A program made the position numbers and the translations under genes. DNA of 64,000 bases from Thelephora terrestris (lineage: Eukaryota > Basidiomycota > Agaricomycetes > Thelephorales > Thelephoraceae), in assembly GCA_015956445.1 (NCBI GenBank), contig WIUZ02000006.1:2413001-2477000 (forward strand). The letters run 5' to 3'. This document shows positions 1 to 64,000 of this stretch, in pieces; the first letter of the stretch is position 1; each line of letters begins with the position of its first letter. The notes under the pieces are model-generated. The model was given only the letters and a program-made list of their open reading frames with translations, was not told where the DNA came from and made no database searches.

Positions 1-17
1 ATTGATTTTTGTGTTAG

Positions 18-1005
18 AACAGCGCCATCAAAGCCATTCGACTTTTGCCCTCGGAGGCAGCCGTCCTCGCCGTTCAGATGGACAGAATTTATGGGGTCGC
101 CTTTGAAGTTTTCCCAATTCCCATCCTTGGCACCGTCTCTAACGAGGGACTCCCCATTTCAGCCTTAACGCTGAGTCGCACCGATATCGAATCGATCAAT
201 ATCACGGACAATCCCCCCCTATTTTCCACATATCCAGACTTCGATCTTGATCCCGAGTCCCCTCCAGGTCTGATCGCGCAGACTTCGAGAACCATCTCGG
301 CCGTCTGTTTGGCCGCTGAAGACCCCGTTACGAAGAAAAGAACGTTCTGCAGGATCAGTTTACCTTCCAGACCCTGGGTAGAATCAAATCGACCCTTGCC
401 CGTTGTCCCATTCCCACTCCCACCAGAAGTCGAGGATGCCCCAGGTGGAAGAGAAGCCTTTATTCGCCAGTACGCGACCCATTACTGCCGCTTGGCCCCG
501 ACAAGGGATCTCTCTCCTATAGGATTTGCCGCCACGGATGGAAAGATGAACTGCCTCCCAGGCTCAAACCACTCGCTAGTGTATTGGAACGTGGATTCTA
601 TTCGAGAATCTTCTTCCCTTCGGGCTTTTGCGATATACTCAGCACCACCGCCAGCCATGACCGATGATGGGGATGACCCTGAAGTCGAAGAGGTCGAGGC
701 CATTATAAATGGTTTCCCGATGCGGAGGAAGAACCTGAGGATTAAACTCGTTCACATGTGGGAGGAGCTATGGAGCACCATAGCTTCCGTCCCTGCACGA
801 TGCCTCGCGTGGGACGAATGCATTGGAAGGATGTGCGTTGTGCTCGAAAACGATTCGAGAATCTTTGTGATCGACTTTTCCCAGGCACCGAAAGAGGGTA
901 TGTCCCTTACCCTTGCCTTCAGGACAAACAGCGCAGAACTTTGACCCGTCCTACCGGACTTCCCCCCCACAGATGACGGCGGGGAACGTTTGCCCATTCC
1001 CGTGA
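18..1005 (+). CDS. F-box-like protein, 3' part (5' end outside window)
   Basis: The gene enters from the left edge. An acceptor (gtgttag) precedes position 18 and the frame then stays open to about 890. I see no domain I can name with certainty. The C-terminal motif (CLAWDECIGRMCVV, then a short beta-like stretch with IFVIDF) resembles the tail of many Agaricomycete F-box proteins, which end in a WD/kelch-like half followed by an acidic linker (DDGDDPEVEEVEA). A likely last intron of 40 nt starts at the GTATGT near 899, with its acceptor near 937, which would put the stop at 1003-1005. Without that splice the frame stops at 944. The F-box itself would lie upstream of the window, so the assignment is inference. 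Confidence 0.5.
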
Positions 1006-1341
1006 GACGCTTTCAGAACCCAACTCACTCGGGCTTCTTCGGCCAGTTGTTGAACACGTTGAGGCTGTGATGGTGGCCTATACTTTATCCCTCGGCCGAG
1101 GCGAGTCTTGCGGTATCTAGACTCCCTGCTGTACCGGTAATAGAACTCAAACTTGCATGAAATCAATTTACTCCACCCCACAATTTCGGTTCACTCAGCA
1201 ACGCCCAGCACATCGTCGAATCTTCGGCTGAACGCAATCAAGGACTGTCCTAGTTTCGGATCACAGTTATGCATTAGAAAACACCGAGAAACAATGCTTT
1301 TGCTACATGGAATGTACAACAGCCGGCTGGACGCGAAAAGC
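1006..1341. other. Convergent intergenic region
   Basis: This stretch lies between the stop of the left-edge gene and the stop of SmB. I see only short chance frames and no recognisable element, so it probably contains the two 3' UTRs. Confidence 0.5.
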
Positions 1342-2102
1342 CTATTGAGGAGGGGGTTGGAAACTACAAAAATCAAGTCAAGCCAATGATGGAGGTGAAA
1401 CAGAACGATATTCACGTACCCAGGAGGGGGTCCACCAAAACCAGGTGGTGGGCCGGGTGGGAATCCAGGACCAGGCATACCAGGAGGGAAGCCTGGAGGT
1501 CGGAAACCTGGTGGGGGTCCTTGCATAGGGGGACCTAAGCCAAAGCCGCCAGGGGGACCTAAGGTGAATTGAGTGGGGCATCTCCGATAGGTTTTCTCAT
1601 CAACGCACCTGGAGGCATCATTCCCATGCCACGACCAGCAGGCATGCCTCGGCCAGGTCCGACAGGTAGCTACACCGATAAGTGGATCAGGGACACTTCC
1701 AGAAAAAACCTCCTGAGTCACGTACGGCGGATTTCTTGTCCTCGTCCACGACAGGTGGAGGCCCTTCCACGCTGAGGCTGACCACGGTCTCTCCCCGTAA
1801 AATCACGAGACCCAATGTCCTCTTGATTTCCTGCATAGCGGGGGTCTCAGTCTCGCCTGCCTTTTTCTTTGGCCTGACCCTTCTGAACTCTTCGCAATCT
1901 GCTAGAACAAGGTTCATATGTCGGTCGAATGCGAGCATCTGGCCGACGAAAGAGCGTCCATCGTTGATCGTGATCTTCATCCGCCAGTTGATTAAACTGA
2001 GCATTTTTCCGCCCTTAGCTTTTGGAGGAGGCTACGACGCGTGGAATACATCAGTATCAGTCCTAGAAAAAGGCGCGTCGTAGGCTGAAAATTGCCCACC
2101 AT
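1342..2102 (-). CDS. SMB1: Small nuclear ribonucleoprotein SmB/B' (Sm core)
   Basis: SmB is one of the seven proteins of the heteroheptameric Sm ring on the U1, U2, U4 and U5 snRNAs, needed for pre-mRNA splicing in the nucleus. Exon 2 (2031-1726) encodes the complete Sm fold. Sm1 has the INDGRSFVGQMLAFDRHMN pattern and Sm2 has LGLVILRGETVVS followed by VEGPPP, the SmB signature. Exons 3-5 (1669-1609, 1558-1420, 1363-1342) give a Gly/Pro/Met-rich tail (GPGRGMPAGRGM, then repeated PPGF) ending PPPQ. All four introns are GT-AG. The five exons sum to 531 nt, a 176-residue protein, the expected size for a fungal SmB. The initiator ATG at 2102-2100 would be a one-codon exon, joined over a 68-nt intron to PPPKAKGGKM. 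If that splice is not used, translation starts at the ATG at 2004. Confidence 0.9.
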
Positions 2103-5100
2103 GATTGCTGCACGCCTCTCTTTCTGGTCGTACGGTGAAAGGGTTTGACAAACAAGGCCAAACAGCGATCGAATGTCTCCAAGGTTTGTGTCGGGGACGC
2201 ATTGGAGCCAATATTTCTTCAACTTTGAATGCCTCGCCGCTCTTTATTGCGGATACTTTTCGCAAGATTCCGCCTCTTCCACGTTGTCTACCCACGCGTT
2301 CTCGTCTCGCGTCTGCGTCGCCATCAAGGGCCTCGCATGTTTGGTCAAAGACCAGTGCCAACTGCGAACAGCGGTGTTTAATCTCCGGTCTATTGAGCAC
2401 TTCCTAACTCGTGTCGCCGTTCCACCTGTGATGGCGCAACCTTTATACATCACCATGAATCACTGAGGAAAGTGGATCCACATCACTGGTAAGTTATCGC
2501 CCATTCCTGACTGTCGGCAGGAATCCCACAAATTCGATTCAGGGTCGGTATCGCTCTTGTTCACCAGGCATCGTTATTCAAGACTATCGCGATTTTCTCA
2601 GGCGATCACCGCGACCCGCATTTTTTTTTGGGGAGCTAGGTCCATGCCGTCGTGTAAGGGGTCTACACGAGGTACCGTGCAGGAGTACTCAGTACTATGC
2701 CAAATCTCGGACCACCTGTCATCGATCTCCCTATTACCATCAAAAATCTTTGAGATTTGAAGAATTCCAAGTCTCCGACACGGGATAACGATAACTTGGA
2801 CATGTGTTTCCAGTCTAAAATGTCCCGATTGCTGAAGATCCCCTGGTCTCAAGTAAAATCAATCGCACCTCGTGAAGTCATCGTTATCTTTCCTACTGGT
2901 TCACTGTATTTTCGCTCCGATAAAGTTCAAGGCGGAGGGGAAATGTTCCGTATCTAAGTTCAATCAACCTTTCCCGCGAGCTATCCTGTTTACTGATAAG
3001 CGGAATCCGAACAGATAGAGCGTTTATGGCAACCCATCTGAACGACCTAACAAGTCCCGCAGTTGCCTGGAACATCAAAAGGCAAAACGTCACCTCTCGT
3101 CATGGCGGCAGAGATAAGGGCGATCTGACGAAAGCACCCCGGAAGGGTCACACGCTGGGTCGTCCACAGTGGTCACAGACCCGTAAGCTCAGATCATGCG
3201 GTCGTTGGAATTCGTTCCTATAGTCAGCTGTCTGGTGAAGTGTTCCCCTTCCGGTCCCATCCCTTGGGACGATAACGTCTTTGCAATCCGTGCTATGACG
3301 AAACCACCACACCGAGGTAGAGTCAATTCAGTCAGCCACGCCGGGGTTTCGTCATTCCACAGGGTGAATGGTGGAAATTTTCTGATCATGATCTCATCCA
3401 GAAGCCGCTTGGATGTTCTTTTTCTCGCAGAATGGCCGTGTCATCTTACATTCAAGTGCATTGGGGCCGAGATCCACGCTTGACGCGTTCCTCGCAGCCT
3501 CCGCCTAACCCATATCTGAACCCTGGGAAGTTACAGATGCCCAACCTTGACAGTCACTATGATACGAAAATACAGCGAGATTGGATCAAGTGGATTCCCC
3601 CGTTTTCTTCTTCGCGATCTCTCCACGACCGTCGGAAATCTCAATGATGTTGCGTCCGTTGGCTTCCGGCAGATGCTGACTTCGGCACAACCGATACGGT
3701 TCAGCGGTACTCCATACAATTCTCTTGTACGCTTCTATTCCATCACCCCTAACGCCCGCCAGAATTCGGCTCCTCTGTGTTGACGAGCAATAGGTCATGG
3801 CTGGTGCCAAACCCAGATCTCAGATTAAGGTCCACCACATTCACTGCGGGGAAAAGTTATGACAGCCAGGCCCGGGACCCGCAGACCCTGTGAGACACCA
3901 CCCACACAGCTCTTTTGTTGACATGATAGTGGATGGTGTATTGTGTCAAGCTGCTGCATAAGGAGGACCTTTGAAGACGGTCCCTTTCTACTCGAAAGGA
4001 CTCACAGGTGCGCCCCTCGAGCGAGACAGGACACATTTCCCGAACTTAATTACAACCTGTTACAACCCATGGTCGACTCGGCATCCAGCTTCCGAGGGTT
4101 CTGATACTTTGATTATACGTCACAGTGGAAGAAAAAACACATCCTGGTTTTCGAACGTGTCCATCGTCGTGCAATACACTCTATACCCCATGAACGGGCC
4201 GGATAAATGAGTGCAATTAGGCAAATCTGGGCACCCATACATTACGATGTTCCTAGACCTCACGTGCTTCGAATCAAAGATTTCCTTCAAAGTGTTAGAA
4301 CGGGCAGAGTTCCCCACACCCTCCCAGACCCCCTCGGAGTTATCGGCACGTATAGATCACGGCGCAGAAATTTCCCGTTGGTGTCGGGCCAAGTCGAGCG
4401 TCGACGCAGATATTCCGAGAACTTTTCAAAGGCTGGGGTAGGCAGTGCTTATCAACCTCATCGCCGCGCTCAGAATCTCCACTCACATGTCACGGCATAA
4501 GCAAGGAAATCCTATCCTGGTTTCCTGGACACGGTCTATCTTTTGCAACACACGTTGTAAAACTAATCACCATCCCCTGAGTCCTCCAAATATATTCCAT
4601 ATCTCACTCGGATACAAGGCATACAGGCCGCGATAGAAACGAGCCTACCCAAAATGATAGAATACTGAAATCAACGCTGGGTTTAAAGGCTTCTCGACGT
4701 TAGTTAGGGAGTCCAGCGACGACCAAAAGCCCCACCACAACAAATTTCCGAAGGTCCCGCGCACACTTGCCACCAGGATTGAGGTGGAGCATCAAGGAGA
4801 TCTGTAAATATTCCCCGCTAGGAGTTTGAATGAGTAACTAGCACGATCAGAAACCAGGGACGTACTCCAATAGTGTCACAGATCCATGCAACCCGGTTAA
4901 TGCTTGTGATGTGCGGTGCCTGAGGTCCTACGATCTTGGATTCGGTCGCGAAGAACCCACGGCCACAGATGCGTTCGTCCAAGGTTACGTTTTGGAAGCA
5001 AATGCCTGCACAAGGCAGGATCCGGTAGGAGGTATTTCTGTTGCGCGAGGGTACACAGCTTCGGATCTTCTAGCCTGGCTCCACAAGAGAGAGTAGGCCG

Positions 5101-5875
5101 TCCAGCTGATCCACGAGTCCCCCAGTGCCCTCTGTCTACTCATCTACCAGCTCGAGCTGGAATGGCGTTCAGAGTTTGGCAGGGGCGTCATCTGCGAGCG
5201 AAAGGTTAGCGCTGAGTAGTAAGGAGTTGGACGTAACCTCCGCTTCTTTTACTCTTGTGAAGCTTTGAAGTTGATCATGATCGACGACTTTAGGCATCCC
5301 CTCCAGGCTGGAATCCAGCCTCGAATTAAGAGGCGAGAAGGACGCGATTTAGAAGGGAACGATATCTAGGGGGACGACGATAATCTAGTTAACGAGTCAT
5401 GCGTTCAGAGGGTTTCAAACGTCCATGCACAGGCGTTGAATATCCCTCGCACATGGCTGTCAGCAAGAAGAATACGAAATAAATGACAGATGGACACAAG
5501 TCACCAACCCCCCACCTGATAATCAAGATAGAAACTGTCACAACATGCCGTGAAGACCCCCGTCGTCCGGTGCGAGTCCCGCCCAAGGCCCTAGACCTGT
5601 GCAGAATTGTACCCCATGATATACCAGATAAAGCCAGTGTCTCCAACGAATGGCCTAGCTTTCGTCAGACCAAAAAAAGTCATCAAGAACAATTATTTGC
5701 AAGACCACAACGCTATGCAACCTTGCAGAGGTAAGTATGAGATATTATAAGCAAGGGATCAATGAAACCTATTGGTGGGGATACGAATGTAGACCGCTGG
5801 TGTTGGTTTCCGCGACAGAGATGAACACTATGGTCTCATAGATGGTGCCTTGGCTTAAAATTGCCATTCAGTAGC
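2103..5875. other. Anonymous 3.8 kb stretch without a recognisable gene
   Basis: No frame longer than about 120 codons is present, and none of the short translations resembles a family I know. I could not assemble a multi-exon gene. No terminal repeats, tandem arrays, tRNA or rRNA were seen. Base composition looks like that of the neighbouring genes. It could be a decayed element, a long 5' regulatory region, a non-coding RNA locus or a gene of tiny exons; the sequence does not decide. Confidence 0.4.
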
Positions 5876-6829
5876 TCATCCCATCAATATGCGAGGGAGG
5901 CGTTCAAGATATTCTGGAGTCGCGGGTCCCACGACACCGATTTCTCCGTCCCACTCTTGCAACTCTTCAACTGCCCATCTCCACCGCTAAGACATAAGTA
6001 AGAATCGCGCACAAATCGCCGTGATTGTAAGGACTCACCAGGTACCGGCGCAACTCCTTATCATCTGAAAAGACCTTCTTCCATTCCCCCCTCCCCATGC
6101 AGAAAATTCTGTACGAATCCAAAGCATATTTGCCACTCCCAGGATAGTGAGAAACATGGGTCGGAGGGTATTCGATAGTTCTTTTATCCTTGACGACCTT
6201 TGACTTGTAAACCAACCGCGGGTTCGGCGGATACTCCATGTACATCTTGGAGAGGACTATCAACCTGCGCGCCCGCATGTTCGAAAGTCCCAAGTGATGA
6301 AGAAGCGCCTCCAACGTCTCAAAGTCAGCTGAGGGTCGACGAAAGAGCCACAGATTCAGCGAAGGATCTTGGGGACATCGGGGCAATACCCACCGCTTGC
6401 GAGCTCCTCCGGGGTCGGCCAGCGTGTGACTATATGCCAGAAGACTGGGAGCGCAACTTTCCCTGACGTCTTGTTCAAGAGCGTTGTGGCTATCAACAGT
6501 TTCCATGGATCACCTTGAACCGCTTCTGGGTACTCAGGAGTTCTCCGTTAGTTTCGGGTGGATGTGGAAGGGGGTGGGGATATACCTTGCACTAGCCTCG
6601 GTTTCGCAAGATAAACGATAGTATACAAGTTGGCAAATGTCCGAAAACCGCCTTCGTCGTTGTGGGACAAGAACGATCTCTCCGCCTCTTCCTCCAGAGC
6701 TAGGTCTGGAGGAGGCGGATTGCATCTAATTTCCTTGCTAGGGATTGAATCGACTGGAAAATACTTCGAAAGGACGCCTGCTACGAGGGGAACACCGTCC
6801 TTGCGCTTGGATTTGAGGGCTTTTGGCAT
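5876..6829 (-). CDS. MBD4-like (HhH-GPD) T:G mismatch DNA glycosylase
   Basis: This enzyme family removes T or U opposite G, starting base-excision repair of deaminated cytosine in the nucleus. Four exons sum in frame to 777 nt (258 residues): 6829-6593, 6532-6394, 6328-6039 and 5986-5876. Exon 2 opens the catalytic fold (DPWKLLIATTLLNKTSGK). Exon 3 carries LGLSNMRARRLIVLSK, the hairpin (YPGSGKYALDS) and the catalytic aspartate in ALDSYRIFC, aligned with Asp560 of human MBD4. The end (WRWAVEELQEWDG) matches the family. Exon 1 is hydrophilic and holds no methyl-CpG-binding domain, as usual in fungal homologues. The first donor is the least certain point: the frame demands a GTGCAA site at 6592, whereas the nicer GTATAT a few bases on breaks the frame. 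Confidence 0.88.
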
Positions 6830-7097
6830 CGGCTGAGGGCCCCCGTAAGTGAACGGCGGAGAGGTGCATGAGAGCGCGATGGCAGAATCCGCGCCTGTGC
6901 CGTCACAGCCTTGTCGATCGCGAGCTTCTTAGGTAAGATCGTCTCCGGACAGCTCAGGATAGTGAAAACTACATATATACATGAGAGAGCGTGCCCCATA
7001 GTGATCAAAGTGCTAGACCGGGTATCGATGTGTAGTATACAACGTTGTTGGTGAAATCATGCAGATATGATCAACGAGGCGAGCCCTATGGTATGCT

Positions 7098-10000
7098 CTA
7101 ACGAGGAGTTGTCATCGGGGACACATTCGGAGATGGACTGTAACGTGGGCTATTGTGAGGTCTGGGAGAAACCGGAAGGCCGGCTCGCAACATCTTGGGT
7201 TCGTTGTTGGTAGCGCAAACATTGACGTTCAGCCCACGAGACGCCGCTATGTTCGAGGCCCTGGAATTGTTCAAGTTGGTGGTGGCGGACGTTTCTGCGT
7301 CGCGACCTCCCTCTGCAGAATCAGTTCCATTGTCTTCTTGCGCCAGCGAGTCATCCTCTCCGTCGGAATCCTCCGATGGCGGCACTGTGCCAAGCAAAAG
7401 TAAGAAACTGTCGGAAAATATGCTGTGGTTCTAACCTCCAAGGGACCGACCAGCCAGACCAAGCAACTGGTCTGCTGCGGCGTCTGAGTAGTGCCTACTG
7501 TTTCTTCTTGCGGGAGAGTCGTCTGACTCTTCCCCGGGCGTTCCGCTTTCGTCTACGTTGAAAACTCGATTGAACTCTCCGAGCATGAGACTGAACACCC
7601 CCGCGGGGATTCCTAGTGTTGGACTGAACACAATTCCAACGTTTCGCATAGTCATCTTGTTGACGTTTGAGTTCTGGACGATAAGGATCAAGTGAGCGGT
7701 GAGCGCCCGAAGGAGTGAATAGTTCGCCAGAGGGAGTTGCGATATCAGGCAGGACAGTTCTTTTATTCTTTCCTGGGCATCGACGAAATCTTTGGAGGCG
7801 CTGATAAGTCACGCAACCCACTTTGAGACCTCATACTCACCTATCACAGAGAGGAACCTCGTGTGGAGTTCACGGGTCAAAATACTCGCGGGAAGCTCAC
7901 GCATGAAAGTCTTGAGCAATCCTGCAATGGCATGCGGGTCCCAGTATTCATCCGAAGCGAGTAAATCGACGTCTCCCTCTATGAATGGGTTTACACCGGA
8001 ACACAACGGTGAATATGAAGATCACAGACGTACCTGAGTTGAAGCGATCTTTGAGACTCTTGATGACCGCTGAGCTGCCGCTGAGCCTATAAATACCCTC
8101 CTCTTGATCCGCCTTCTTGAACTCTAGATATTGAATACACCTGAAAACGATGGCAGGTAGATTGGCGATCTGGGCAATCTCGAGGGACTCTTCCAAGGTG
8201 GTTCCAAACACCGTACGCTGAGGTTGAGGTTGAACGGGAGCAGGGGTTTTCTCTGTGGATGAGGGAACCATTAATCGGGGGGACCGATGGGGATGTAAAA
8301 TGGTGCGCACCGTTAGGTCTTCCGAATCCCCAGAACATTTTCGACTTTGATTTCTCCCTGCGATCACTACCGGGGGTTAACTGTTCCGCAGTATCCTTTT
8401 CCTTGTCCTTCCCGCTGGCCCCGAATATATACCCTGCTGGGATCGGCGCCCCTCTAATCGGAGCGGATATCTTGACTTTCCCGTTTTGGTCAACTCTTGG
8501 TGTGTGAATATCGGGAGAAGACGATCTACCATCGAGGGAAGCCTTTGGCATATTTGAGGATACCTTAATGTGCTGAACAGAACGCCTTTTATCTCTTTCC
8601 TTCGCTCGGCGATACTCTGGGGACGAGGTTGAATGGTTGATTGGGGGATGAGGAGGCCGAGACGGTGTCCCTTTGTTATCAGGGCCTCCGTCGTCGTGGC
8701 CTAGTGATGACTGTGACCGAGGGACGGAAAAAGCGTGATTATCACCGTCCAACGGCGAGGATGAGGGTAATGAGGTCGAAGTTGGGGCCTCCAAAGGGCT
8801 ATTGTCCTCCTCTCGAAGGGCTCCGTGCGTTGGGCGTCCAGCATCATCCCGTGAGTATCCCCGTTGTTTGCCAGGGACCAGTGTTTGTTCGGAATATCCA
8901 ACGGAACTTGTGCTGGAACGGGGTTGCGCAGAATCAAGGCCAGTGGCCAAAGCCACGGACGTCACGATCGGGGAGAGTCCGCTGGAGTAAGTGGACGACG
9001 ACGACGACAAAAGGGTTTGTTGGTCATCGTGGTAGCCACCGTTGACGTGTCGAACAAGAACTTCCACCCAGCTATCACGTTCCCCGTCACTTTCTGCACA
9101 AAGGACGTGACGAGGGTTTGTAGAGGCAGATTGCGCCTTCTTCGCTTCGATAACTAAGAACGCGTGCCTATACTCGTTATCTTCGTCAACGCTCTGGGAA
9201 GTGCCTGCGCGTTGTTGCCGCCCGATCTGTGCTCCCGTTATCGTAATCGAACCCAGGTGTGCACCACCCCTCTGAGTGAAAAATTAGTGATACGACAGCA
9301 CATTCGGTAAGGAGACCGCACCGATTCATAGTACTCCAGGACAGAGCCCTGAAGAACAAAATATCTCCGCTTCCATCCACCAAAGTTTTTGCCCCGCTTG
9401 GTCAAGTAGCCCTCTTTGTATCCAGCGGAGGCAACGGGTTGACGAGCACGAACTATGTCAGATGTGAAAAATGCAGCAATTTCGTTTCGGTCTTTGACTG
9501 GGAGCAAAAGAATTGCCTGGAGATACTTCTCCAGTGCGACCTTTACGAATGAGCGGAGGACATGAGCTTGACGTTGCCCCATGCGGAAAAACGAACTTAC
9601 CTTTCGCTGGTCCACCTTGGCGGGAGCATGATCTCGCCATAATTTGCTCTCCGGTAAGGAAGGCATTTTCTTGCCGAAATTCCGGTTCGCGGACCTGACC
9701 TTTTGGTCCAACGAGATAAAATCGGAGTACATTTTTTCAATTTTCCAAGGTTCCTTCCCAGATCCGGGATCTACTATGATCACAAACGATAGGACCTCTT
9801 TGCCACGGTCATTAGGGCGAATTGACGAATGCGAAACCTGCACCCTCGTCATTGGAAAGTCTGAAACTAGGAGAGGAAGTTGTCGAAACTGGGGTTGGAC
9901 GTTGACCGGGGAGTCGATGGATCGCTTTTGCCTATGGTGGGACCTGGGATGATGATTGGGAGGATTGGAAGGATTAGAAGATTGGAAAGATGTTGTGCTT

Positions 10001-11317
10001 GCGGTAGGGTCTACTTTTGTGCTTACGGCACTTGTTGTGTGTTCTGAATGTATGCTGGCTTGGTCTGGAGCATTGGAAAGTGAGTAAACGCTAGAAGCGG
10101 CTGGAGGGTGAGAAGTTGGAGGCATCGGGAAGTCCTCCACGCTCTGGGAAGAGGGTTTATCCGCTTCAAATTCTCCATCGGATAGCGAACCTTCACTACC
10201 AGTTGCGTCACCATTCATGCTCTCATCCATGTCCAAAAATTCCCCTTCGGCACTATCAGTTTGAGTCTGATCGTCCCTAGTCTCCGACGTAGACACCTGT
10301 GATGGTGATTCGGATCTCACGTCGGTTGGTTTGGACTTGAAGGAGGAAATGAGGGGGCTGTGGGCCGGAGACTCTCCAATTGTAGCGATGTAACGTTTCG
10401 CTTCTTCGGGCAGAGAAATCCTAGATTCCCGAGAAAGTCCTGGGGGTCGCAATGGGTCTGTACTTTGCGATAATGAATTTGCGAGGTGATTGGGTTGTAA
10501 AAGATCGCCAGGTGAGGTGGGGGGTATACTGAGAAACAAATTGGGAAGTGTGGAAGTAGGCGGTGACGAAACAACAGTCGTGTACGATTGGGCTGAAGTG
10601 AGCGCGGGAGAGACCGTGTACGATGCAGGAGAGAGGGTAGGAACAGAGCTGGAAGTTTGGGGCCCGTTAATGGGTTGCGTGTTAAGATGTAAAATCGGCG
10701 GGGTGGAAGAGGATCCTTGAGACTCAGCGTGAACAGCGACAGTTGGACGAGCGGGGTCATTAGGAGAAGGGGTTATGCGAGGGCGTGGAACTGTGAAAGG
10801 AAAAAGTAAGCCAGACACGCCAAAGGTCCTGCATAGGACGCATACCGGAGTCCTCAGACTGATGTCTAACCATGGTCTGCCTCAAATCTTCTGGGGTATT
10901 GGCCTTAAGCTGCTGGTCCGACCTCAAACCAGAATGCGACGAAGAAGATTTGAGGGTGTTTCCAGGATTGCTTCCCTTGCTCGCTTTCTGTCTCTTGAGA
11001 ATTTGGTCCGGGTTTTCGCCAAGGGAAGTTAATCTTGCTTTAAAGGTATCTCTCTCCGACCGAACTCGCTCCAGCTCCTTCAATATCTGGCTATAGCCTG
11101 ACCGTTGCTTCTCGACAAGTTTCCAAAGCTGGGAGTTTTGAGACGATAATACGTTTCTCTCCGAGATGACCTGCTCGAGAGCGGCTATTGGGGGATTCGG
11201 CGTTGAGGTATACGATGAGAGCACGCCAGCGAGAGTGACAACGGTTTCGTCGCCGTCTCCACACGTTTGCGCTGGTCCCGCACTCGTAGGTTTTGGAGCG
11301 CCTAGACCGCTAGACAT
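7098..11317 (-). CDS. PX-PH-RhoGAP protein, BEM3-like Rho/Cdc42 GTPase-activating protein
   Basis: It should accelerate GTP hydrolysis on Cdc42/Rho at the cell cortex and endomembranes, affecting polarity. The domain order is clear on the minus strand. An N-terminal coiled coil (LEQVISERNVLSSQNSQLWK, about 11.2 kb) is followed by a long Ser/Pro-rich acidic linker, a PX domain (KMYSDFISLDQKVRS, about 9.7 kb) and a PH domain split by an intron (KEGYLTKRGKNFGGWKRRYF then RDSWVEVLVRHV). After another Ser-rich linker comes the RhoGAP domain (8.2-7.6 kb) with the arginine finger in EEGIYRLSG and the later NVGIVFSPTLGIP helix. The tail is acidic and ends MTTPR. Introns interrupt PH and GAP. PX-PH-RhoGAP order is the Bem3 arrangement. 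The start is taken at the ATG of MSSGLGAPKP; another in-frame ATG lies 24 codons upstream at 11389. Confidence 0.9.
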
Positions 11318-11456
11318 GACGAGGAAAGGAGCGTCGGGACGACCCCAGGCCGAAAGAAGGGGAGAAGGCGAGAGAGATGCTTTGATCAAAACGCGAAATC
11401 TGCCAAGTCGAGTCCCATGTGACGCATCTGCGCTCTTTACATTCTCATTTTCTCGT

Positions 11457-12265
11457 CTATTCTACTTTTAATTTTACATCAACACCTTGTGCGCGAGGTT
11501 TACGTCGAAGGCGACCTCCTTTGGGTTTTGATCGCCTAGAATTCCATAGGATGAACAAGACACCTTCTGCGATAGCAACAAGCAAGGCAAACAAAAGCGA
11601 AAGCAGTGTCCGCTGTGAATTCAAGGGCGATATCAGATGGGACAGGACATCGACTAGAGCGAGTATATGCGCACCCATTCATTTCGCCAGCCAGCCACGC
11701 CGGCAGCATACCACGTCGCGGCCCCAGAGCCAACAATACTAAGGAGTGCATTAACCAAGGTTACCACTGCCTTCTTGTCGGCGATTTCCCGTCGTGCATC
11801 CGCCAGTGGGTCATTGGTTTCCGGCTTATGAGCTGGAAATTTGCGGTCGGGAGATGTGATTGTCCCTGCGAGCAGCGAAACCATCTCATATGAGCGGGGG
11901 TTGAGTGAGTTTGCTGACAGCGCAGCTGTACCCTCCACCGTCCTTGTCCATTTCGAGATTGAGTAGAGTAGGGAGTAAGGGACGACTGGAGTGGACGTCG
12001 TCGCGAAGTCCCCTGGTGCCGCTGTTGATGAAGGCGATGGGGGTGGTGGCAGCGATGGAATGAGGGCGGAAAAGTGGGTAGGAAGAATCCGCTTGAGCGG
12101 CTCGAGCCTATCAGCCAAATCGCGAGTGAGCGAGATATTCGCACCGACGCCGACGTGGTCGACGTTGTTGCTGTTCTTGTCGTCGACGACCATGACTTCG
12201 ACCTCCGCCGCCGCAACTCCCGAGTCTAACATAAACAGCCTATTTTGCTCTATAACGCCCGCCAC
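11457..12265 (-). CDS. VMA12/VPH2-like (TMEM199-type) V-ATPase assembly factor of the ER
   Basis: Vma12 with Vma22 helps assemble the V0 sector of the vacuolar ATPase in the endoplasmic reticulum. Two exons (12265-11675 and 11612-11457) joined over a 62-nt GT-AG intron give up to 248 residues. The C-terminal half has two membrane segments: VVTLVNALLSIVGSGAATWY with AAGVAGW, and, across the splice, TLLSLLFALLVAIAEGVLFI. A basic tail (RRSKPKGGRLRRK) follows, the Vma12 layout. Upstream lies a soluble cytosolic region with a proline-rich loop. Possible starts are the ATGs at 12265, 12232 and 12193; the last shares bases with the start codon of the divergent ataxin-10 gene. The name rests on membrane topology and motifs seen by eye. 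Confidence 0.82.
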
Positions 12266-14368
12266 AGCGAGACAGATCCTTGATGAGATTGCAGACGACC
12301 TCGCGAAGGATATTCACGTCAGACAACGGATGGGACAAGCGAGTCCTTCCGTTTGGCCAGGACTCAACAAACTCTGGAAGTCTATTGACGCAAGAAATCC
12401 CGCAAGCCAAGACCTGATTGCAAGTCTTGCAAAGTTCACCCGCAACCTCGTCGCTGCCGTGCCAGACAATCAAACAAAGGCGTTGTATGTCTTTCAGCCC
12501 GTGGAACCCCAATTCTCGGCTAACCTCGTTTGTATAGTGAGAACGAGCCATTGATCAGAGATATCCTATTCGCATACACATCTTACTACACCTCTCAAGA
12601 TGAATCAAGTACTTCACTGCCATCGCCTCTCCTCGGTTCGCTGACACGTTCACAGACTACAGAGCGACCATACTCCTTATTCAGTCTATATCAAACACGG
12701 TGACAGGCAACGAAGCCCTTCTTACCCGATTCTGGGACACCTGGATGAAGGTCCCTGAAAATTTATCAATAATCCTGTGCGTAGAAATCGCACCTGCGAC
12801 CAAGGCTCGGTTTAAAGGGTTGTCAGGCGTTTGTTGGGCTCTCCAGACACGCGCACAATCCTTTCTGCTCTTGTGTTGATCCTGAACTGCGTTCATGGGA
12901 GCGTTGAAAGATCGTATGTCTTGAATCTCGCGCGACACGTTCCGCTGGAATGAATCTATCCCCAAGAGCGCTTTTTTCCACAACCAGGCTGGGTCTCCGG
13001 ATCATCATAACTATCTTAGACCGCATGGTATCCCTACACGATGTAGAGGAACTCAGTGATGGCGGACAAGCCTTCGAGATAGGGTAACACCATGGCTAGA
13101 ACTGCGAAACAAACGCTCACCCGTCTACAGATATAGCATATTTTCGAGGCTCATCGACTTTGGTCTCTTGCCAGATCTATATACCCAGATATCCGTGTAG
13201 GGGGTTGTTTGCCTCCCCATTCAAACGGTCGGCCTGACATTTGCCCATACTAGGGAGAATGAGATAATCACCCCTCACCAAACGGTGCTCTTGAAGCTGT
13301 TGGACTCCCATCTCCAGACGGCGCGTCTTACAGTTGATATGTGCCAGCAACTCTGCCCGATGATCGCTTCCACATTTTTCGATTTGGGGGAGTACAGCAT
13401 CAGCGCTATCGACAAGGCTATACCAAACGTTTCCTCGCCCGCATCTGCCCCGCCATCACTCACCTCTTCCTCAGGTACGAATTCGCCCACTTCACTAATC
13501 CTAACACCTCCGGAGCTATCTTTCTGTCGCAATTATTTAGCTCCAACGCCAACGCCTGAGGTGCAGCCCACCAATGGGGAGCTAGATATGCTTTTACCCA
13601 GCGTTTGCGAGGCATTGGTTCTCATGACGCAGTGCCTCGTTACTTTTGCCCTCACTTCCGAGGACGAAGAATTAGATTTCCCAATCGGTGATAACCCCAA
13701 AGATTTTCTGAATGCTGCGACGGTTGAAGAAGGCGTCGGTATGGCAGAAATTGTCATCAGTGCGTTCCAATGGACACCACGCCCGAACAAGATGTTGACT
13801 ACTCGTCGCAAGGTCTTTTGCAAAGGTTCGAGAGGTTATTGCCTAGAGTGATGTACGGGAGGCCTGTGGATTTATCCACCCTTCCCCTATCCCCAGGGGT
13901 TGGCCACCAAACTCACCCAGCGTCGGCCTCGACCGCTCCTCCAAAGGTCTCATCTACAGATAACGAAGGGTCAGTCAAAGCAGGGTTCGGTTACGTAAAG
14001 AGAGACCTCGTGCGTTTACTGGGGGTATTGTGTGCGGGGGAAAAAGTTGTTCAAGATCGGGTCCGGGTCTGTGGCGGTATACCTGTTGTTATGAATCTGT
14101 GTGTTGTGGATGAAAGGAATCCTTGTGAGTCTCCTGAACCTTTACGTGTACTCTGATCTTCCACCTTCCCGGCGGAAACACCCCCATTGCTGTGCTTCGC
14201 ACCCTTTCATTTGGACCTCGTGGTACTTGCTCAACATTGACACCCTATAATCGTTTTCCAGACCTTCGAGAACATGCGATATTCACTCTCCACAACCTTC
14301 TGGAAGGCAACGCGGAAAACCAAAACCTGATGGACCAGATTCGCCCCCTGCCACGATCACCATCGTAA
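12192..14368 (+). CDS. Ataxin-10 homologue (ARM-repeat, CTR86-like)
   Basis: Ataxin-10 proteins are helical ARM-repeat scaffolds linked to cytokinesis and signalling; the fungal role is poorly defined. The gene is a series of exons with short introns. Recognisable helices include LIRDILFAYTSYYTSQDE, SPDTRTILSALVLILNCVHG and MCQQLCPMIASTFFDLGEY. The C-terminal ataxin-10 domain is diagnostic: GYVKRDLVRLLGVLC, QDRVRVCGGIPVVMNLC and, after one intron, LREHAIFTLHNLLEGNAENQ. The end (DQIRPLPRSPS) is shorter than in some homologues. I chose ATG 12192 (MTSTSAAATPES), which lies at the very start of, or inside, the divergent VMA12-like gene. Confidence 0.85.
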
Positions 14369-14457
14369 TCTATAGACAGGCAACCGACCGCATTCCTCAA
14401 GAGTGTGGAGGCGGTGATCGTAAATGTGTATTACACTGTACATACAAGTAAAAATAA

Positions 14458-16155
14458 TCAATCCTCTTCCTCGTCGAAATCCACCGCAAGCCGACGTCTT
14501 TTTCCACCCGCCTTCCGCACCTGGTGTTCATCGTCCTCGTCTGGCTCCTCGCTTTCCACATCCATCTCCTCCGGTTCGGGATGGTCGTCTTCGATGTCAT
14601 CCTTCCCCCTTTTGCGTTCAGCCTCCTCCTGTTGTTCAATCTTGGCATCAAGTTTATCCAAGTCGTCCTCGTCGCTCTGACCCCTATCAGCAACCTTCCT
14701 CTTGGTTTTCTTCCCCGATTCGGAATCGCCGTCCTCGGATGGAGAATCGGACACGACGAAATCGTCAGTTTGGTATTCGCCTCCCTTCCTAGCATCAGCG
14801 CTTGGTCGAGTCCCACCTTTACGCCCAGTTCGGCGTCCGGGACCGCCATCGAGATCTTGATCCTCGTCCGATTCGCCGCCATACATGTCGTAGGCCACCT
14901 CTTCGTCGTCAGACCAGACCCCATCACCGCCTCGTTTACGCGGGTGAGATTTTCGCTTGGCCCTGGGGTTTCCGAAGCCGTCGTCCTCGGTTTTTTGACG
15001 CTTGGGCCTAGACTTGGAAGTCTGCTTCATCAATTCTAATTTTTCCTTCTCTGGGTCTTGAGTGGGATCTGGGGCCATCCTCAGCCTTGCAACCTTGCTA
15101 TGTTTCTGCCCTACAGCGCGAACCAGCATCCTGTGGGTCTCGCTCTGCATGCCGGTAGGCCGTAGTTGCATGTAACCAGTGACAAGTGCTTCGCTCTGAA
15201 GAATTTCTGCACGTTTGTGTTGGGCAACGAGATAGGTAAGGCCTTGGTTTTTTGTTGGTGACTGCGAGTGCTGTGAGGATTCTACCTGAGATTGGGATGG
15301 TTGGCTTCCGCTCATGATCGGTTGGGAGTTGGCGAGGGATGTATACAGTTGCTGGGAAATGTCAAACAACTCTTTTCCCAGGAGGAGACTGAGCGATCCA
15401 TCAGACCAGCGGATGATGCGACTATTGGATTGGCGTTGCTAAAGTTCGCAATGGAGAACCATAAACGAGCGTGGGAGTGAGGAGACTCACATGGTTCCCG
15501 TCCTCGTCCTTGACCCATCTCCATCGTAGAGTGTTTTCCACTTTGAGCTTTATGCTCATGGAAGATTCACGAGTGTTCTCCGTTACAGCAAATTCTTCAT
15601 CCTCCTGGTCGGGGCCAACGTAAGTGTCAGGATGGAAGGGTTTAGAGTCCACTTTGACAAAGTTTGGCATCTTAATGACCCAATTCTGAAAGGTGTAAGT
15701 GGAAACCCGAGAAGACAGCTGGTAGAGGTGCACACCTGACCGTCTGAACTTCTCGGCGAAGGGACATTTGGAAGCAATGCCGAGGCTTCTGTACGTTGTT
15801 CTAGCAAGGCATGGTCTTCGTCCTGATCTGGTTCTTCTTCCTCCTCAGCATATTCCATTGCCTCCCGATGACGCTGTTCGGCATCAGAAATCGCGTCTGC
15901 CTGCCCACCGTCTGATACCGACGCGTTTCTGTGAGAGAGTTCCCACGCAACCACGATGAATAGGGTGTAATATGGAGTAGAAGGTGGAATGGAATACCGT
16001 TCAACCTGATCTACTACTGCATCCTCGTCGAACAAATCGTCCATCTCCTCGTCTTGGTCAATAGGGGCGGGTGGTCCAGCGTCGTGGGCCAGGTACGGGT
16101 CATTGAGTGAGACATTCTGGGAGAGCTGAGGGCCGAGGGCGTCCGCGAGAGACAT
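14458..16155 (-). CDS. LEO1: LEO1, subunit of the PAF1 transcription elongation complex
   Basis: Leo1 binds RNA polymerase II and nascent RNA within the Paf1 complex and supports H2B ubiquitination and heterochromatin boundaries. The N-terminal exon (MSLADALGPQ) is rich in Asp/Glu. The conserved LEO1 core follows across introns: MPNFVKVDSKPFHPDTY, IKLKVENTLRWRW, then SNAQIVRWSDGSLSL and the GKELFDIS motif at 15.37 kb. The C-terminal half is highly charged, with alternating basic (KRKSHPRKRGG) and acidic blocks ending DFDEEED. ATG 16155 was chosen; the frame stays open 27 codons further but without conserved sequence. It converges with ataxin-10, leaving about 90 bp between stops. Confidence 0.93.
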
Positions 16156-16999
16156 GTGGATGCACGCGGACGCTAGTTTAAGGCTGAGGAAATGCGAATA
16201 CACACGTGACCTCCAAAGCTGAAACTCCCGCCGCAAGGCATCGACTATACATCTCTGTTGGTGATCCCCATCCGCTCACCTGCATGCAGGGTCCACGTCT
16301 ACTGGGCGAGTTACTTCCGCGTTTTCGCATCCGCGAAGCTCATGGCCTAGCCACGCTGGAGGAAGTGGCCAACCTTTCATCGGAGTGCTGACAAATCACC
16401 TCAGATCCAAAAATGGCTGTGCCGCTTGGGCGCACATTCCTGGCTGTGCTCGCTGCCTCTTTGGTATTGTGCTGTGTGTTTGGAAATGCGTCGAAATGGG
16501 TGCGAAGAACAACGGCACGTCCTCGACAAGCCCACAAATTTCTCGCTCGAAGATTTTGGTTGCCGCATAGCTGGGAATTACCTAACGGCTGCGCAATCTA
16601 TCCCTCCCATTACCGGTCTTCGTGTTATCTGCGTCCTCGCAAAGACTGCGAACGGAACCATTTAAAGAGGTGGGTGGCCAGTCGATGAACCAAGGGCATC
16701 TCAACATCAGATCATCCCCGCTGATCGACCTTATGTATTTGCTGCACAAGGGTTCTGCGCCTCATCATATAAGAGTCACACCTAGTCTTGCACGTCAGCC
16801 TCTCTCCGTCGGTCTTCATCGCTTTCCTGCCCTTCTCGCCGGCAGCTTGCGTTGCACAGGTTTCGTCCTAATACACCCCCCAAATCACACTGATTCCCCC
16901 TCCTTTCTTTCCCTTACCACCACCATCCACCCCGAAGATCGCAGCTCCCTTTGACTCTTTGATCTCACCACGGTCAAATCCCCTCATTCAACATCTCTA
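16156..16999. promoter_or_regulatory. Divergent intergenic region between LEO1 and the 17.0 kb gene
   Basis: About 840 bp lie between the two start codons. The part next to the plus-strand gene (about 16,860-16,980) is pyrimidine-rich with CT runs, typical of fungal core promoters and 5' UTRs. No clear TATA box was seen. A 91-codon frame at 16,413 has a hydrophobic start but no other support. Confidence 0.45.
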
Positions 17000-18422
17000 A
17001 TGGCCCCTACCGACGACGTTTATCTGTACGCCACTTTTTACTTTGCACTCATTCCTCATACTCATAATCTCAGGAGCAACATGTTTTTGGCACTTCCCTC
17101 ATCGTCTCAGAACGATTCCGACGCTGGAAACGATTTGGAATCACTCGCAAACATGGACCTGCGTCACCTCGATCTCAATCCTTCCGTGAGTTTCGAAATC
17201 GTGGCGTCGCCACATTCCGTAGATATTCTGTAAATAATACTCGCATCGTTTTTCCCCTTAGCCGCACGAACATCTCCTATACTCCGCGTGGAACTCGCAA
17301 TCTCATTTGTTCCCTCAAATGTCCTACCAGATGTCCCAGCCAACTACACCCATCAATGTTCCCACTCCTCTTAATCAAACCTTGGAATATGACCACATGG
17401 GGATGGGTGATAGCTACTCTCCACTCATGGATTATGGGTCGCAATTCTCCAACGTCTGTCGAAACCTGCCCACAATCCGTCTCGACATACCCTTCCCGCC
17501 AGCGGGCGTATCCCCCGTTCACCTCACTGGTTCTTCTGGAACTTCATCCGCCTTCAACACCCCAAATGACACGTTTCGACACATTTCGCCATTCACCAGC
17601 TCCCCAACTTCGCCGTTGCCTCCGTTGAATGTGAGTCTCAGTTGTCCCCCCTCTCGTTTACTAAGCGCCCCCTATAGGATCTCCAGACAAGTCCAACCAG
17701 TCCGACCAACGTTCAAGTGACTGTCTGGGAACTTGCTCGGGCGTACCCGAATACACGCGGCATGCCTGTTCCGCAGAAGATGTATAAACCGCACACGCAA
17801 AGTGATCGCCGCCGCTATGTCGAAGAGGTTGAATTGGAGCCGCCCATCATGTTCTACCTGCAAAGCCCCTCAGAATGTGGCATCCCCCTCCGCGATGCTC
17901 TCACTGGCAAGTACATCAGGCTTATGGGCAGAGACGATCCGATGTTCAGAGAACGCGGCCCGTCTGTTTCCATCCGATTGAGGGTGAGTTGCCCTACGGT
18001 TGTTTTGCACACGGTGATTGACCTTGTCAATTTTTCAGTGGCCAGGATACGGAAATTGGTCTCGACAGGTATGACGTTTGTTTACTTCCGCGCCTGAGAC
18101 TGTTTCAAGCTACGTTCTAGATCCCAACGAAGGACTTCAGGAGCCCGCCTTGCCCCATCACACGCTCGAAGCTCGCTAAGAACATCGCCAGAACTGTGGA
18201 GAGGTTTATCAAAGTATTTATCCCTTAGAGCGTTGCTTTGTCACTTGATCACCGACATTTACCTTACAGGAGAAGTCTCGGACCGCTATGGACCCTGATG
18301 AAGACCCCAGGTGGAAAGTCGGCCCTGGTCATATCACGATTGACGATCTTGTCCTGGTCGGACTTCAACACGTGTCGAAGGGCTCATGGCAGTGCCACCT
18401 TCGCCTGAATAAATCACTCTAA
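17000..18422 (+). CDS. Conserved fungal protein of unknown function
   Basis: I do not recognise a named domain, but the splice pattern is clean. Exon 1 (MAPTDDVYL) joins at a GTACGC donor to SNMFLALPSSSQND. Later exons begin near 17,262 (PHEHLLYSAWNS), 17,680 (DLQTSPTSPTN), 18,039 (WPGYGNWSRQ), 18,121 (IPTKDFRSPPCPI) and 18,271 (EKSRTAMDPDEDP). The N-terminal half is Ser/Pro/Thr-rich and probably disordered. The C-terminal half (MYKPHTQSDRRRYVEEVEL, then FYLQSPSECGIPL, WPGY, TRSKLAKNIARTVERFI and DDLVLVGLQHVSKGSWQ) looks like a folded module recurrent in mushroom proteomes. The stop is at 18,420-18,422. No signal peptide or membrane segment is visible; a nuclear regulatory role is only a guess. 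Confidence 0.75.
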
Positions 18423-19370
18423 CGGTCACGTAAGACCACTGATGCCACACCTCTCGTAACGTCTTTCTCTTTTTCTTACCTTGTTTTTCTTTCTCTTCTT
18501 TTTTTCTCAGCATCCCCGCCATGTTTTCTTCGCACGATAGTCTTTCGCATACCCCCGCTTGAGGATACCCATATTTATGGGACTTTTCCTGAAGGGGCGG
18601 GTTGTTGGGTGTTATGGCGTTCCTCACTGCCCCGATTTTCCTTTCTCATCACCCTTAGGAGAAATGAAGGGTTCAGTATACATACAACAATCGATTTAAC
18701 GCCTCCTTCTCGCGAAAAAACTCTATTTTCTATTTCTCGTCAACACCCGATCCGAACTCTTGAGAACCTTGGTTTTGGTTTTTCGCTTTCTTGTACATCG
18801 CTTTTTTGGTTCGGCCCACGACCGATAAGATGCCCTTCCGACCCGCTCCCCTCTTCCGTCCGTCCCTTGTTTTTTGCTGTCTGTAGAACCACTCTCAATG
18901 TCTCTATCTCGGTTTCTTAATCTCACCGTCTACTTTCCTCTCTCGTCCACTTTTCCGCCACCTCGTCGTCTCTGCTCCTCCCCTTTTCACATTCAACTCC
19001 ACGACCATGTATCCCAACTGAACTGTCTCTGGCTAGATAAATGCGATTATAAATGAGAGGTCACATTAAGCACACCACCCTGCGCAAAAAGCCCGAGGGC
19101 GCGCTCTCGATGGCAACTTCCGTCATCCGGTAACCCGGCCCACCGATTATCTCGAGTGATCCGTGTGACGAGGGAACCGATCAGTTCATCACCCTTGCTA
19201 GTACACCGACCAACACCATGCACCGTCGTTTTCGGCGAACAAAAGTCAACGAGCGAGTACCGTGTCACGGTAGTTTCTCCGCTTAGCAACGGGCGGAAGT
19301 CTATACCCGTGCGGCTCGGCGAGCTCATCTTGATTGGTCGGTTACGCAAGGACCTTCCACGACAAAGGAT
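18423..19370. other. Intergenic region, pyrimidine-rich
   Basis: This contains the 3' UTR of the upstream gene, with long T/C tracts near 18,470-18,520 and 18,610-18,980, and then upstream sequence of the secreted-protein gene. Several short frames occur but none looks real. Confidence 0.45.
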
Positions 19371-19376
19371 AAAGGA

Positions 19377-19389
19377 GATATATATAAAG
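19377..19389 (+). promoter_or_regulatory. TATA box of the secreted-protein gene
   Basis: A perfect TATATATAAAG-type box lies about 150 bp before the ATG at 19,541. It is followed by a CT-rich leader (about 19,422-19,500). This is the strongest core promoter in the window and fits a highly or conditionally expressed secreted product. Confidence 0.6.
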
Positions 19390-19540
19390 GAGCCCCGACC
19401 CACCTCGGGTCATTCATCAAGTTGTTTCTTTTCCCTCTCGTTTCCTCTATCTCTCATTCTTCTCGGGCAGTGCTCGTCTACTTCTCTCCTTCCAACCTTC
19501 AATCTTGCCTCAACCTTCACCTATCCTAGTTCCACCCGCG

Positions 19541-20733
19541 ATGCTCGGCATTTTCAAGATCTCCATGCTCGCCCTTGCCGTTTCTAGTGCACAGGCTGCA
19601 CCCTTTCACACCAAGCGTATTGCTCAAACGATCTCCGATTCCACCCAGAAGTGGCAAGCTGCCTGTGTACGTGCATCCACAAACCCCCAATGTTGATTTC
19701 ACACTAAATCCGATCGGACTTGATTTTCTACAGCTCACTGCCGGAGGTGGAGACAAGTGCAACCCCCTCTCTGTGACCGCGTTCAGTACCCTTCTGGCCG
19801 CTGCAGGACCATGCGATCAACAGAACGCCGCTGACCAGATGATTGATCTCGCCAAACAGCTCAATAGCAATGCCCAGATGATCGCGCTGGCCCAGGTTTT
19901 CTGTCAGCAACCCCGTAACACGGTTAGTGTAATTCAATCCACTCGCACGCGATTCGTCTTCTGAACGCGTCGATCAGCCAACTTCGCAAAGCGTCCCATA
20001 CTGCCAACAAGCCCCCAAGAACTCGGAGCTGTCGGGACTGTTCCAATGCCAATTCGCTGGTGCAAACACCCAGACCTTCGTCGGAGGTATCCCAGTCGGG
20101 AGCCCAGGAACGATCCCTCTAGGACACTCTTCCCCCTTGAGTCCTCCCGGCTCCTGCCCCGCGAATCCGAACGGCCCGATTCCAGACGGTCAACAACTCG
20201 TTGATATCACTCAGAACCCGGGAGTACCTGGAGGCAATGCCAACACTCCTCCCGCGTCGGGCGGGGTTCCAAGTATGCCAAGTATGTCAATGAGCACAAG
20301 TATCCCTGTCGTCGGCTCGCCGGCCCCGACCCCTGCTGTCAACTCGCCAACCCCGACCCCTACTCCGAGCGTTTCTCCTTCTCAGGGAAATTTCAAGCTC
20401 CAGAACGGACAGGATGCCCAAAAGTTGAACGCTCAGTTCGCCACGCTCACCGCAAACTCCAGCTGCACTGGTCAGTCATCATCTTCCTATATTACCGGCT
20501 ATGCCTGATTCCTTGGTTTCTGTACAGATGGGCAAATTTCATGTGTCACGGGAGAGTTTGCCCAGTGTGTCAACGGAAAGTTCGTCCTCACTCAGTGCAG
20601 TTCGCCCTTGATTTGCGCTGCTTTACCCCTCGTGAACTCGCCTGGAACTTCCGTCACATGTACTACCCAGCAGGATGCTATTACGCGCATTGCCAACACC
20701 GGTGCACAAGGTGGCCTGACGGGATCTGGGTGA
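19541..20733 (+). CDS. Secreted cysteine-containing protein with CBM19-like C-terminus
   Basis: The protein begins with a signal peptide (MLGIFKISMLALAVSSAQA, cleavage near AQA-APF), so it should enter the secretory pathway. Four exons, with acceptors near 19,732, 19,978 and 20,528, give a helical Cys-containing N-terminal half (CNPLSVTAFSTLLAAAGPCD), a flexible Ser/Thr/Pro linker (TPAVNSPTPTPTPSVSPS) and a compact C-terminal module. That module (CTDGQISCVTGEFAQCVNGK followed by CSSPLICAALPLVN) has the Cys spacing and Asn-Gly-Lys-Phe core of CBM19-like chitin-binding modules, and the linker suits such a modular protein. No catalytic domain is visible. A cell-wall or chitin-binding role is inferred. 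The stop is at 20,731-20,733. Confidence 0.82.
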
Positions 20734-23700
20734 AGCGCAAATTGATTCGGTTGGATTTTTTTCCCCTCGTATAGTAGTATTTCATGACCCACGGATCCCT
20801 AACGATTGCCAATAGTACTATATGTGGAAGCCAGTCGCTACATTCCTTTCAATTACACACCAATGCTGTGGGACGTTGGTTGTGATTTAAAGATTGAACT
20901 CCGTGACCGGAGTCAGGTCGATGCTGGTCAATATCGGCTTGAACCATTCGGCCGACGCGGTGGTTGTTGCAAGCCCTTTGTTAGCCTTTGTCCCCCAGGA
21001 CATTGTCATCTGCACAAGCTAACTGGCCATGATACGATCGCCCCCGCAGTAATGGGGACCCCACGTTGGATTCGGCCACGGTCGGGAGATGCACGGTGCT
21101 GCGGGAAACTTCTTTTGTCTCATGACAACTTGACGACTCCCGCCGCCCTTGGCCATTTTATTTCGGAAAGTGACAAAGGGTGCGATGCAAATTTCACACC
21201 GACCGATTAAGATCGGTGACCCCGGGAGAGATGTGGGGAACGATTTGCAATCGAATTTGTTCGGAAGCGGACGAATGTGTCGAGATCGGATCCGATGTGC
21301 AGTCACGCATCCGGCCGCAGTCTGGTGCCCTGTAGCAGTCAATCGTGCGTCTAAGAGTCAAAGAGACGGAATCCACAATCCGCAATCGTTTGATAAAACA
21401 CTACCCCAGGAACGTAGAACGCCGAAACAAGTGGCGCAGTAAAAGTATGACCAATGGCGTGCTCCATGTTTGTCCTAACTTACTTGAAAGTGGCGTTCCG
21501 CAGCGGGAGCGTGAGTCTCGCAAACCGCGCTAAGGGCTCAAATTCAAACCCACGGATTCGAACGCACTAGTTCTTGCGAACCGAGAAGCCGCCTCATCGA
21601 TGCTTCCATTACCCCCAAGCAGAGCTGCGCTGCCCATTCCAGACTTCTCGGAGTTGAGTCGAGGTCAGTGGTGCGTCCAATCTGCCATTCAATCTGCCTG
21701 GATCTGGTGGCTACGCAGCATCGCAAACGAGGGTGCGGCCCCCGATTGGGTGTCTCGCGAGAGATTGTTGGCGGTACGTTACCGTCTGTTCCATCCGCTT
21801 CCGCGATCATCGCAGGGGTCCTCGTTACGATGTGCTGTTGATCATCGATTGTCGATATCAACGGGCCTTGGTCTCATCCGAGAAATGTTATCCCGACATC
21901 CCTCTCACGTCACGTAGTCACCATCTGCTGGTATGTATGAGATCGATGATCGATGTTCAATATTATTGATCGATGTCGATGATCGTCAGACTTGGCCTAC
22001 GAACGTTGAACTGGATCTCGGGTAGGTTATGAACGAGATCATGACTCGCTAGCACTTGTTTCCCTGGTGTATGGTCGTCATTCTTGTGGTGCGACCAACT
22101 CTACGATACCAGTCGTCCCGGGAACAGAGACTTAAAACTCAACACGGTATCCTGGGCGTGGAATAATTGTGCACCTCAGGTGTTCAAACGCCATCTGCTA
22201 CAGTCAGTTGACGTTGAGCTCCATCTCATCAATTGTGTACAAGGCGAAACGCATACCCCTGATGGAAGGATTGTGTGCCTTCCTGACTGGCGGTGTGCGC
22301 TCGCCACCCAAGTTGCACCTGCCGAGTGTGACGGCCATTTGCCATTCGATGGCTCGTTTTTTCGAAATGCCTGCAGCATTCTGTATTTCCGTGTGAGGTT
22401 CTGCGTGACCAGATGCCCAAAAGACATTGCTTTGGAAAACTGAACGCAGAGAAATGTTCCGCTCTGCCCTATTCTTTGGAATTCTCAGAGCAGGTTGCTG
22501 TGAACACATCCCTGTTCCTCTCATAAGGGGAAGACAATTATAGCGCCTTGGGGACTAGGTTCAGATATGGATGTGCACGGAAGGGAAACGAGAAAAACTT
22601 GGCTTTCCAGCAATTCGGGCCTCAAAGGGTTTTGTATGGTATTGATTACACTGTGGGCACAGTCTCATGAACCTGAACTGACCATGCCATACTGATCGAA
22701 TTTCTTATCTGAAGAACCCCGGATTTCTTCCTTTGTGGACGCGGCGTCTCGATGGATGAGTCAGAACGTACCAGACGCCCTCAAGGTGCGAGCTCACCCT
22801 CAGGAGCCACCGCTATATACTACGGTTTTCCAAAGCCACGAACCGTGGAGGGCGCCGGTGATTCCGGAAAGTACTCTGGGGCTTGGAAGAATGCCGAGCA
22901 ATCGAATCAAAAATAGCTGCAAGCTATTGGTAAGCATTATTGGTTTACTCGAGCTGGCTCGGACTTCTTCAGGCTCACCTTTCATAACCATCCACGTGCT
23001 GCCAGTCCTACTCGGTAGAAGTGCCACATGACAACGTTGCTACTGATCGAGTCATTCATGCGAGTTGCAGACCGACTGGGACCAGTTTCCCGTTCCGCGC
23101 TGGAATCGTGTCACTTCCTTTGTTCGGCGAAAACAGTCGACCCTTTCTAGTCCCGTCGTTAACGCAAGTTTCCTAAACGCACCGATTCTGGAACATGTTC
23201 CTGTGTCGATGCCATTCATGCGATAGATGAGACGACATACTGCCGAGGGTTCCCACCTTGAAGCTCCTTATGGAATCGACCCACTAGCTGGTGGGTTTTA
23301 GTCGAGCTTAGCGCAATCTGGGTGATCGGGAAAGTTTGCCCCATAACGGGCTCCTCAATGGTGTGTGGATCAACTGTCTGACCGTTACATACCAGTACCC
23401 TTTGAAACCATTTCTGTATTAGTCTCATTGGGTAAGCCCTTGTACGGATGCACTTGTGGTGCGGAGTTCCTGCGAGAATGGAATGGATGATACCCAGCGT
23501 GCCTCGTGTTTATTCGTCCTCAATGAAGGAAGTTGAGAGCAAAAAATATCCGGGGTGGACAAATTTACGTACTTTTTATGGAAGAGTGTTCGTATAGTGG
23601 ATGCGTCTGCCTTGCACGCGACATGGACGATCAGGTGATGCAACCCACCGACGACGGCATCCGTGTTTCAAGGATCCGACACGGGTGAGACCCTGGAATA

Positions 23701-24512
23701 CGTTCAGCCCCAATCTGCTGGTAATTCACCAGGCTCAGTCGTGCACCTAAAGGGGCTTGAGCTTGAGGATGAATCGATAAATGCCCGGGCCGGGATCAGT
23801 TACATAACGGGAAATACCTTTTGCATTTCATCCTGGAGTGTTTCGAGCCTAGGTCGAGGGTCGTGTGGTCGTGTGAAACGTGGGAGAGGGGGGGCCAGAT
23901 TCGGCCCATCTCTGGGTTCAGGAGAGCGAATGTGAGTCCCCGTCGGTGGATATGGAGATCAGAGATAATCTCCTCTCGCCGGAGATATGAGGCATTTAGA
24001 CCCTCCGCAGAAATTTCAAGTGGACTCCTGCAAGAGAGATCGCTTGGAGATTCAGTGCGCCGAATGGGGGCCAACCGACTGATCGGAGCGCTCGACCAAT
24101 GTATGCTTAGGGTGAGAGAAAAAAATGATTGAAAATTCGATCTCGTACTTTCTTCAAACTCTTTTCCGGACCAACTTCGTCCTCACGCGAAGTTAGCCCT
24201 CGCAAAAAACCGAATCTCGCAGCCTACGTCGCCAGCAGATGTCCTTTACGCCGTTATCAAAATGTATCCATCAAAGCACCAGAGAAAAAGTGAGTTACAC
24301 CACCGCCCAATCCTGTTAGGTCCCACACGTAGACCTCGTGTGCCCCCTGCCGACCCCGCTCAAGGGAGGGGGAGAGATTAGAGATCATAAGATGGCGATT
24401 ATCCCATTCCCAATCTTTTCGTTTCCCTCCCTTTCCTCCGTCCTCGTCCTCATTAACCCTCTCATTCATTCCCTGCATTCCCTTAGGCCTCCAGAATCAC
24501 AAAGCTCCCTCA
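20734..24512. other. Anonymous 3.8 kb stretch without a recognisable gene
   Basis: Only scattered frames of up to about 130 codons occur on both strands, with no familiar motif and no assembled exon chain. Around 21,930-21,990 there is a short run of GATCGATG-type repeats. A T-loop-like decamer at 21,555 does not belong to a tRNA. The last 150 bp (24,370-24,500) is CT-rich and is probably the promoter and leader of the AT-hook gene. Confidence 0.4.
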
Positions 24513-27252
24513 ATGTCGTCTCCTCATTCCAATATCCATGCCACTCCCGTAAACCAAGACGACGAGGGTGATATATGCCCTATCTGCGAGTCGGAATGCA
24601 CTTGCGACAACAACAAACTGTCGATCGCCCCCAAAAAGCACCACGGGCTGCAACCCTCACTCAAAGTTAAAGTTGCCGCCTCATCCTCCTATAATCCCAA
24701 ACCTTCTGGCTCCAATAAACAGATTCGTTCCAAGCCATCCACTTTCGCCTCTACCAGCGCCCATTTACCCCAGACGGGCCAGTTCTCCATCTCCGATCCA
24801 CGACTAAAAAGTCATCTCCTCGATCCAACTATCCCGAAACGCCGTGGTCGGCCTCCAAAGGTCGTTGTTGCCGCCCGCGCCGCCCTCGCGGCCGCTGCTG
24901 CTGGTTCTAGTCCTGAGCATATTGCAGGCCCCTCTACCTCATCCCAGCGACCAAAAGCGAACCTTCTGAAGAAAATTTCCAAACCCACCCCAAAGTCAAA
25001 GCTTCGAGGGACCAGTTCCATCAAACCGCCTCTTGCTCGAAAAAAGCGTAAAGCTGATGATTCCTACCATCCCAAGGGGACCGTTCGCCGTCGCCCTCTC
25101 GTCGACGATCACGAAGACAGCGACGATGACGATGAGGAAGATAAGCTCCTGCTAGAAGATGACGACGACGTTGAACCTTCTGCTCCTCTCGACTTGCCTA
25201 CCTTCATCTCCGCTAGCTCATCCTCGTCTGAATCTTCTCTCTCCTCCCTTTCCTCTTCCGAAGACTCAGAGTTGGAAGGCATGGAGGTGGAACAGGAGGA
25301 AGAACAAAACATCAAGGATAGCGAGAATGAGAAGGAGAGAAGGGTACGGAAGGATAGGGCTCGTGTCCGTCGAGAATTGTTGGGCGAGAATGACCCTCGT
25401 CAGAGCAGCCGTTCTCATCACACCAGCAATCGATGGGACATAAAACCTCGTAAGCGGAGTGCGTCAGCCAGTGACGGTGAGGCGGACGTGGACATGAGTG
25501 CAGAGTCCGGAGACACGACCGAGACCGACGACGAGGATCAGGACGCCGTGGTCGCTGACGATGAAGATGAACCAGACGCGGTGGGGGTCGATAGGGATGG
25601 GAGGAGGAAGTTGGGCGTCAGCTTCGCCGGTGTTGTCACCGGTTGGAGCGACGGGGAGGACTCCAACTACGACGCCGAGCTGTTTTTCGCCAACCTCGAC
25701 ACCTCCGAGTCCGATTCCGCATCGAATGCCGCCGCCGGCATGTCCTCCATCGATGCCGATGGAGAGGATGGAGATCAGGACTCGGGAGACGAGATCGTAG
25801 AGGCCATGACCCTCGTCGCATCTGCTGGTCTCTACGATGGTTGGGAGGGCCCGATCGTGTTTGCTACCCGTGATATGGATGTCGAGATGGACCTAAGCCC
25901 TTCTATGAAACCTTCTCGTCGCAGAAGGATGTCATCCTCAATTCTTACAACGGACGATGAGCAGGTTTGTCAACAACCCGCAAATCCGACGGTGGCTGGC
26001 AGCGACGTCCACTTTGGAGACGACAATGAGATCGACCTAGCAGAAAGTGATGGAGAGACTACGGAGGAAGAGCTTATCGGACCTGACGGTCGACCTAACA
26101 CGCGTGCCATGATGCTCTTCAAGTGGCCGATTTCTGTTGGTGCCGTCGACCCCATGAACACTCTTACTCGAGGTAGACGTGGGAACGGGCCTGCACCTCG
26201 GCCTTCTACGCCCCAGCGCGAGCTAGAAGACTTTGACGATAGCTCTGACAAAATAGCGGACGGAATCAAGACACCGGATGGCAAGAAGACCAGGGCGCCC
26301 CGTACTCCCCGCGGCCCAGTCGCGGGGACTTTCCAACTCACGCCACAAAGCACAGAACCCGTTCAGACGGCAGTAATCACCGGCCGTCAACCTGCACTCC
26401 CATCTCCTTATCCTCGTTCGAGGCGGCTGTTCTCGAACGGGGAGTGGTTCGGACATCGTGTATGTGTTAAAGGTCAATGAGTTTACTATCAGGTACTGAC
26501 GAATGTGACAGTCGATTCGGGATCGTTCACTATCGATTTCTGGCCAGTCATCCGTGCAAACAGAGGTTTCGAGTGTCCCCAGCGGATCCACGGACCTCGA
26601 CGTCTTCGCTACGGAATCGATGGACCTAGACGATGTCCTCGAGGCGGCATTCCTGGCTTCGGACTCCTCCGCCTCAGATATCGAACTCTCCTCTCAAGCG
26701 GAACAGGCAGGTGACGGTACGGATGTGGGGGAAATGAGCTCACGCAACCTCGTTGAGGATCTGAGGAGGTGGGAGAGGATCCCTATGACCGCATTCCGAC
26801 GGACGCGAGAGTCTCAAGGCAACATCTCGAACGACGATACTCCATGGAGTGCAAAGTCTGGCGACGGGACTGACTTCTACGCGGTGGCGATGATGAACAG
26901 CAACCTTCAGCATCTTTTGTCGTCGCCGACGCCTGCTCCCAGCCAGAAACCCCCAGTTGGGGGGGCTGAACCTCCGTCTCCTACCTCTTTGGTCGGACCG
27001 GGATCTAGTGGGCGCGGAGTGCGGAACTTCCGGATGCCAGATCACAAGTCCGAGAAGGAGCGGAAGGAAGAGAAGAAAGCACTCCGAAAGATGGCGCTTG
27101 CGAAGCAGTCTTTGGGCAGAACATTCGTCCCTAATCATCAGGCCCACCGCCATCACCGCCACCAACATCACCCGAACACAAAATCGCGAGCTTCTAGTTC
27201 CTCGCAGCGAACGAACTTTTTCAGTTCACCGCTTTCTTCTGGTAACCCTTAA
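24513..27252 (+). CDS. AT-hook acidic nuclear protein, paralogue A
   Basis: Two exons (24,513-26,459 and 26,512-27,252) joined by a 52-nt GTATGT...CAG intron encode 895 residues. Features in order: a short Cys cluster CPICESECTC (residues 22-31), a possible metal site; a DNA-binding AT-hook KRRGRPPK (109-116) inside the motif SHLLDPTIPKRRGRPPK; a basic stretch; then long acidic and Ser-rich tracts. Exon 2 contains LRRWERIPMTAFRRTRES, a basic coiled segment (EKERKEEKKALRKM) and a His-rich tail. The composition fits a chromatin or transcription regulator, but I know no named family. The same two signature motifs occur in the convergent neighbour at 27.9-28.8 kb, so the two are paralogues. Confidence 0.8.
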
Positions 27253-27908
27253 GCATCCTCAGATAATCATCTTTTCTTGACCATACATATCCGTTGTTGT
27301 TTGTGCCACCAAAAACTGTTTTCTTCTTCGTGCTTGTTGCTGTATCACGCTTTGACTCTTGTACATCCACCTCTTCCCTTCCCCCTCTTCCAATCGCACG
27401 GCCCATCTCCACCAGAATGTCACCCCCTCCCACCCCATACGTATACATGCAATTACCCTGTGACCTAATCCCTTGCCATGCACCTTATACTTGTGTTGTT
27501 GTCGCTTATATGCTCTGATAATTCTGGAGTTCCTGTTCGTTCGCTTGTAGTTGCTTTCTTTCTCAGAATTCCGCCGCCTTTTATAACATTGCTTCTCAGG
27601 AAGGGGTGATGAAGATGTAACATGATTGATCAATAATGCGCGATGTACGAGAGAAGCGAGAAAATGCGAGGATCTGAACAGGATGGGTACAGATACAGCC
27701 CAGGAGGAAAGAAGGAAGAGAGGTCTCGTACAGACAACAGACAACAAGGGAAGAAGAGAGCACTGGACAATTGTCAAGAGTTGAAATGATTATGTACAAT
27801 AATATGTACAGGCCGTTCTGGACGGGAGGTGAGTTACGGAAGCGGGCTGATTATTGAACAGGAACGTACCGTAAGTGGTCGTTAAGCGAGGCGGGGGTTG
27901 TGCGGAGA
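27253..27908. other. 3' region between the two convergent AT-hook paralogues
   Basis: About 650 bp separate the two stop codons. T-rich and CT-rich tracts dominate, consistent with paired 3' UTRs. No gene was seen. Confidence 0.45.
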
Positions 27909-28796
27909 CTAAGGGCGCGTGTTATCCGGTCTTCTCTTTACGATGCCTGGATACATGCCTGGGCCACGGAATTTTTGGGCAGGAAGGGCGAGGAGAGGAG
28001 GAGGGAGTGGGCGGGTTTTTGATACCGATTTTAGGGGGTGGGGGTTCGAGTACAGTTGGTGGTGATGGGGGTGGGCCGGGTAAGAGGGATGATAGGAACT
28101 GGCAGACATGATGATCTTCCTCTGTAGGCCTTTTGTCGCGTATCTTCTGGGCGAGAATCTAGGAAGGTCCATGGATTCCCTCGTCCAGCGGAAAGATGTT
28201 GGGGGAATGATATCCCACTTTTTGAGGTTATGAGGGATCTGAGCGTCGTGCTGGGTGTCGTTTTCTGTTAGAAAAGTGGGATCTAAGACTTCCTCTAGGT
28301 CCATAGGAGCTGACTGGTCGTGATCCCAGCGGTCGTCGCTGAGGTCGTCAGACCTGGTGACGAGGGTGACGGAAGTGTCTTCGTACGGGTAATCGTTGTC
28401 GTGAAATGTCACTGGACTGTCCTCCCATGAGATTTTGTGTGGCGAGGGGGTGAACGATGCCTTATCATCGTCCTGGGTGAGCAGCTGACTAGTGGAGGGT
28501 ATAGGACGAAACGGGTCGTCGTCAGAAGCGAACGGGTCAAAGTCAAAGCCAAGCTTTGCTCTATAAATGCGATCTGTCTCAGCGGCGAAATTGAAGTCGT
28601 CCAAGTCGTCTTCAGACGACGAAGGGGAAGAATCGCGAGCGAGCTGCTGTTTCTTGAACGCGTGCGCGTGAGCTTTTGGTTGAGCGGCGACGAGCATTGC
28701 AGCTCTTGCGGCGATGACTGCGTTCGATGGTCTACCTCTCCTCTTGGGAAGTGACGGATCGAGGAGGTGACTACGAAGTGCGTTAATCTCCGACAT
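27909..28796 (-). CDS. AT-hook protein, paralogue B (short form)
   Basis: A single open exon gives 295 residues from the ATG at 28,796 (MSEINALRSHLLDP). The AT-hook KRRGRPS lies at residues 18-24, directly after SHLLDPSLP, and is followed by AVIAARAAMLVAA. This block matches paralogue A almost residue for residue. Further on are an acidic Asp/Ser-rich middle (SSSEDDLDDF, DPFASDDDPF) and the second shared motif LKKWDIIPPTSFRWTRES. The tail is Pro/His-rich. Compared with paralogue A it lacks the first 90 residues with the Cys cluster and most of the acidic region. An open frame continues 36 codons upstream of the ATG, but that part encodes a chance hydrophobic stretch. It shares a 195-bp divergent promoter with BFR2. 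Confidence 0.78.
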   Translation of the reverse strand: MSEINALRSHLLDPSLPKRRGRPSNAVIAARAAMLVAAQPKAHAHAFKKQQLARDSSPSSSEDDLDDFNFAAETDRIYRAKLGFDFDPFASDDDPFRPIPSTSQLLTQDDDKASFTPSPHKISWEDSPVTFHDNDYPYEDTSVTLVTRSDDLSDDRWDHDQSAPMDLEEVLDPTFLTENDTQHDAQIPHNLKKWDIIPPTSFRWTRESMDLPRFSPRRYATKGLQRKIIMSASSYHPSYPAHPHHHQLYSNPHPLKSVSKTRPLPPPLLALPAQKFRGPGMYPGIVKRRPDNTRP

Positions 28797-28990
28797 GGGG
28801 GGACCAGAAAAAGGTAAAGAAAGGGAGAACCAGAAAAAAAGTAGAGAGTAGCTCATATAGTTCCATAATCGGTAAGCACGTGTTCCGATCCATCGGAAAT
28901 TCAAATCATTTTAACCTGACGATCAACGGATCAATCTTCTGCTTTTTTCTCACCTCCTCTCATGCGACTTCTTTCACTTCATTCTCAAAA
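28797..28990. promoter_or_regulatory. Short bidirectional promoter
   Basis: Only 194 bp separate the start codons of AT-hook paralogue B (-) and BFR2 (+). The plus-strand side is CT-rich just before the BFR2 ATG. Any regulatory element here would serve both genes. Confidence 0.5.
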
Positions 28991-30611
28991 ATGAGGATTT
29001 CCCTTGCAGAGCAGATTCGGGAAATCGCTCAAGTCGCTCCCAAAGATTTTGACCCGGACGAGCTGCACTTTGGGCAGGAGGAACAGGATAAAGATAACGA
29101 TGCAGCCACCGAGCATTATCTTCTAGAACTCGGGTATGTATGAGTTTTATTTGGATTTTTTCGCGGTCTATATTTTACCCCTCGTGATCGTAGCCCTTCC
29201 GCCCTCCGCAAGGCTCAGGACAGCTTGTCGGATCCAAAATACTCCGGAAAGCGTGTCTCTAGAACGCAGCTGCTCGCTGACGTTGACGAGCAGCCGCCTC
29301 TGTCTGATTCCCAGGTCGAGGACTCTGAGTCGGACGATCAGAGTCAGGCATCTCAAGAGGATGAATCAGACACCTCTGAACCCAGTCCGCGCCTGGTCCC
29401 TCAGCCAGATGCCGCTCAGACTTTAAACCAGACGCGTCAAGATGACCAGAAGAAAGGTCTCGCTGTCTCTCGTCAGCTCGTACGAAGTGTCTATACGTTC
29501 GGCAACAGCTATCTCACGCTTTGATCTCCAAGTCTCTGTGGGAATCGCTCCTTGACGCGAGAATTCGGTTTCAGAAGGTTCTAGCTGCCTCGAATCTTTT
29601 CCCGTCGCATGCAGAATTCGACTCGCTCGTGGAACAGACTTCCACCCAGGACGCCATCCACGCTCTCCTCGACGAGACGTTACTCTTGTCAGAGGATCTC
29701 TTCCAGCTGCAAGAGGTGCGACCATTCGCCATATCGCTTGCCTCGCCTAACTGTTTGTCCAGTATCTGCTCGAGACGAACGGGGAGATCGCCCCTCCGCC
29801 GCGAAAACGCATCAAGATTGACCAGGGAGGAGACTACGCAGCCGCTGTCTCATCTTATTCAGGGGCTCTTGCAGACATAGAGAGCGCGTACGCTATCCCT
29901 CCCAGGCCTTATCTAACACAGTCACTCATTTGCAGACAGCTACCATCCTCACCTCGTCCAGACCTTATCAAAATGGTCAAATAAAATTCAATCTGTCGCT
30001 CCCTCGGTCCTTCTTCCCTCGAACCGCAACGCCTTTACCAAGTCCTCTCGTAACGAACCAAAGAACGCTGTACAACTCATCTCCGAGTCGTTCTCCGACC
30101 AGACCAGTTGGACAAAGATGGTTGACCGCACGAGGGTGTACCGAGGCAAGGGGGAGAGGATAGGCTCCGGCTTCTCCCAGCACGGCGAACGCGACCCAGA
30201 AGTGTTTGACGACACGGATTTCTACCAACAACTTTTACGTGACGTGATAGACGCCCGCAATGGAGGAAGCGGCAGTCAGGATTGGATTCAAGCCCAGAAG
30301 GAAAGGAAGAAAAGGAAAGTTGTTGACACGAAGGCTAGCAAGGGTCGTAAAATCAGGTGATTGCCTTTCTCATCCCCATCTTTTGACCCCAATAGCTGAA
30401 CGGGGATGCCAGATATGAAGTTCAAGCAAAGCTCCAGAATTTCATGGTGCCCATCCCCGTGACCAACGGCTGGCACGAGGAGCAAATCGATGAGCTCTTC
30501 AGTTCTCTGCTAGGAAAGGGTTTCCAAGAAGATGATATTAATACACCTGGTCAGGAGGAACAACCGACCCGAGCACCCGTCGACTTGACAGGTTTCAGGG
30601 TGTTTGGCTGA
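28991..30611 (+). CDS. BFR2: BFR2/AATF (Che-1/Traube family), ribosome biogenesis protein
   Basis: Bfr2/AATF acts in the nucleolus in early 18S rRNA processing within the small-subunit processome. Exons encode [14 protein letters not shown] with an acidic region, then [19 protein letters not shown], a typical AATF motif. The AATF N-domain follows with [20 protein letters not shown] and [12 protein letters not shown]. After an intron comes [18 protein letters not shown]. The C-terminal TRAUB domain begins with [17 protein letters not shown] and continues over the last intron with [16 protein letters not shown], ending in [11 protein letters not shown]. Acidic serine blocks lie between. ATG 28,991 starts the conserved sequence; the longer upstream frame is leader. 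The stop is at 30,609-30,611, only 36 bp before the convergent gene's stop. Confidence 0.92.
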
Positions 30612-30647
30612 TCTTTACTCATACACTTATGTACAATAAATCGTCCG

Positions 30648-31840
30648 TTACATTCCATGTTCCGGCCGTCGAAAAATATCCGTGGAGACCTCGGTTTCTA
30701 CCCTCCCAACGTCCATGAACCTCGGCAAGAGGCTGCTCATCGTCCCAGCCAAGTCCCCGATGGGGGAGGTTGGGTCGAACTTCCCCTTTATCACCAACAA
30801 CAACTTGCGCTGCGGCCATCGCGTCGAGAGGTCATACAAAACCTCGTCAGCGTTTACCCATGCGCTGGCCGTCTCTGGTTCCTCCAAGTCGGCTCGTCCG
30901 ATGTTTTGCGAGAAGTTGAACGTCACCCTCTCCAAGTAGGGGGAGGGGACCGGCCGCAGAACGGTGTGGACATCGGCGAAGAAGCACTTGGGGTGTGTGA
31001 GCTTGATTTCCACGTGCCTCAAAGACGTAAAGCCCGCGAGGGAGGTGTGGTCGAGGCATGCACCTGTTCCTGCGGATTTAGCGGTGGCGCCGGGCTCAGA
31101 GGAATGAATAGACACTGACCAAAAGTCGGCGAGAGACTAACAGCTTCCACGGTGGGTGCACAGGCCGCCAGGAGTGCGTCATAAGTGATCAGGTTGGGTA
31201 TGGTGACCCTCAGAACTTTCGGCCTCAACCCGTCACCGACCAAGGCGTCTGCGAGATATTCCTGTACACCGTCCAACACCAGGCTTCCGCGAACCGCTAC
31301 GACACCCCTGGGAAGCGGTTCGGACGTCTCGTCCAGGTACGGTGTCATGATCGAAAGGTCGTCGAGATGAGGGAAAAGTGAGAGGAGGTGGAGGAACGAG
31401 CCTGCGTCGCCACGAGGTAGGGAGATGGACAGGGACCGCACTGATTGCCCGAAACCCCCAAATGCCTCCTCGACTTGCTCGTTCGTCGCCCCTCCGCCGT
31501 ACCAATAGGTCAGTCGCAGTTCTTCGACGCGAGAAAACGACTTTAAATGCTCGGTCGATGTGAACCGCTGGGACCAGTGGTCCCAGCCACAATGTATCCA
31601 GAGCTTCTTCACGTGTCTCGACACGCCACCCACGCCTGGGCCGATATTCTCTATCCAGTTACTGATGTCTGGGGTCGAGGCGAGCTCGATGCTGTAGAAG
31701 AGATTTCGTCGACTTCTTTCGACCCAGGGATGGGCCACAAGGGAGCAGGCACGTAGGTTTGGATCTCTCTGCCCTACAGAGCCGACGCTGACCCAATCGA
31801 TCAGGTCGTCGATGACTTCCTGCGGGAACGTCTGTTGCAT
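30648..31840 (-). CDS. F-box/LRR-like protein of unknown target
   Basis: Two exons (31,840-31,120 and 31,069-30,648) joined by a 50-nt GT-AG intron give 380 residues. The N-terminus (FPQEVIDDLIDWVSVGS, then LRACSLVAHPWVERSRRNLFY) has the degenerate F-box seen in many Agaricomycete proteins. The rest has leucine-rich repeat-like strands (HVKKLWIHCG, VEELRLTYWYG, VRSLSISLPRG, HLDDLSIMTPYL) without a catalytic motif. Such proteins are presumed substrate receptors of SCF ubiquitin ligases. The family is large and fast evolving in mushrooms, so no orthologue can be named. Confidence 0.75.
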
Positions 31841-32893
31841 GAGGAGTTAAAAGGGGGATTTCCGGGGCGAGAGAAGAAATGATGAGATCTCTTTGGAGTC
31901 GACCAGGAATTTATAGACAGATACGAGTGGGTTGAGCGCATGTTTGGTCTCACGGGAACGAATGAATACCGAACGCATGGATGTAGGTGTAGATCAAGCG
32001 GAATTTGTCCAACCATAGACGAGGGCCATGGGCACGTACAGGTCCCGATTCCGGTGCGGCGACATTCTAGGGGAATGGTTCGGAGGGTTGGCACGATGCC
32101 AACCCAGTGGTGGGCCCAGGGCTCCGAAGTATAATACTGGGGAATTCAGTGTGAACAAGCTGTGAGAGTGAATGCCGCCACACATCAGAGACTGGTACTC
32201 GGTCATCCCCGGCTACATTTCCAAGGTCACGGTGTTGGGGCCAGACCAAACAATTCGGTTGTATAGGGGACGTCCGAGGTGCATTGATGGGGCTCGACCA
32301 AAAATATTCTGAAAGCCGGTGTTCGCGACATCCTTGCTCCCAGGATCCAGTCAAGACCACCGCAGGTAGACCCTAGATTTTCAACGAGCGTGTTCCGCCC
32401 CCGGAAAGACAACAAGAAAGCTAACAAGTGATGGCGAATCCAACCGTGTAAAACGTAAGCAAAGTGATGGTAACTTCGAGTTCGTGGTCATTGGTCGTCC
32501 CGCATCCCAAGAAAAATGATATTCGGCCACTCTGATAGTAGACGGCCCCCAGAGTACCCCCCCTCGAATCGCAGGATTCGCAACGGAGGAGCTGTCCGGA
32601 GCGGCCGGGACTGGAAACACCAGATATTTCCTAAGCGTCGGTGACCAAGTCAAGAACCGGTGTCTCTTGAGAGAGACGCCCTAGCTGGATTGTAACCCCG
32701 AGCAACAGATACCCTCAGTGTGAGAATTGTGCGCGAGCCAGAGGATCCGCAGAATGCGAATTCGAACAAGTTATGAGAATGAAAGGAACCCACGTGAGAA
32801 CTTGGCCTCGATCACCCATTGCGTTTATTCAGTTAACGATCTTTACGCAGCCGACGACGCTCAAGCGACTCGAGGCGAAGAATTTGAAGGGAC
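31841..32893. other. Divergent intergenic region, about 1.05 kb
   Basis: This lies between the start codons of the F-box-like gene (-) and SNX41 (+). I see no long frame, repeat or clear TATA box. Both promoters must lie here. Confidence 0.45.
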
Positions 32894-34985
32894 ATGGACA
32901 CGTTTGAGGAGCCAGAGAATCCATTTGACACTGACGACAACAGAAACCTGTCCTCGCAAGCCTCGTCTTCTACGAAGCTTAACATCTCGGAGCCACCCTC
33001 CCCGCCACAGGCCGTCGACTATTCACTCCCCACCCCATCCTATGGTGCCTTTCCCCAGCAAGCAAAGGCTGACCATTGGTTACAGTCTAGCGACGATGTC
33101 GAAATATCGGTTCGTAGCAACATGTGTTTTTCAACTCGGCACCGGGTGCTATGCTCATCATCGTCGCCATGGTAGATCGTCGACGCTGAGAAGACGTCCG
33201 TAGGATCCAATTCTCCTTACATCACCTACGTTATAAGAGCAGGCGTACGTATCCCAGTTGCTCTCCACTTGGTTCGGAGCATATGCTGAAGGTTCGTGAT
33301 CTACACAGAATCACGAATCTCGTCACCGCTATTCTGAGTTTGAGTCCCTCCGAAACCACCTCGTCAAACTTTATCCCACTCTTATCATCCCCCCTATACC
33401 TTCAAAGAACACCATCGGGGATTACGCCGTTAAGCAAAGTAAAGCCAAGGAAGATGCCGCTATGATCGCTCGGCGAAAGCGAATGCTTCAGACGTTCCTA
33501 AATCGTATCGCCCGCCACCCTATCCTTTCTAACGAGCGAGTTTTCCATCGGTTCCTGGATGGGGAGGTCTCCTGGGTACGTCGAGGATTCCCGTGTTGTT
33601 GAATGCGTCGCCCAGCTGACGGTTTTTTTTGCATAGACCGAGGTTTTGAACTCCCCTCCGATAACATTATTACCCAAGAATATTTTGAAAGCTCCTTCAC
33701 ACAATCCAACTGATCAGGAGGCATCTCCCGCTTACCAGGCGCTTCCAAACCCCTCACCAACACACCCGCTGCGCAATCCGGATCAGAGGTTCCTCGATTC
33801 AGAGGTGTTCACGAACAAATTCGCTGGTCACATTAGTGGGCCGATGGAGAAGGTTTCGAGGCGTACCATGAAACGCTGGTCCGGTTCGTTTCTCGTCATG
33901 CTTGTTATAAGCCGGGGGCACCTGACGCGTAATTTTAGATTTGGCCCAAGATTACCAGGAACTCGGAGCGACTTTCAATGGGTTCAGTTTAAATGAACGT
34001 GGTTCAGAGGAACAGCAAGGTCACCTTTCCGCCGCACTCGAGAAGACCGGGCAAGCGAACGACATAACATCTGCGTCAACCACGAAGCTAATCCAAGATC
34101 TCGAGCAAAACTGGGTAGAACCAGTTTATGAGTATAGCCAGTTCGCAGGTATCATCAAGAAGCTCCTCGTTTACCGTCATCAGAAACATGTCCAATACGA
34201 GATGACCCAAGATGCCCTTGTGGCCAAGCGGGAGCAACTTGAGGAACTAGAGAAAAGTGAGCGGGAAGCCCGTCGGTTGGAAGAAGCCCTGGGGAAAGGT
34301 CGGGTGCAAAGATCCAGCAGTTTGCCTGGAAGAGCTACTTCAGAAGAGGGTGAGAGGCGCGAGGATGGGGTGGATGAGGAACAAGATCATTCCACACAAC
34401 AATCGTTGCCAAGTCTTCCGCCTCACCCAGGCCCCAGTTCTGGCCGAAGGCGGGCACCCGGGATGGGCCTCCTCAATGCTCTCAGCTACACTTTTTCCGG
34501 CATGATTGATGCAGATCCGGAGACTGCCAGAAGAAATGCGATCAGCAGGAACAGGGAAACCACCTCGCAGGTAAGGGGCTCGACAGATGTCACAGCATAC
34601 CTTGATCAATTGATACGACGCCTTTTGCAGCTGGAAGACGCGATTCACCTTGCTGCTCAGGATCTCAAGTACTCGAGCTCGACCATTCAGGCAGATCTTG
34701 ACAGGTTCCAGCGCCAGAAAGTGGCCGATGTCCGGGAGATGTGCATTAACATGGCTAGATCCCACCGTGACTGGGCGAAGAAGGCATGAGACCTTCCAAA
34801 TTTTCTACTTCTCAGCCTCTGTTGACTTAATATCCTCTTTACAGAATCTGGAGGCATGGGAGGAAGCCAAACGGGAGATCGACAAAATCGGGGAGCATCC
34901 AAACAAACTCCCGGAGTCCGTACCGCCCGATCCATCTCCTCCGAAACCTCGACGAGACTCGACAGCCACGATCAACGGACCATAG
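32894..34985 (+). CDS. Sorting nexin SNX41/ATG20-type (PX-BAR)
   Basis: SNX41/Atg20 proteins bind PI3P membranes and act in endosomal retrieval and selective autophagy with SNX4/Atg24. The protein starts MDTFEEPENPFDTDD with an NPF-type motif. The PX domain is split by introns: RHRYSEFESLRNHL, then YPTLIIPPIPSKNTIGDYAV, ARRKRMLQTFLNRIARHPIL and ERVFHRFLDGE. The BAR region (LAQDYQELGATFNGFSL, WVEPVYEYSQFAGIIKKLL) is interrupted by a Ser/Gly-rich insert and resumes with DVTAYLDQLIRRLLQLEDAI and WEEAKREIDKIGEHP. The PX-to-BAR linker and split BAR are characteristic of SNX41/ATG20 rather than SNX4. The stop is at about 34,985. Confidence 0.88.
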
Positions 34986-35814
34986 CCTAGTTATAAGGTA
35001 GATGGCACGAGCCCTTTACGTTGTTTTGACGAACAGAGACACTATTAACGCTTCGACCCTGTTCCTCATACGTTGTCTTTGAATGTGACAGTGCTTTAGT
35101 CGCGAGGAAAACCAGAGCATTGCTGATAGACCGAGCAGATAATTATGCAGAGGTTTGGTTGTTGAGGGTTTCTGCTCCGGGCTGTTTCATTCTACATCGA
35201 AGACACGGCGGCGTAAGCTATTTTCCATATCCCCTAGTTGGCCCAACGACCTCAGCGTCATCATCAACGTGCGCAATCGTGTATCCGCATCTCTCCCTTA
35301 CTCCGATAAAATCAAGCACGTTGAATCCAATCACTCAGTTCGCCGCTGAGCGGCCTTTGGGGTGACTTGGACTTGCGATGCGGTTTATTTTGTTGTGCAC
35401 TTCGAACGGCACAGCGACTCGGCTCTCTCCATAAACACACAGGGAAGGTCACAGCGAACCTCCGCGGAGCCTGTAGTCTATCTCAACACTCAAACGTCCC
35501 CCTTTTATGGGAAATCGCCTTCATCTGCTGAAGATCAGGTCCACCTTCACCGGGGCCTGGCCCCCAGCCCAGTCAGCCATCAATACAGCTTTTTAGCCAG
35601 GCATGGGCATCGTGCATGAGCAAAAGGCACAATTGAGTTCGTTACATGACTGACGAGGAAAGAAGAGAGATGAAAAAGCAGGACGTTACAGGGTAAACGA
35701 TGGTTTTTCATGACATACAAGGAATTTGAGAGACGTTGAAGACACGTAGGTTTATGATAGCGGAAGATCGATGTGTGGGTCCATCAAATCTCTTTCCCAC
35801 ATTACCATAACACA
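34986..35814. other. Intergenic region before the NLR-type gene
   Basis: The 830 bp hold no supported gene. The sequence marks the change from housekeeping to accessory DNA. Confidence 0.4.
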
Positions 35815-38800
35815 AATGAAACACCTCCGGAAAATAATGCGCAAAAAATCGCCCAAACCTCCCCACCAAACCATCTCTTCCGGCGAACCTCCCAGCATCG
35901 CTGCCGGGCCATCCGGTTTCGTATCAGCACTCGCTGCCCCCGAAGGTGCGTAGAGGCTTTCTTATCGGCGCGGTTGATGAATTGCCCCGATATGACTGTG
36001 GTGCTAGACGAGAGCGGCGGGACGGGTTCCTTTCAGCACCCCGTGGACGAAGATCCAGAGCTTATCACGTCGGAATGTTTGATATTCGACGGTTTGATTG
36101 AAAACCCTGGCCACATACATGGCAAGTGCTCTTAATTACTGCAATTTGGGCTAATGTTCATTCGGATATCTGCTCTCGCCACCAGATGTAAATACCGGCG
36201 GTGAGACTGGAGAGAGGAAGATCGAATCAGCAGAGGCTTCCAGGTGTACGTGCCGATATGATGGTGTTGACTCTCTCTTACCATCTGCCAGCCGCGAAGA
36301 GAGCTCGCAAAGGCACTTTGCACGGGGATGCAATCATGGCCACGGAGAAGTTTGGTCCCCTCAAAGTTGTCCTCGGTTCGATACCCGCTCTTTTCGCCAA
36401 TCGTGAGGTCTGTCTATGATCTCCCACTCGGAACTCTTCGTTGACAGACCCATTTTTAGAGGATCGTCGCCGCAGGAAACAAGGTTGAAAACCTCCTCTC
36501 CCATGTAGCTAAATTGGAAGAGCATCTGAATTCCCGTCCGTCTGACGTGGCAGAGCAGAGGCGCCGGGACGAATTGATACGGTATACTATGGTCTCTCTC
36601 CCACGCTCAGTGCTGACCCCCTTCAAGCAAGTTCAAGGGTATCGAAGGACGATTGCGCTCGATGCCGGAGTGGCAGCAGCCTACCGATCATGCGCGAGAC
36701 GATGAAGATGTGTTCGGCCTTCTCGATGACCTACAAGAGGCAGTCATAAACTATCAGGTTGGTTCATGACCTGACACTCCACTCAGTGTTAACAATGACA
36801 ACAGATGGAGCGGCGAGGCGCGGTTGAGATAGTGAGTGTCCCCTTTCGTGTCTGGGTAACCAACTGACCTCTTGGCAGGACCCAGGTCAGAATACCTTCC
36901 GGTTAAGACTTTGGTCACGCTTACCCAATCCCCTCCTCAGCTGAAGCGGCTGTCCACAACAATTTTTGCTATGCACACCAGGCCGAGTATCGACATGGAA
37001 ATCGCAATGGTTGTCTCAAGGGAACCCGCAGGGCAATTCTGGACGAGATAGAATTGTGGACACGACTTTGGAAAGCAACCCGTCTACTGGCTGAACGGAC
37101 TCGCGGGAACGGGGAAGACGACAATTGCTCAGACGATCGCAGAAAGGACGTTTGCAGACGGGCGACTCGGTGCCTCCTTCTTCTGCTCCCGGGACTTCGA
37201 GGACAGGAGAAATCTCAAGTCCATTTTCCCTACCATCGGGGTTCAGCTTGCATGCACGCATGTGGAATTTCGGTCGATCTTCGTCCCGCTGGTCCAGTCA
37301 GATCCAGATGTCGCTCACGAGACCCTTTACAGCCAGATGAACAAGCTGATAGTTCAACCCCTCGTGAAGTCCGCCATCTCGACCATGATCATGATTGACG
37401 CCTTGGATGAGTGCAAAGACGACGAGCCTGCCTCCGCAATCCTGTCTGTCCTTGGCCAGTTTGTGGACAAGATCCCCAAGGTCAAGTTCTTTGTCACCGG
37501 TTGTCTGGAGCCACGCATTCGAAATGGCTTCCGTCTCCCGCTATTGGTCGAAGCAACAAACATCATTTTCCTTCACGACGTCGAGCCAGGTGAAGTTAGT
37601 AGCGACATAAGGCTATTCTACCAACACAACTGCTCAGAGATTAAGAGCCGTCATCACCAATTGGACTTGGATGGCCAACTAGGGAACAGCTAGACCTGCT
37701 TTGCGAGCGTGCGGCAGGACTGTTTGTGTAGGCCATGGCTACAGTCAGGTTCATCGATACAAAGAACAAGAACCCACAGAAACAGCTGGATCGGCTTATC
37801 CAATCGCGAGACAGTGGATCTGAGGGGAGGGTCAAATTCAGGACAAACACGACACTCGATTCCCTCTACGTGTCTATTCTTCATGATGCCTTTGGCGACG
37901 ACGAGCCAGAGGATGACGCCAAGGTCCGCTTGGTTCTCGCTGTTGTGACCCTTGCCGCAAATCCTCTCTCCCCATCCAGCATCGCCACCCTCCTGGGCTT
38001 TGACCTTGGAGACATATTCCTAATCTTGTCATCATTGCATTCGCTCCTCATCCTCTCGGAGGATGTCCATCATCCCATTCGACCTTTTCACAAGTCGTTT
38101 CCCGACTTCATCGTTGATTCAGCCCAGTGCACAAATCAAAGATTTTGGCTTCAACCTCCCATTCATCACACGAAAATTCTGTTGGCTTGTCTTGAGTTGA
38201 TGAATGAAAAGTTAAAGCAAAACATGTGCCAGCTTCCAGATGGGGTCACCAACGTGGAGGTCAAGGATCTGAAGGAAAGGACCAGAGAGCACATTGATAA
38301 AGCCCTGGAATATGCCTGTAAATCATGGCATAAGCACCTTGACTCAGGATCAATGGAGAAGGTTAAAATCACCCCGGTCCTGCATCGGTCCCTGGAGGAA
38401 AAGTTTCTATTCTGGCTGGAAGTACTCAGTGTTCTGGGTGCTACAAGGGGAGCGGTTGATGCATTGGAAAGGGCAGAAAAATGGGTGGATGTATGTTGCA
38501 TTTCATTGTTGTTTTCCAAATGTTTATCAAGCCGAATCTAGGTGTCTTGGACTGTTGAACTCAACAAGGATTGCCTTTGTTTTCTTGTTGAATTCTTTGA
38601 CGTCATCAGCACATCTGCACCACACATCTATACCTCAGCACTTCTCCTAGCCCCCCAAACATTGGCTGTGCACAAGCTATACAAGCAATATTCCTGTCCC
38701 TTGGCAAAGGTTTTGTGGGGGTTACAAAACTCGTGGAATGTGGTTCTTGCCAAAGACTGTGAAGCCTATGCCAATGTGGTGACATGGTCAGTTTGCAGCA

Positions 38801-39557
38801 GGTTCATTTCCATTGCTAGAGAGTCAACAATAGAAATTCTTGACAAAGTGACCCTTGCACAATATAAGGCCTTTGAGTTTTCCCAAGGTGCAAGACCCAT
38901 ATTGCTTAGTTTCTCCCCAAATGGGTGCACTTTGTCCTTGGTTGATAAAGAGAAGCTTACCAGCTGGGACCTCCAGACAGGCAGTCCACTCAGTACTATC
39001 TTCTTTACTCAAAGATGGGATGACCACATCAACCCCTTCTCAGTTGTGTATTCAATGGATGGAAATATGCTTGCAATTTCAGGCTCCTCACACGATAGCC
39101 AAACTGTCATTGTCACATGTGATCTCATCTCTGGGATGCATACACATTCTTATTGTACTCATGAAAATTTTATACACCCAATTTGGACCCATGGTGACTG
39201 CCTTTGTTTTCTCACCATAAACACAGGGTTGATCACCATGTGGGAGGCCACATTTACCTCCATGAACACACCAACAATGACTGGATTTTTATCTACACCA
39301 GATGAGGTCTTTGATACAAATTGGGGAAGAATTCTCTTCTTTCCTGCTCTCTCCCAAAAATACAGTCTTCATCTGGGACACACAGGAAGCCAGATTCCTT
39401 CTGAAATCTAAGCTTGACACATTCTTGAATGCTAATGGAGATAACTGTATGTTGTTCTCCTCTGATGGTCACTTCTTTTTACACAAGAATCAGGGTCAAA
39501 GAATATATGTTTGGGAGAGGTCACTCACCGCATCAGCAAAACCACCAAAGTTCTTCA
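35815..39557 (+). pseudogene. NACHT-WD40 STAND (NLR-type) NTPase, degenerate and 3'-truncated
   Basis: Fungal NACHT-WD40 proteins are cytosolic signalling NTPases used in non-self recognition and cell death. N-terminal exons start at ATG 35,815 (MKHLRKIMRKK); one splice near 36,120 appears to use a GC donor. Helical segments FGPLKVVLGSIPALFANRE and VENLLSHVAKLEEHL follow. The NACHT core has Walker A NGLAGTGKTTIAQT (37.1 kb) and Walker B MIMIDALDEC (37.4 kb). Later come VRLVLAVVTLAANPLSPSSI and the winged-helix-like IRPFHKSFPDFIVD. A 51-nt intron at 38,491-38,541 leads to WD40-type blades (LSFSPNGCTLSLV, LTSWDLQTG, NTVFIWDTQEA). Frame breaks occur near 37,060, 37,680 and 39,345, with an in-frame TAG at 37,729. 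The sequence ends at 39,557 where a CACTA-like terminus starts. It is therefore a pseudogene, though recent enough to align throughout. Confidence 0.82.
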
Positions 39558-40020
39558 CACTTAGCGGCGGGTAGTGTTCGGGTAGCTTTCGGGTAGTTCA
39601 GGTATCCTTTGAGCACTGTATTTTGGCGCTTCATGTTGAACCAGGAGTGGTCATGTTATGCAACAGGGCTGTGTCGCCAATTTGGGGCACAGAGGATTAT
39701 GATTGGCTGGGACCTGGGCGATGATGATTGGCTGGATCATATTTTTTCTGGCTCATGTTTTTTTTGGGCCCGCGCTTGTTTTGCACGCATTTTGTTTACG
39801 TGATCTGTGCTCACTCAAAGTACTAAAACATATCAAAATTAGACATAACATATGGTTGGCTGATGATTGATGTATTGATTTGTCAAAAAAAGAGTAGCTA
39901 TTCAAACGACCGTACAAGCAAGATGAGATATATGGACCCCGGTACCGCAACGGCTATGACATCATCAGAAGAGGCTCTCTCGGAAAAAAGAAAAATCCTC
40001 CTTGTTGAAGTAATGGTTGA

Positions 40021-40743
40021 CACCGGGTGCAGACCCCTACTTACCTGGCAGGCAAATTGAGGGTTTTTTGAGAGTTTTTCAACAATTTACTCAGATTTTA
40101 CCCAGTGGGTTAATTGTGAACGAATTCAAAACTTACCCACCACTTTGCCCACACTTTGATCAGTGGGTAAGTTTTGAATTTGTTTTAAACAAGCTCATCA
40201 GTTTGCCCATGAGGTACTTCTTTGACAAACCCCAAGGGTTCTTTCACAAATTTCACCAAATGTGCCCACCACATGCTCTGAGCCACTCATCAAGAGTTCT
40301 TTCAAAACTTGCTCACAACATACTCAGTAACATATCCACCAGGTTTTCTTTGATGTAATCACAACAAACTCTTGATATGCTGAATTTCTTGAAAAACTCT
40401 CAACAATCCCACTGTGTACATGATTAAGCATGCTGTGGGCAAATTTCTGGGTAATTTGTGAAAGAACTCTGGGCAAGTGGCTCAGATAATGTCGTGGACA
40501 CATTTTGTGCAATTCACGAAAGAACCCTTTGAGCTTTGTCAAAGAAGTGCCTCATGGGCAAACTGATGAGCTTGTTCAAAACAAATTCAAAACTTACCCA
40601 CTGATCAAAGTGTGGGCAAAGTGGTGGGTAAGTTTTGAATTCGTTCACAATTAACCCACTGGGTAAAATCTGAGTAAATTGTTGAAAAACTCTCAAAAAA
40701 CCCTCAATCTGCCTGTCGGGTAAGTAGGGGTCTGCCCCCTGTG
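40021..40743. mobile_element. CACTA MITE-1, palindromic, in Plavaka last exon
   Basis: A 723-bp non-autonomous element. Its ends read CACCGGGTGCAGACCCCTAC inward from the left and CACAGGGGGCAGACCCCTAC from the right. The target duplication is TGA (40,018-40,020 and 40,744-40,746). The two arms are inverted copies of each other over almost their full length, about 350 bp each. Subterminal ACCCAGTGGGT and ACCCACTGATC motifs repeat. No coding capacity. CACT-like ends and a 3-bp target duplication are the marks of the CACTA superfamily. Removing the element plus one TGA restores the Plavaka frame. Confidence 0.88.
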
Positions 40744-41209
40744 TGAGGAAAAATGTATGACAGCTATTGAAACACATTCGAGCGGTGAGGTGCATGTCAG
40801 CCTTTTCTCCGAATCTGGGGATCAGGTTCACAGGCATGTGGAGGTGGTGCAATGGAACAATGCCACCCATTGGAGACCCATCGCTCCTAAACGCTCTGTG
40901 CAAGACATACATACCGTGAATTGGATCGGGAGCAAGCCTTGCTCCTCTTGGGAGGTGGGTCTGGGGGACAATGTTGAAGCGTTCGACATATGCGAGATAC
41001 AGCGGACGTGCTGTTGGAACTTCCCAGATGGGATGGAAGATAGTGTGAATTTGACCTACAAAAAAACCTCCCACGTTCCATCAGCATCCAGCCACATATT
41101 ACTGCACCTTGCATATTTGCGTGAAAATGCAAACTCGAAAAAAAGCTGTTCAGTCGCGCTTGGTGTGACCCCGTCACGGTTGGAAACTCTAATTCCTCCC
41201 GTGACCATC

Positions 41210-42283
41210 ATGACTCCTTCGTTATCAGTCAACATAAAGCAGAGGATCGTCCAGTTGCAACAGGAGGACTTGGCACTACAAGAGATTGCGGATCGCCTGA
41301 AGGTATCCGTTGGCGTTGTACACAAAACACTGAGTATCTACGAACAGTACGGCGAGTACACAGATCCTTCAAAAAAGCGAATGGGGCGGCCACCGATCCT
41401 TGACGATGACAACGAGTGTTACCTAAAATCACTCTTGGAATCCAACCCATCAATATACCTCGACGAGATCAAGCAGAAACTCGAAGTAGTCTGCGGGGTT
41501 TCTGTCTCAATGGCCACCATCTCTCGTTTTCTCCGATCGCGCGACTTCACTTGGAAAGTGCTCCTCCGGCCAGCTACAGAAGTGAACGAGAGGGTTCGGA
41601 CATGCTACCAGACGGAGACTTCAAGATTCACCGACCCCAACTACTTCGTTTTCATTGACGAAAGCCACATTGACTGGAAAACCGCACACTGTTCAAAAGG
41701 GTGGTCATTGATCGGGGTACCACCAGTGGAACGGTCAACGTTCCTCCAAGGCGTTCAATACTCAATCCTACCTGCACTCACAACTGAAGGGATTGTAGCT
41801 CTTGAGATTTTTGAAGGCTCTGTCAATAAGGCAAAGTTTCTACAGTTTCTTCGTGATGACGTGGTGCATGTAGCCTCTTTTTTTAGCTTCCAATTTCTCA
41901 ATGTGGTGTAATCAGGCTCCACGGTTGAGTCCTTTCCCAGGAAAGAGAAGCATTGTGGTCGTCGACAACTGCTCAATCCACCACGACCCTCAGGTGAAGG
42001 AGTTAATCAAAAGCGAGTGTGGTAAGCACAGTTTCTGCCTGCTACACATGTATCACACACATCTGATTGTGAAGCAGGTGCACTTCTCCTGTACCTCCCT
42101 CCATATTCTCCAGACCTAAACCCTATTGAGGAAGCATTCTCCTCTATTAAAGCCTCTCTGAGGCGAAACAGTAAATACTATACTAATGAGAGCAAGCTTC
42201 CATGGCTAATCCATGAGGCCGCCGCCTCAATCACTCCCGAAATGGCATTGGGGTGGTCCGCAGATTGTGGCTATGTTCCATAG
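41210..42283 (+). CDS. Tc1/mariner-family (DDE) transposase
   Basis: The enzyme cuts and rejoins the transposon ends at TA sites. Three exons (41,210-41,863, 41,916-42,021, 42,078-42,283) joined by GT-AG introns of 52 and 56 nt give 321 residues with no visible break. The N-terminus has a paired-type helix-turn-helix (IKQRIVQLQQEDLALQEIAD) followed by an AT-hook-like GRPP and a second helix-turn-helix (SVSMATISRFLRSRDFTWK). Catalytic residues are the Asp in YFVFIDESHIDW, the first Asp in IVVVDNCSIHHD and the Glu in PYSPDLNPIEEA. About 35 residues separate the last two, close to the DD34E of Tc1. A longer open frame upstream (from 40,757) overlaps the Plavaka relic and is chance. Confidence 0.88.
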
Positions 42284-42426
42284 CGCTGTATTATTGAAGC
42301 GTGTATATTATTCAACGAGTGGATAGTCAAAGACAATAAGACTAAAAGGGAGTTAACAAATTAACGAGTGGATGAGGGGAGCATGTAATAAAAATCAACA
42401 TGGGGATCAGTATCATCAAAAGTTGG

Positions 42427-45027
42427 CTACTTTGCCATCCGAGCCTTCTTACACTGGGGGCAAGGGGGTACTTACCCAGTGGGTACATTGTGAGTTCATT
42501 GTGGGTTTTGAAACCATTCGCCCAGTCGTTACCCACCAGGTACTTTTTGGGTACTTTTTAAAAGATACCCATCAATTCGCCCGCATTTTACCCACTGGGT
42601 ACATGGTGGGTATTTTGTAAAAGTACCCACTCAGGAACCCAGTGGGTATTTTTTGAGCGAAACCCCTGGGTTCTTTCACAATTTACTTTCCAATGTGCCC
42701 ATCACAAACCTGAGCCACTCATTGAGAGTTCTTTCACAAAATACCCACTGATCTGATCACAATGTACTCAACCGGGTGCTCAGTGGGTTCTTTGGGAGTT
42801 TGTGGTGGAACTGAGCCACACTGTTAGTTCTTTATGTGTTCTTTGAAAAAAACCCACTGGGTACATTTTGATCAGATCAGTGGGTATTTTGTGAAAGAAC
42901 TCTCAATGAGTGGCTCAGGTTTGTGATGGGCACATTGGAAAGTAAATTGTGAAAGAACCCAGGGGTTTCGCTCAAAAAATACCCACTGGGTTCCTGAGTG
43001 GGTACTTTTACAAAATACCCACCATGTACCCAGTGGGTAAAATGCGGGCGAATTGATGGGTATCTTTTAAAAAGTACCCAAAAAGTACCTGGTGGGTAAC
43101 GACTGGGCGAATGGTTTCAAAACCCACAATGAACTCACAATGTACCCACTGGGTAAGTACCCCCTTGCCCCCAGTGTTAACCTCTAGTTCAGCGCACCAT
43201 CCACAAGAGAACTTGCGAAGTGCAGAGACCGTGCCCTCAGGGAGACCAGAAACCTGTCCAACCTGTTCATTGGTGATGTTGTTGTCAGCGAGAACATCCG
43301 GCGTATACCCGAGAGTGGAAAGTTTGTCAATTGCGGAACTGATGATGTCATCAGCGAGGGCCTTGGATTTTCCGAACGCTAGCATACAGCTCTCAAGCTC
43401 ATGCTCAACACCAGGCAAAGGAGAAGATGGGCGAGATGGTGGTGGTGAAGGTGACAAGACATGATGAGAGGATGAACATTCTTGAGAGTGCTGGGCACGC
43501 TTGGGCGAACGACTGGTGGGGGAGGTAGGCTCAGCCTCCTGCTTCGACCCACGATGAGGAGTTGAAGGGGTAGTGAGGCCGGGGATCGACTTGAGTTGCT
43601 GGGCCATCAGTGTCGTAACTAACGGGGCCATGACAGTGAACATCGCCACAACTGGATCCACAGTGGGAGCAGCAGGTGCTGTGCTGGTAGTGACGTTGGG
43701 CCCAGCGCGACCGCGAGGCTTCACTGGCAGTGACGGTGTGACCCCCCAATGGATAAGGAGTGCGTCAGATGGGGAATCCTTGACCCCACCTCAGCCAGCT
43801 CTCTGTGGCAACATGTTAATGAAACATTTGCAAACTAGGAAGATTTCTTCTCACAATTTCACTTGCCCAGCCAGATAGACGGAACTTTGTCAACGGGACG
43901 TGCTGGCCGTTGGATGTCACGTAGCATGGACCATCGGCCGTGCAATTCCATTCCGTTTTTAATTCATCAATGATACTGGCGAGTACTTGAGTATCCTGTG
44001 AAAAGTCCTCAACCTCTGGGACCTGCATAACTGTCAGTTGGTTGAGCGCATGCTGGCTGTTGACACATACCTTGGTGGACAGGAAAATCTCCTCATCATT
44101 GTCAAGTTCGTTTGGAAGAGATCCCTAAGATAATGAGTCAGTGTGAGAAGCCAAGTCTAGCGTTCGAAAATGACTCGCCACTTGGACCTTCTCAAACTGT
44201 GGAGACAAGCAACCGCTGTCCAATGTGACACTCAGGTCTACAACACAACTGAAGGGCTGCCTTGCGAGGTCCTCACAGAGCTTCTTCCAGTCTTCATCAA
44301 TTTGGATTGTCGGTGCAGCAGATTTTCCACCCCTAGACCGGCATGAGCAATGTATTGTTTACTAAAGGTTGGAACTTACACAGAACCTTTCCAAGAGATC
44401 CGAAAGTCAGGACCGCTCTCTGAATGGGCCTGGAAGCGATTCTGGAGGTTATGAGCAGTTAGGATTGCATGGATAAACTCTGCTCGAGAGTATCTTAATG
44501 CAGGAATGGGCAGAGGGTGGACCTTTGTACGCGAGTGCTGCTTGGGTGCTCGGGATTTACCATTGCGACCGGTGGTCGGTTGCTTCTCTGACCACAAAAG
44601 TGTAATGTAGAGACTGAATTTACGGTCTAGAAACTAAGGCTAGCGTTAAAAGTCTTTAACCGGGTTTGCTGGGACGTACCAAGGGCAACATTTAGATCAT
44701 TGGGGGTATGTAGCCCTACACCAGGTCCTACAACCTGTTCTTCCCGTGATCCAGCCTCTGCGTCACCGGTGGTGTGGTTGGGAGCATCAGAGTGTGTGTC
44801 TGTGCGCTCTGTGGAACATGGTGTAAGTTGTAGTGGATCGCAGAGACACAGCCCGAAATACCTTGAGTTTGACTCATAAATTCAGTGTTGTACACGATCT
44901 CCGTACCAGGAACGCGATACGGACGTGCAAGATGTGGCGCAAATGTGGGAAGAACAACGAGTTCATGGAATGTGGAACCCTGTGTCGGAGCATCATCACT
45001 GGTATGATTACGAGTTTGATAGGCCAT
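42427..45027 (-). CDS. Unknown accessory gene inside the Tc1-like element, with MITE-2 inserted before its stop
   Basis: I do not recognise this protein. Start at ATG 45,027 (MAYQTRNHTSDDAPTQGST). Exon pieces readable on the minus strand include LARPYRVPGTEIVYNTEFMS, ALRYSRAEFIHAILTAHNLQ, IQIDEDWKKLCEDLARQPFS, WNCTADGPCYVTSNGQHVPL followed by TKFRLSGWASEIV, and a long last exon. The last exon is Pro/Ser/Thr-rich (SPSPPPSRPSSPLPG), then helical (FGKSKALADDIISSAIDKLS, YTPDVLADNNITNEQVGQVS). The small folded region around CYVTSNGQHVPLT suggests a conserved fungal domain but I cannot name it. The gene faces the transposase tail to tail. MITE-2 interrupts it nine codons before the stop at 42,427-42,429; without the MITE it ends EVKKARMAK. 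I see no other certain break. Confidence 0.6.
42452..43176. mobile_element. CACTA MITE-2 (family A), palindromic
   Basis: A 725-bp element with ends CACTGGGGGCAAGGGGGTAC in inverted orientation and target duplication TTA (42,449-42,451 and 43,177-43,179). The arms, about 350 bp each, are near-perfect inverted copies. They are rich in ACCCAGTGGGTA, ACCCACTGGGTA and AGTACCC motifs, likely transposase-binding repeats. No coding capacity. It sits in the accessory gene of the Tc1-like element and is therefore younger than that element. Confidence 0.9.
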
Positions 45028-45805
45028 ATTGATAGGAGATAGTAGAAAGGGAGATGATTCAAAGAAAAAGATAAAGGGAGAGAAACGAGTGTGTGCGTAC
45101 AAAGAACAGTACTGGAGAATATGGACCCGTTCAATCCAGGTGTGCATTTATACTAAAATCAATCCCCGTTTTTTGCCCAGGTACCTGCATTTGTTGCTCC
45201 CTGAAGATGGATACTTCTTATCTTCTCGTCTTCTCGTCTCGCAAGACATCAAGCCTGTTGCTGAAGGCAAACATACCACCCTATGTCACTATGAGAGGAT
45301 TTCCCGCTTATCTAGGCGATGGCCGAGACATCCGAGGCGTGACGAGTTACTTCAAACAAGGACAAACAGGTTTTTTTTCTGTTTGCGTTTTCATGCAAAT
45401 ATGCAAGGGACAGTAGATATCGGGGGAAAAAACTCACCTTCCAATCCAGGAGGTGGTTGCTCAGAACTCCCCTCACCATCAACTGAGAATATTGCAGTGT
45501 CGCATCTGCCAGTGGGCCATCTGTTGCCTGGCGGAGACGCAAATGACTTACGAGGGGGAGTGAGGGTAGCAGAAGAAGGACCACCTTTGGTTTGGATCCT
45601 GACGGAATGCCAAACTTTCACGTCTTCAAAGGGTGCATCGGCATCCCGGAGTGGTCCCCTTCTCTCTGCGATTGTGCGATGCTGTTGATCGCGGAGGTAG
45701 TGCGAGAAGAAGTCCTGTAGCGTAGGAAGAAGGTCGGGAATGGCGAACTTGGTAGAGACGTCCACGATCCTTGCGCACGAAGTATCAGCCCTGGCATTGA
45801 GACGG

Positions 45806-48800
45806 TGTGGCGACATTGAATCTCCCATTCTCCGATTCCTTCCTATTGGTTGCTCGACTCCATTGTGTTCTGGACTCTTCCCGGCCTCATGACTGCCTCG
45901 AGGCAACCTTCACCCTGGTCACCGGACCTCTTCTATTGTCCCTTGGATGTTCTTCCCCGCTTCACATCTTCTTCCCGGGAACCCTGTTTCGAATCCTCGC
46001 GTTCTGCCTTCTTCCACCCGCTACTTGACCCTCCAGAACTTTGATATTCCCGACGCCTCGTTCCCCTCGCCTTTCACCATCATTTCGACCCTCGTTCTAG
46101 CTCTTTGCCATTGCTACCTATCACTATTGACTCCTTCCACCATCGATCTCCGGTTATCTCATCATTCTATGCTCTCGTCCCCACGATTCCTTATCGATCG
46201 GAACTTCCTGGTCGATTGATTAGTTACATTCCCCGCGCCGTTCCGTTCTCCGGGCATTTGCCTCCATTGCTATTGTCAGGGCCACTCTTCGCCCTTCAGG
46301 TACCAGTGCTGTTGGTGAGTCGCAACTCCAACCAACAAGAAACAATGGGGCAAAGGGGGAACGACTTCCCTATATCCACCCAAAGTCTACGTGGTCCAAA
46401 ACGCGATGGACGAGCGTTCTCCGGTAGGTTGTCCGAATTCACAGCAGGAGTGCCGAGCCTCTATCAGATAAATCCCTATCGTCTTCTGAGGGCAGATATA
46501 AGAGCCCGAGGATGGCGCCTCAAACTGATGCTTGGTTAAGAGAGCGGCGAGGAACTCCTTTTTGTAAGCGCGTTCGCCGATTCTTAACGCAAGGCTGAGA
46601 GAGAGAGGAGAGCGAACGTGTTCAGAGAGTTACTCGATAAGCTCTTCAGTGGCCTACAGCAAATACACCGATGCTGCAAGGAGAAGAGGACTTCCCGAGA
46701 TATCAAAGATGGGGAGTCCTCAGCTACTCTACTGGTACCTATATAGGAGAGTGGCCGGGACATAGATAATCCTATCTAATAATAACTCGGAGCAGAGAAG
46801 GGCCGAGAGTAAGCTAGAACAGTAAGCGGCCCGGGTTATAGAATAGAAATAATAAAGGAATGACTAATGGGTCAGGGTTCGTGAGAGAATAAGAAAGGGG
46901 TCATGACGTCGTGTGGGAAAGGAATGACAAAGGATAATATCACATGTGAAGACTGACCAATAAGAGGACGACGCGTCAGCTCGTCCGATCGGGACAACAA
47001 AAGACCGAGTGGGGCTTGAATGTCGAGGGCGAATTGTATGGGGAGTCTGGACCGGTGAAACGATGGACCGATCCAATGGCGAATAGGGCGCGAGCGCTAT
47101 TGGTGGTCGGATAAAGCGTAGTGCAAACCGGCCGTTGGATCCATCAAACTCCCTTCTTCCAAGCCAACACTTCCACCAACCAACTACTCATCATGCCCAT
47201 GATCTCTGACCGTGTCTTCCGTGCTGAGAACAGCACTGCTACCATTGAGTCCGCGGATCCTCGGTCCGTGCAGAACAAGAGCTACTTCCTGCCGAATGCC
47301 AACGTGGCGTACCCCAGCTATCGCGAGGTGCGACGTCACGTGTCGCTGTTTGCTGGCAACAACTGACATCGCTTTTGTAGATCTTCGCAGCGGCCGACAA
47401 GGTGGACGCTCGACAACTGGAGGCGACGATCGCCAAGCCTCCCAACTACCTGACCATGGACGACGAGTTGTGGTATCACAACTTGATCGACCATAAGCTG
47501 CAAGAGTCGATGCGAGGGGTAACGTTCAACACCGAGTTACGCATGCCGTATGAGACTCCGGTGGCTTCGTCGTTGTGGGGGCTTCTACGGATGGGGATCT
47601 ACGATCTGGGGAATGGAGAAGGAAGATGGCCTGGAGCGACTCGCTCCCAACACTATACAGCGGCCGTCGGTCACCGCCTTTGGTTCCTTCTGAGGACGGA
47701 ACAGAAAGCGGTGAGTCGATCTGTGCATCCCGCTTGTGGGATAACACTGATGGACTTATAGAATGAGCGGCTGAAGCGTGAGGTGAAGGAAGCGAAGGAC
47801 GACGCCCGTAGGATGTACTCGGAGGCGTTGGACACGAAGAAAACGCTCCTCCTGATGAACGATACGCTCCGCGTGACATTTGAGAGCGAGATGCTGGCGA
47901 TGCGCGAAGAACACAACCGATTGGTCGAGTCCTTGAAGGAACGAGACGACACCATCCAGCGAGACCTGATCGAGGTCGACCGACGGCTCAACCGTCATCG
48001 AAGGGCTCTGAATGAGCTCGACACCAAGGTTGGTGCGACTTCTCCTGGTCTTCAACCAAGAGAGCTCATACCACTTCTAGGTTGATACGTTGGATGACGC
48101 CTTGCCGTTGCTGGGCGCTCGGGTCGAGTCGATGAGTGAGCGATTGTGCCACTGCCGTATGCGTTCGGTAGCTGCGGTTCGCGACGAGTCCGGAGACGAG
48201 TCGATTCCTGATCGGATGGCTTCTCCCATAGGTGGGATGTCGGTTGACATATTTGGCTTGTCCACTGACGTCCCTTCTTAGCTTCCGATGGGTCGTACCG
48301 TACACCTGTGCATACTGATGGCGGGGAGGAGGTCGTCCGCGAGACGTCCGAGGAGACGGCGGTTAACCCGGTCAGCAGTTCTCCGGAGTTGGAGTATGCG
48401 GGGGAGAACGAGGTGGCTGTTCCGATCCCGCCTCCGTCGATCTCGCCGGTGCGTGGGCAACGTTCTATCCGTGCTCGTCGATGGGTTCCTTATCGTGGGG
48501 CACTTCGTCCAGCCCATCGCATGCGGCCCAGTAATCCAGACGCTGTCCGCCAGGGTGGAGACATCGAGTCCACCGTCCTATTCCGACGCAATGATGTTGC
48601 AGTGCCGTGTGGATCGCGGCGAGTTGGTTCCGGTGGAATCCGTCGACGTGAACGGATTGACGAACCTTACGCTCTTGTCGGTCCAGCGTGCAGCGGAGGC
48701 CGTTCGCCTGGTGGCTCAACTGACCGAGAGAGTGGAGGGTTGGTCAGTCCAGAGGACTCTGGATCAGACTACGGTCGATTCAGCGAGGAACCGCCTGCGC

Positions 48801-49849
48801 GCCGAGGTTCAGCTGGCCGTCGCTCATCGTCTGGAGGAAGCTCGGGTCGTCGAGATGGTCGACGAGGAAGTCGTCGAGAGTGCCTCGGAGGGAACGGAGG
48901 AGGAGATTGCCAGTGCTGAGGAGTACTGGCAAACCCGGTCTTGACGACTAGAGTCGGTGCACGTTAGTCTCTGTTCATAGGGTCGGTGCGGATTCAACTC
49001 CGTTGGCCATTCGTCTTGTGTCTTCGTTGCGGGTTCGCCCGCTGTAATATCATCTGTGCTTTGTCTGTGTTTCTTGATGACGTGTGAGTCGTGATAAGGA
49101 AACAGATAAGATAAGAAAGGGGTATGGGTAAGGAAAGTGGGCGAAAGTTGGGTATGAAAATGGTTCAAAAAGGGAAATAAAATTCAGCACGCTGACAGCT
49201 ATCTTCCGCTCTTGAGTTCTGTTCCCCTGCGTTTTCTCCTGTATGACACGGCTTTCTCTTGTGCCGTCGTCACCCCTTTGTCATCATCCCTGTAGTTACT
49301 CAGCCTTCGTCGTTGTTGCCCCCTAGTAGTTACCCCTCTCACCAAGTTCTCCTTAGTTTTGCTTTTCCGTTCCCCTTCTCTCTCACAGACTATCCTCGAC
49401 ACTGCCTATTTAGGAGATTCTTTGGTTTCCTTTATATACCGTGTCTTAGATAGCCTGGAATCCATCGACTCAGATCCCCCAGTTCAGTTCCAGTCCGAGT
49501 TCTCCAGTTCCCCGGTTTGCTCTCCAGTTCTCAAGTCAAGTTCTCTGTTTCTCTGTGTCTTAGTGCTACTCCTACCAGCCTACCTCTGCTACTCTACAAC
49601 GTTGCGGTGATTCTCCATCGCAACTCTTCGCAACCTCTGTTCCTATCCCTCTCTGCTTTGTCTCGAATCTCGCGCTTTACTCTAGTCGTCACGGTCTTCC
49701 CCGGCGATTCTCCAGACATCTTCGGGCATCTCTGAACAGATCTTCTGTTCCGGTGGTCGTACAGAACTCAACACTCAACCGGTACCCACCTCAACTGCTT
49801 GTCCACTCTTTCTAGGGTATCCGACTACCTGGAGTGTTCAGCAAGTTCA
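45806..49849 (+). mobile_element. Unclassified 4.0 kb inserted element with a coiled-coil gene
   Basis: Plavaka coding sequence stops at 49,850 (TAFH) and resumes at about 45,800 (LNARADTSCARIVD), so everything between was inserted. Candidate ends are TGTGGCGACATTG on the left and GTTCAGCAAGTTCA on the right, a TG...CA form, with ACGG/ATGG as an imperfect 4-bp duplication. The right 450 bp are CT-rich with a TATATA near 49,432. I found no pair of long direct repeats and no integrase or reverse transcriptase. It may be a non-autonomous LTR-kin element, or a different type. Classification and exact ends are uncertain. Confidence 0.5.
47193..48944 (+). CDS. Unknown coiled-coil protein encoded by the 4.0 kb insertion
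   Basis: I do not recognise the family. The gene starts at ATG 47,193 (MPMISDRVFRAENSTATIES) and has several short GT-AG introns. A conserved-looking N-terminal half reads SYFLPNANVAYPSYRE, then IFAAADKVDARQLEATIAKP, NYLTMDDELWYHNLIDHKLQ and ATRSQHYTAAVGHRLWFLLR. After an intron comes a long coiled coil (NERLKREVKEAKDDARRM, LVESLKERDDTIQRDLIEVD). A Ser/Pro/Glu-rich linker follows. The last exon starts at 48,540 after a GTGCGT...CCAG intron (TLSARVETSSPPSYSDAMML) and ends with helical, acidic sequence to YWQTRS. A second frame is also open in the last exon region; the one given is favoured because it continues the helical pattern. No catalytic motif is visible. Confidence 0.55.
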
Positions 49850-52279
49850 ATGGAAGGCGGTGGTTGGGGTGGAGAACATTCGTGGGAATCGGGCGGTTGG
49901 GCGGGCTTGGGTCTCGGTTGTAGTGATGACAAACAGGTTTGTGATAGGCCGAGGTGGTCCAAAGACTTGTGCGACTTGAGGTAGCTCCGACGTCCAGTTG
50001 TTGCTGTCGCCATCACAAGTGTCGAACATCCAGTCCGGCCCAGCGGCTTGGTGAGGTGTGTATACTTTGGCCGCGGTGTGGATGGCTGTTGCGAGTTTGA
50101 AGTGCTGGTGTTTTTCATTGTGGTTGAGGTGTCGACATATCTGCGGGTAGTAGTCGTGATTGTTGGTGTTCTCCCGGGGCGCCTTGATGAGATCGATGTG
50201 TAGACGTTCTGTGACATCTGCGGACAATTGGGGGAGTGCCCCCAACCACTTGATGCAGGAGACGATAGACTGGAGTAGCTCTAGTTTCGGGATTTGGAAG
50301 TGGGTCATTGCAGCTCCACTCTTTCCAACATGAAGGCTCAGGTCGAGGATGATCTGCTTGAACTGGTGGAATATCTCGAGGGCCCTAGTGATGTCATTCA
50401 GGATGTCGATGTTGAGGTTGTGAAGCTGGGAGAGATACTGCAAGTCGAAGAGAGCACGGACACAGATGACAAACTTGGGACGGACACAGTCTGCAATCAA
50501 ACCAAGGATGTATCCACTGGGGACAAGCCCCCACTTACTGACCAGGTACTTTTTAAATACATTGTGATTCCATGTCCAATGTACCAACACTTTGCTGGGC
50601 AAGAACAAGTTGAGTTCTTTCAGAATGTACTAAACAATGTAAATACTACCTCCCAACTCAGTACATTGTGGAAACATTCAAAAAGTACTGAATCATGTGA
50701 CCACAATGTCCCTGATCAGTAATTGCTCAGTACTTTTTAATTGTCCCAAAGAAAGTGATCAACAAGTACCTGCACTGCACATTGTGGTTTCAATCAAAAT
50801 TTACTGGGTCATGTGACTACAAAGGACTAAACTGGTGAATGCTGAGTACTTCTAGAATGTCTTAGGCGTATGTGTCCAAATTTTACCTGACTCAAAGAAA
50901 ATGTGATCACAAAGTGCTGAGACTTGGTAAATCCTAAACACTTTTTGAAAGAACCCAAAATGTACTGAATTGTTTAAAAAGTACTGTGCAACAATTCAGT
51001 ATATTTTTCTTTCTTTCAGAAAGTGTTCAGGATTCACCCAGTCTCAGTACTTTGTGATCACATTTTCTTTGAGCCACTCTTCTAAAATTTGGACACATGG
51101 GATCAGGACATTCTCAAAGTACTCAGCATTCACCAACTTGGTACTTTGTGGTCACATGACCCAGTAAATTTTAATTGAAACCACAATGTGCAGCACAGGT
51201 ACTTGTTGATCACTTTCTTTGGGACAATCCCAAAGTACTGAACGATTACTAATCAGGGACATTGCGGACACATGATTCAGTACTTTTTGGATGTTTCCAC
51301 AATGTACTGAGCTGGGAAGTAGTAGTTCCATTGTTCAGTACATTCTGAAAGAACTCAACTTGATCTTGCCCAGCAAAGTGTTAGTACATTGGACATGGAA
51401 CTACAATGTATTCAAAAAGTACCTGGTCAGTAAGTGGGGGCTTGTCCCCAGTGATCGTTGAATGTCTCGATGTTCACAACCGGTGACCTGTTTCAACAAC
51501 GAGATCCCAGAAGGAAAGTGGCGGTAACCGCTTCGCAGCTGGAGAAGGGCAAAGCGACGATCCAACTCAACGTCACCGATTGCTCGAAGGATCCATTTGA
51601 CGTCATGGTCCTAGAAAGACTTGTGGAGGTGGTGGAGGATCTCGACCGGAAAGACCTGTGATGGGTTCAGGAGTGTTCTGTCAGGCAGCCTCCAGTTGTG
51701 CCAAAAGGGGAGGTCAACGCCGTTGAGGCAGTGCAGTCCTCGAGCCTTGGTCGTGTAGGTGGCAACATTAGATGGGTTGAAGTGCGAGAGGTTGTTGAGA
51801 GATGCAAGGATGTCCAGAGTTGTTCATGGGGGATGCTGGAAGGGATCGCCAAACTCTCTGAAAGTTGCCGTGGTGAGGTGGGACGTCTTTTCTGCCATGC
51901 CAGTCAACTCAGCAGCTTCAGGCATATTGGCGATATAGGCAACGAGGGGAGTGAAACAGAAACAGGTATAGCCACCGTAGTCCCTCATCCAGGCTCCTGT
52001 CTGGGCGGTTGCTGGAGGGACGGGAGGGGTTTCTGGGCGAGGAGAGGCTGGCGGGTGTTCCTCATTAATAAAGAAAGTCTTGCAGCATGAGAACCGGTGA
52101 TTCACGTGTTTGAGGACGGGAGGTATTGTTTGCGAAAACCATGCCGCAAGTGGGACACGGTGTGGGGGCCATCGTGTTGGTGCTGAGTACTTGGCGCTGG
52201 GCACTGACTTAGGGGACACGAGTAGACCGGAGGCAAGTTTCCCACAGTTCCTTCCTCTCGATCTCATCCCCCATGTCAA
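49850..52279 (-). pseudogene. Plavaka transposase, middle part
   Basis: In minus-strand order the conserved Plavaka blocks are: FTPLVAYIANMPEAAELTG, KTSHLTTATFREFGDPFQHP (51.84-52.0 kb), NGVDLPFWHNWRLPD (about 51.7 kb), VEILHHLHKSF, DHDVKWILRAIGDVELDRRF and LRSGYRHFPSGISLLKQVTG (51.5 kb). After MITE-3 come VRPKFVICVRALFDLQYLSQ, IPKLELLQSIVSCIKW, LSADVTERLHIDLIKAPREN and YYPQICRHLNHNEKHQHFKL. The block ends with FSTPTTAFH at the edge of the next insertion. An in-frame TAG stands where the family has a tryptophan in the KSF-DHDVKW block, so this copy is dead even apart from the insertions. The start and zinc-finger region of the usual protein were not seen. Confidence 0.8.
50515..51453. mobile_element. 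CACTA MITE-3, palindromic, in Plavaka middle exon
   Basis: A 939-bp element with inverted ends CACTGGGGACAAGCCCCCAC and target duplication ATC (50,512-50,514 and 51,454-51,456). The arms are inverted copies along almost the whole length, with repeated AAGTACTGA, CAGTACTTT and CACAATGTACTG motifs that differ from those of MITE-1 and MITE-2. No coding capacity. Removing it with one ATC rejoins Plavaka codons to read QRYILGLIADC. Confidence 0.9.
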
Positions 52280-53615
52280 CTAAGACTCAATACAGCTTGA
52301 ACACCCCTCATGGCATCGAATCCCTCATCACACTGGTGGACCAGATGACCTCAGTGTTGCCGGTGAGTACTTTCTTCACACCTCATCTCATGGCAGGCTC
52401 ATTAATTTTGGCTTAAAGGTTGTCAACGTGGCCAGTGATGGATCCCTTACTAGCTCAGAGGCCCAGGAGAGACTGCTCCAGGAAATCCGAGCAAAATGAG
52501 ACGCCTTTGTGCAGGAAAAGGCCTGCATCACAAACCTCTTGAACTCGGCAATAGAGAAGGTCAAAATCTACAAGGTCCTACTAGGCATGACGGAATCGCA
52601 AGTTTGCAAGGTTGAAGATTTTATTGGGGACATTCGCTTTCGCCTTCGTGAGCGTGGCGTTCTTCTCAGCCATGCCTACATTTCCTCCGCCGCCCTGCCT
52701 CATACCAACATTGCCTCCGCTGCCACATTTTTGCCAGCCACCTCCACCTCGCCTCTGCCGGCCCTCGATGAAACAGTTCCTCGTCAGACAGGCCCAGAGT
52801 AAGTCCACCGCCATCACGTCTCGGACTCCTCCCCTTTTACACAATGCTAACACCCCCGTTGTTCTATTACTCTATGATTACACAGATCCCCCTTGGCGTC
52901 ACCCATGCTGCACGCCACTAACTCTTAGTCACTCTCTCGTGTTTCTTCGTGTTCTTTGTGTGCCCGGCACGTTCCTTACCACATGACCCTGTTTGTCTCT
53001 TATATAATGCAAATGAAATCTTGTGTTGTTTCCTTGCTCTTGCCCTTTCTTCCACTTCCCTCCTTCGTCTTATCTCTTTTTCAATCCATGCCAGCTGGCC
53101 GAGAAACAGGACAGGGAGGTGGACGGAAGTGTGGTCAGGCCACCCTCACTCACTCTGCTCACTCTGCCCCACCCGCCCCAGTCCCACCCCATGGCACTTC
53201 TCCAGCAAACAACACCCGGTCTTCTCGCTTGCGTACTGATCCAATCCAATTCGAACAAGGCTTCGAATCCTCCTCGTCGGTCCAGGGGAAGTGTCCACGC
53301 TCGTACCCCCAAGAGGAGGAAGTTGAGTCGCCCGCCGTTATTCCAAAAAAAAAAAAAAAACAAGGTCATGTTTTCCTATATCTCTTGTTCCCATATCTAA
53401 CCTCCTGCCACCCAGTCTGCCGTCTCGCACGATACCTCTGTGACATACGCTCACCCTGCACATATGGCTCACTCAGCAAGTACGGCTCACACTCCTAATC
53501 CAGCTCACCCTGCAAATATGTCGCTTGTTGATCCATCCCCCGGTTGTCTCCATTACTCTAATGATCACTTTGTCAATAGCAACATCAACTTGGCCCCTCA
53601 TTATCAAGTCCCTTC
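52273..53615 (+). pseudogene. Unknown plus-strand gene, 5' part, cut by a MITE
   Basis: I do not recognise the family. Exon 1 from ATG 52,273 reads MSTKTQYSLNTPHGIESLIT, and LVDQMTSVLP to a GTGAGT donor. Exon 2 continues VVNVASDGSLTSSEAQERLL, with an in-frame TGA at about 52,498 (an Arg-type context), then DAFVQEKACITNLLNSAIEK and IYKVLLGMTESQVCKVEDFI, a helical bundle-like region. A Ser/Pro-rich linker and a Lys-rich stretch encoded by a poly-A run (53,345-53,360) follow. After one more intron comes SAVSHDTSVTYAHPAHMAHS up to the MITE at 53,616. The layout suggests a coiled N-terminal domain and a disordered basic linker. Its continuation is probably the fragment at 56.8-58.1 kb. Confidence 0.45.
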
Positions 53616-54914
53616 CACTGGGAGCAAGGAAATACTTACCCAGTGGGTACATGGTGAGTGCATTGTGAGTTTTGAAACAATTCACCCAGTCTTTACCCAC
53701 CAGGTACTTTTTGGGTACTCTTTGAAAGATGCCCATCAATTCGCCCGCATTTTACCCACTGGGTACATGGTGGGTACTTTGTAAAAGTACCCACTCAGGA
53801 ACCCAGTGGGTATTTTTTGAGCAAAATCCCGGGGTTCTTTCACAATTTACTTTCCAATGTGCCCATCACAAAAAACTCACAATGTGGCTCAGTTACATCA
53901 AAAACTCTCAAAGAACCTGTTGAGTATCTGGTTGAGTACATTGTGATCAGATCAGTGGGTACTTTATGAAAGAACTCTCAACAAGTGGCTTGTGATGGGC
54001 GCTTTGGAAAGTAAATTGTGAAAGAAACCAGGGGTTTCGCTCAAGAAGTACCCACTGTGGTGTTCCAGTCCAGAACATTGCAAGTTCATTGCAAGGAAAT
54101 GGTCGATGTACCTGGCAAAAACTGACCCAGTACATTGCAAACACATTCTGAAATTTCCAGGCCAATTTCCTTGCAGTTTTCTGGGACAGAAAATGGTCAG
54201 TACATTCACAATGTTCCAGTGATGTTCCCATTAGGTAATCCATGGGTGCGTTCAGGGTTTTGCCAAAGAAAGTAACCTCAACATCGACGATCGGCACATT
54301 GACAATTTTCTTGGTCAGGAAAATTCAAGGTGCGCCCAACAGTGTTTTTGCAGTGTTCCGGGGTGGTACATCCAGAATGTACTGGTACCGTCGACTGCAA
54401 TGTACTGAGTTCAGCAAACACCAGGAACACTGCAGGAACACTGCAAGGAAACTGGAAAAACTGGGAAAATTTTGAATGAACGTGATGTTCCTGGTTTTTC
54501 CAGTTTCCTTGCAGTGTTCCTGTGGTTTTCCTGATGTTTGCTGAACTCAGTACATTGTGGTCGACGGCACCAGTACATTCTGAATTTACCAACCCAGAAC
54601 ACTACAAAGACACTGTTTGAGTGCATTTTGAATTTTGCTGACCAGGAACATTGTAAATGCGCTGATCGTTGACGTCGAGGTTACATTCTTTGGGAAAATT
54701 CTGAATGTACCCATGGATTACCTAATGGGACCGTCACCGGAACATTGTGAATGTACTGACCATTTTCTGTCCCAGAACACTGCAAGGAAATCAGCTTGGA
54801 AATTTCAAAATGTGTTTGCAATGTACTGGGTGGGTTTTTGCCAGGTAGATTGTCCATTTCCTTGCAATGAACTTACAATGTTCTGGACCGTAACACCACC
54901 CCTTGCCCCCAGTG
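53616..54914. mobile_element. Chimeric CACTA MITE (family A left, family B right)
   Basis: The left 437 bp (53,616-54,052) match MITE-2 through its centre and into its second arm. At the sequence ACCCACTG the element switches to a second family (54,053-54,914) built on GAACATTGCAAGG and CAGTACATTC motifs, itself an inverted repeat. The outer ends are still CACTGGGAGCAAGG and, inverted, CACTGGGGGCAAGGGG. No matching 3-bp duplication flanks it (TTC left, GGT right). An exchange between two elements at a shared CACTG explains this best. Confidence 0.75.
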
Positions 54915-55088
54915 GGTGGAAGTCAGCAGCTCTGCGCTTGCACATCAGGTATGTGGTTTGTAAACGTCAGCAAAAAATACTGATTTGGTTTCGGAAAAGT
55001 TCCAGGAACCTGTACCGGTACTTGCTAACCATTGGTCTCGCAATGGTGCACCTAGACCACCAACGTCCTCGTCGCATCAAGCTCCAGC

Positions 55089-56096
55089 CACTGGGGGCAA
55101 GGGTTGGTTTACTGAGTCAGTAAACAGTGAGTAAATCACAAGCAAATGGAAAAAGAACCCAGCCAAATATTGCCTGGCAAGCACAAAGCAAATTCACAAT
55201 TTACTGAGCCAATTTACCTGCAATTTACTGGGTTCAGTATGCGCTCAGTATTTTTGCAGTTTACTGGGTCATGTGACCATGGTTTACCCATTAGGTAAAC
55301 CTTGGAAAAATTCACAATTTACTGAACCAATTTACCAGCAATTTACTGGGCCACTTACCCAATCAGTATGTTTTTAATTTGCTGAGTGATTTAATCACAA
55401 TTTACTGGACTCAGTAAACTGGAAAAAAACCAAATTGGTTTACTGAAAACATACCTGACTGGTCAATTTGGAAAATGACCGAAACTTTACCTGGACGTGT
55501 CATTGTCAGTAAACTGCAAGTTTTCTTTCAGTAAATTGGAAATACACATCAGGTAAACTGGGAAAACACGTGACAATTTGATTGTGGTTTACTGGACTCA
55601 GTAAATTAGAAAAAAACCTAACCGGTTTACTGATGATGTACCTGATTGGCTGATTTGAAAAAAACTCGCAGGTGACATGTCCTGGTAAAATTTCGAGTTT
55701 TTTTCAAATCAGCCAATCAGGTACATCATCAGTAAACCGGTTAGGTTTTTTTCTAATTTACTGAGTCCAGTAAACCACAATCAAATTGTCACGTGTTTTC
55801 CCAGTTTACCTGATGTGTATTTCCAATTTACTGAAAGAAAACTTGCAGTTTACTGACAATGACACGTCCAGGTAAAGTTTCGGTCATTTTCCAAATTGAC
55901 CAGTCAGGTATGTTTTCAGTAAACCAGTTTGGTTTTTTTCCAGTTTACTGAGTCCAGTAAATTGTGATCAAACCACTCAGTAAATTGTGAATTTTCTGTG
56001 CACTTGCCAGACAAGTATTTCACTAGGTTCTTTTTCCATTTACTTGCAATTTACTCACAGTTTACTGACTCAGTAAACCAACCCTTGCCCCCAGTG
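55089..56096. mobile_element. CACTA MITE, family C (TTTACTG-rich palindrome)
   Basis: A 1,008-bp element with inverted ends CACTGGGGGCAAGGGTTGGT. Its interior is dominated by AATTTACTG, GTTTACTGA and AGTAAAC motifs. From about 55,420 to 55,950 the two arms are almost exact inverted copies, so the DNA could form a very long hairpin. Flanking triplets differ (AGC and TGT), so the original duplication is lost or an end has been exchanged. No coding capacity. Confidence 0.82.
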
Positions 56097-56361
56097 TGTG
56101 ACGGTCAGAAGCAAGCAGAAGGGAGGGATGATACGAGCAAGGAAGAGGGGGGCACAACACACAGGGTGCACAAAACACAACACATGATACGAGATGAGGA
56201 AAGACAGGGAGGCAAAGGACAACACAAGGGGTTGAACCAAGGTGCATTGAGGGTGCGCTCAACATGAGCAAGGAGCTCTGAATAGATCTGGCGGTGCGAC
56301 AGTTCATCCATTGGGACCCAGGACTGGTCACCGCCTGCTGCACAACAGTGAAGGGCGTTGA

Positions 56362-56833
56362 CACTGGGGGCAAGGGGTGGTGTTCTGGTACAGAACATTG
56401 CAAACACATTCTGAATTTTCCAGGCCAATTTTCTTGCAGTGTTCCAGGACAGAAAATGGTCAGTACATTCACAGTGTTCCAGTGATGTTCCCATTAGGTA
56501 ATCATATTGGGGTTAGCTGTGACAGCCAGTCATGTGATCTGATCATGTGATTGTGAGAATTTTTGTAATGGTATATAGTAGTGTTGATCCCATCAATACA
56601 ACTTGGCTTTTCTCTCCCATCATGTCCTGCAACAAATCAATGGGAAGGAACATCACTGGAACACTTTGAATGTACTGAGCATCTTCTGGCCCAGGACACT
56701 ACAAGGAAATCAACCTGAAAATCTCAGAATGTGTTTCCAACATACTGGGTTGGGTTTGGCCAGGTACATTGTCTATTTCCTTGTGTTGAACTTTCAATGT
56801 TCTGGACCTGAACACCACCCCTTGCCCCCAGTG
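56362..56833. mobile_element. CACTA MITE, family B, interrupted by a solo LTR
   Basis: A 472-bp element with inverted ends CACTGGGGGCAAGGGGTGGT and target duplication TGA (56,359-56,361 and 56,834-56,836). The arms match the right half of the chimeric element (GAACATTGCAAAC, ATTTTCCAGGCCAA). The centre contains a 130-bp solo LTR (56,505-56,634) with its own 5-bp duplication; without it the MITE is about 337 bp. Confidence 0.87.
56505..56634 (+). mobile_element. Solo LTR of a Ty1/Copia family
   Basis: 130 bp flanked by a 5-bp duplication AATCA (56,500-56,504 and 56,635-56,639). It is the reverse-complement counterpart of the LTR at 58,198-58,327, with about six differences over 130 bp. A solo LTR is the usual footprint of recombination between the two LTRs of one insertion. 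It is younger than the MITE it sits in. Confidence 0.85.
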
Positions 56834-58117
56834 TGAGCAAGCACTTCTACAAGTATGTTTGTCACAAGGAGGAGCAGTTTGAAAAGTTGAAAACCACCCA
56901 TGAGATGTCCATTGGAGGGATGAAGTTGTTTGGCAACATCGTGAACGGATGCTTGGATGGGCTGGAGTGTCGGCTCAACCATCATCAGGCAAAAGTCTCA
57001 TGTCTGTTCCAGTTCCACGCAGATGGTTTGCACATTGTGCCCTACCAAAAGCACAGGCCAAGTCATCGTAAAGTACAGCAGTGTCTAGAGCCACAGAGTC
57101 CGAGTCATCAAAGGGATTTGTCATGTCAGCTGACTTTTATTCTTTGTTCTACCTGAAATTTGATTCTAAATCTATTTGGGGATCACTGTGATGTGAGCTC
57201 TCAAAGTTTGCCAGATTGCCTAACAACTTTGCCCTCATCGTGCCAATGACCTACGTCATACATTGAATGAGCTTAAAACCAAGTCAACCTTATAATTAAT
57301 CCATCCTCTCTTTCTTTTCCACTGCCACCTGATCTAGGTGAGTTACAGCCATGGACACCGACCTGCCTCCCCAGTGTTGAGAGTCATGATGGGAGACAAG
57401 AGCAAAGATCACATTGGTGCCATCAGTACCTATTATGTACTACAAGAAATTCCCACACTTGCTACATATACTGATCTGGCTGACACAGCTGCATGCAACA
57501 CCCACTTCCTCACCAACATATTGGCCCCATCGCCATGGTGTCCACAAGGAAGAACACAGCTCAGAAGTCCATAAAATGGGCTTCAAAACAGGTCACGCTC
57601 TTACCAGTGCTCGATCAAGCTCTTCAATCATGCTTGACCTTGCCCCAAACTCCAAGTGCTGTGCCTATTGTTCCTACCTCACCACCCTTGGGGGTTGCCA
57701 GCAAGGAGAAGGGGGGAAATATGGAGGTCGACAAGGGTGGTGAGAAACTGGCAGAGGTTGATTTTGTTGCTGAAAATGTGGGTTTTTTTCCCCTCCAGAT
57801 CAGGCTTATCTTATCTTCTTGCGGTTTCGGTAGTGCATGCTCTGTTTTGATGGCCACGACATCCTGGTCACTTGCCATCACTGTGGTGCCACAAACTGTG
57901 GGACGTGCATCCCCAGATTGCTCAATGTCAGCTAGTAGATGTTGGACACTCCTGAGTCCTGTTGTGTCACCTGCACTAAATGGGGAGCAACCTTTCAAGT
58001 GAGTTGCCGCCCAGGAATTCAAAAGGTCGAGGCTCTGATCGGTTTATAGGGGTTCTTGGATGAGAATGGAAAAGCAGTCTTCAAGGATGGAATACTTATC
58101 ACAGTGCACAATGTCAC
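56834..58117 (+). pseudogene. Unknown plus-strand gene, 3' part, with a Cys-rich zinc-finger-like motif
   Basis: Probably the continuation of the gene that begins at 52,273. After the MITE the frame reads FYKYVCHKEEQFEKLKTTHE, GMKLFGNIVNGCLDGLECRL and CLFQFHADGLHIVPYQKHR. A likely exon from ATG 57,535 encodes KNTAQKSIKWASKQVTLLPV and EVDFVAENV. After another acceptor comes CMLCFDGHDILVTCHHCGAT followed by NCGTCI, a Cys/His pattern like that of RING or PHD-type fingers, with a second CCVTCTKW cluster. The last readable block is GFLDENGKAVFKDGIL at 58,050-58,110, after which MITE and LTR-element sequence takes over. I infer a multi-copy mushroom gene family, but cannot name it. Confidence 0.4.
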
Positions 58118-58197
58118 CACCACCCACCAGGTACTTTCTGGGTACTTTTTGAAAGATACCCATCAATTTGCCTGCATTTTACCCAGTCAGGAACCCA
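58118..58197. repeat. Fragment of family-A CACTA MITE
   Basis: About 80 bp (ACCCACCAGGTACTTTCTGG onward, including GATACCCATCAATTTGCC) match the interior of MITE-2 near 42,530-42,600. There are no termini. It abuts the LTR of the Copia relic. Confidence 0.7.
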
Positions 58198-61100
58198 TGT
58201 TGCAGGAAATGATGGGAGAGAAAAGCCTAGTTGTATTGATGGGATCAAAACTACAATATACCATTACAAAAATTCTCACAATCACATGATCAGATCACAT
58301 GACTGGCTGTCACAGCTAACTCCAACAGATCCTAAGGGTGTCTCTGAAGAAGACATAGACAGAGGGGTCAGATTTGACCTGGGCGAAGCCCATCTTGGAG
58401 AGTGTATCTGCCAGAGTCTTGGACCACACCCTGCCAGCCTGCTTGAGTCCATAAAGGGCCTTCTTGAGAAGGAGAACATCACCAGGCTTTCCAAGGTCCT
58501 CAAAGCCTTCAGGAAGCTGCATGTAGATCTCTTCCTCTAGGACACCATCCAGATAGGCATTGGAGATGTCAAGGGAGTGGATCTCCATGTCCTCCAGGGC
58601 AGCAAGGGCAAGGATGGTCCTGACTGCAGAGTAGCACACAGTGGGTGCAAATGTCTCTGTGAAATCAAAGCCAGGACACTGAGAGTAACCTTTGGCCACA
58701 AGTCTAGCCTTGAAGCACTCAATTGACCCATCTGCATTCCTCTTTACCTTGGAGTGCCACTTGGACCCAACAACCTTTTTGTGAGGGGGAAGTGGGACAA
58801 CCCTCCAAGTTCCATTGTGCCTGTGGGCCTCAAGCTCATCAAGACATGCCTGCTTCCACTGACTGGACTCAGGGGAAGCTTCTGAGAGCCTTTGAAGGTT
58901 TTAGGCTCAGTGATAGAGGCAAGGTTAGCATATGAGGTGGAGTAGAAGGTGTCATCAGCAGCAGGGTCATAGGTGTCATCATTGGGATCAGATTCATCAT
59001 CCTTATCCTCAGTGTCTTCATCCTGGTCTTCCTCTCCATCTTCATCTGGAGAAACCTGAGGAGGATCTCGGTTATCATCATCATCATCAGAGGAAATGGC
59101 AGGAGTGGGTTCTCTGTGCTGCCAGAGGGCTGGAGATGATGGAGTGCTGGGAGAAGGCTCAGGTTTAGGAAGAGGAGAGGGACCAGGAGGTGGAGAGAGA
59201 GAGATTTCAGCTGGAGGGATAGTGAGCTGAGGAGGATGAGAGAGAGGGGAAGACCTTGATGGCTGAGGTAAAGAGGAGGAAGAGGACAGAGGCAAGTGGA
59301 GGTGAGAAGAGGAGGGAGAAGGCCCTGATTGGGTAACCTTCCTGGACTTGGGCTTGTTCCTGAACTGTTCTGGGTCTTTTACTTTGAACCAGTTTTGTCT
59401 CCAGTTTGCATCAGGGGGATTTCTAGCTGATCTTTCCTGAAGAGGTGGAGGGATAGGAGTTGGAGGTCTAGTTGGTGGAAGGAATTGCCTTGGAGGGGTG
59501 CCAGGAAGAGGAGAAGGACTAGGGAGATGCTCTTGGGGTGAAGAAGGAGCTTCAGGGGACATGGAAGAAAGCCAAAATGGAAAACCCCTAGGCCAGGTTC
59601 CTTTAGGAGAGGGAGAAGATGGTGGCAAGGGATGAGGAGGAGGAGTTGGAGAATGTGTGTGATCAGACCCATCACTATCTCCCCCATGATCATGCACATC
59701 CTCAAAGTCAGAATCTTCTGACCCATCATCTGAGCCATTGGGAGGAGGGATGCTGGAAGGGGAGGAGGAGGACTGCTGACTTGGAATGGTGGGGGTGGGT
59801 GGGTGTTCAAGAAGGGAGGTTGGAAGAGGGGTGATAACAGGAGTTGACCCCTTGATCCCAAGGAAATAGCCCTCATCAAACTGAGCACGCTCTGAAATAA
59901 CAGACTTTTCGGTGGTGGGATTGTAGAATTTCCACCCCTTATAGTCAGGAGGGTAGCCAATAAAGATGCACTTCTCCATATGGGATCCAAGGCCTCTCCA
60001 ATCCCTCTTGTCCTTCTGGATGTGGACATAGGCAACACATCCCCAGACTCTCAGCATAGAGACATCAGGCTTGGTCCCAAAGAAGGCTTCATGGGGTGTT
60101 TTACCAGGCACAACAGAGGTAGGGGTCCTGTTCCAGACATGGATGAAGGCAGCCAGAGCTTCACCCCAGAAGGTGAGAGGGAGACCAGCCTGGTAAAGCA
60201 TAGAGACAATTTCCTGCTCTATAGTCCTGTTAGCACGCTCAGCAACCCCATCCTGCTGAGGCCTAGCCCTGACAGAGTGCTGCCTCTGGATCCCATGCTC
60301 TGCACAAAACTCATCAAACTCCTTACCAATATACTCACCACCCTTGTACTCCCTGAGAGCCTTGATGACACATACAGTCTGGTTTTCAGTCCAGGCCTTG
60401 AACTTTAGAAAGCAGGAGAAAGTCTCTGACTTCTTCTTCATGAGATAGGCAGCTCTGAACCTGCCAGAGTCATCAATGAAGGTGACCCAGTACTTGTAGC
60501 CAGAGAAGGTGGCAACTTTGATGGGGCCATGAACATCAGAGTGGATGAGGTCCAGGAGTCCAGTGGAGTGATGGGAAGAGGGAGGGAAAGGATTAGCCAC
60601 CATCTTGCCAGCCAGACAGGGCTCACAGATGGGATCAGGCCTGGAGGTGGAGGTGATCTTGAGACCAGTGACCAAGTCATCCCTGATCATCTTCTTGAGG
60701 ACAGGATAGCTGGAGGTGACAAAGGCACCGATGCCAAAGGGAGAAATCCATAGGAAGGGTGGTGGCAGAGGAGAGTTTTGCTGTATCTGGGATGGGGATA
60801 GTGGTGCCTTGAAGGTAGGCAATAGTAGAGGAGTTGACTTTGGCCTCAAACTTAATCTTGTCATCAAAGCTGAAGGACAGAGTATCATTCTGTATGTTGA
60901 TCTGGCAGTTTCTGTGCATGGAGGGGAAGAGAACTGAGAGGAGGGACATGAAGGACATTGGTGAATTCCACTTCCTGAACAGGGTTGCCATTGATGGTGG
61001 GCTTGAACAGGATATTGCCTATCCCCTCTGAGTAGATGGAAGAGCCATCTGCCAACTTGACTTCCACCCTCCAGGGCTTGTAATTCCTCAGCCAATGAGG

Positions 61101-61232
61101 ATGAGGGGTTATGTGGGAGGAAGCTCCTGTATCTGCATTCCACAGATTGTAAGCAGGAGTGTTCAGATGGGAAGAGAGGAGAAGTTCATTTGCAGAGGAG
61201 GCAGAGGCAGAGGGGGCAGAGTGGGTAGGCAT
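58198..61232 (-). mobile_element. Ty1/Copia-type LTR retrotransposon relic (broken)
   Basis: A fossil on the minus strand. Visible parts, in element order: the aspartic protease region with the DTGASSH motif, the GAG-pre-integrase/integrase region with HSDVHGP and the later GVAERANRT motif, a Pro/Ser-rich spacer, the beginning of the Copia reverse transcriptase (SLDISNAYLDG) and one 130-bp LTR at 58,198-58,327. The order protease-integrase-reverse transcriptase identifies Ty1/Copia. The element is broken in more than one place and incomplete. The second LTR was not found within the window. The LTR differs from the nearby solo LTR by about 5%, suggesting family activity in the not very distant past. 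Confidence 0.88.
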
Positions 61233-62580
61233 TTGACAATCAAGCTACATCTTTGCAGGTTCAGACATGTGTGGGAAAGTGGGTCCAAAGGTGTCAGGAG
61301 GTATGGGTCCAAGAGGAGAGAAGTGGGTCCAATGGAAGAAAAGTGGGTCCAAGGAAAAGGAAGTTGAAGAGGAGTGGGTCCACTTGTGTTTGTGTGTCCT
61401 GCTGAATAGGCCTCAAAGGAGGGATGGATACAGCAAGATTTTAGATGGAAAGCAGGGAAATTGATGGCCAACAGAGTATGTCTGGCTGTATGGACCTCAG
61501 AGGGTGACAGATGCAGCAGAGACAAGCAGAGTATTTGATGGATTAAACAGTCTCTTGTTGGATGGGCCTAAAGAGAGAGGGATGACACAGCAAGATCCTG
61601 GGTGATGGTGGGCAAGGAGGAGGAGGGCAAAAGAGATGCTTGGTGCTGGATGGGCCTCAGAGGGTGATGGATGCAGCAGAAACAAGCAAGAGATTGGATG
61701 GATTGGAGGATGCCTTGTTGAATGGGCCTCAGAGGGGAATATCAACAAGATGTCCAAAAAAGGCAATGAAATGCTCAAAGATAAAATCCTGAAAATATGC
61801 AGCAATTTAGGGTGCACAACCTGGGCTCATAACCTGTTAAAGTCACTGCAGATGGGGGAAAAAAAGTATGTCATTCACTGAGTCAAGATACAGAGAGAAC
61901 ACTTATCTGCAGATGGGGGAAAGAAAGTATGAAGCAAAAGTCCCCACTGCAGGTATATAAGAAAAGCATAGCGTGGGAAAACTATATGGTAGTTGCCTAA
62001 AAAGGAAATTGTCCAAATATAGAAAGATGACATAATAAAATGTTATTTATGAGGGTACCCCTCATGGCAGAGCCGAGCTCGTAAATTCCAAAATTCACTT
62101 GTGCTAAATACAATTTTTTTGCTGTAAAGACTTGAAATTTTTTGGTTGCAAAAGGCGCAAAGTCCTGCCAACTTGAACACATGCTCACTTAGCCAACTTG
62201 CGGAAATTAGCTAAGCAAAGCAGATTACCATAAAAGGTACTACATTTGCTTACTTAATCCATGTTTTCTGGACCCCGCATATAGAGCCTCACAGGCTTAG
62301 CTAATCATCAATTCAAAGGGGCAATGAAAGGAGTTGCGTGAGCATGTCTCCCAAGCCTACATCGAAAATCCTCCTCGCGCTAGGTGGTTCAGATGGTAGG
62401 GGAGTTGAGAAGAAAGATTCCCTGAAAGCCAAGACGGGGAAAGCTCTGAGACAGTATTTACCCCTGTCTTATATCCCACTGCCCCATGGTAACTGACTCA
62501 TGTTGGGCTTTTCACAGGTTGCAGTGATCTAAAACCAAATCGGCAATACCTGGTTATCAGGATGCCCAACGTTCCAGGGT
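61233..62580. repeat. Low-complexity and degenerate tandem repeats beside the Copia relic
   Basis: At 61,276-61,385 a GTGGGTCCA-type 9-mer recurs at least five times. From about 61,400 to 61,745 four or five degenerate copies of a unit starting GGGCCTCAGAGGG...ATGCAGCAG are spaced about 75-120 bp apart. At 61,848-61,945 CTGCAGATGGGGGAAA occurs twice. The rest is AT-richer with no gene seen. These may belong to the untranslated region of the LTR relic or to a separate element. Confidence 0.5.
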
Positions 62581-62581
62581 C

Positions 62582-63226
62582 TTGAAAGCCTTAACAAAGA
62601 CTATAAGCAATGCGAGCGGTTCTGGACCATCAAACACCTTGCCCATGTATTTGTATAAGGACCATGAGGACCCTGCACCTGTGGTGTATACAAAGAATGA
62701 GGAAGAAACCAATGATTTGATTGGGTGTCTACATGGGTATGCTTCCATGGTCTTGTACTCATGAGTTGTGACGGAACCTGTTGATGTCTCACCCAGGCCA
62801 TTAGGATTTGACATGGAATGGAGATTTTACAGGTTGAATGGGAGGGCGGTGTCAAGACCGACCATGTTGGTCCAAATTGGCGATGATAGGATTATTCTGT
62901 TGGTCCAACTGAGTGCAATGACCCATGAGTTATGCTGTGATCGAAGCTTTATGATCCAGGGTTCATCTGAGTCAACCTGCAGGCTTCCCCTTGGAACTCA
63001 AAGTGTGTTTGTGCATACATTGTGCCATTCAACAGCTGAGTTCAAGTTTGACAATATCCGGCGATTCAATCACCCTCTGAAAACAGAACTCAGCTGTGTC
63101 AAACTTGGAGTGAATATCCGAGGTCAGCAAGCTCTGCGTGCAGCATCTCCCCTCTTTCTCTAAAAGCTGTCAACAGGTGATGGCAAGAAGTTGTACCACA
63201 ACTACAGGATCTTATCCCATGGTCTG
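62582..63226 (+). CDS. DEDD-type 3'-5' exonuclease domain protein (WRN-exo-like), partial
   Basis: Exons read on the plus strand: MYLYKDHEDPAPVVYTKNEE ending TNDLIGCLHG, an intron (62,736-62,797), then PLGFDMEWRFYRLNGRAV and VQIGDDRIILLVQLSAMT. After a gap come TELSCVKLGVNIR, an intron, and GDGKKLYHNYRILSHGLV. FDMEW is the Exo I motif with the metal-binding Asp and Glu, and GVNIRGD has the position of Exo II. This matches the RNase H-fold 3'-5' exonucleases related to the Werner exonuclease that are numerous in mushrooms. The start and the Exo III tyrosine motif were not located, and the part between 62,930 and 63,060 is not clearly coding. It may be a pseudogene. Confidence 0.6.
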
Positions 63227-64000
63227 GTCAAGCTTTTTTTTTCTTTTTTTTGGTGCCGGTTTATTGTGTGGACCTATGTTACACATTACGAACTGCAAAG
63301 TCTGGGTGAGGTGGTGTGGTTGTTGGGTGAGAAGGTTTGAATCTGTGGTGTGAGCTGGCCCTCATCACTTCCCCCTTTCGCCTGTTGGTCAAGCTTGCTG
63401 GCACTGCTCAAGGATTACCTCTGTTCTGACACAATGAACCTCTGGTTTTTAGACTTACTTGTTCCAGAGTTTCAGCTGCTTGCATATTTGAAACAATATG
63501 GTCTGGAAGGTGAGTATATTGCCTGCCATGGAAATTAATCCCCTGAGAGGGTGGAGCTGGAGTGCATTGGTTTTCAGGACTGCCCAGATCACGGGCTTCT
63601 CTTTCATTTTGCTGCAATTGTGATTGATGTCGTTGAGGTGTGTTAGGTTCCCTTATGATTTAATACAAATGATTGGTTTTCCCACAAATTTAGGGAAAGC
63701 AAAACCACTCACATAGAATACAGTTCCCCTTATCAACTTTCATGTGAGACTAGCAGAGATTGAGGCAGGATATAGGCTCTCCAGGCAGAGATGAGAGGGT
63801 GAGAGAATAGTTTCCAGTCACCTGCAGACACCAAGAGGCAGAGAGACCACAGATGTCCAGGAGATGGTGAGAGATAAGCACTGATTAAAATTTTCAGGGC
63901 TTGATACATGAAATTTTTCGCCAGACTTTGGTGTGGAAAAATATATGTTGGGTCCCTGATAGCCAGAATTTTCCCAGAATTTTCCAGAGTTTTTCTGGAT
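63227..64000. other. Right edge, no supported gene
   Basis: A T-rich tract (63,233-63,250) follows the exonuclease sequence. The frame at 63,350-63,538 might be a further exon but shows no motif. The remainder to the window edge is repetitive-looking AG-rich DNA without a recognised gene. Confidence 0.35.

Follow-up and report, generated by a model that had tools for sequence, protein, structure and literature searches.

An interrupted PlavakaB transposon in an NLR-type gene

We analysed a 64,000-nucleotide stretch of DNA (the window) of the soil fungus Thelephora terrestris, on whose transposable elements published work was scarce in our literature search. A fragment of an NLR-type gene, consisting of a NACHT-like NPHP3_N part and a beta-propeller part, lies on the plus strand at 35750..39530; it gave a match to PF24883 (1.3e-06) and a beta-propeller match under its family cut-off. 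The gene is cut at 39530 and its remainder is missing. Its paralogue L050, 81-82% identical, reads on through the breakpoint, and relative to this paralogue the fragment has lost 17 bp at 39354 and shows further small indels.

A PlavakaB transposon with a minus-strand transposase gene follows at 39531..55088, its right terminus lost. It was delimited by alignment to two copies of the same genome, C15 and C16; they lack the insertions described below and their blocks are about 91-97% identical to those of the window (39531-40020, 40744-41101, 45414-45805, 49852-50514, 51454-53615 and 54915-55088). The original prediction had placed the element at 39558-52279. Its left end is at 39531 (terminus CATCA), and a right end at 52279 is ruled out, since homology runs through 53615 and 54915-55088 and thus to at least 55088. 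Compared with both copies, about 0.9 kb is lost at ~52009..52010, a stretch that partly matches other Plavaka families, and the window copy lacks ~2.1 kb, the right terminus among it. The C16 copy matched PF18759 over the full length of the domain (E 1.7e-82, 1-325/325). Both CATCA..TGATG ends are present in C15 and C16, only the left one in the window, and the two copies are flanked by 2-bp target duplications, CC in C15 and CA in C16; the empty site of the C16 copy lies on C12. PMC12730594 gives CATCA..TGATG ends and 2- or 3-bp target duplications for PlavakaB. The family thus shares with our element the transposase domain, the ends and the 2-bp duplications (C16 and C15 copies), but no Pfam-recognised TET/JBP gene was found among five open frames scanned in the C16 copy, and the window copy is broken, with its right end gone.

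That Plavaka cuts the NLR-type gene, as had been proposed, holds for the left side, where L050 is continuous through the breakpoint. The right junction and the gene tail are missing and a genome search returned no close match to the tail elsewhere, so that its former place beyond Plavaka cannot be shown. The locus shows the loss of an NLR-type gene through insertion and deletion.

Elements inserted into the Plavaka copy

Four insertions split the transposase gene: MITE-1, a Tc1-like element, a 4.0-kb composite and MITE-3. The palindromic MITE-1 (40021..40743, ends CAC..GTG) is flanked by the duplication TGA at 40018-40020 and 40744-40746, and among the best 40 of 285 candidates its other near-complete genomic copies are 84-96% identical to it. 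The likewise palindromic MITE-3 (50515..51453) is flanked by ATC at 50512-50514 and 51454-51456. Three further palindromic MITEs, absent from the original prediction, lie to the right of these: a truncated MITE-4 (53616 to ~54055) fused to MITE-5 (~54056-54914; joint extent 53616..54914, inner border set by eye), 207 bp of Plavaka having been deleted between the two, and MITE-6 (55089..56096), whose two flanks do not match and at whose left side Plavaka ends.

The Tc1-like element occupies 41102..45413 on the plus strand, between copies of a duplicated TA (41100-41101 and 45414-45415) and with terminal inverted repeats of ~50 bp (inverted repeat I6). Its transposase gene (41210..42283, plus strand, extent set by eye) matched HTH_32 (1.3e-09) and DDE_3 (9.8e-07) in the first 233 codons, the part scanned. 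TA duplication, inverted repeats and these domains are those of Tc1/mariner elements, from which it differs by a second, intron-bearing gene without a Pfam match in its scanned part and without another copy in our genome search. This accessory gene (43180..45027, minus strand) is where the annotated protein P0008 (BJ322DRAFT_1020528, 528 aa) maps, four of its five stretches matching at 100% and the fifth spanning an intron. Its 3' end is interrupted by the palindromic, 725-bp MITE-2 (42452..43176, CACTGGGGGCAAGGG ends), with TTA duplicated at 42449-42451 and 43177-43179; the C-terminus of P0008 maps to MITE-2, i.e. the public gene model runs into it. The one metagenome relative of the accessory protein (P0009) was rejected as a witness of an empty MITE-2 site, that end not being visible in its sequence; no copy with an empty MITE-2 site was found. 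A single Tc1-like copy on C15 (96%) is 3'-truncated and breaks off before the right inverted repeat, and therefore provides no evidence either way on a version without the second gene.

The composite, previously left unclassified, consists of a solo LTR (LTR-A, 45806..49849) and of a second solo LTR of 2,924 bp (LTR-B) that splits it. LTR-A has TG..CA ends and lies in two parts, 45806-46273 and 49203-49849; judging by the PBS- and PPT-like junctions seen in other copies, its orientation is probably plus. Its 4-bp duplication (ACGG at 45802-45805, ATGG at 49850-49853) is the only one with a mismatch among the four insertions tested, and the mismatch is itself a CpG-to-TpG change. Other LTR-A copies show 4-bp duplications (CCGT in two other solos) or PBS/PPT-like junctions, and paired copies with LTR/internal junctions lie 10.1 kb apart. 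LTR-B (46274..49197) is flanked by GCTAT at 46269-46273 and 49198-49202; its retroelement sense is the minus strand, according to the protease frame of a relative on C5. Two-LTR elements of this kind are found on C5, C23 and C12, the first with an AACTG duplication and a protease in the 601-bp internal piece read. TG..CA ends, 4- or 5-bp duplications and two-LTR relatives in the genome are features that LTR-A and LTR-B have in common with solo LTRs of LTR retrotransposons.

CAC..GTG ends and a 3-bp duplication were found for MITE-1 (TGA), MITE-2 (TTA) and MITE-3 (ATC), both of which are EnSpm features according to PMC12730594. EnSpm/CACTA MITEs have these ends and duplications as well, but those of the window are palindromic over most of their length, with arms of up to 371 nt. 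Among 73 Transposase_21 matches in the genome, none was linked to MITE ends (first ~100 of 714 end places) as an autonomous partner. Derivation of the MITEs from the window Plavaka is unsupported, since ends and duplication length differ.

All four sites in the transposase gene are empty in C16, each junction holding one copy of the duplication; such a site was hence found at 4/4 insertions tested, more than expected by chance. C15 is empty at MITE-1 with one duplication copy, its blocks meet with overlaps of 3, 2 and 3 bp at the sites of MITE-1, the Tc1-like element and MITE-3, and it is collinear with C16 across the LTR-A site. C15 and C16 are 99.4-99.8% alike and so amount to a single independent witness. 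Excision of the inserts from the ancestor of C15 and C16, instead of their never having been there, would have required precision at every site and the removal of a retroelement. The predicted restoration of frame at the MITE-1 and MITE-3 sites is borne out by the C16 protein, which reads FFLNHYFDKED and QRYVLGLIADC. At the Tc1-like site a GT-AG intron of 68 nt, as had been suggested, is possible in C16, although other AG acceptors give 46 and 56 nt. A private insertion of C15 (~1.04 kb) was rejected as the counterpart of the composite, the sites being ~30 bp apart and the insertion having no match in the window.

Order and relative age of the insertions

The nested transposons are real, and such nesting is ordinary and of a kind already known. 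The chronology proposed for the locus, with the NLR-type gene first, then Plavaka and then its inserts, stands, and the order of blocks, which intact copies might have contradicted, is the same in both copies. That the Tc1-like element preceded MITE-2 is likewise evident from the interruption of its second gene. Target duplications give the order where one element lies inside another; they give none for the siblings MITE-1, Tc1-like element, LTR-A and MITE-3. The supposed five layers reduce to three elements in a host gene, in two separate and equally deep stacks: NLR, Plavaka, Tc1-like element, MITE-2; and NLR, Plavaka, LTR-A, LTR-B. Thus, the original observation was confirmed in part and its interpretation supported in part.

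CpG-to-TpG decay provides a clock independent of nesting. Summed over seven blocks, Plavaka lost 114/294 CpG, while the reverse direction gave 11/187; LTR-A lost 34/90 against 1-3 of 90-91 in six relatives, the Tc1-like element 20/65 (reverse 12/57), and LTR-B 16/242 (reverse 11/242). Three of nine relatives, with coverage below 90%, had been left out of the first LTR-A count; their values of 28/71, 11/57 and 11/59 indicate that some relatives are old too, and in the closest one 12 of the 28 decayed CpG are common to the window, about as independent decay predicts. LTR-B differs from LTR-A (Fisher p 4e-11) and from the Tc1-like element (1e-6), while Plavaka is indistinguishable in its decay level from LTR-A (0.90) and from the Tc1-like element (0.26). 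LTR-B therefore arrived late, its loss being far lower than that of the other three; as decay rates may differ between elements, this contrast alone is safe. MITE arm divergence and the MITE-1 CpG count were discarded as clocks because of too few CpG.

Taking together the directly observed insertion sites, target duplications, order of elements within elements and directional CpG decay, we consider it very likely that the locus is a transposon graveyard in an NLR-type pseudogene of T. terrestris, in which Plavaka came first and was followed by nine later insertions, and from which deletions removed parts. A PlavakaB DNA transposon would have entered the beta-propeller-coding part of the gene and would then have been struck by MITE-1, the two-gene Tc1-like element, LTR-retrotransposon A, MITE-3, MITE-4, MITE-5 and MITE-6, MITE-2 striking the Tc1-like element and retroelement B striking retroelement A. 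Solo LTRs arise when the two LTRs of an element recombine with each other, and both retroelements were presumably reduced in this way. Recombination or repair at MITEs may have caused the deletions, which took ~0.9 kb from inside Plavaka, the interval between MITE-4 and MITE-5, and the sequence running from MITE-6 to the right end of Plavaka and the NLR tail. An EnSpm/CACTA transposase may have moved the MITEs, and CpG methylation probably drives the decay.

The model first proposed, with one Plavaka at 39558-52279, four insertions including an unclassified 4.0-kb element and five layers, had most insertion points and their order right, yet it is very improbable as a whole given Plavaka homology from 39531 to 55088, the two nested solo LTRs within the 4.0-kb element and the depth of three elements in a host gene. 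Repeats could mislead an assembler, and the region is rich in palindromes; nevertheless, it is hardly credible that the blocks were joined by such an error, or through segmental duplication with shuffling, and not in successive insertions, since all four inserts tested have a target duplication of their own and an empty site in a copy elsewhere, and the blocks follow the same order in C15 and C16. The cluster is a clean worked example from a non-model fungus, a single locus that allows nesting order, empty sites and CpG decay as a clock to be set side by side. In nested transposon clusters of plants and fungi, order is likewise readable from target duplications and from which element interrupts which; unlike in those, four insertions here have an empty-site copy, and the CpG-decay clock agrees where it discriminates.

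Retroelement B and the gene within its LTR

An unusual by-product of the locus is a well-kept gene of six exons on the plus strand of LTR-B (47193..48944; exons 47193-47327, 47381-47710, 47762-48028, 48081-48231, 48282-48448 and 48513-48944), antisense to the retroelement protease. It encodes 493 aa, close to the annotated proteins P0001 and P0003. Usual solo LTRs differ from LTR-B in this gene and in its length of 2.9 kb. An apparent frameshift proved to be an artefact of a wrong gene model, which the fifth intron resolves. Ten copies, the best-matching ones and hence a biased sample, show no exon indel, keep 50/50 intron splice-site pairs and have pN/pS of 0.04-0.18 in 45/45 pairs. In the predicted protein structure (mean pLDDT 50) a long helix alone is confident.

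Each of the ten copies (the one in the window and nine more) is a single LTR between matching 5-bp duplications, with 3-15% of its CpG decayed, and the genome search located the protease region at three places only, against at least 36 near-complete LTR-B units (38 of 385 candidates scored). These counts would fit a unit mobile by itself through the integrase of the retroelement acting in trans. We regard this as unlikely, because there are three elements in which two LTRs enclose an internal protease region, frequent recombination is expected of long LTRs, and the sample is biased in the way stated.

We favour, with some reservation, an LTR retrotransposon that keeps the gene wholly within each 2.9-kb LTR, opposite the protease strand, the genome holding dozens of intact gene-bearing solo LTRs; the protein would be under purifying selection and possibly a helper or control protein, or part of a self-mobile unit. 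The lack of exon indels and the retention of all splice-site pairs make this reading somewhat more likely. Being antisense, the gene would keep its introns through reverse transcription and, lying in the LTR, it would outlast the reduction of the element to a solo LTR. If true, such a conserved multi-exon gene would be relevant to the ways in which retroelements carry additional genes and to the capacities of solo LTRs once the element is gone. Among the papers listed in our literature search, no title or abstract opening described a fungal element with a gene inside its LTR. Plant Retand elements and some retroviruses likewise have coding capacity opposite the gag-pol strand; Retand antisense ORFs sit between pol and the 3' LTR (PMC11963269), and in retroviruses it is the 3' LTR that drives the antisense genes (PMC10186651), whereas here a whole six-exon gene lies within the LTR.

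Nested insertions in the Plavaka element

A DNA search of the 40.6-Mb genome (60 contigs) of Thelephora terrestris, an ectomycorrhizal mushroom, using the cluster's left part as query, yielded two places without MITE-1, on contigs C15 and C16, both Plavaka copies free of the insertions seen in the window (G000:C56:2413001-2477000). Alignment over the region showed the same order of Plavaka blocks in the window, C15 and C16, the blocks overlapping at the joins by 3 bp for MITE-1, 2 bp for the Tc1-like element and 3 bp for MITE-3 (C15/C16 alignments), and by 2 bp in C16 at the site of the 4.0-kb insert. In the junction sequences, MITE-1 is seen to have the duplication TGA, the Tc1-like element TA, the 4.0-kb insert ACGG/ATGG and MITE-3 ATC, and in the C16 copy the transposase reading frame is open across these insertion sites. 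Since the C15 and C16 copies are 99.4-99.8% identical to each other, they count as one witness, not two; C15 holds in addition a private insertion of ~1.04 kb. The 68-nt intron expected at the Tc1 site in the original prediction can be drawn in C16 as a GT-AG intron of that length, although alternative acceptors are possible. The cluster is a nested transposon array of a known kind; the predicted nesting is real and its order largely right, while the extent, the number of layers (first given as five) and one identity had to be corrected.

At 43180-45027 the Tc1-like element carries its second gene, to which P0008 (BJ322DRAFT_1020528) maps, four of five stretches matching at 100% and the other spanning an intron. 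The C-terminus of the public protein is MITE-2 sequence. The genome search returned no further copy of this gene, and P0009 is its one partial relative.

Ends of the element and its surroundings

The Plavaka element, formerly placed at 39558..52279, begins at 39531, and its right-hand blocks reach 53615 and continue at 54915-55088, where they stop at MITE-6. The C16 and C15 copies match the PlavakaB pattern (termini CATCA..TGATG) as given in PMC12730594; an empty site for the C16 copy is present on contig C12 and, with the published termini, leaves a CA duplication, that of the C15 copy being CC. The window copy lacks the final 2.1 kb of the element as well as ~0.9 kb at 52009/52010, MITE-4 is fused to MITE-5 with loss of the intervening 207 bp of Plavaka, and the flanks of MITE-6 are mismatched; we infer that deletions between or beside MITEs removed these stretches. 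Plus-strand open frames adjoining the transposase of the C16 copy (L010:5544-8522) may represent a second gene; the three stretches of them scanned gave no Pfam match above cut-off. Elsewhere, a diverged Plavaka match (G000:C60:493843-494763) stops exactly at the start of a MITE-1 relative, which suggests that a second Plavaka, on C60, was struck by the same MITE family.

To its left the cluster is flanked by an NLR-type gene, which matches NPHP3_N and, weakly, a beta-propeller (Pfam). Its paralogue ~60 kb off on the same contig, of 81-82% identity, runs on through the breakpoint. With 1,500 bp of this continuation as query, matches besides its own place were partial only (66-85% identity, but 96% in two that span 48-50 bp). 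No match among the 20 listed lay right of the cluster on this contig, so the tail of the window's NLR copy appears, from sequence comparison, to have been lost. The NLR fragment differs from the paralogue by small indels, including a 17-bp deletion at 39354, and its CpG decay against that paralogue is only slightly one-sided (65/186 vs 39/156). The cluster adjoins the border of a strongly CpG-depleted stretch, with CpG observed/expected of 0.13 at 57501-64000 vs 0.95-0.98 at 1-35000.

The ends and 3-bp duplications of MITE-1, MITE-2 and MITE-3 fit EnSpm. The MITE-type ends are CACTGGGGGCAAG, and the genome holds 73 Transposase_21 loci. A count of the 15-base end CACTGGGGGCAAGGG gave 351 on one strand and 363 on the other (reversed control 0), and all 13 inverted-repeat pairs of the window (≥50 nt, ≤1,500 bases apart) fall within 40.0-56.8 kb. 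MITE-7 (56362-56833) shares its 15-base ends with MITE-2; the 155 bases that separate its arms seem by eye to be unrelated to them and may be a further insertion.

Composition and relative age of the 4.0-kb insert

The genome search resolved the insert, previously left unclassified, into an inner 2.92-kb repeat and an outer part, namely a solo LTR (LTR-A) split by another (LTR-B). Among the matches listed, LTR-B was near-complete at 36 places, that of the window included (38 scored of 385 candidates), and all ten copies examined have TG..CA ends and a 5-bp duplication. An element on contig C5 has two LTR-B copies, an outer duplication AACTG and, on the minus strand, an aspartic protease frame (RVP_2, 1.3e-05). 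Only three places yielded the protease region (C5, C23 and C12), each flanked by two LTR-B matches, vs at least 36 near-complete LTR-B copies. LTR-A shows 4-bp duplications, CCGT in two other solo copies, and also occurs as pairs 10.1 kb apart, whose junctions we read as PBS-like and PPT-like. One LTR-A copy (L038, C4:247912 region) is broken after position 812 by a sequence beginning CACTGGGG; the overlap there is 3 bp, as an EnSpm MITE would be expected to give.

CpG loss in LTR-B (16/242; 5/90 in its non-coding part alone) is far below that in LTR-A (34/90), so LTR-B looks much younger (p 4e-11), in agreement with the nesting. Summed over seven blocks, 114 of 294 C16 CpG sites read TG or CA in the window's Plavaka, C16 in the reverse direction having lost 11 of the window's 187; this decay is indistinguishable from that of LTR-A (p 0.90) and of the Tc1-like element (p 0.26), which lost 20/65, its sole relative 12/57. 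Three LTR-A relatives left out of the first count for coverage were counted later, with 28/71, 11/57 and 11/59 sites decayed, of which 12, 4 and 4, respectively, are in the window's state.

A gene within LTR-B

The solo LTR-B contains a gene of six exons (47193-48944), antisense to the retroelement protease and complete in the window, with 493 codons (493 aa) and five GT-AG introns of 50-64 nt. In the ten best-matching LTR-B copies, a biased sample, the start and the stop are retained, as is every one of the 50 intron splice-site pairs, the exons show no insertion or deletion, and nine copies are free of an interrupting stop, L033 having one. The pN/pS, computed with the fourth intron one base to the left (window protein unchanged), was 0.04-0.18 in 45 of 45 pairs, and a shifted-frame control on the first four exons gave ratios of 1.93 and 2.44. 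However, synonymous sites diverge by 0.07-0.36, more than introns (0.03-0.08) or the upstream part (0.01-0.07), so silent sites are no plain neutral yardstick, which speaks against a simple reading of the low pN/pS; the downstream part diverges by 0.03-0.21. Third-position differences lie in CpG context in 1563 of 3728 cases, and second positions change at 0.030, about half of the intron rate. Pfam gave only weak matches for the protein (E 0.018 and above, below cut-offs), and its structure model is poor except for a long helix. The product is close to the 51-sequence cluster P0001; in the protein searches, all relatives with an organism name given are from T. terrestris, and many others lie on short contigs.
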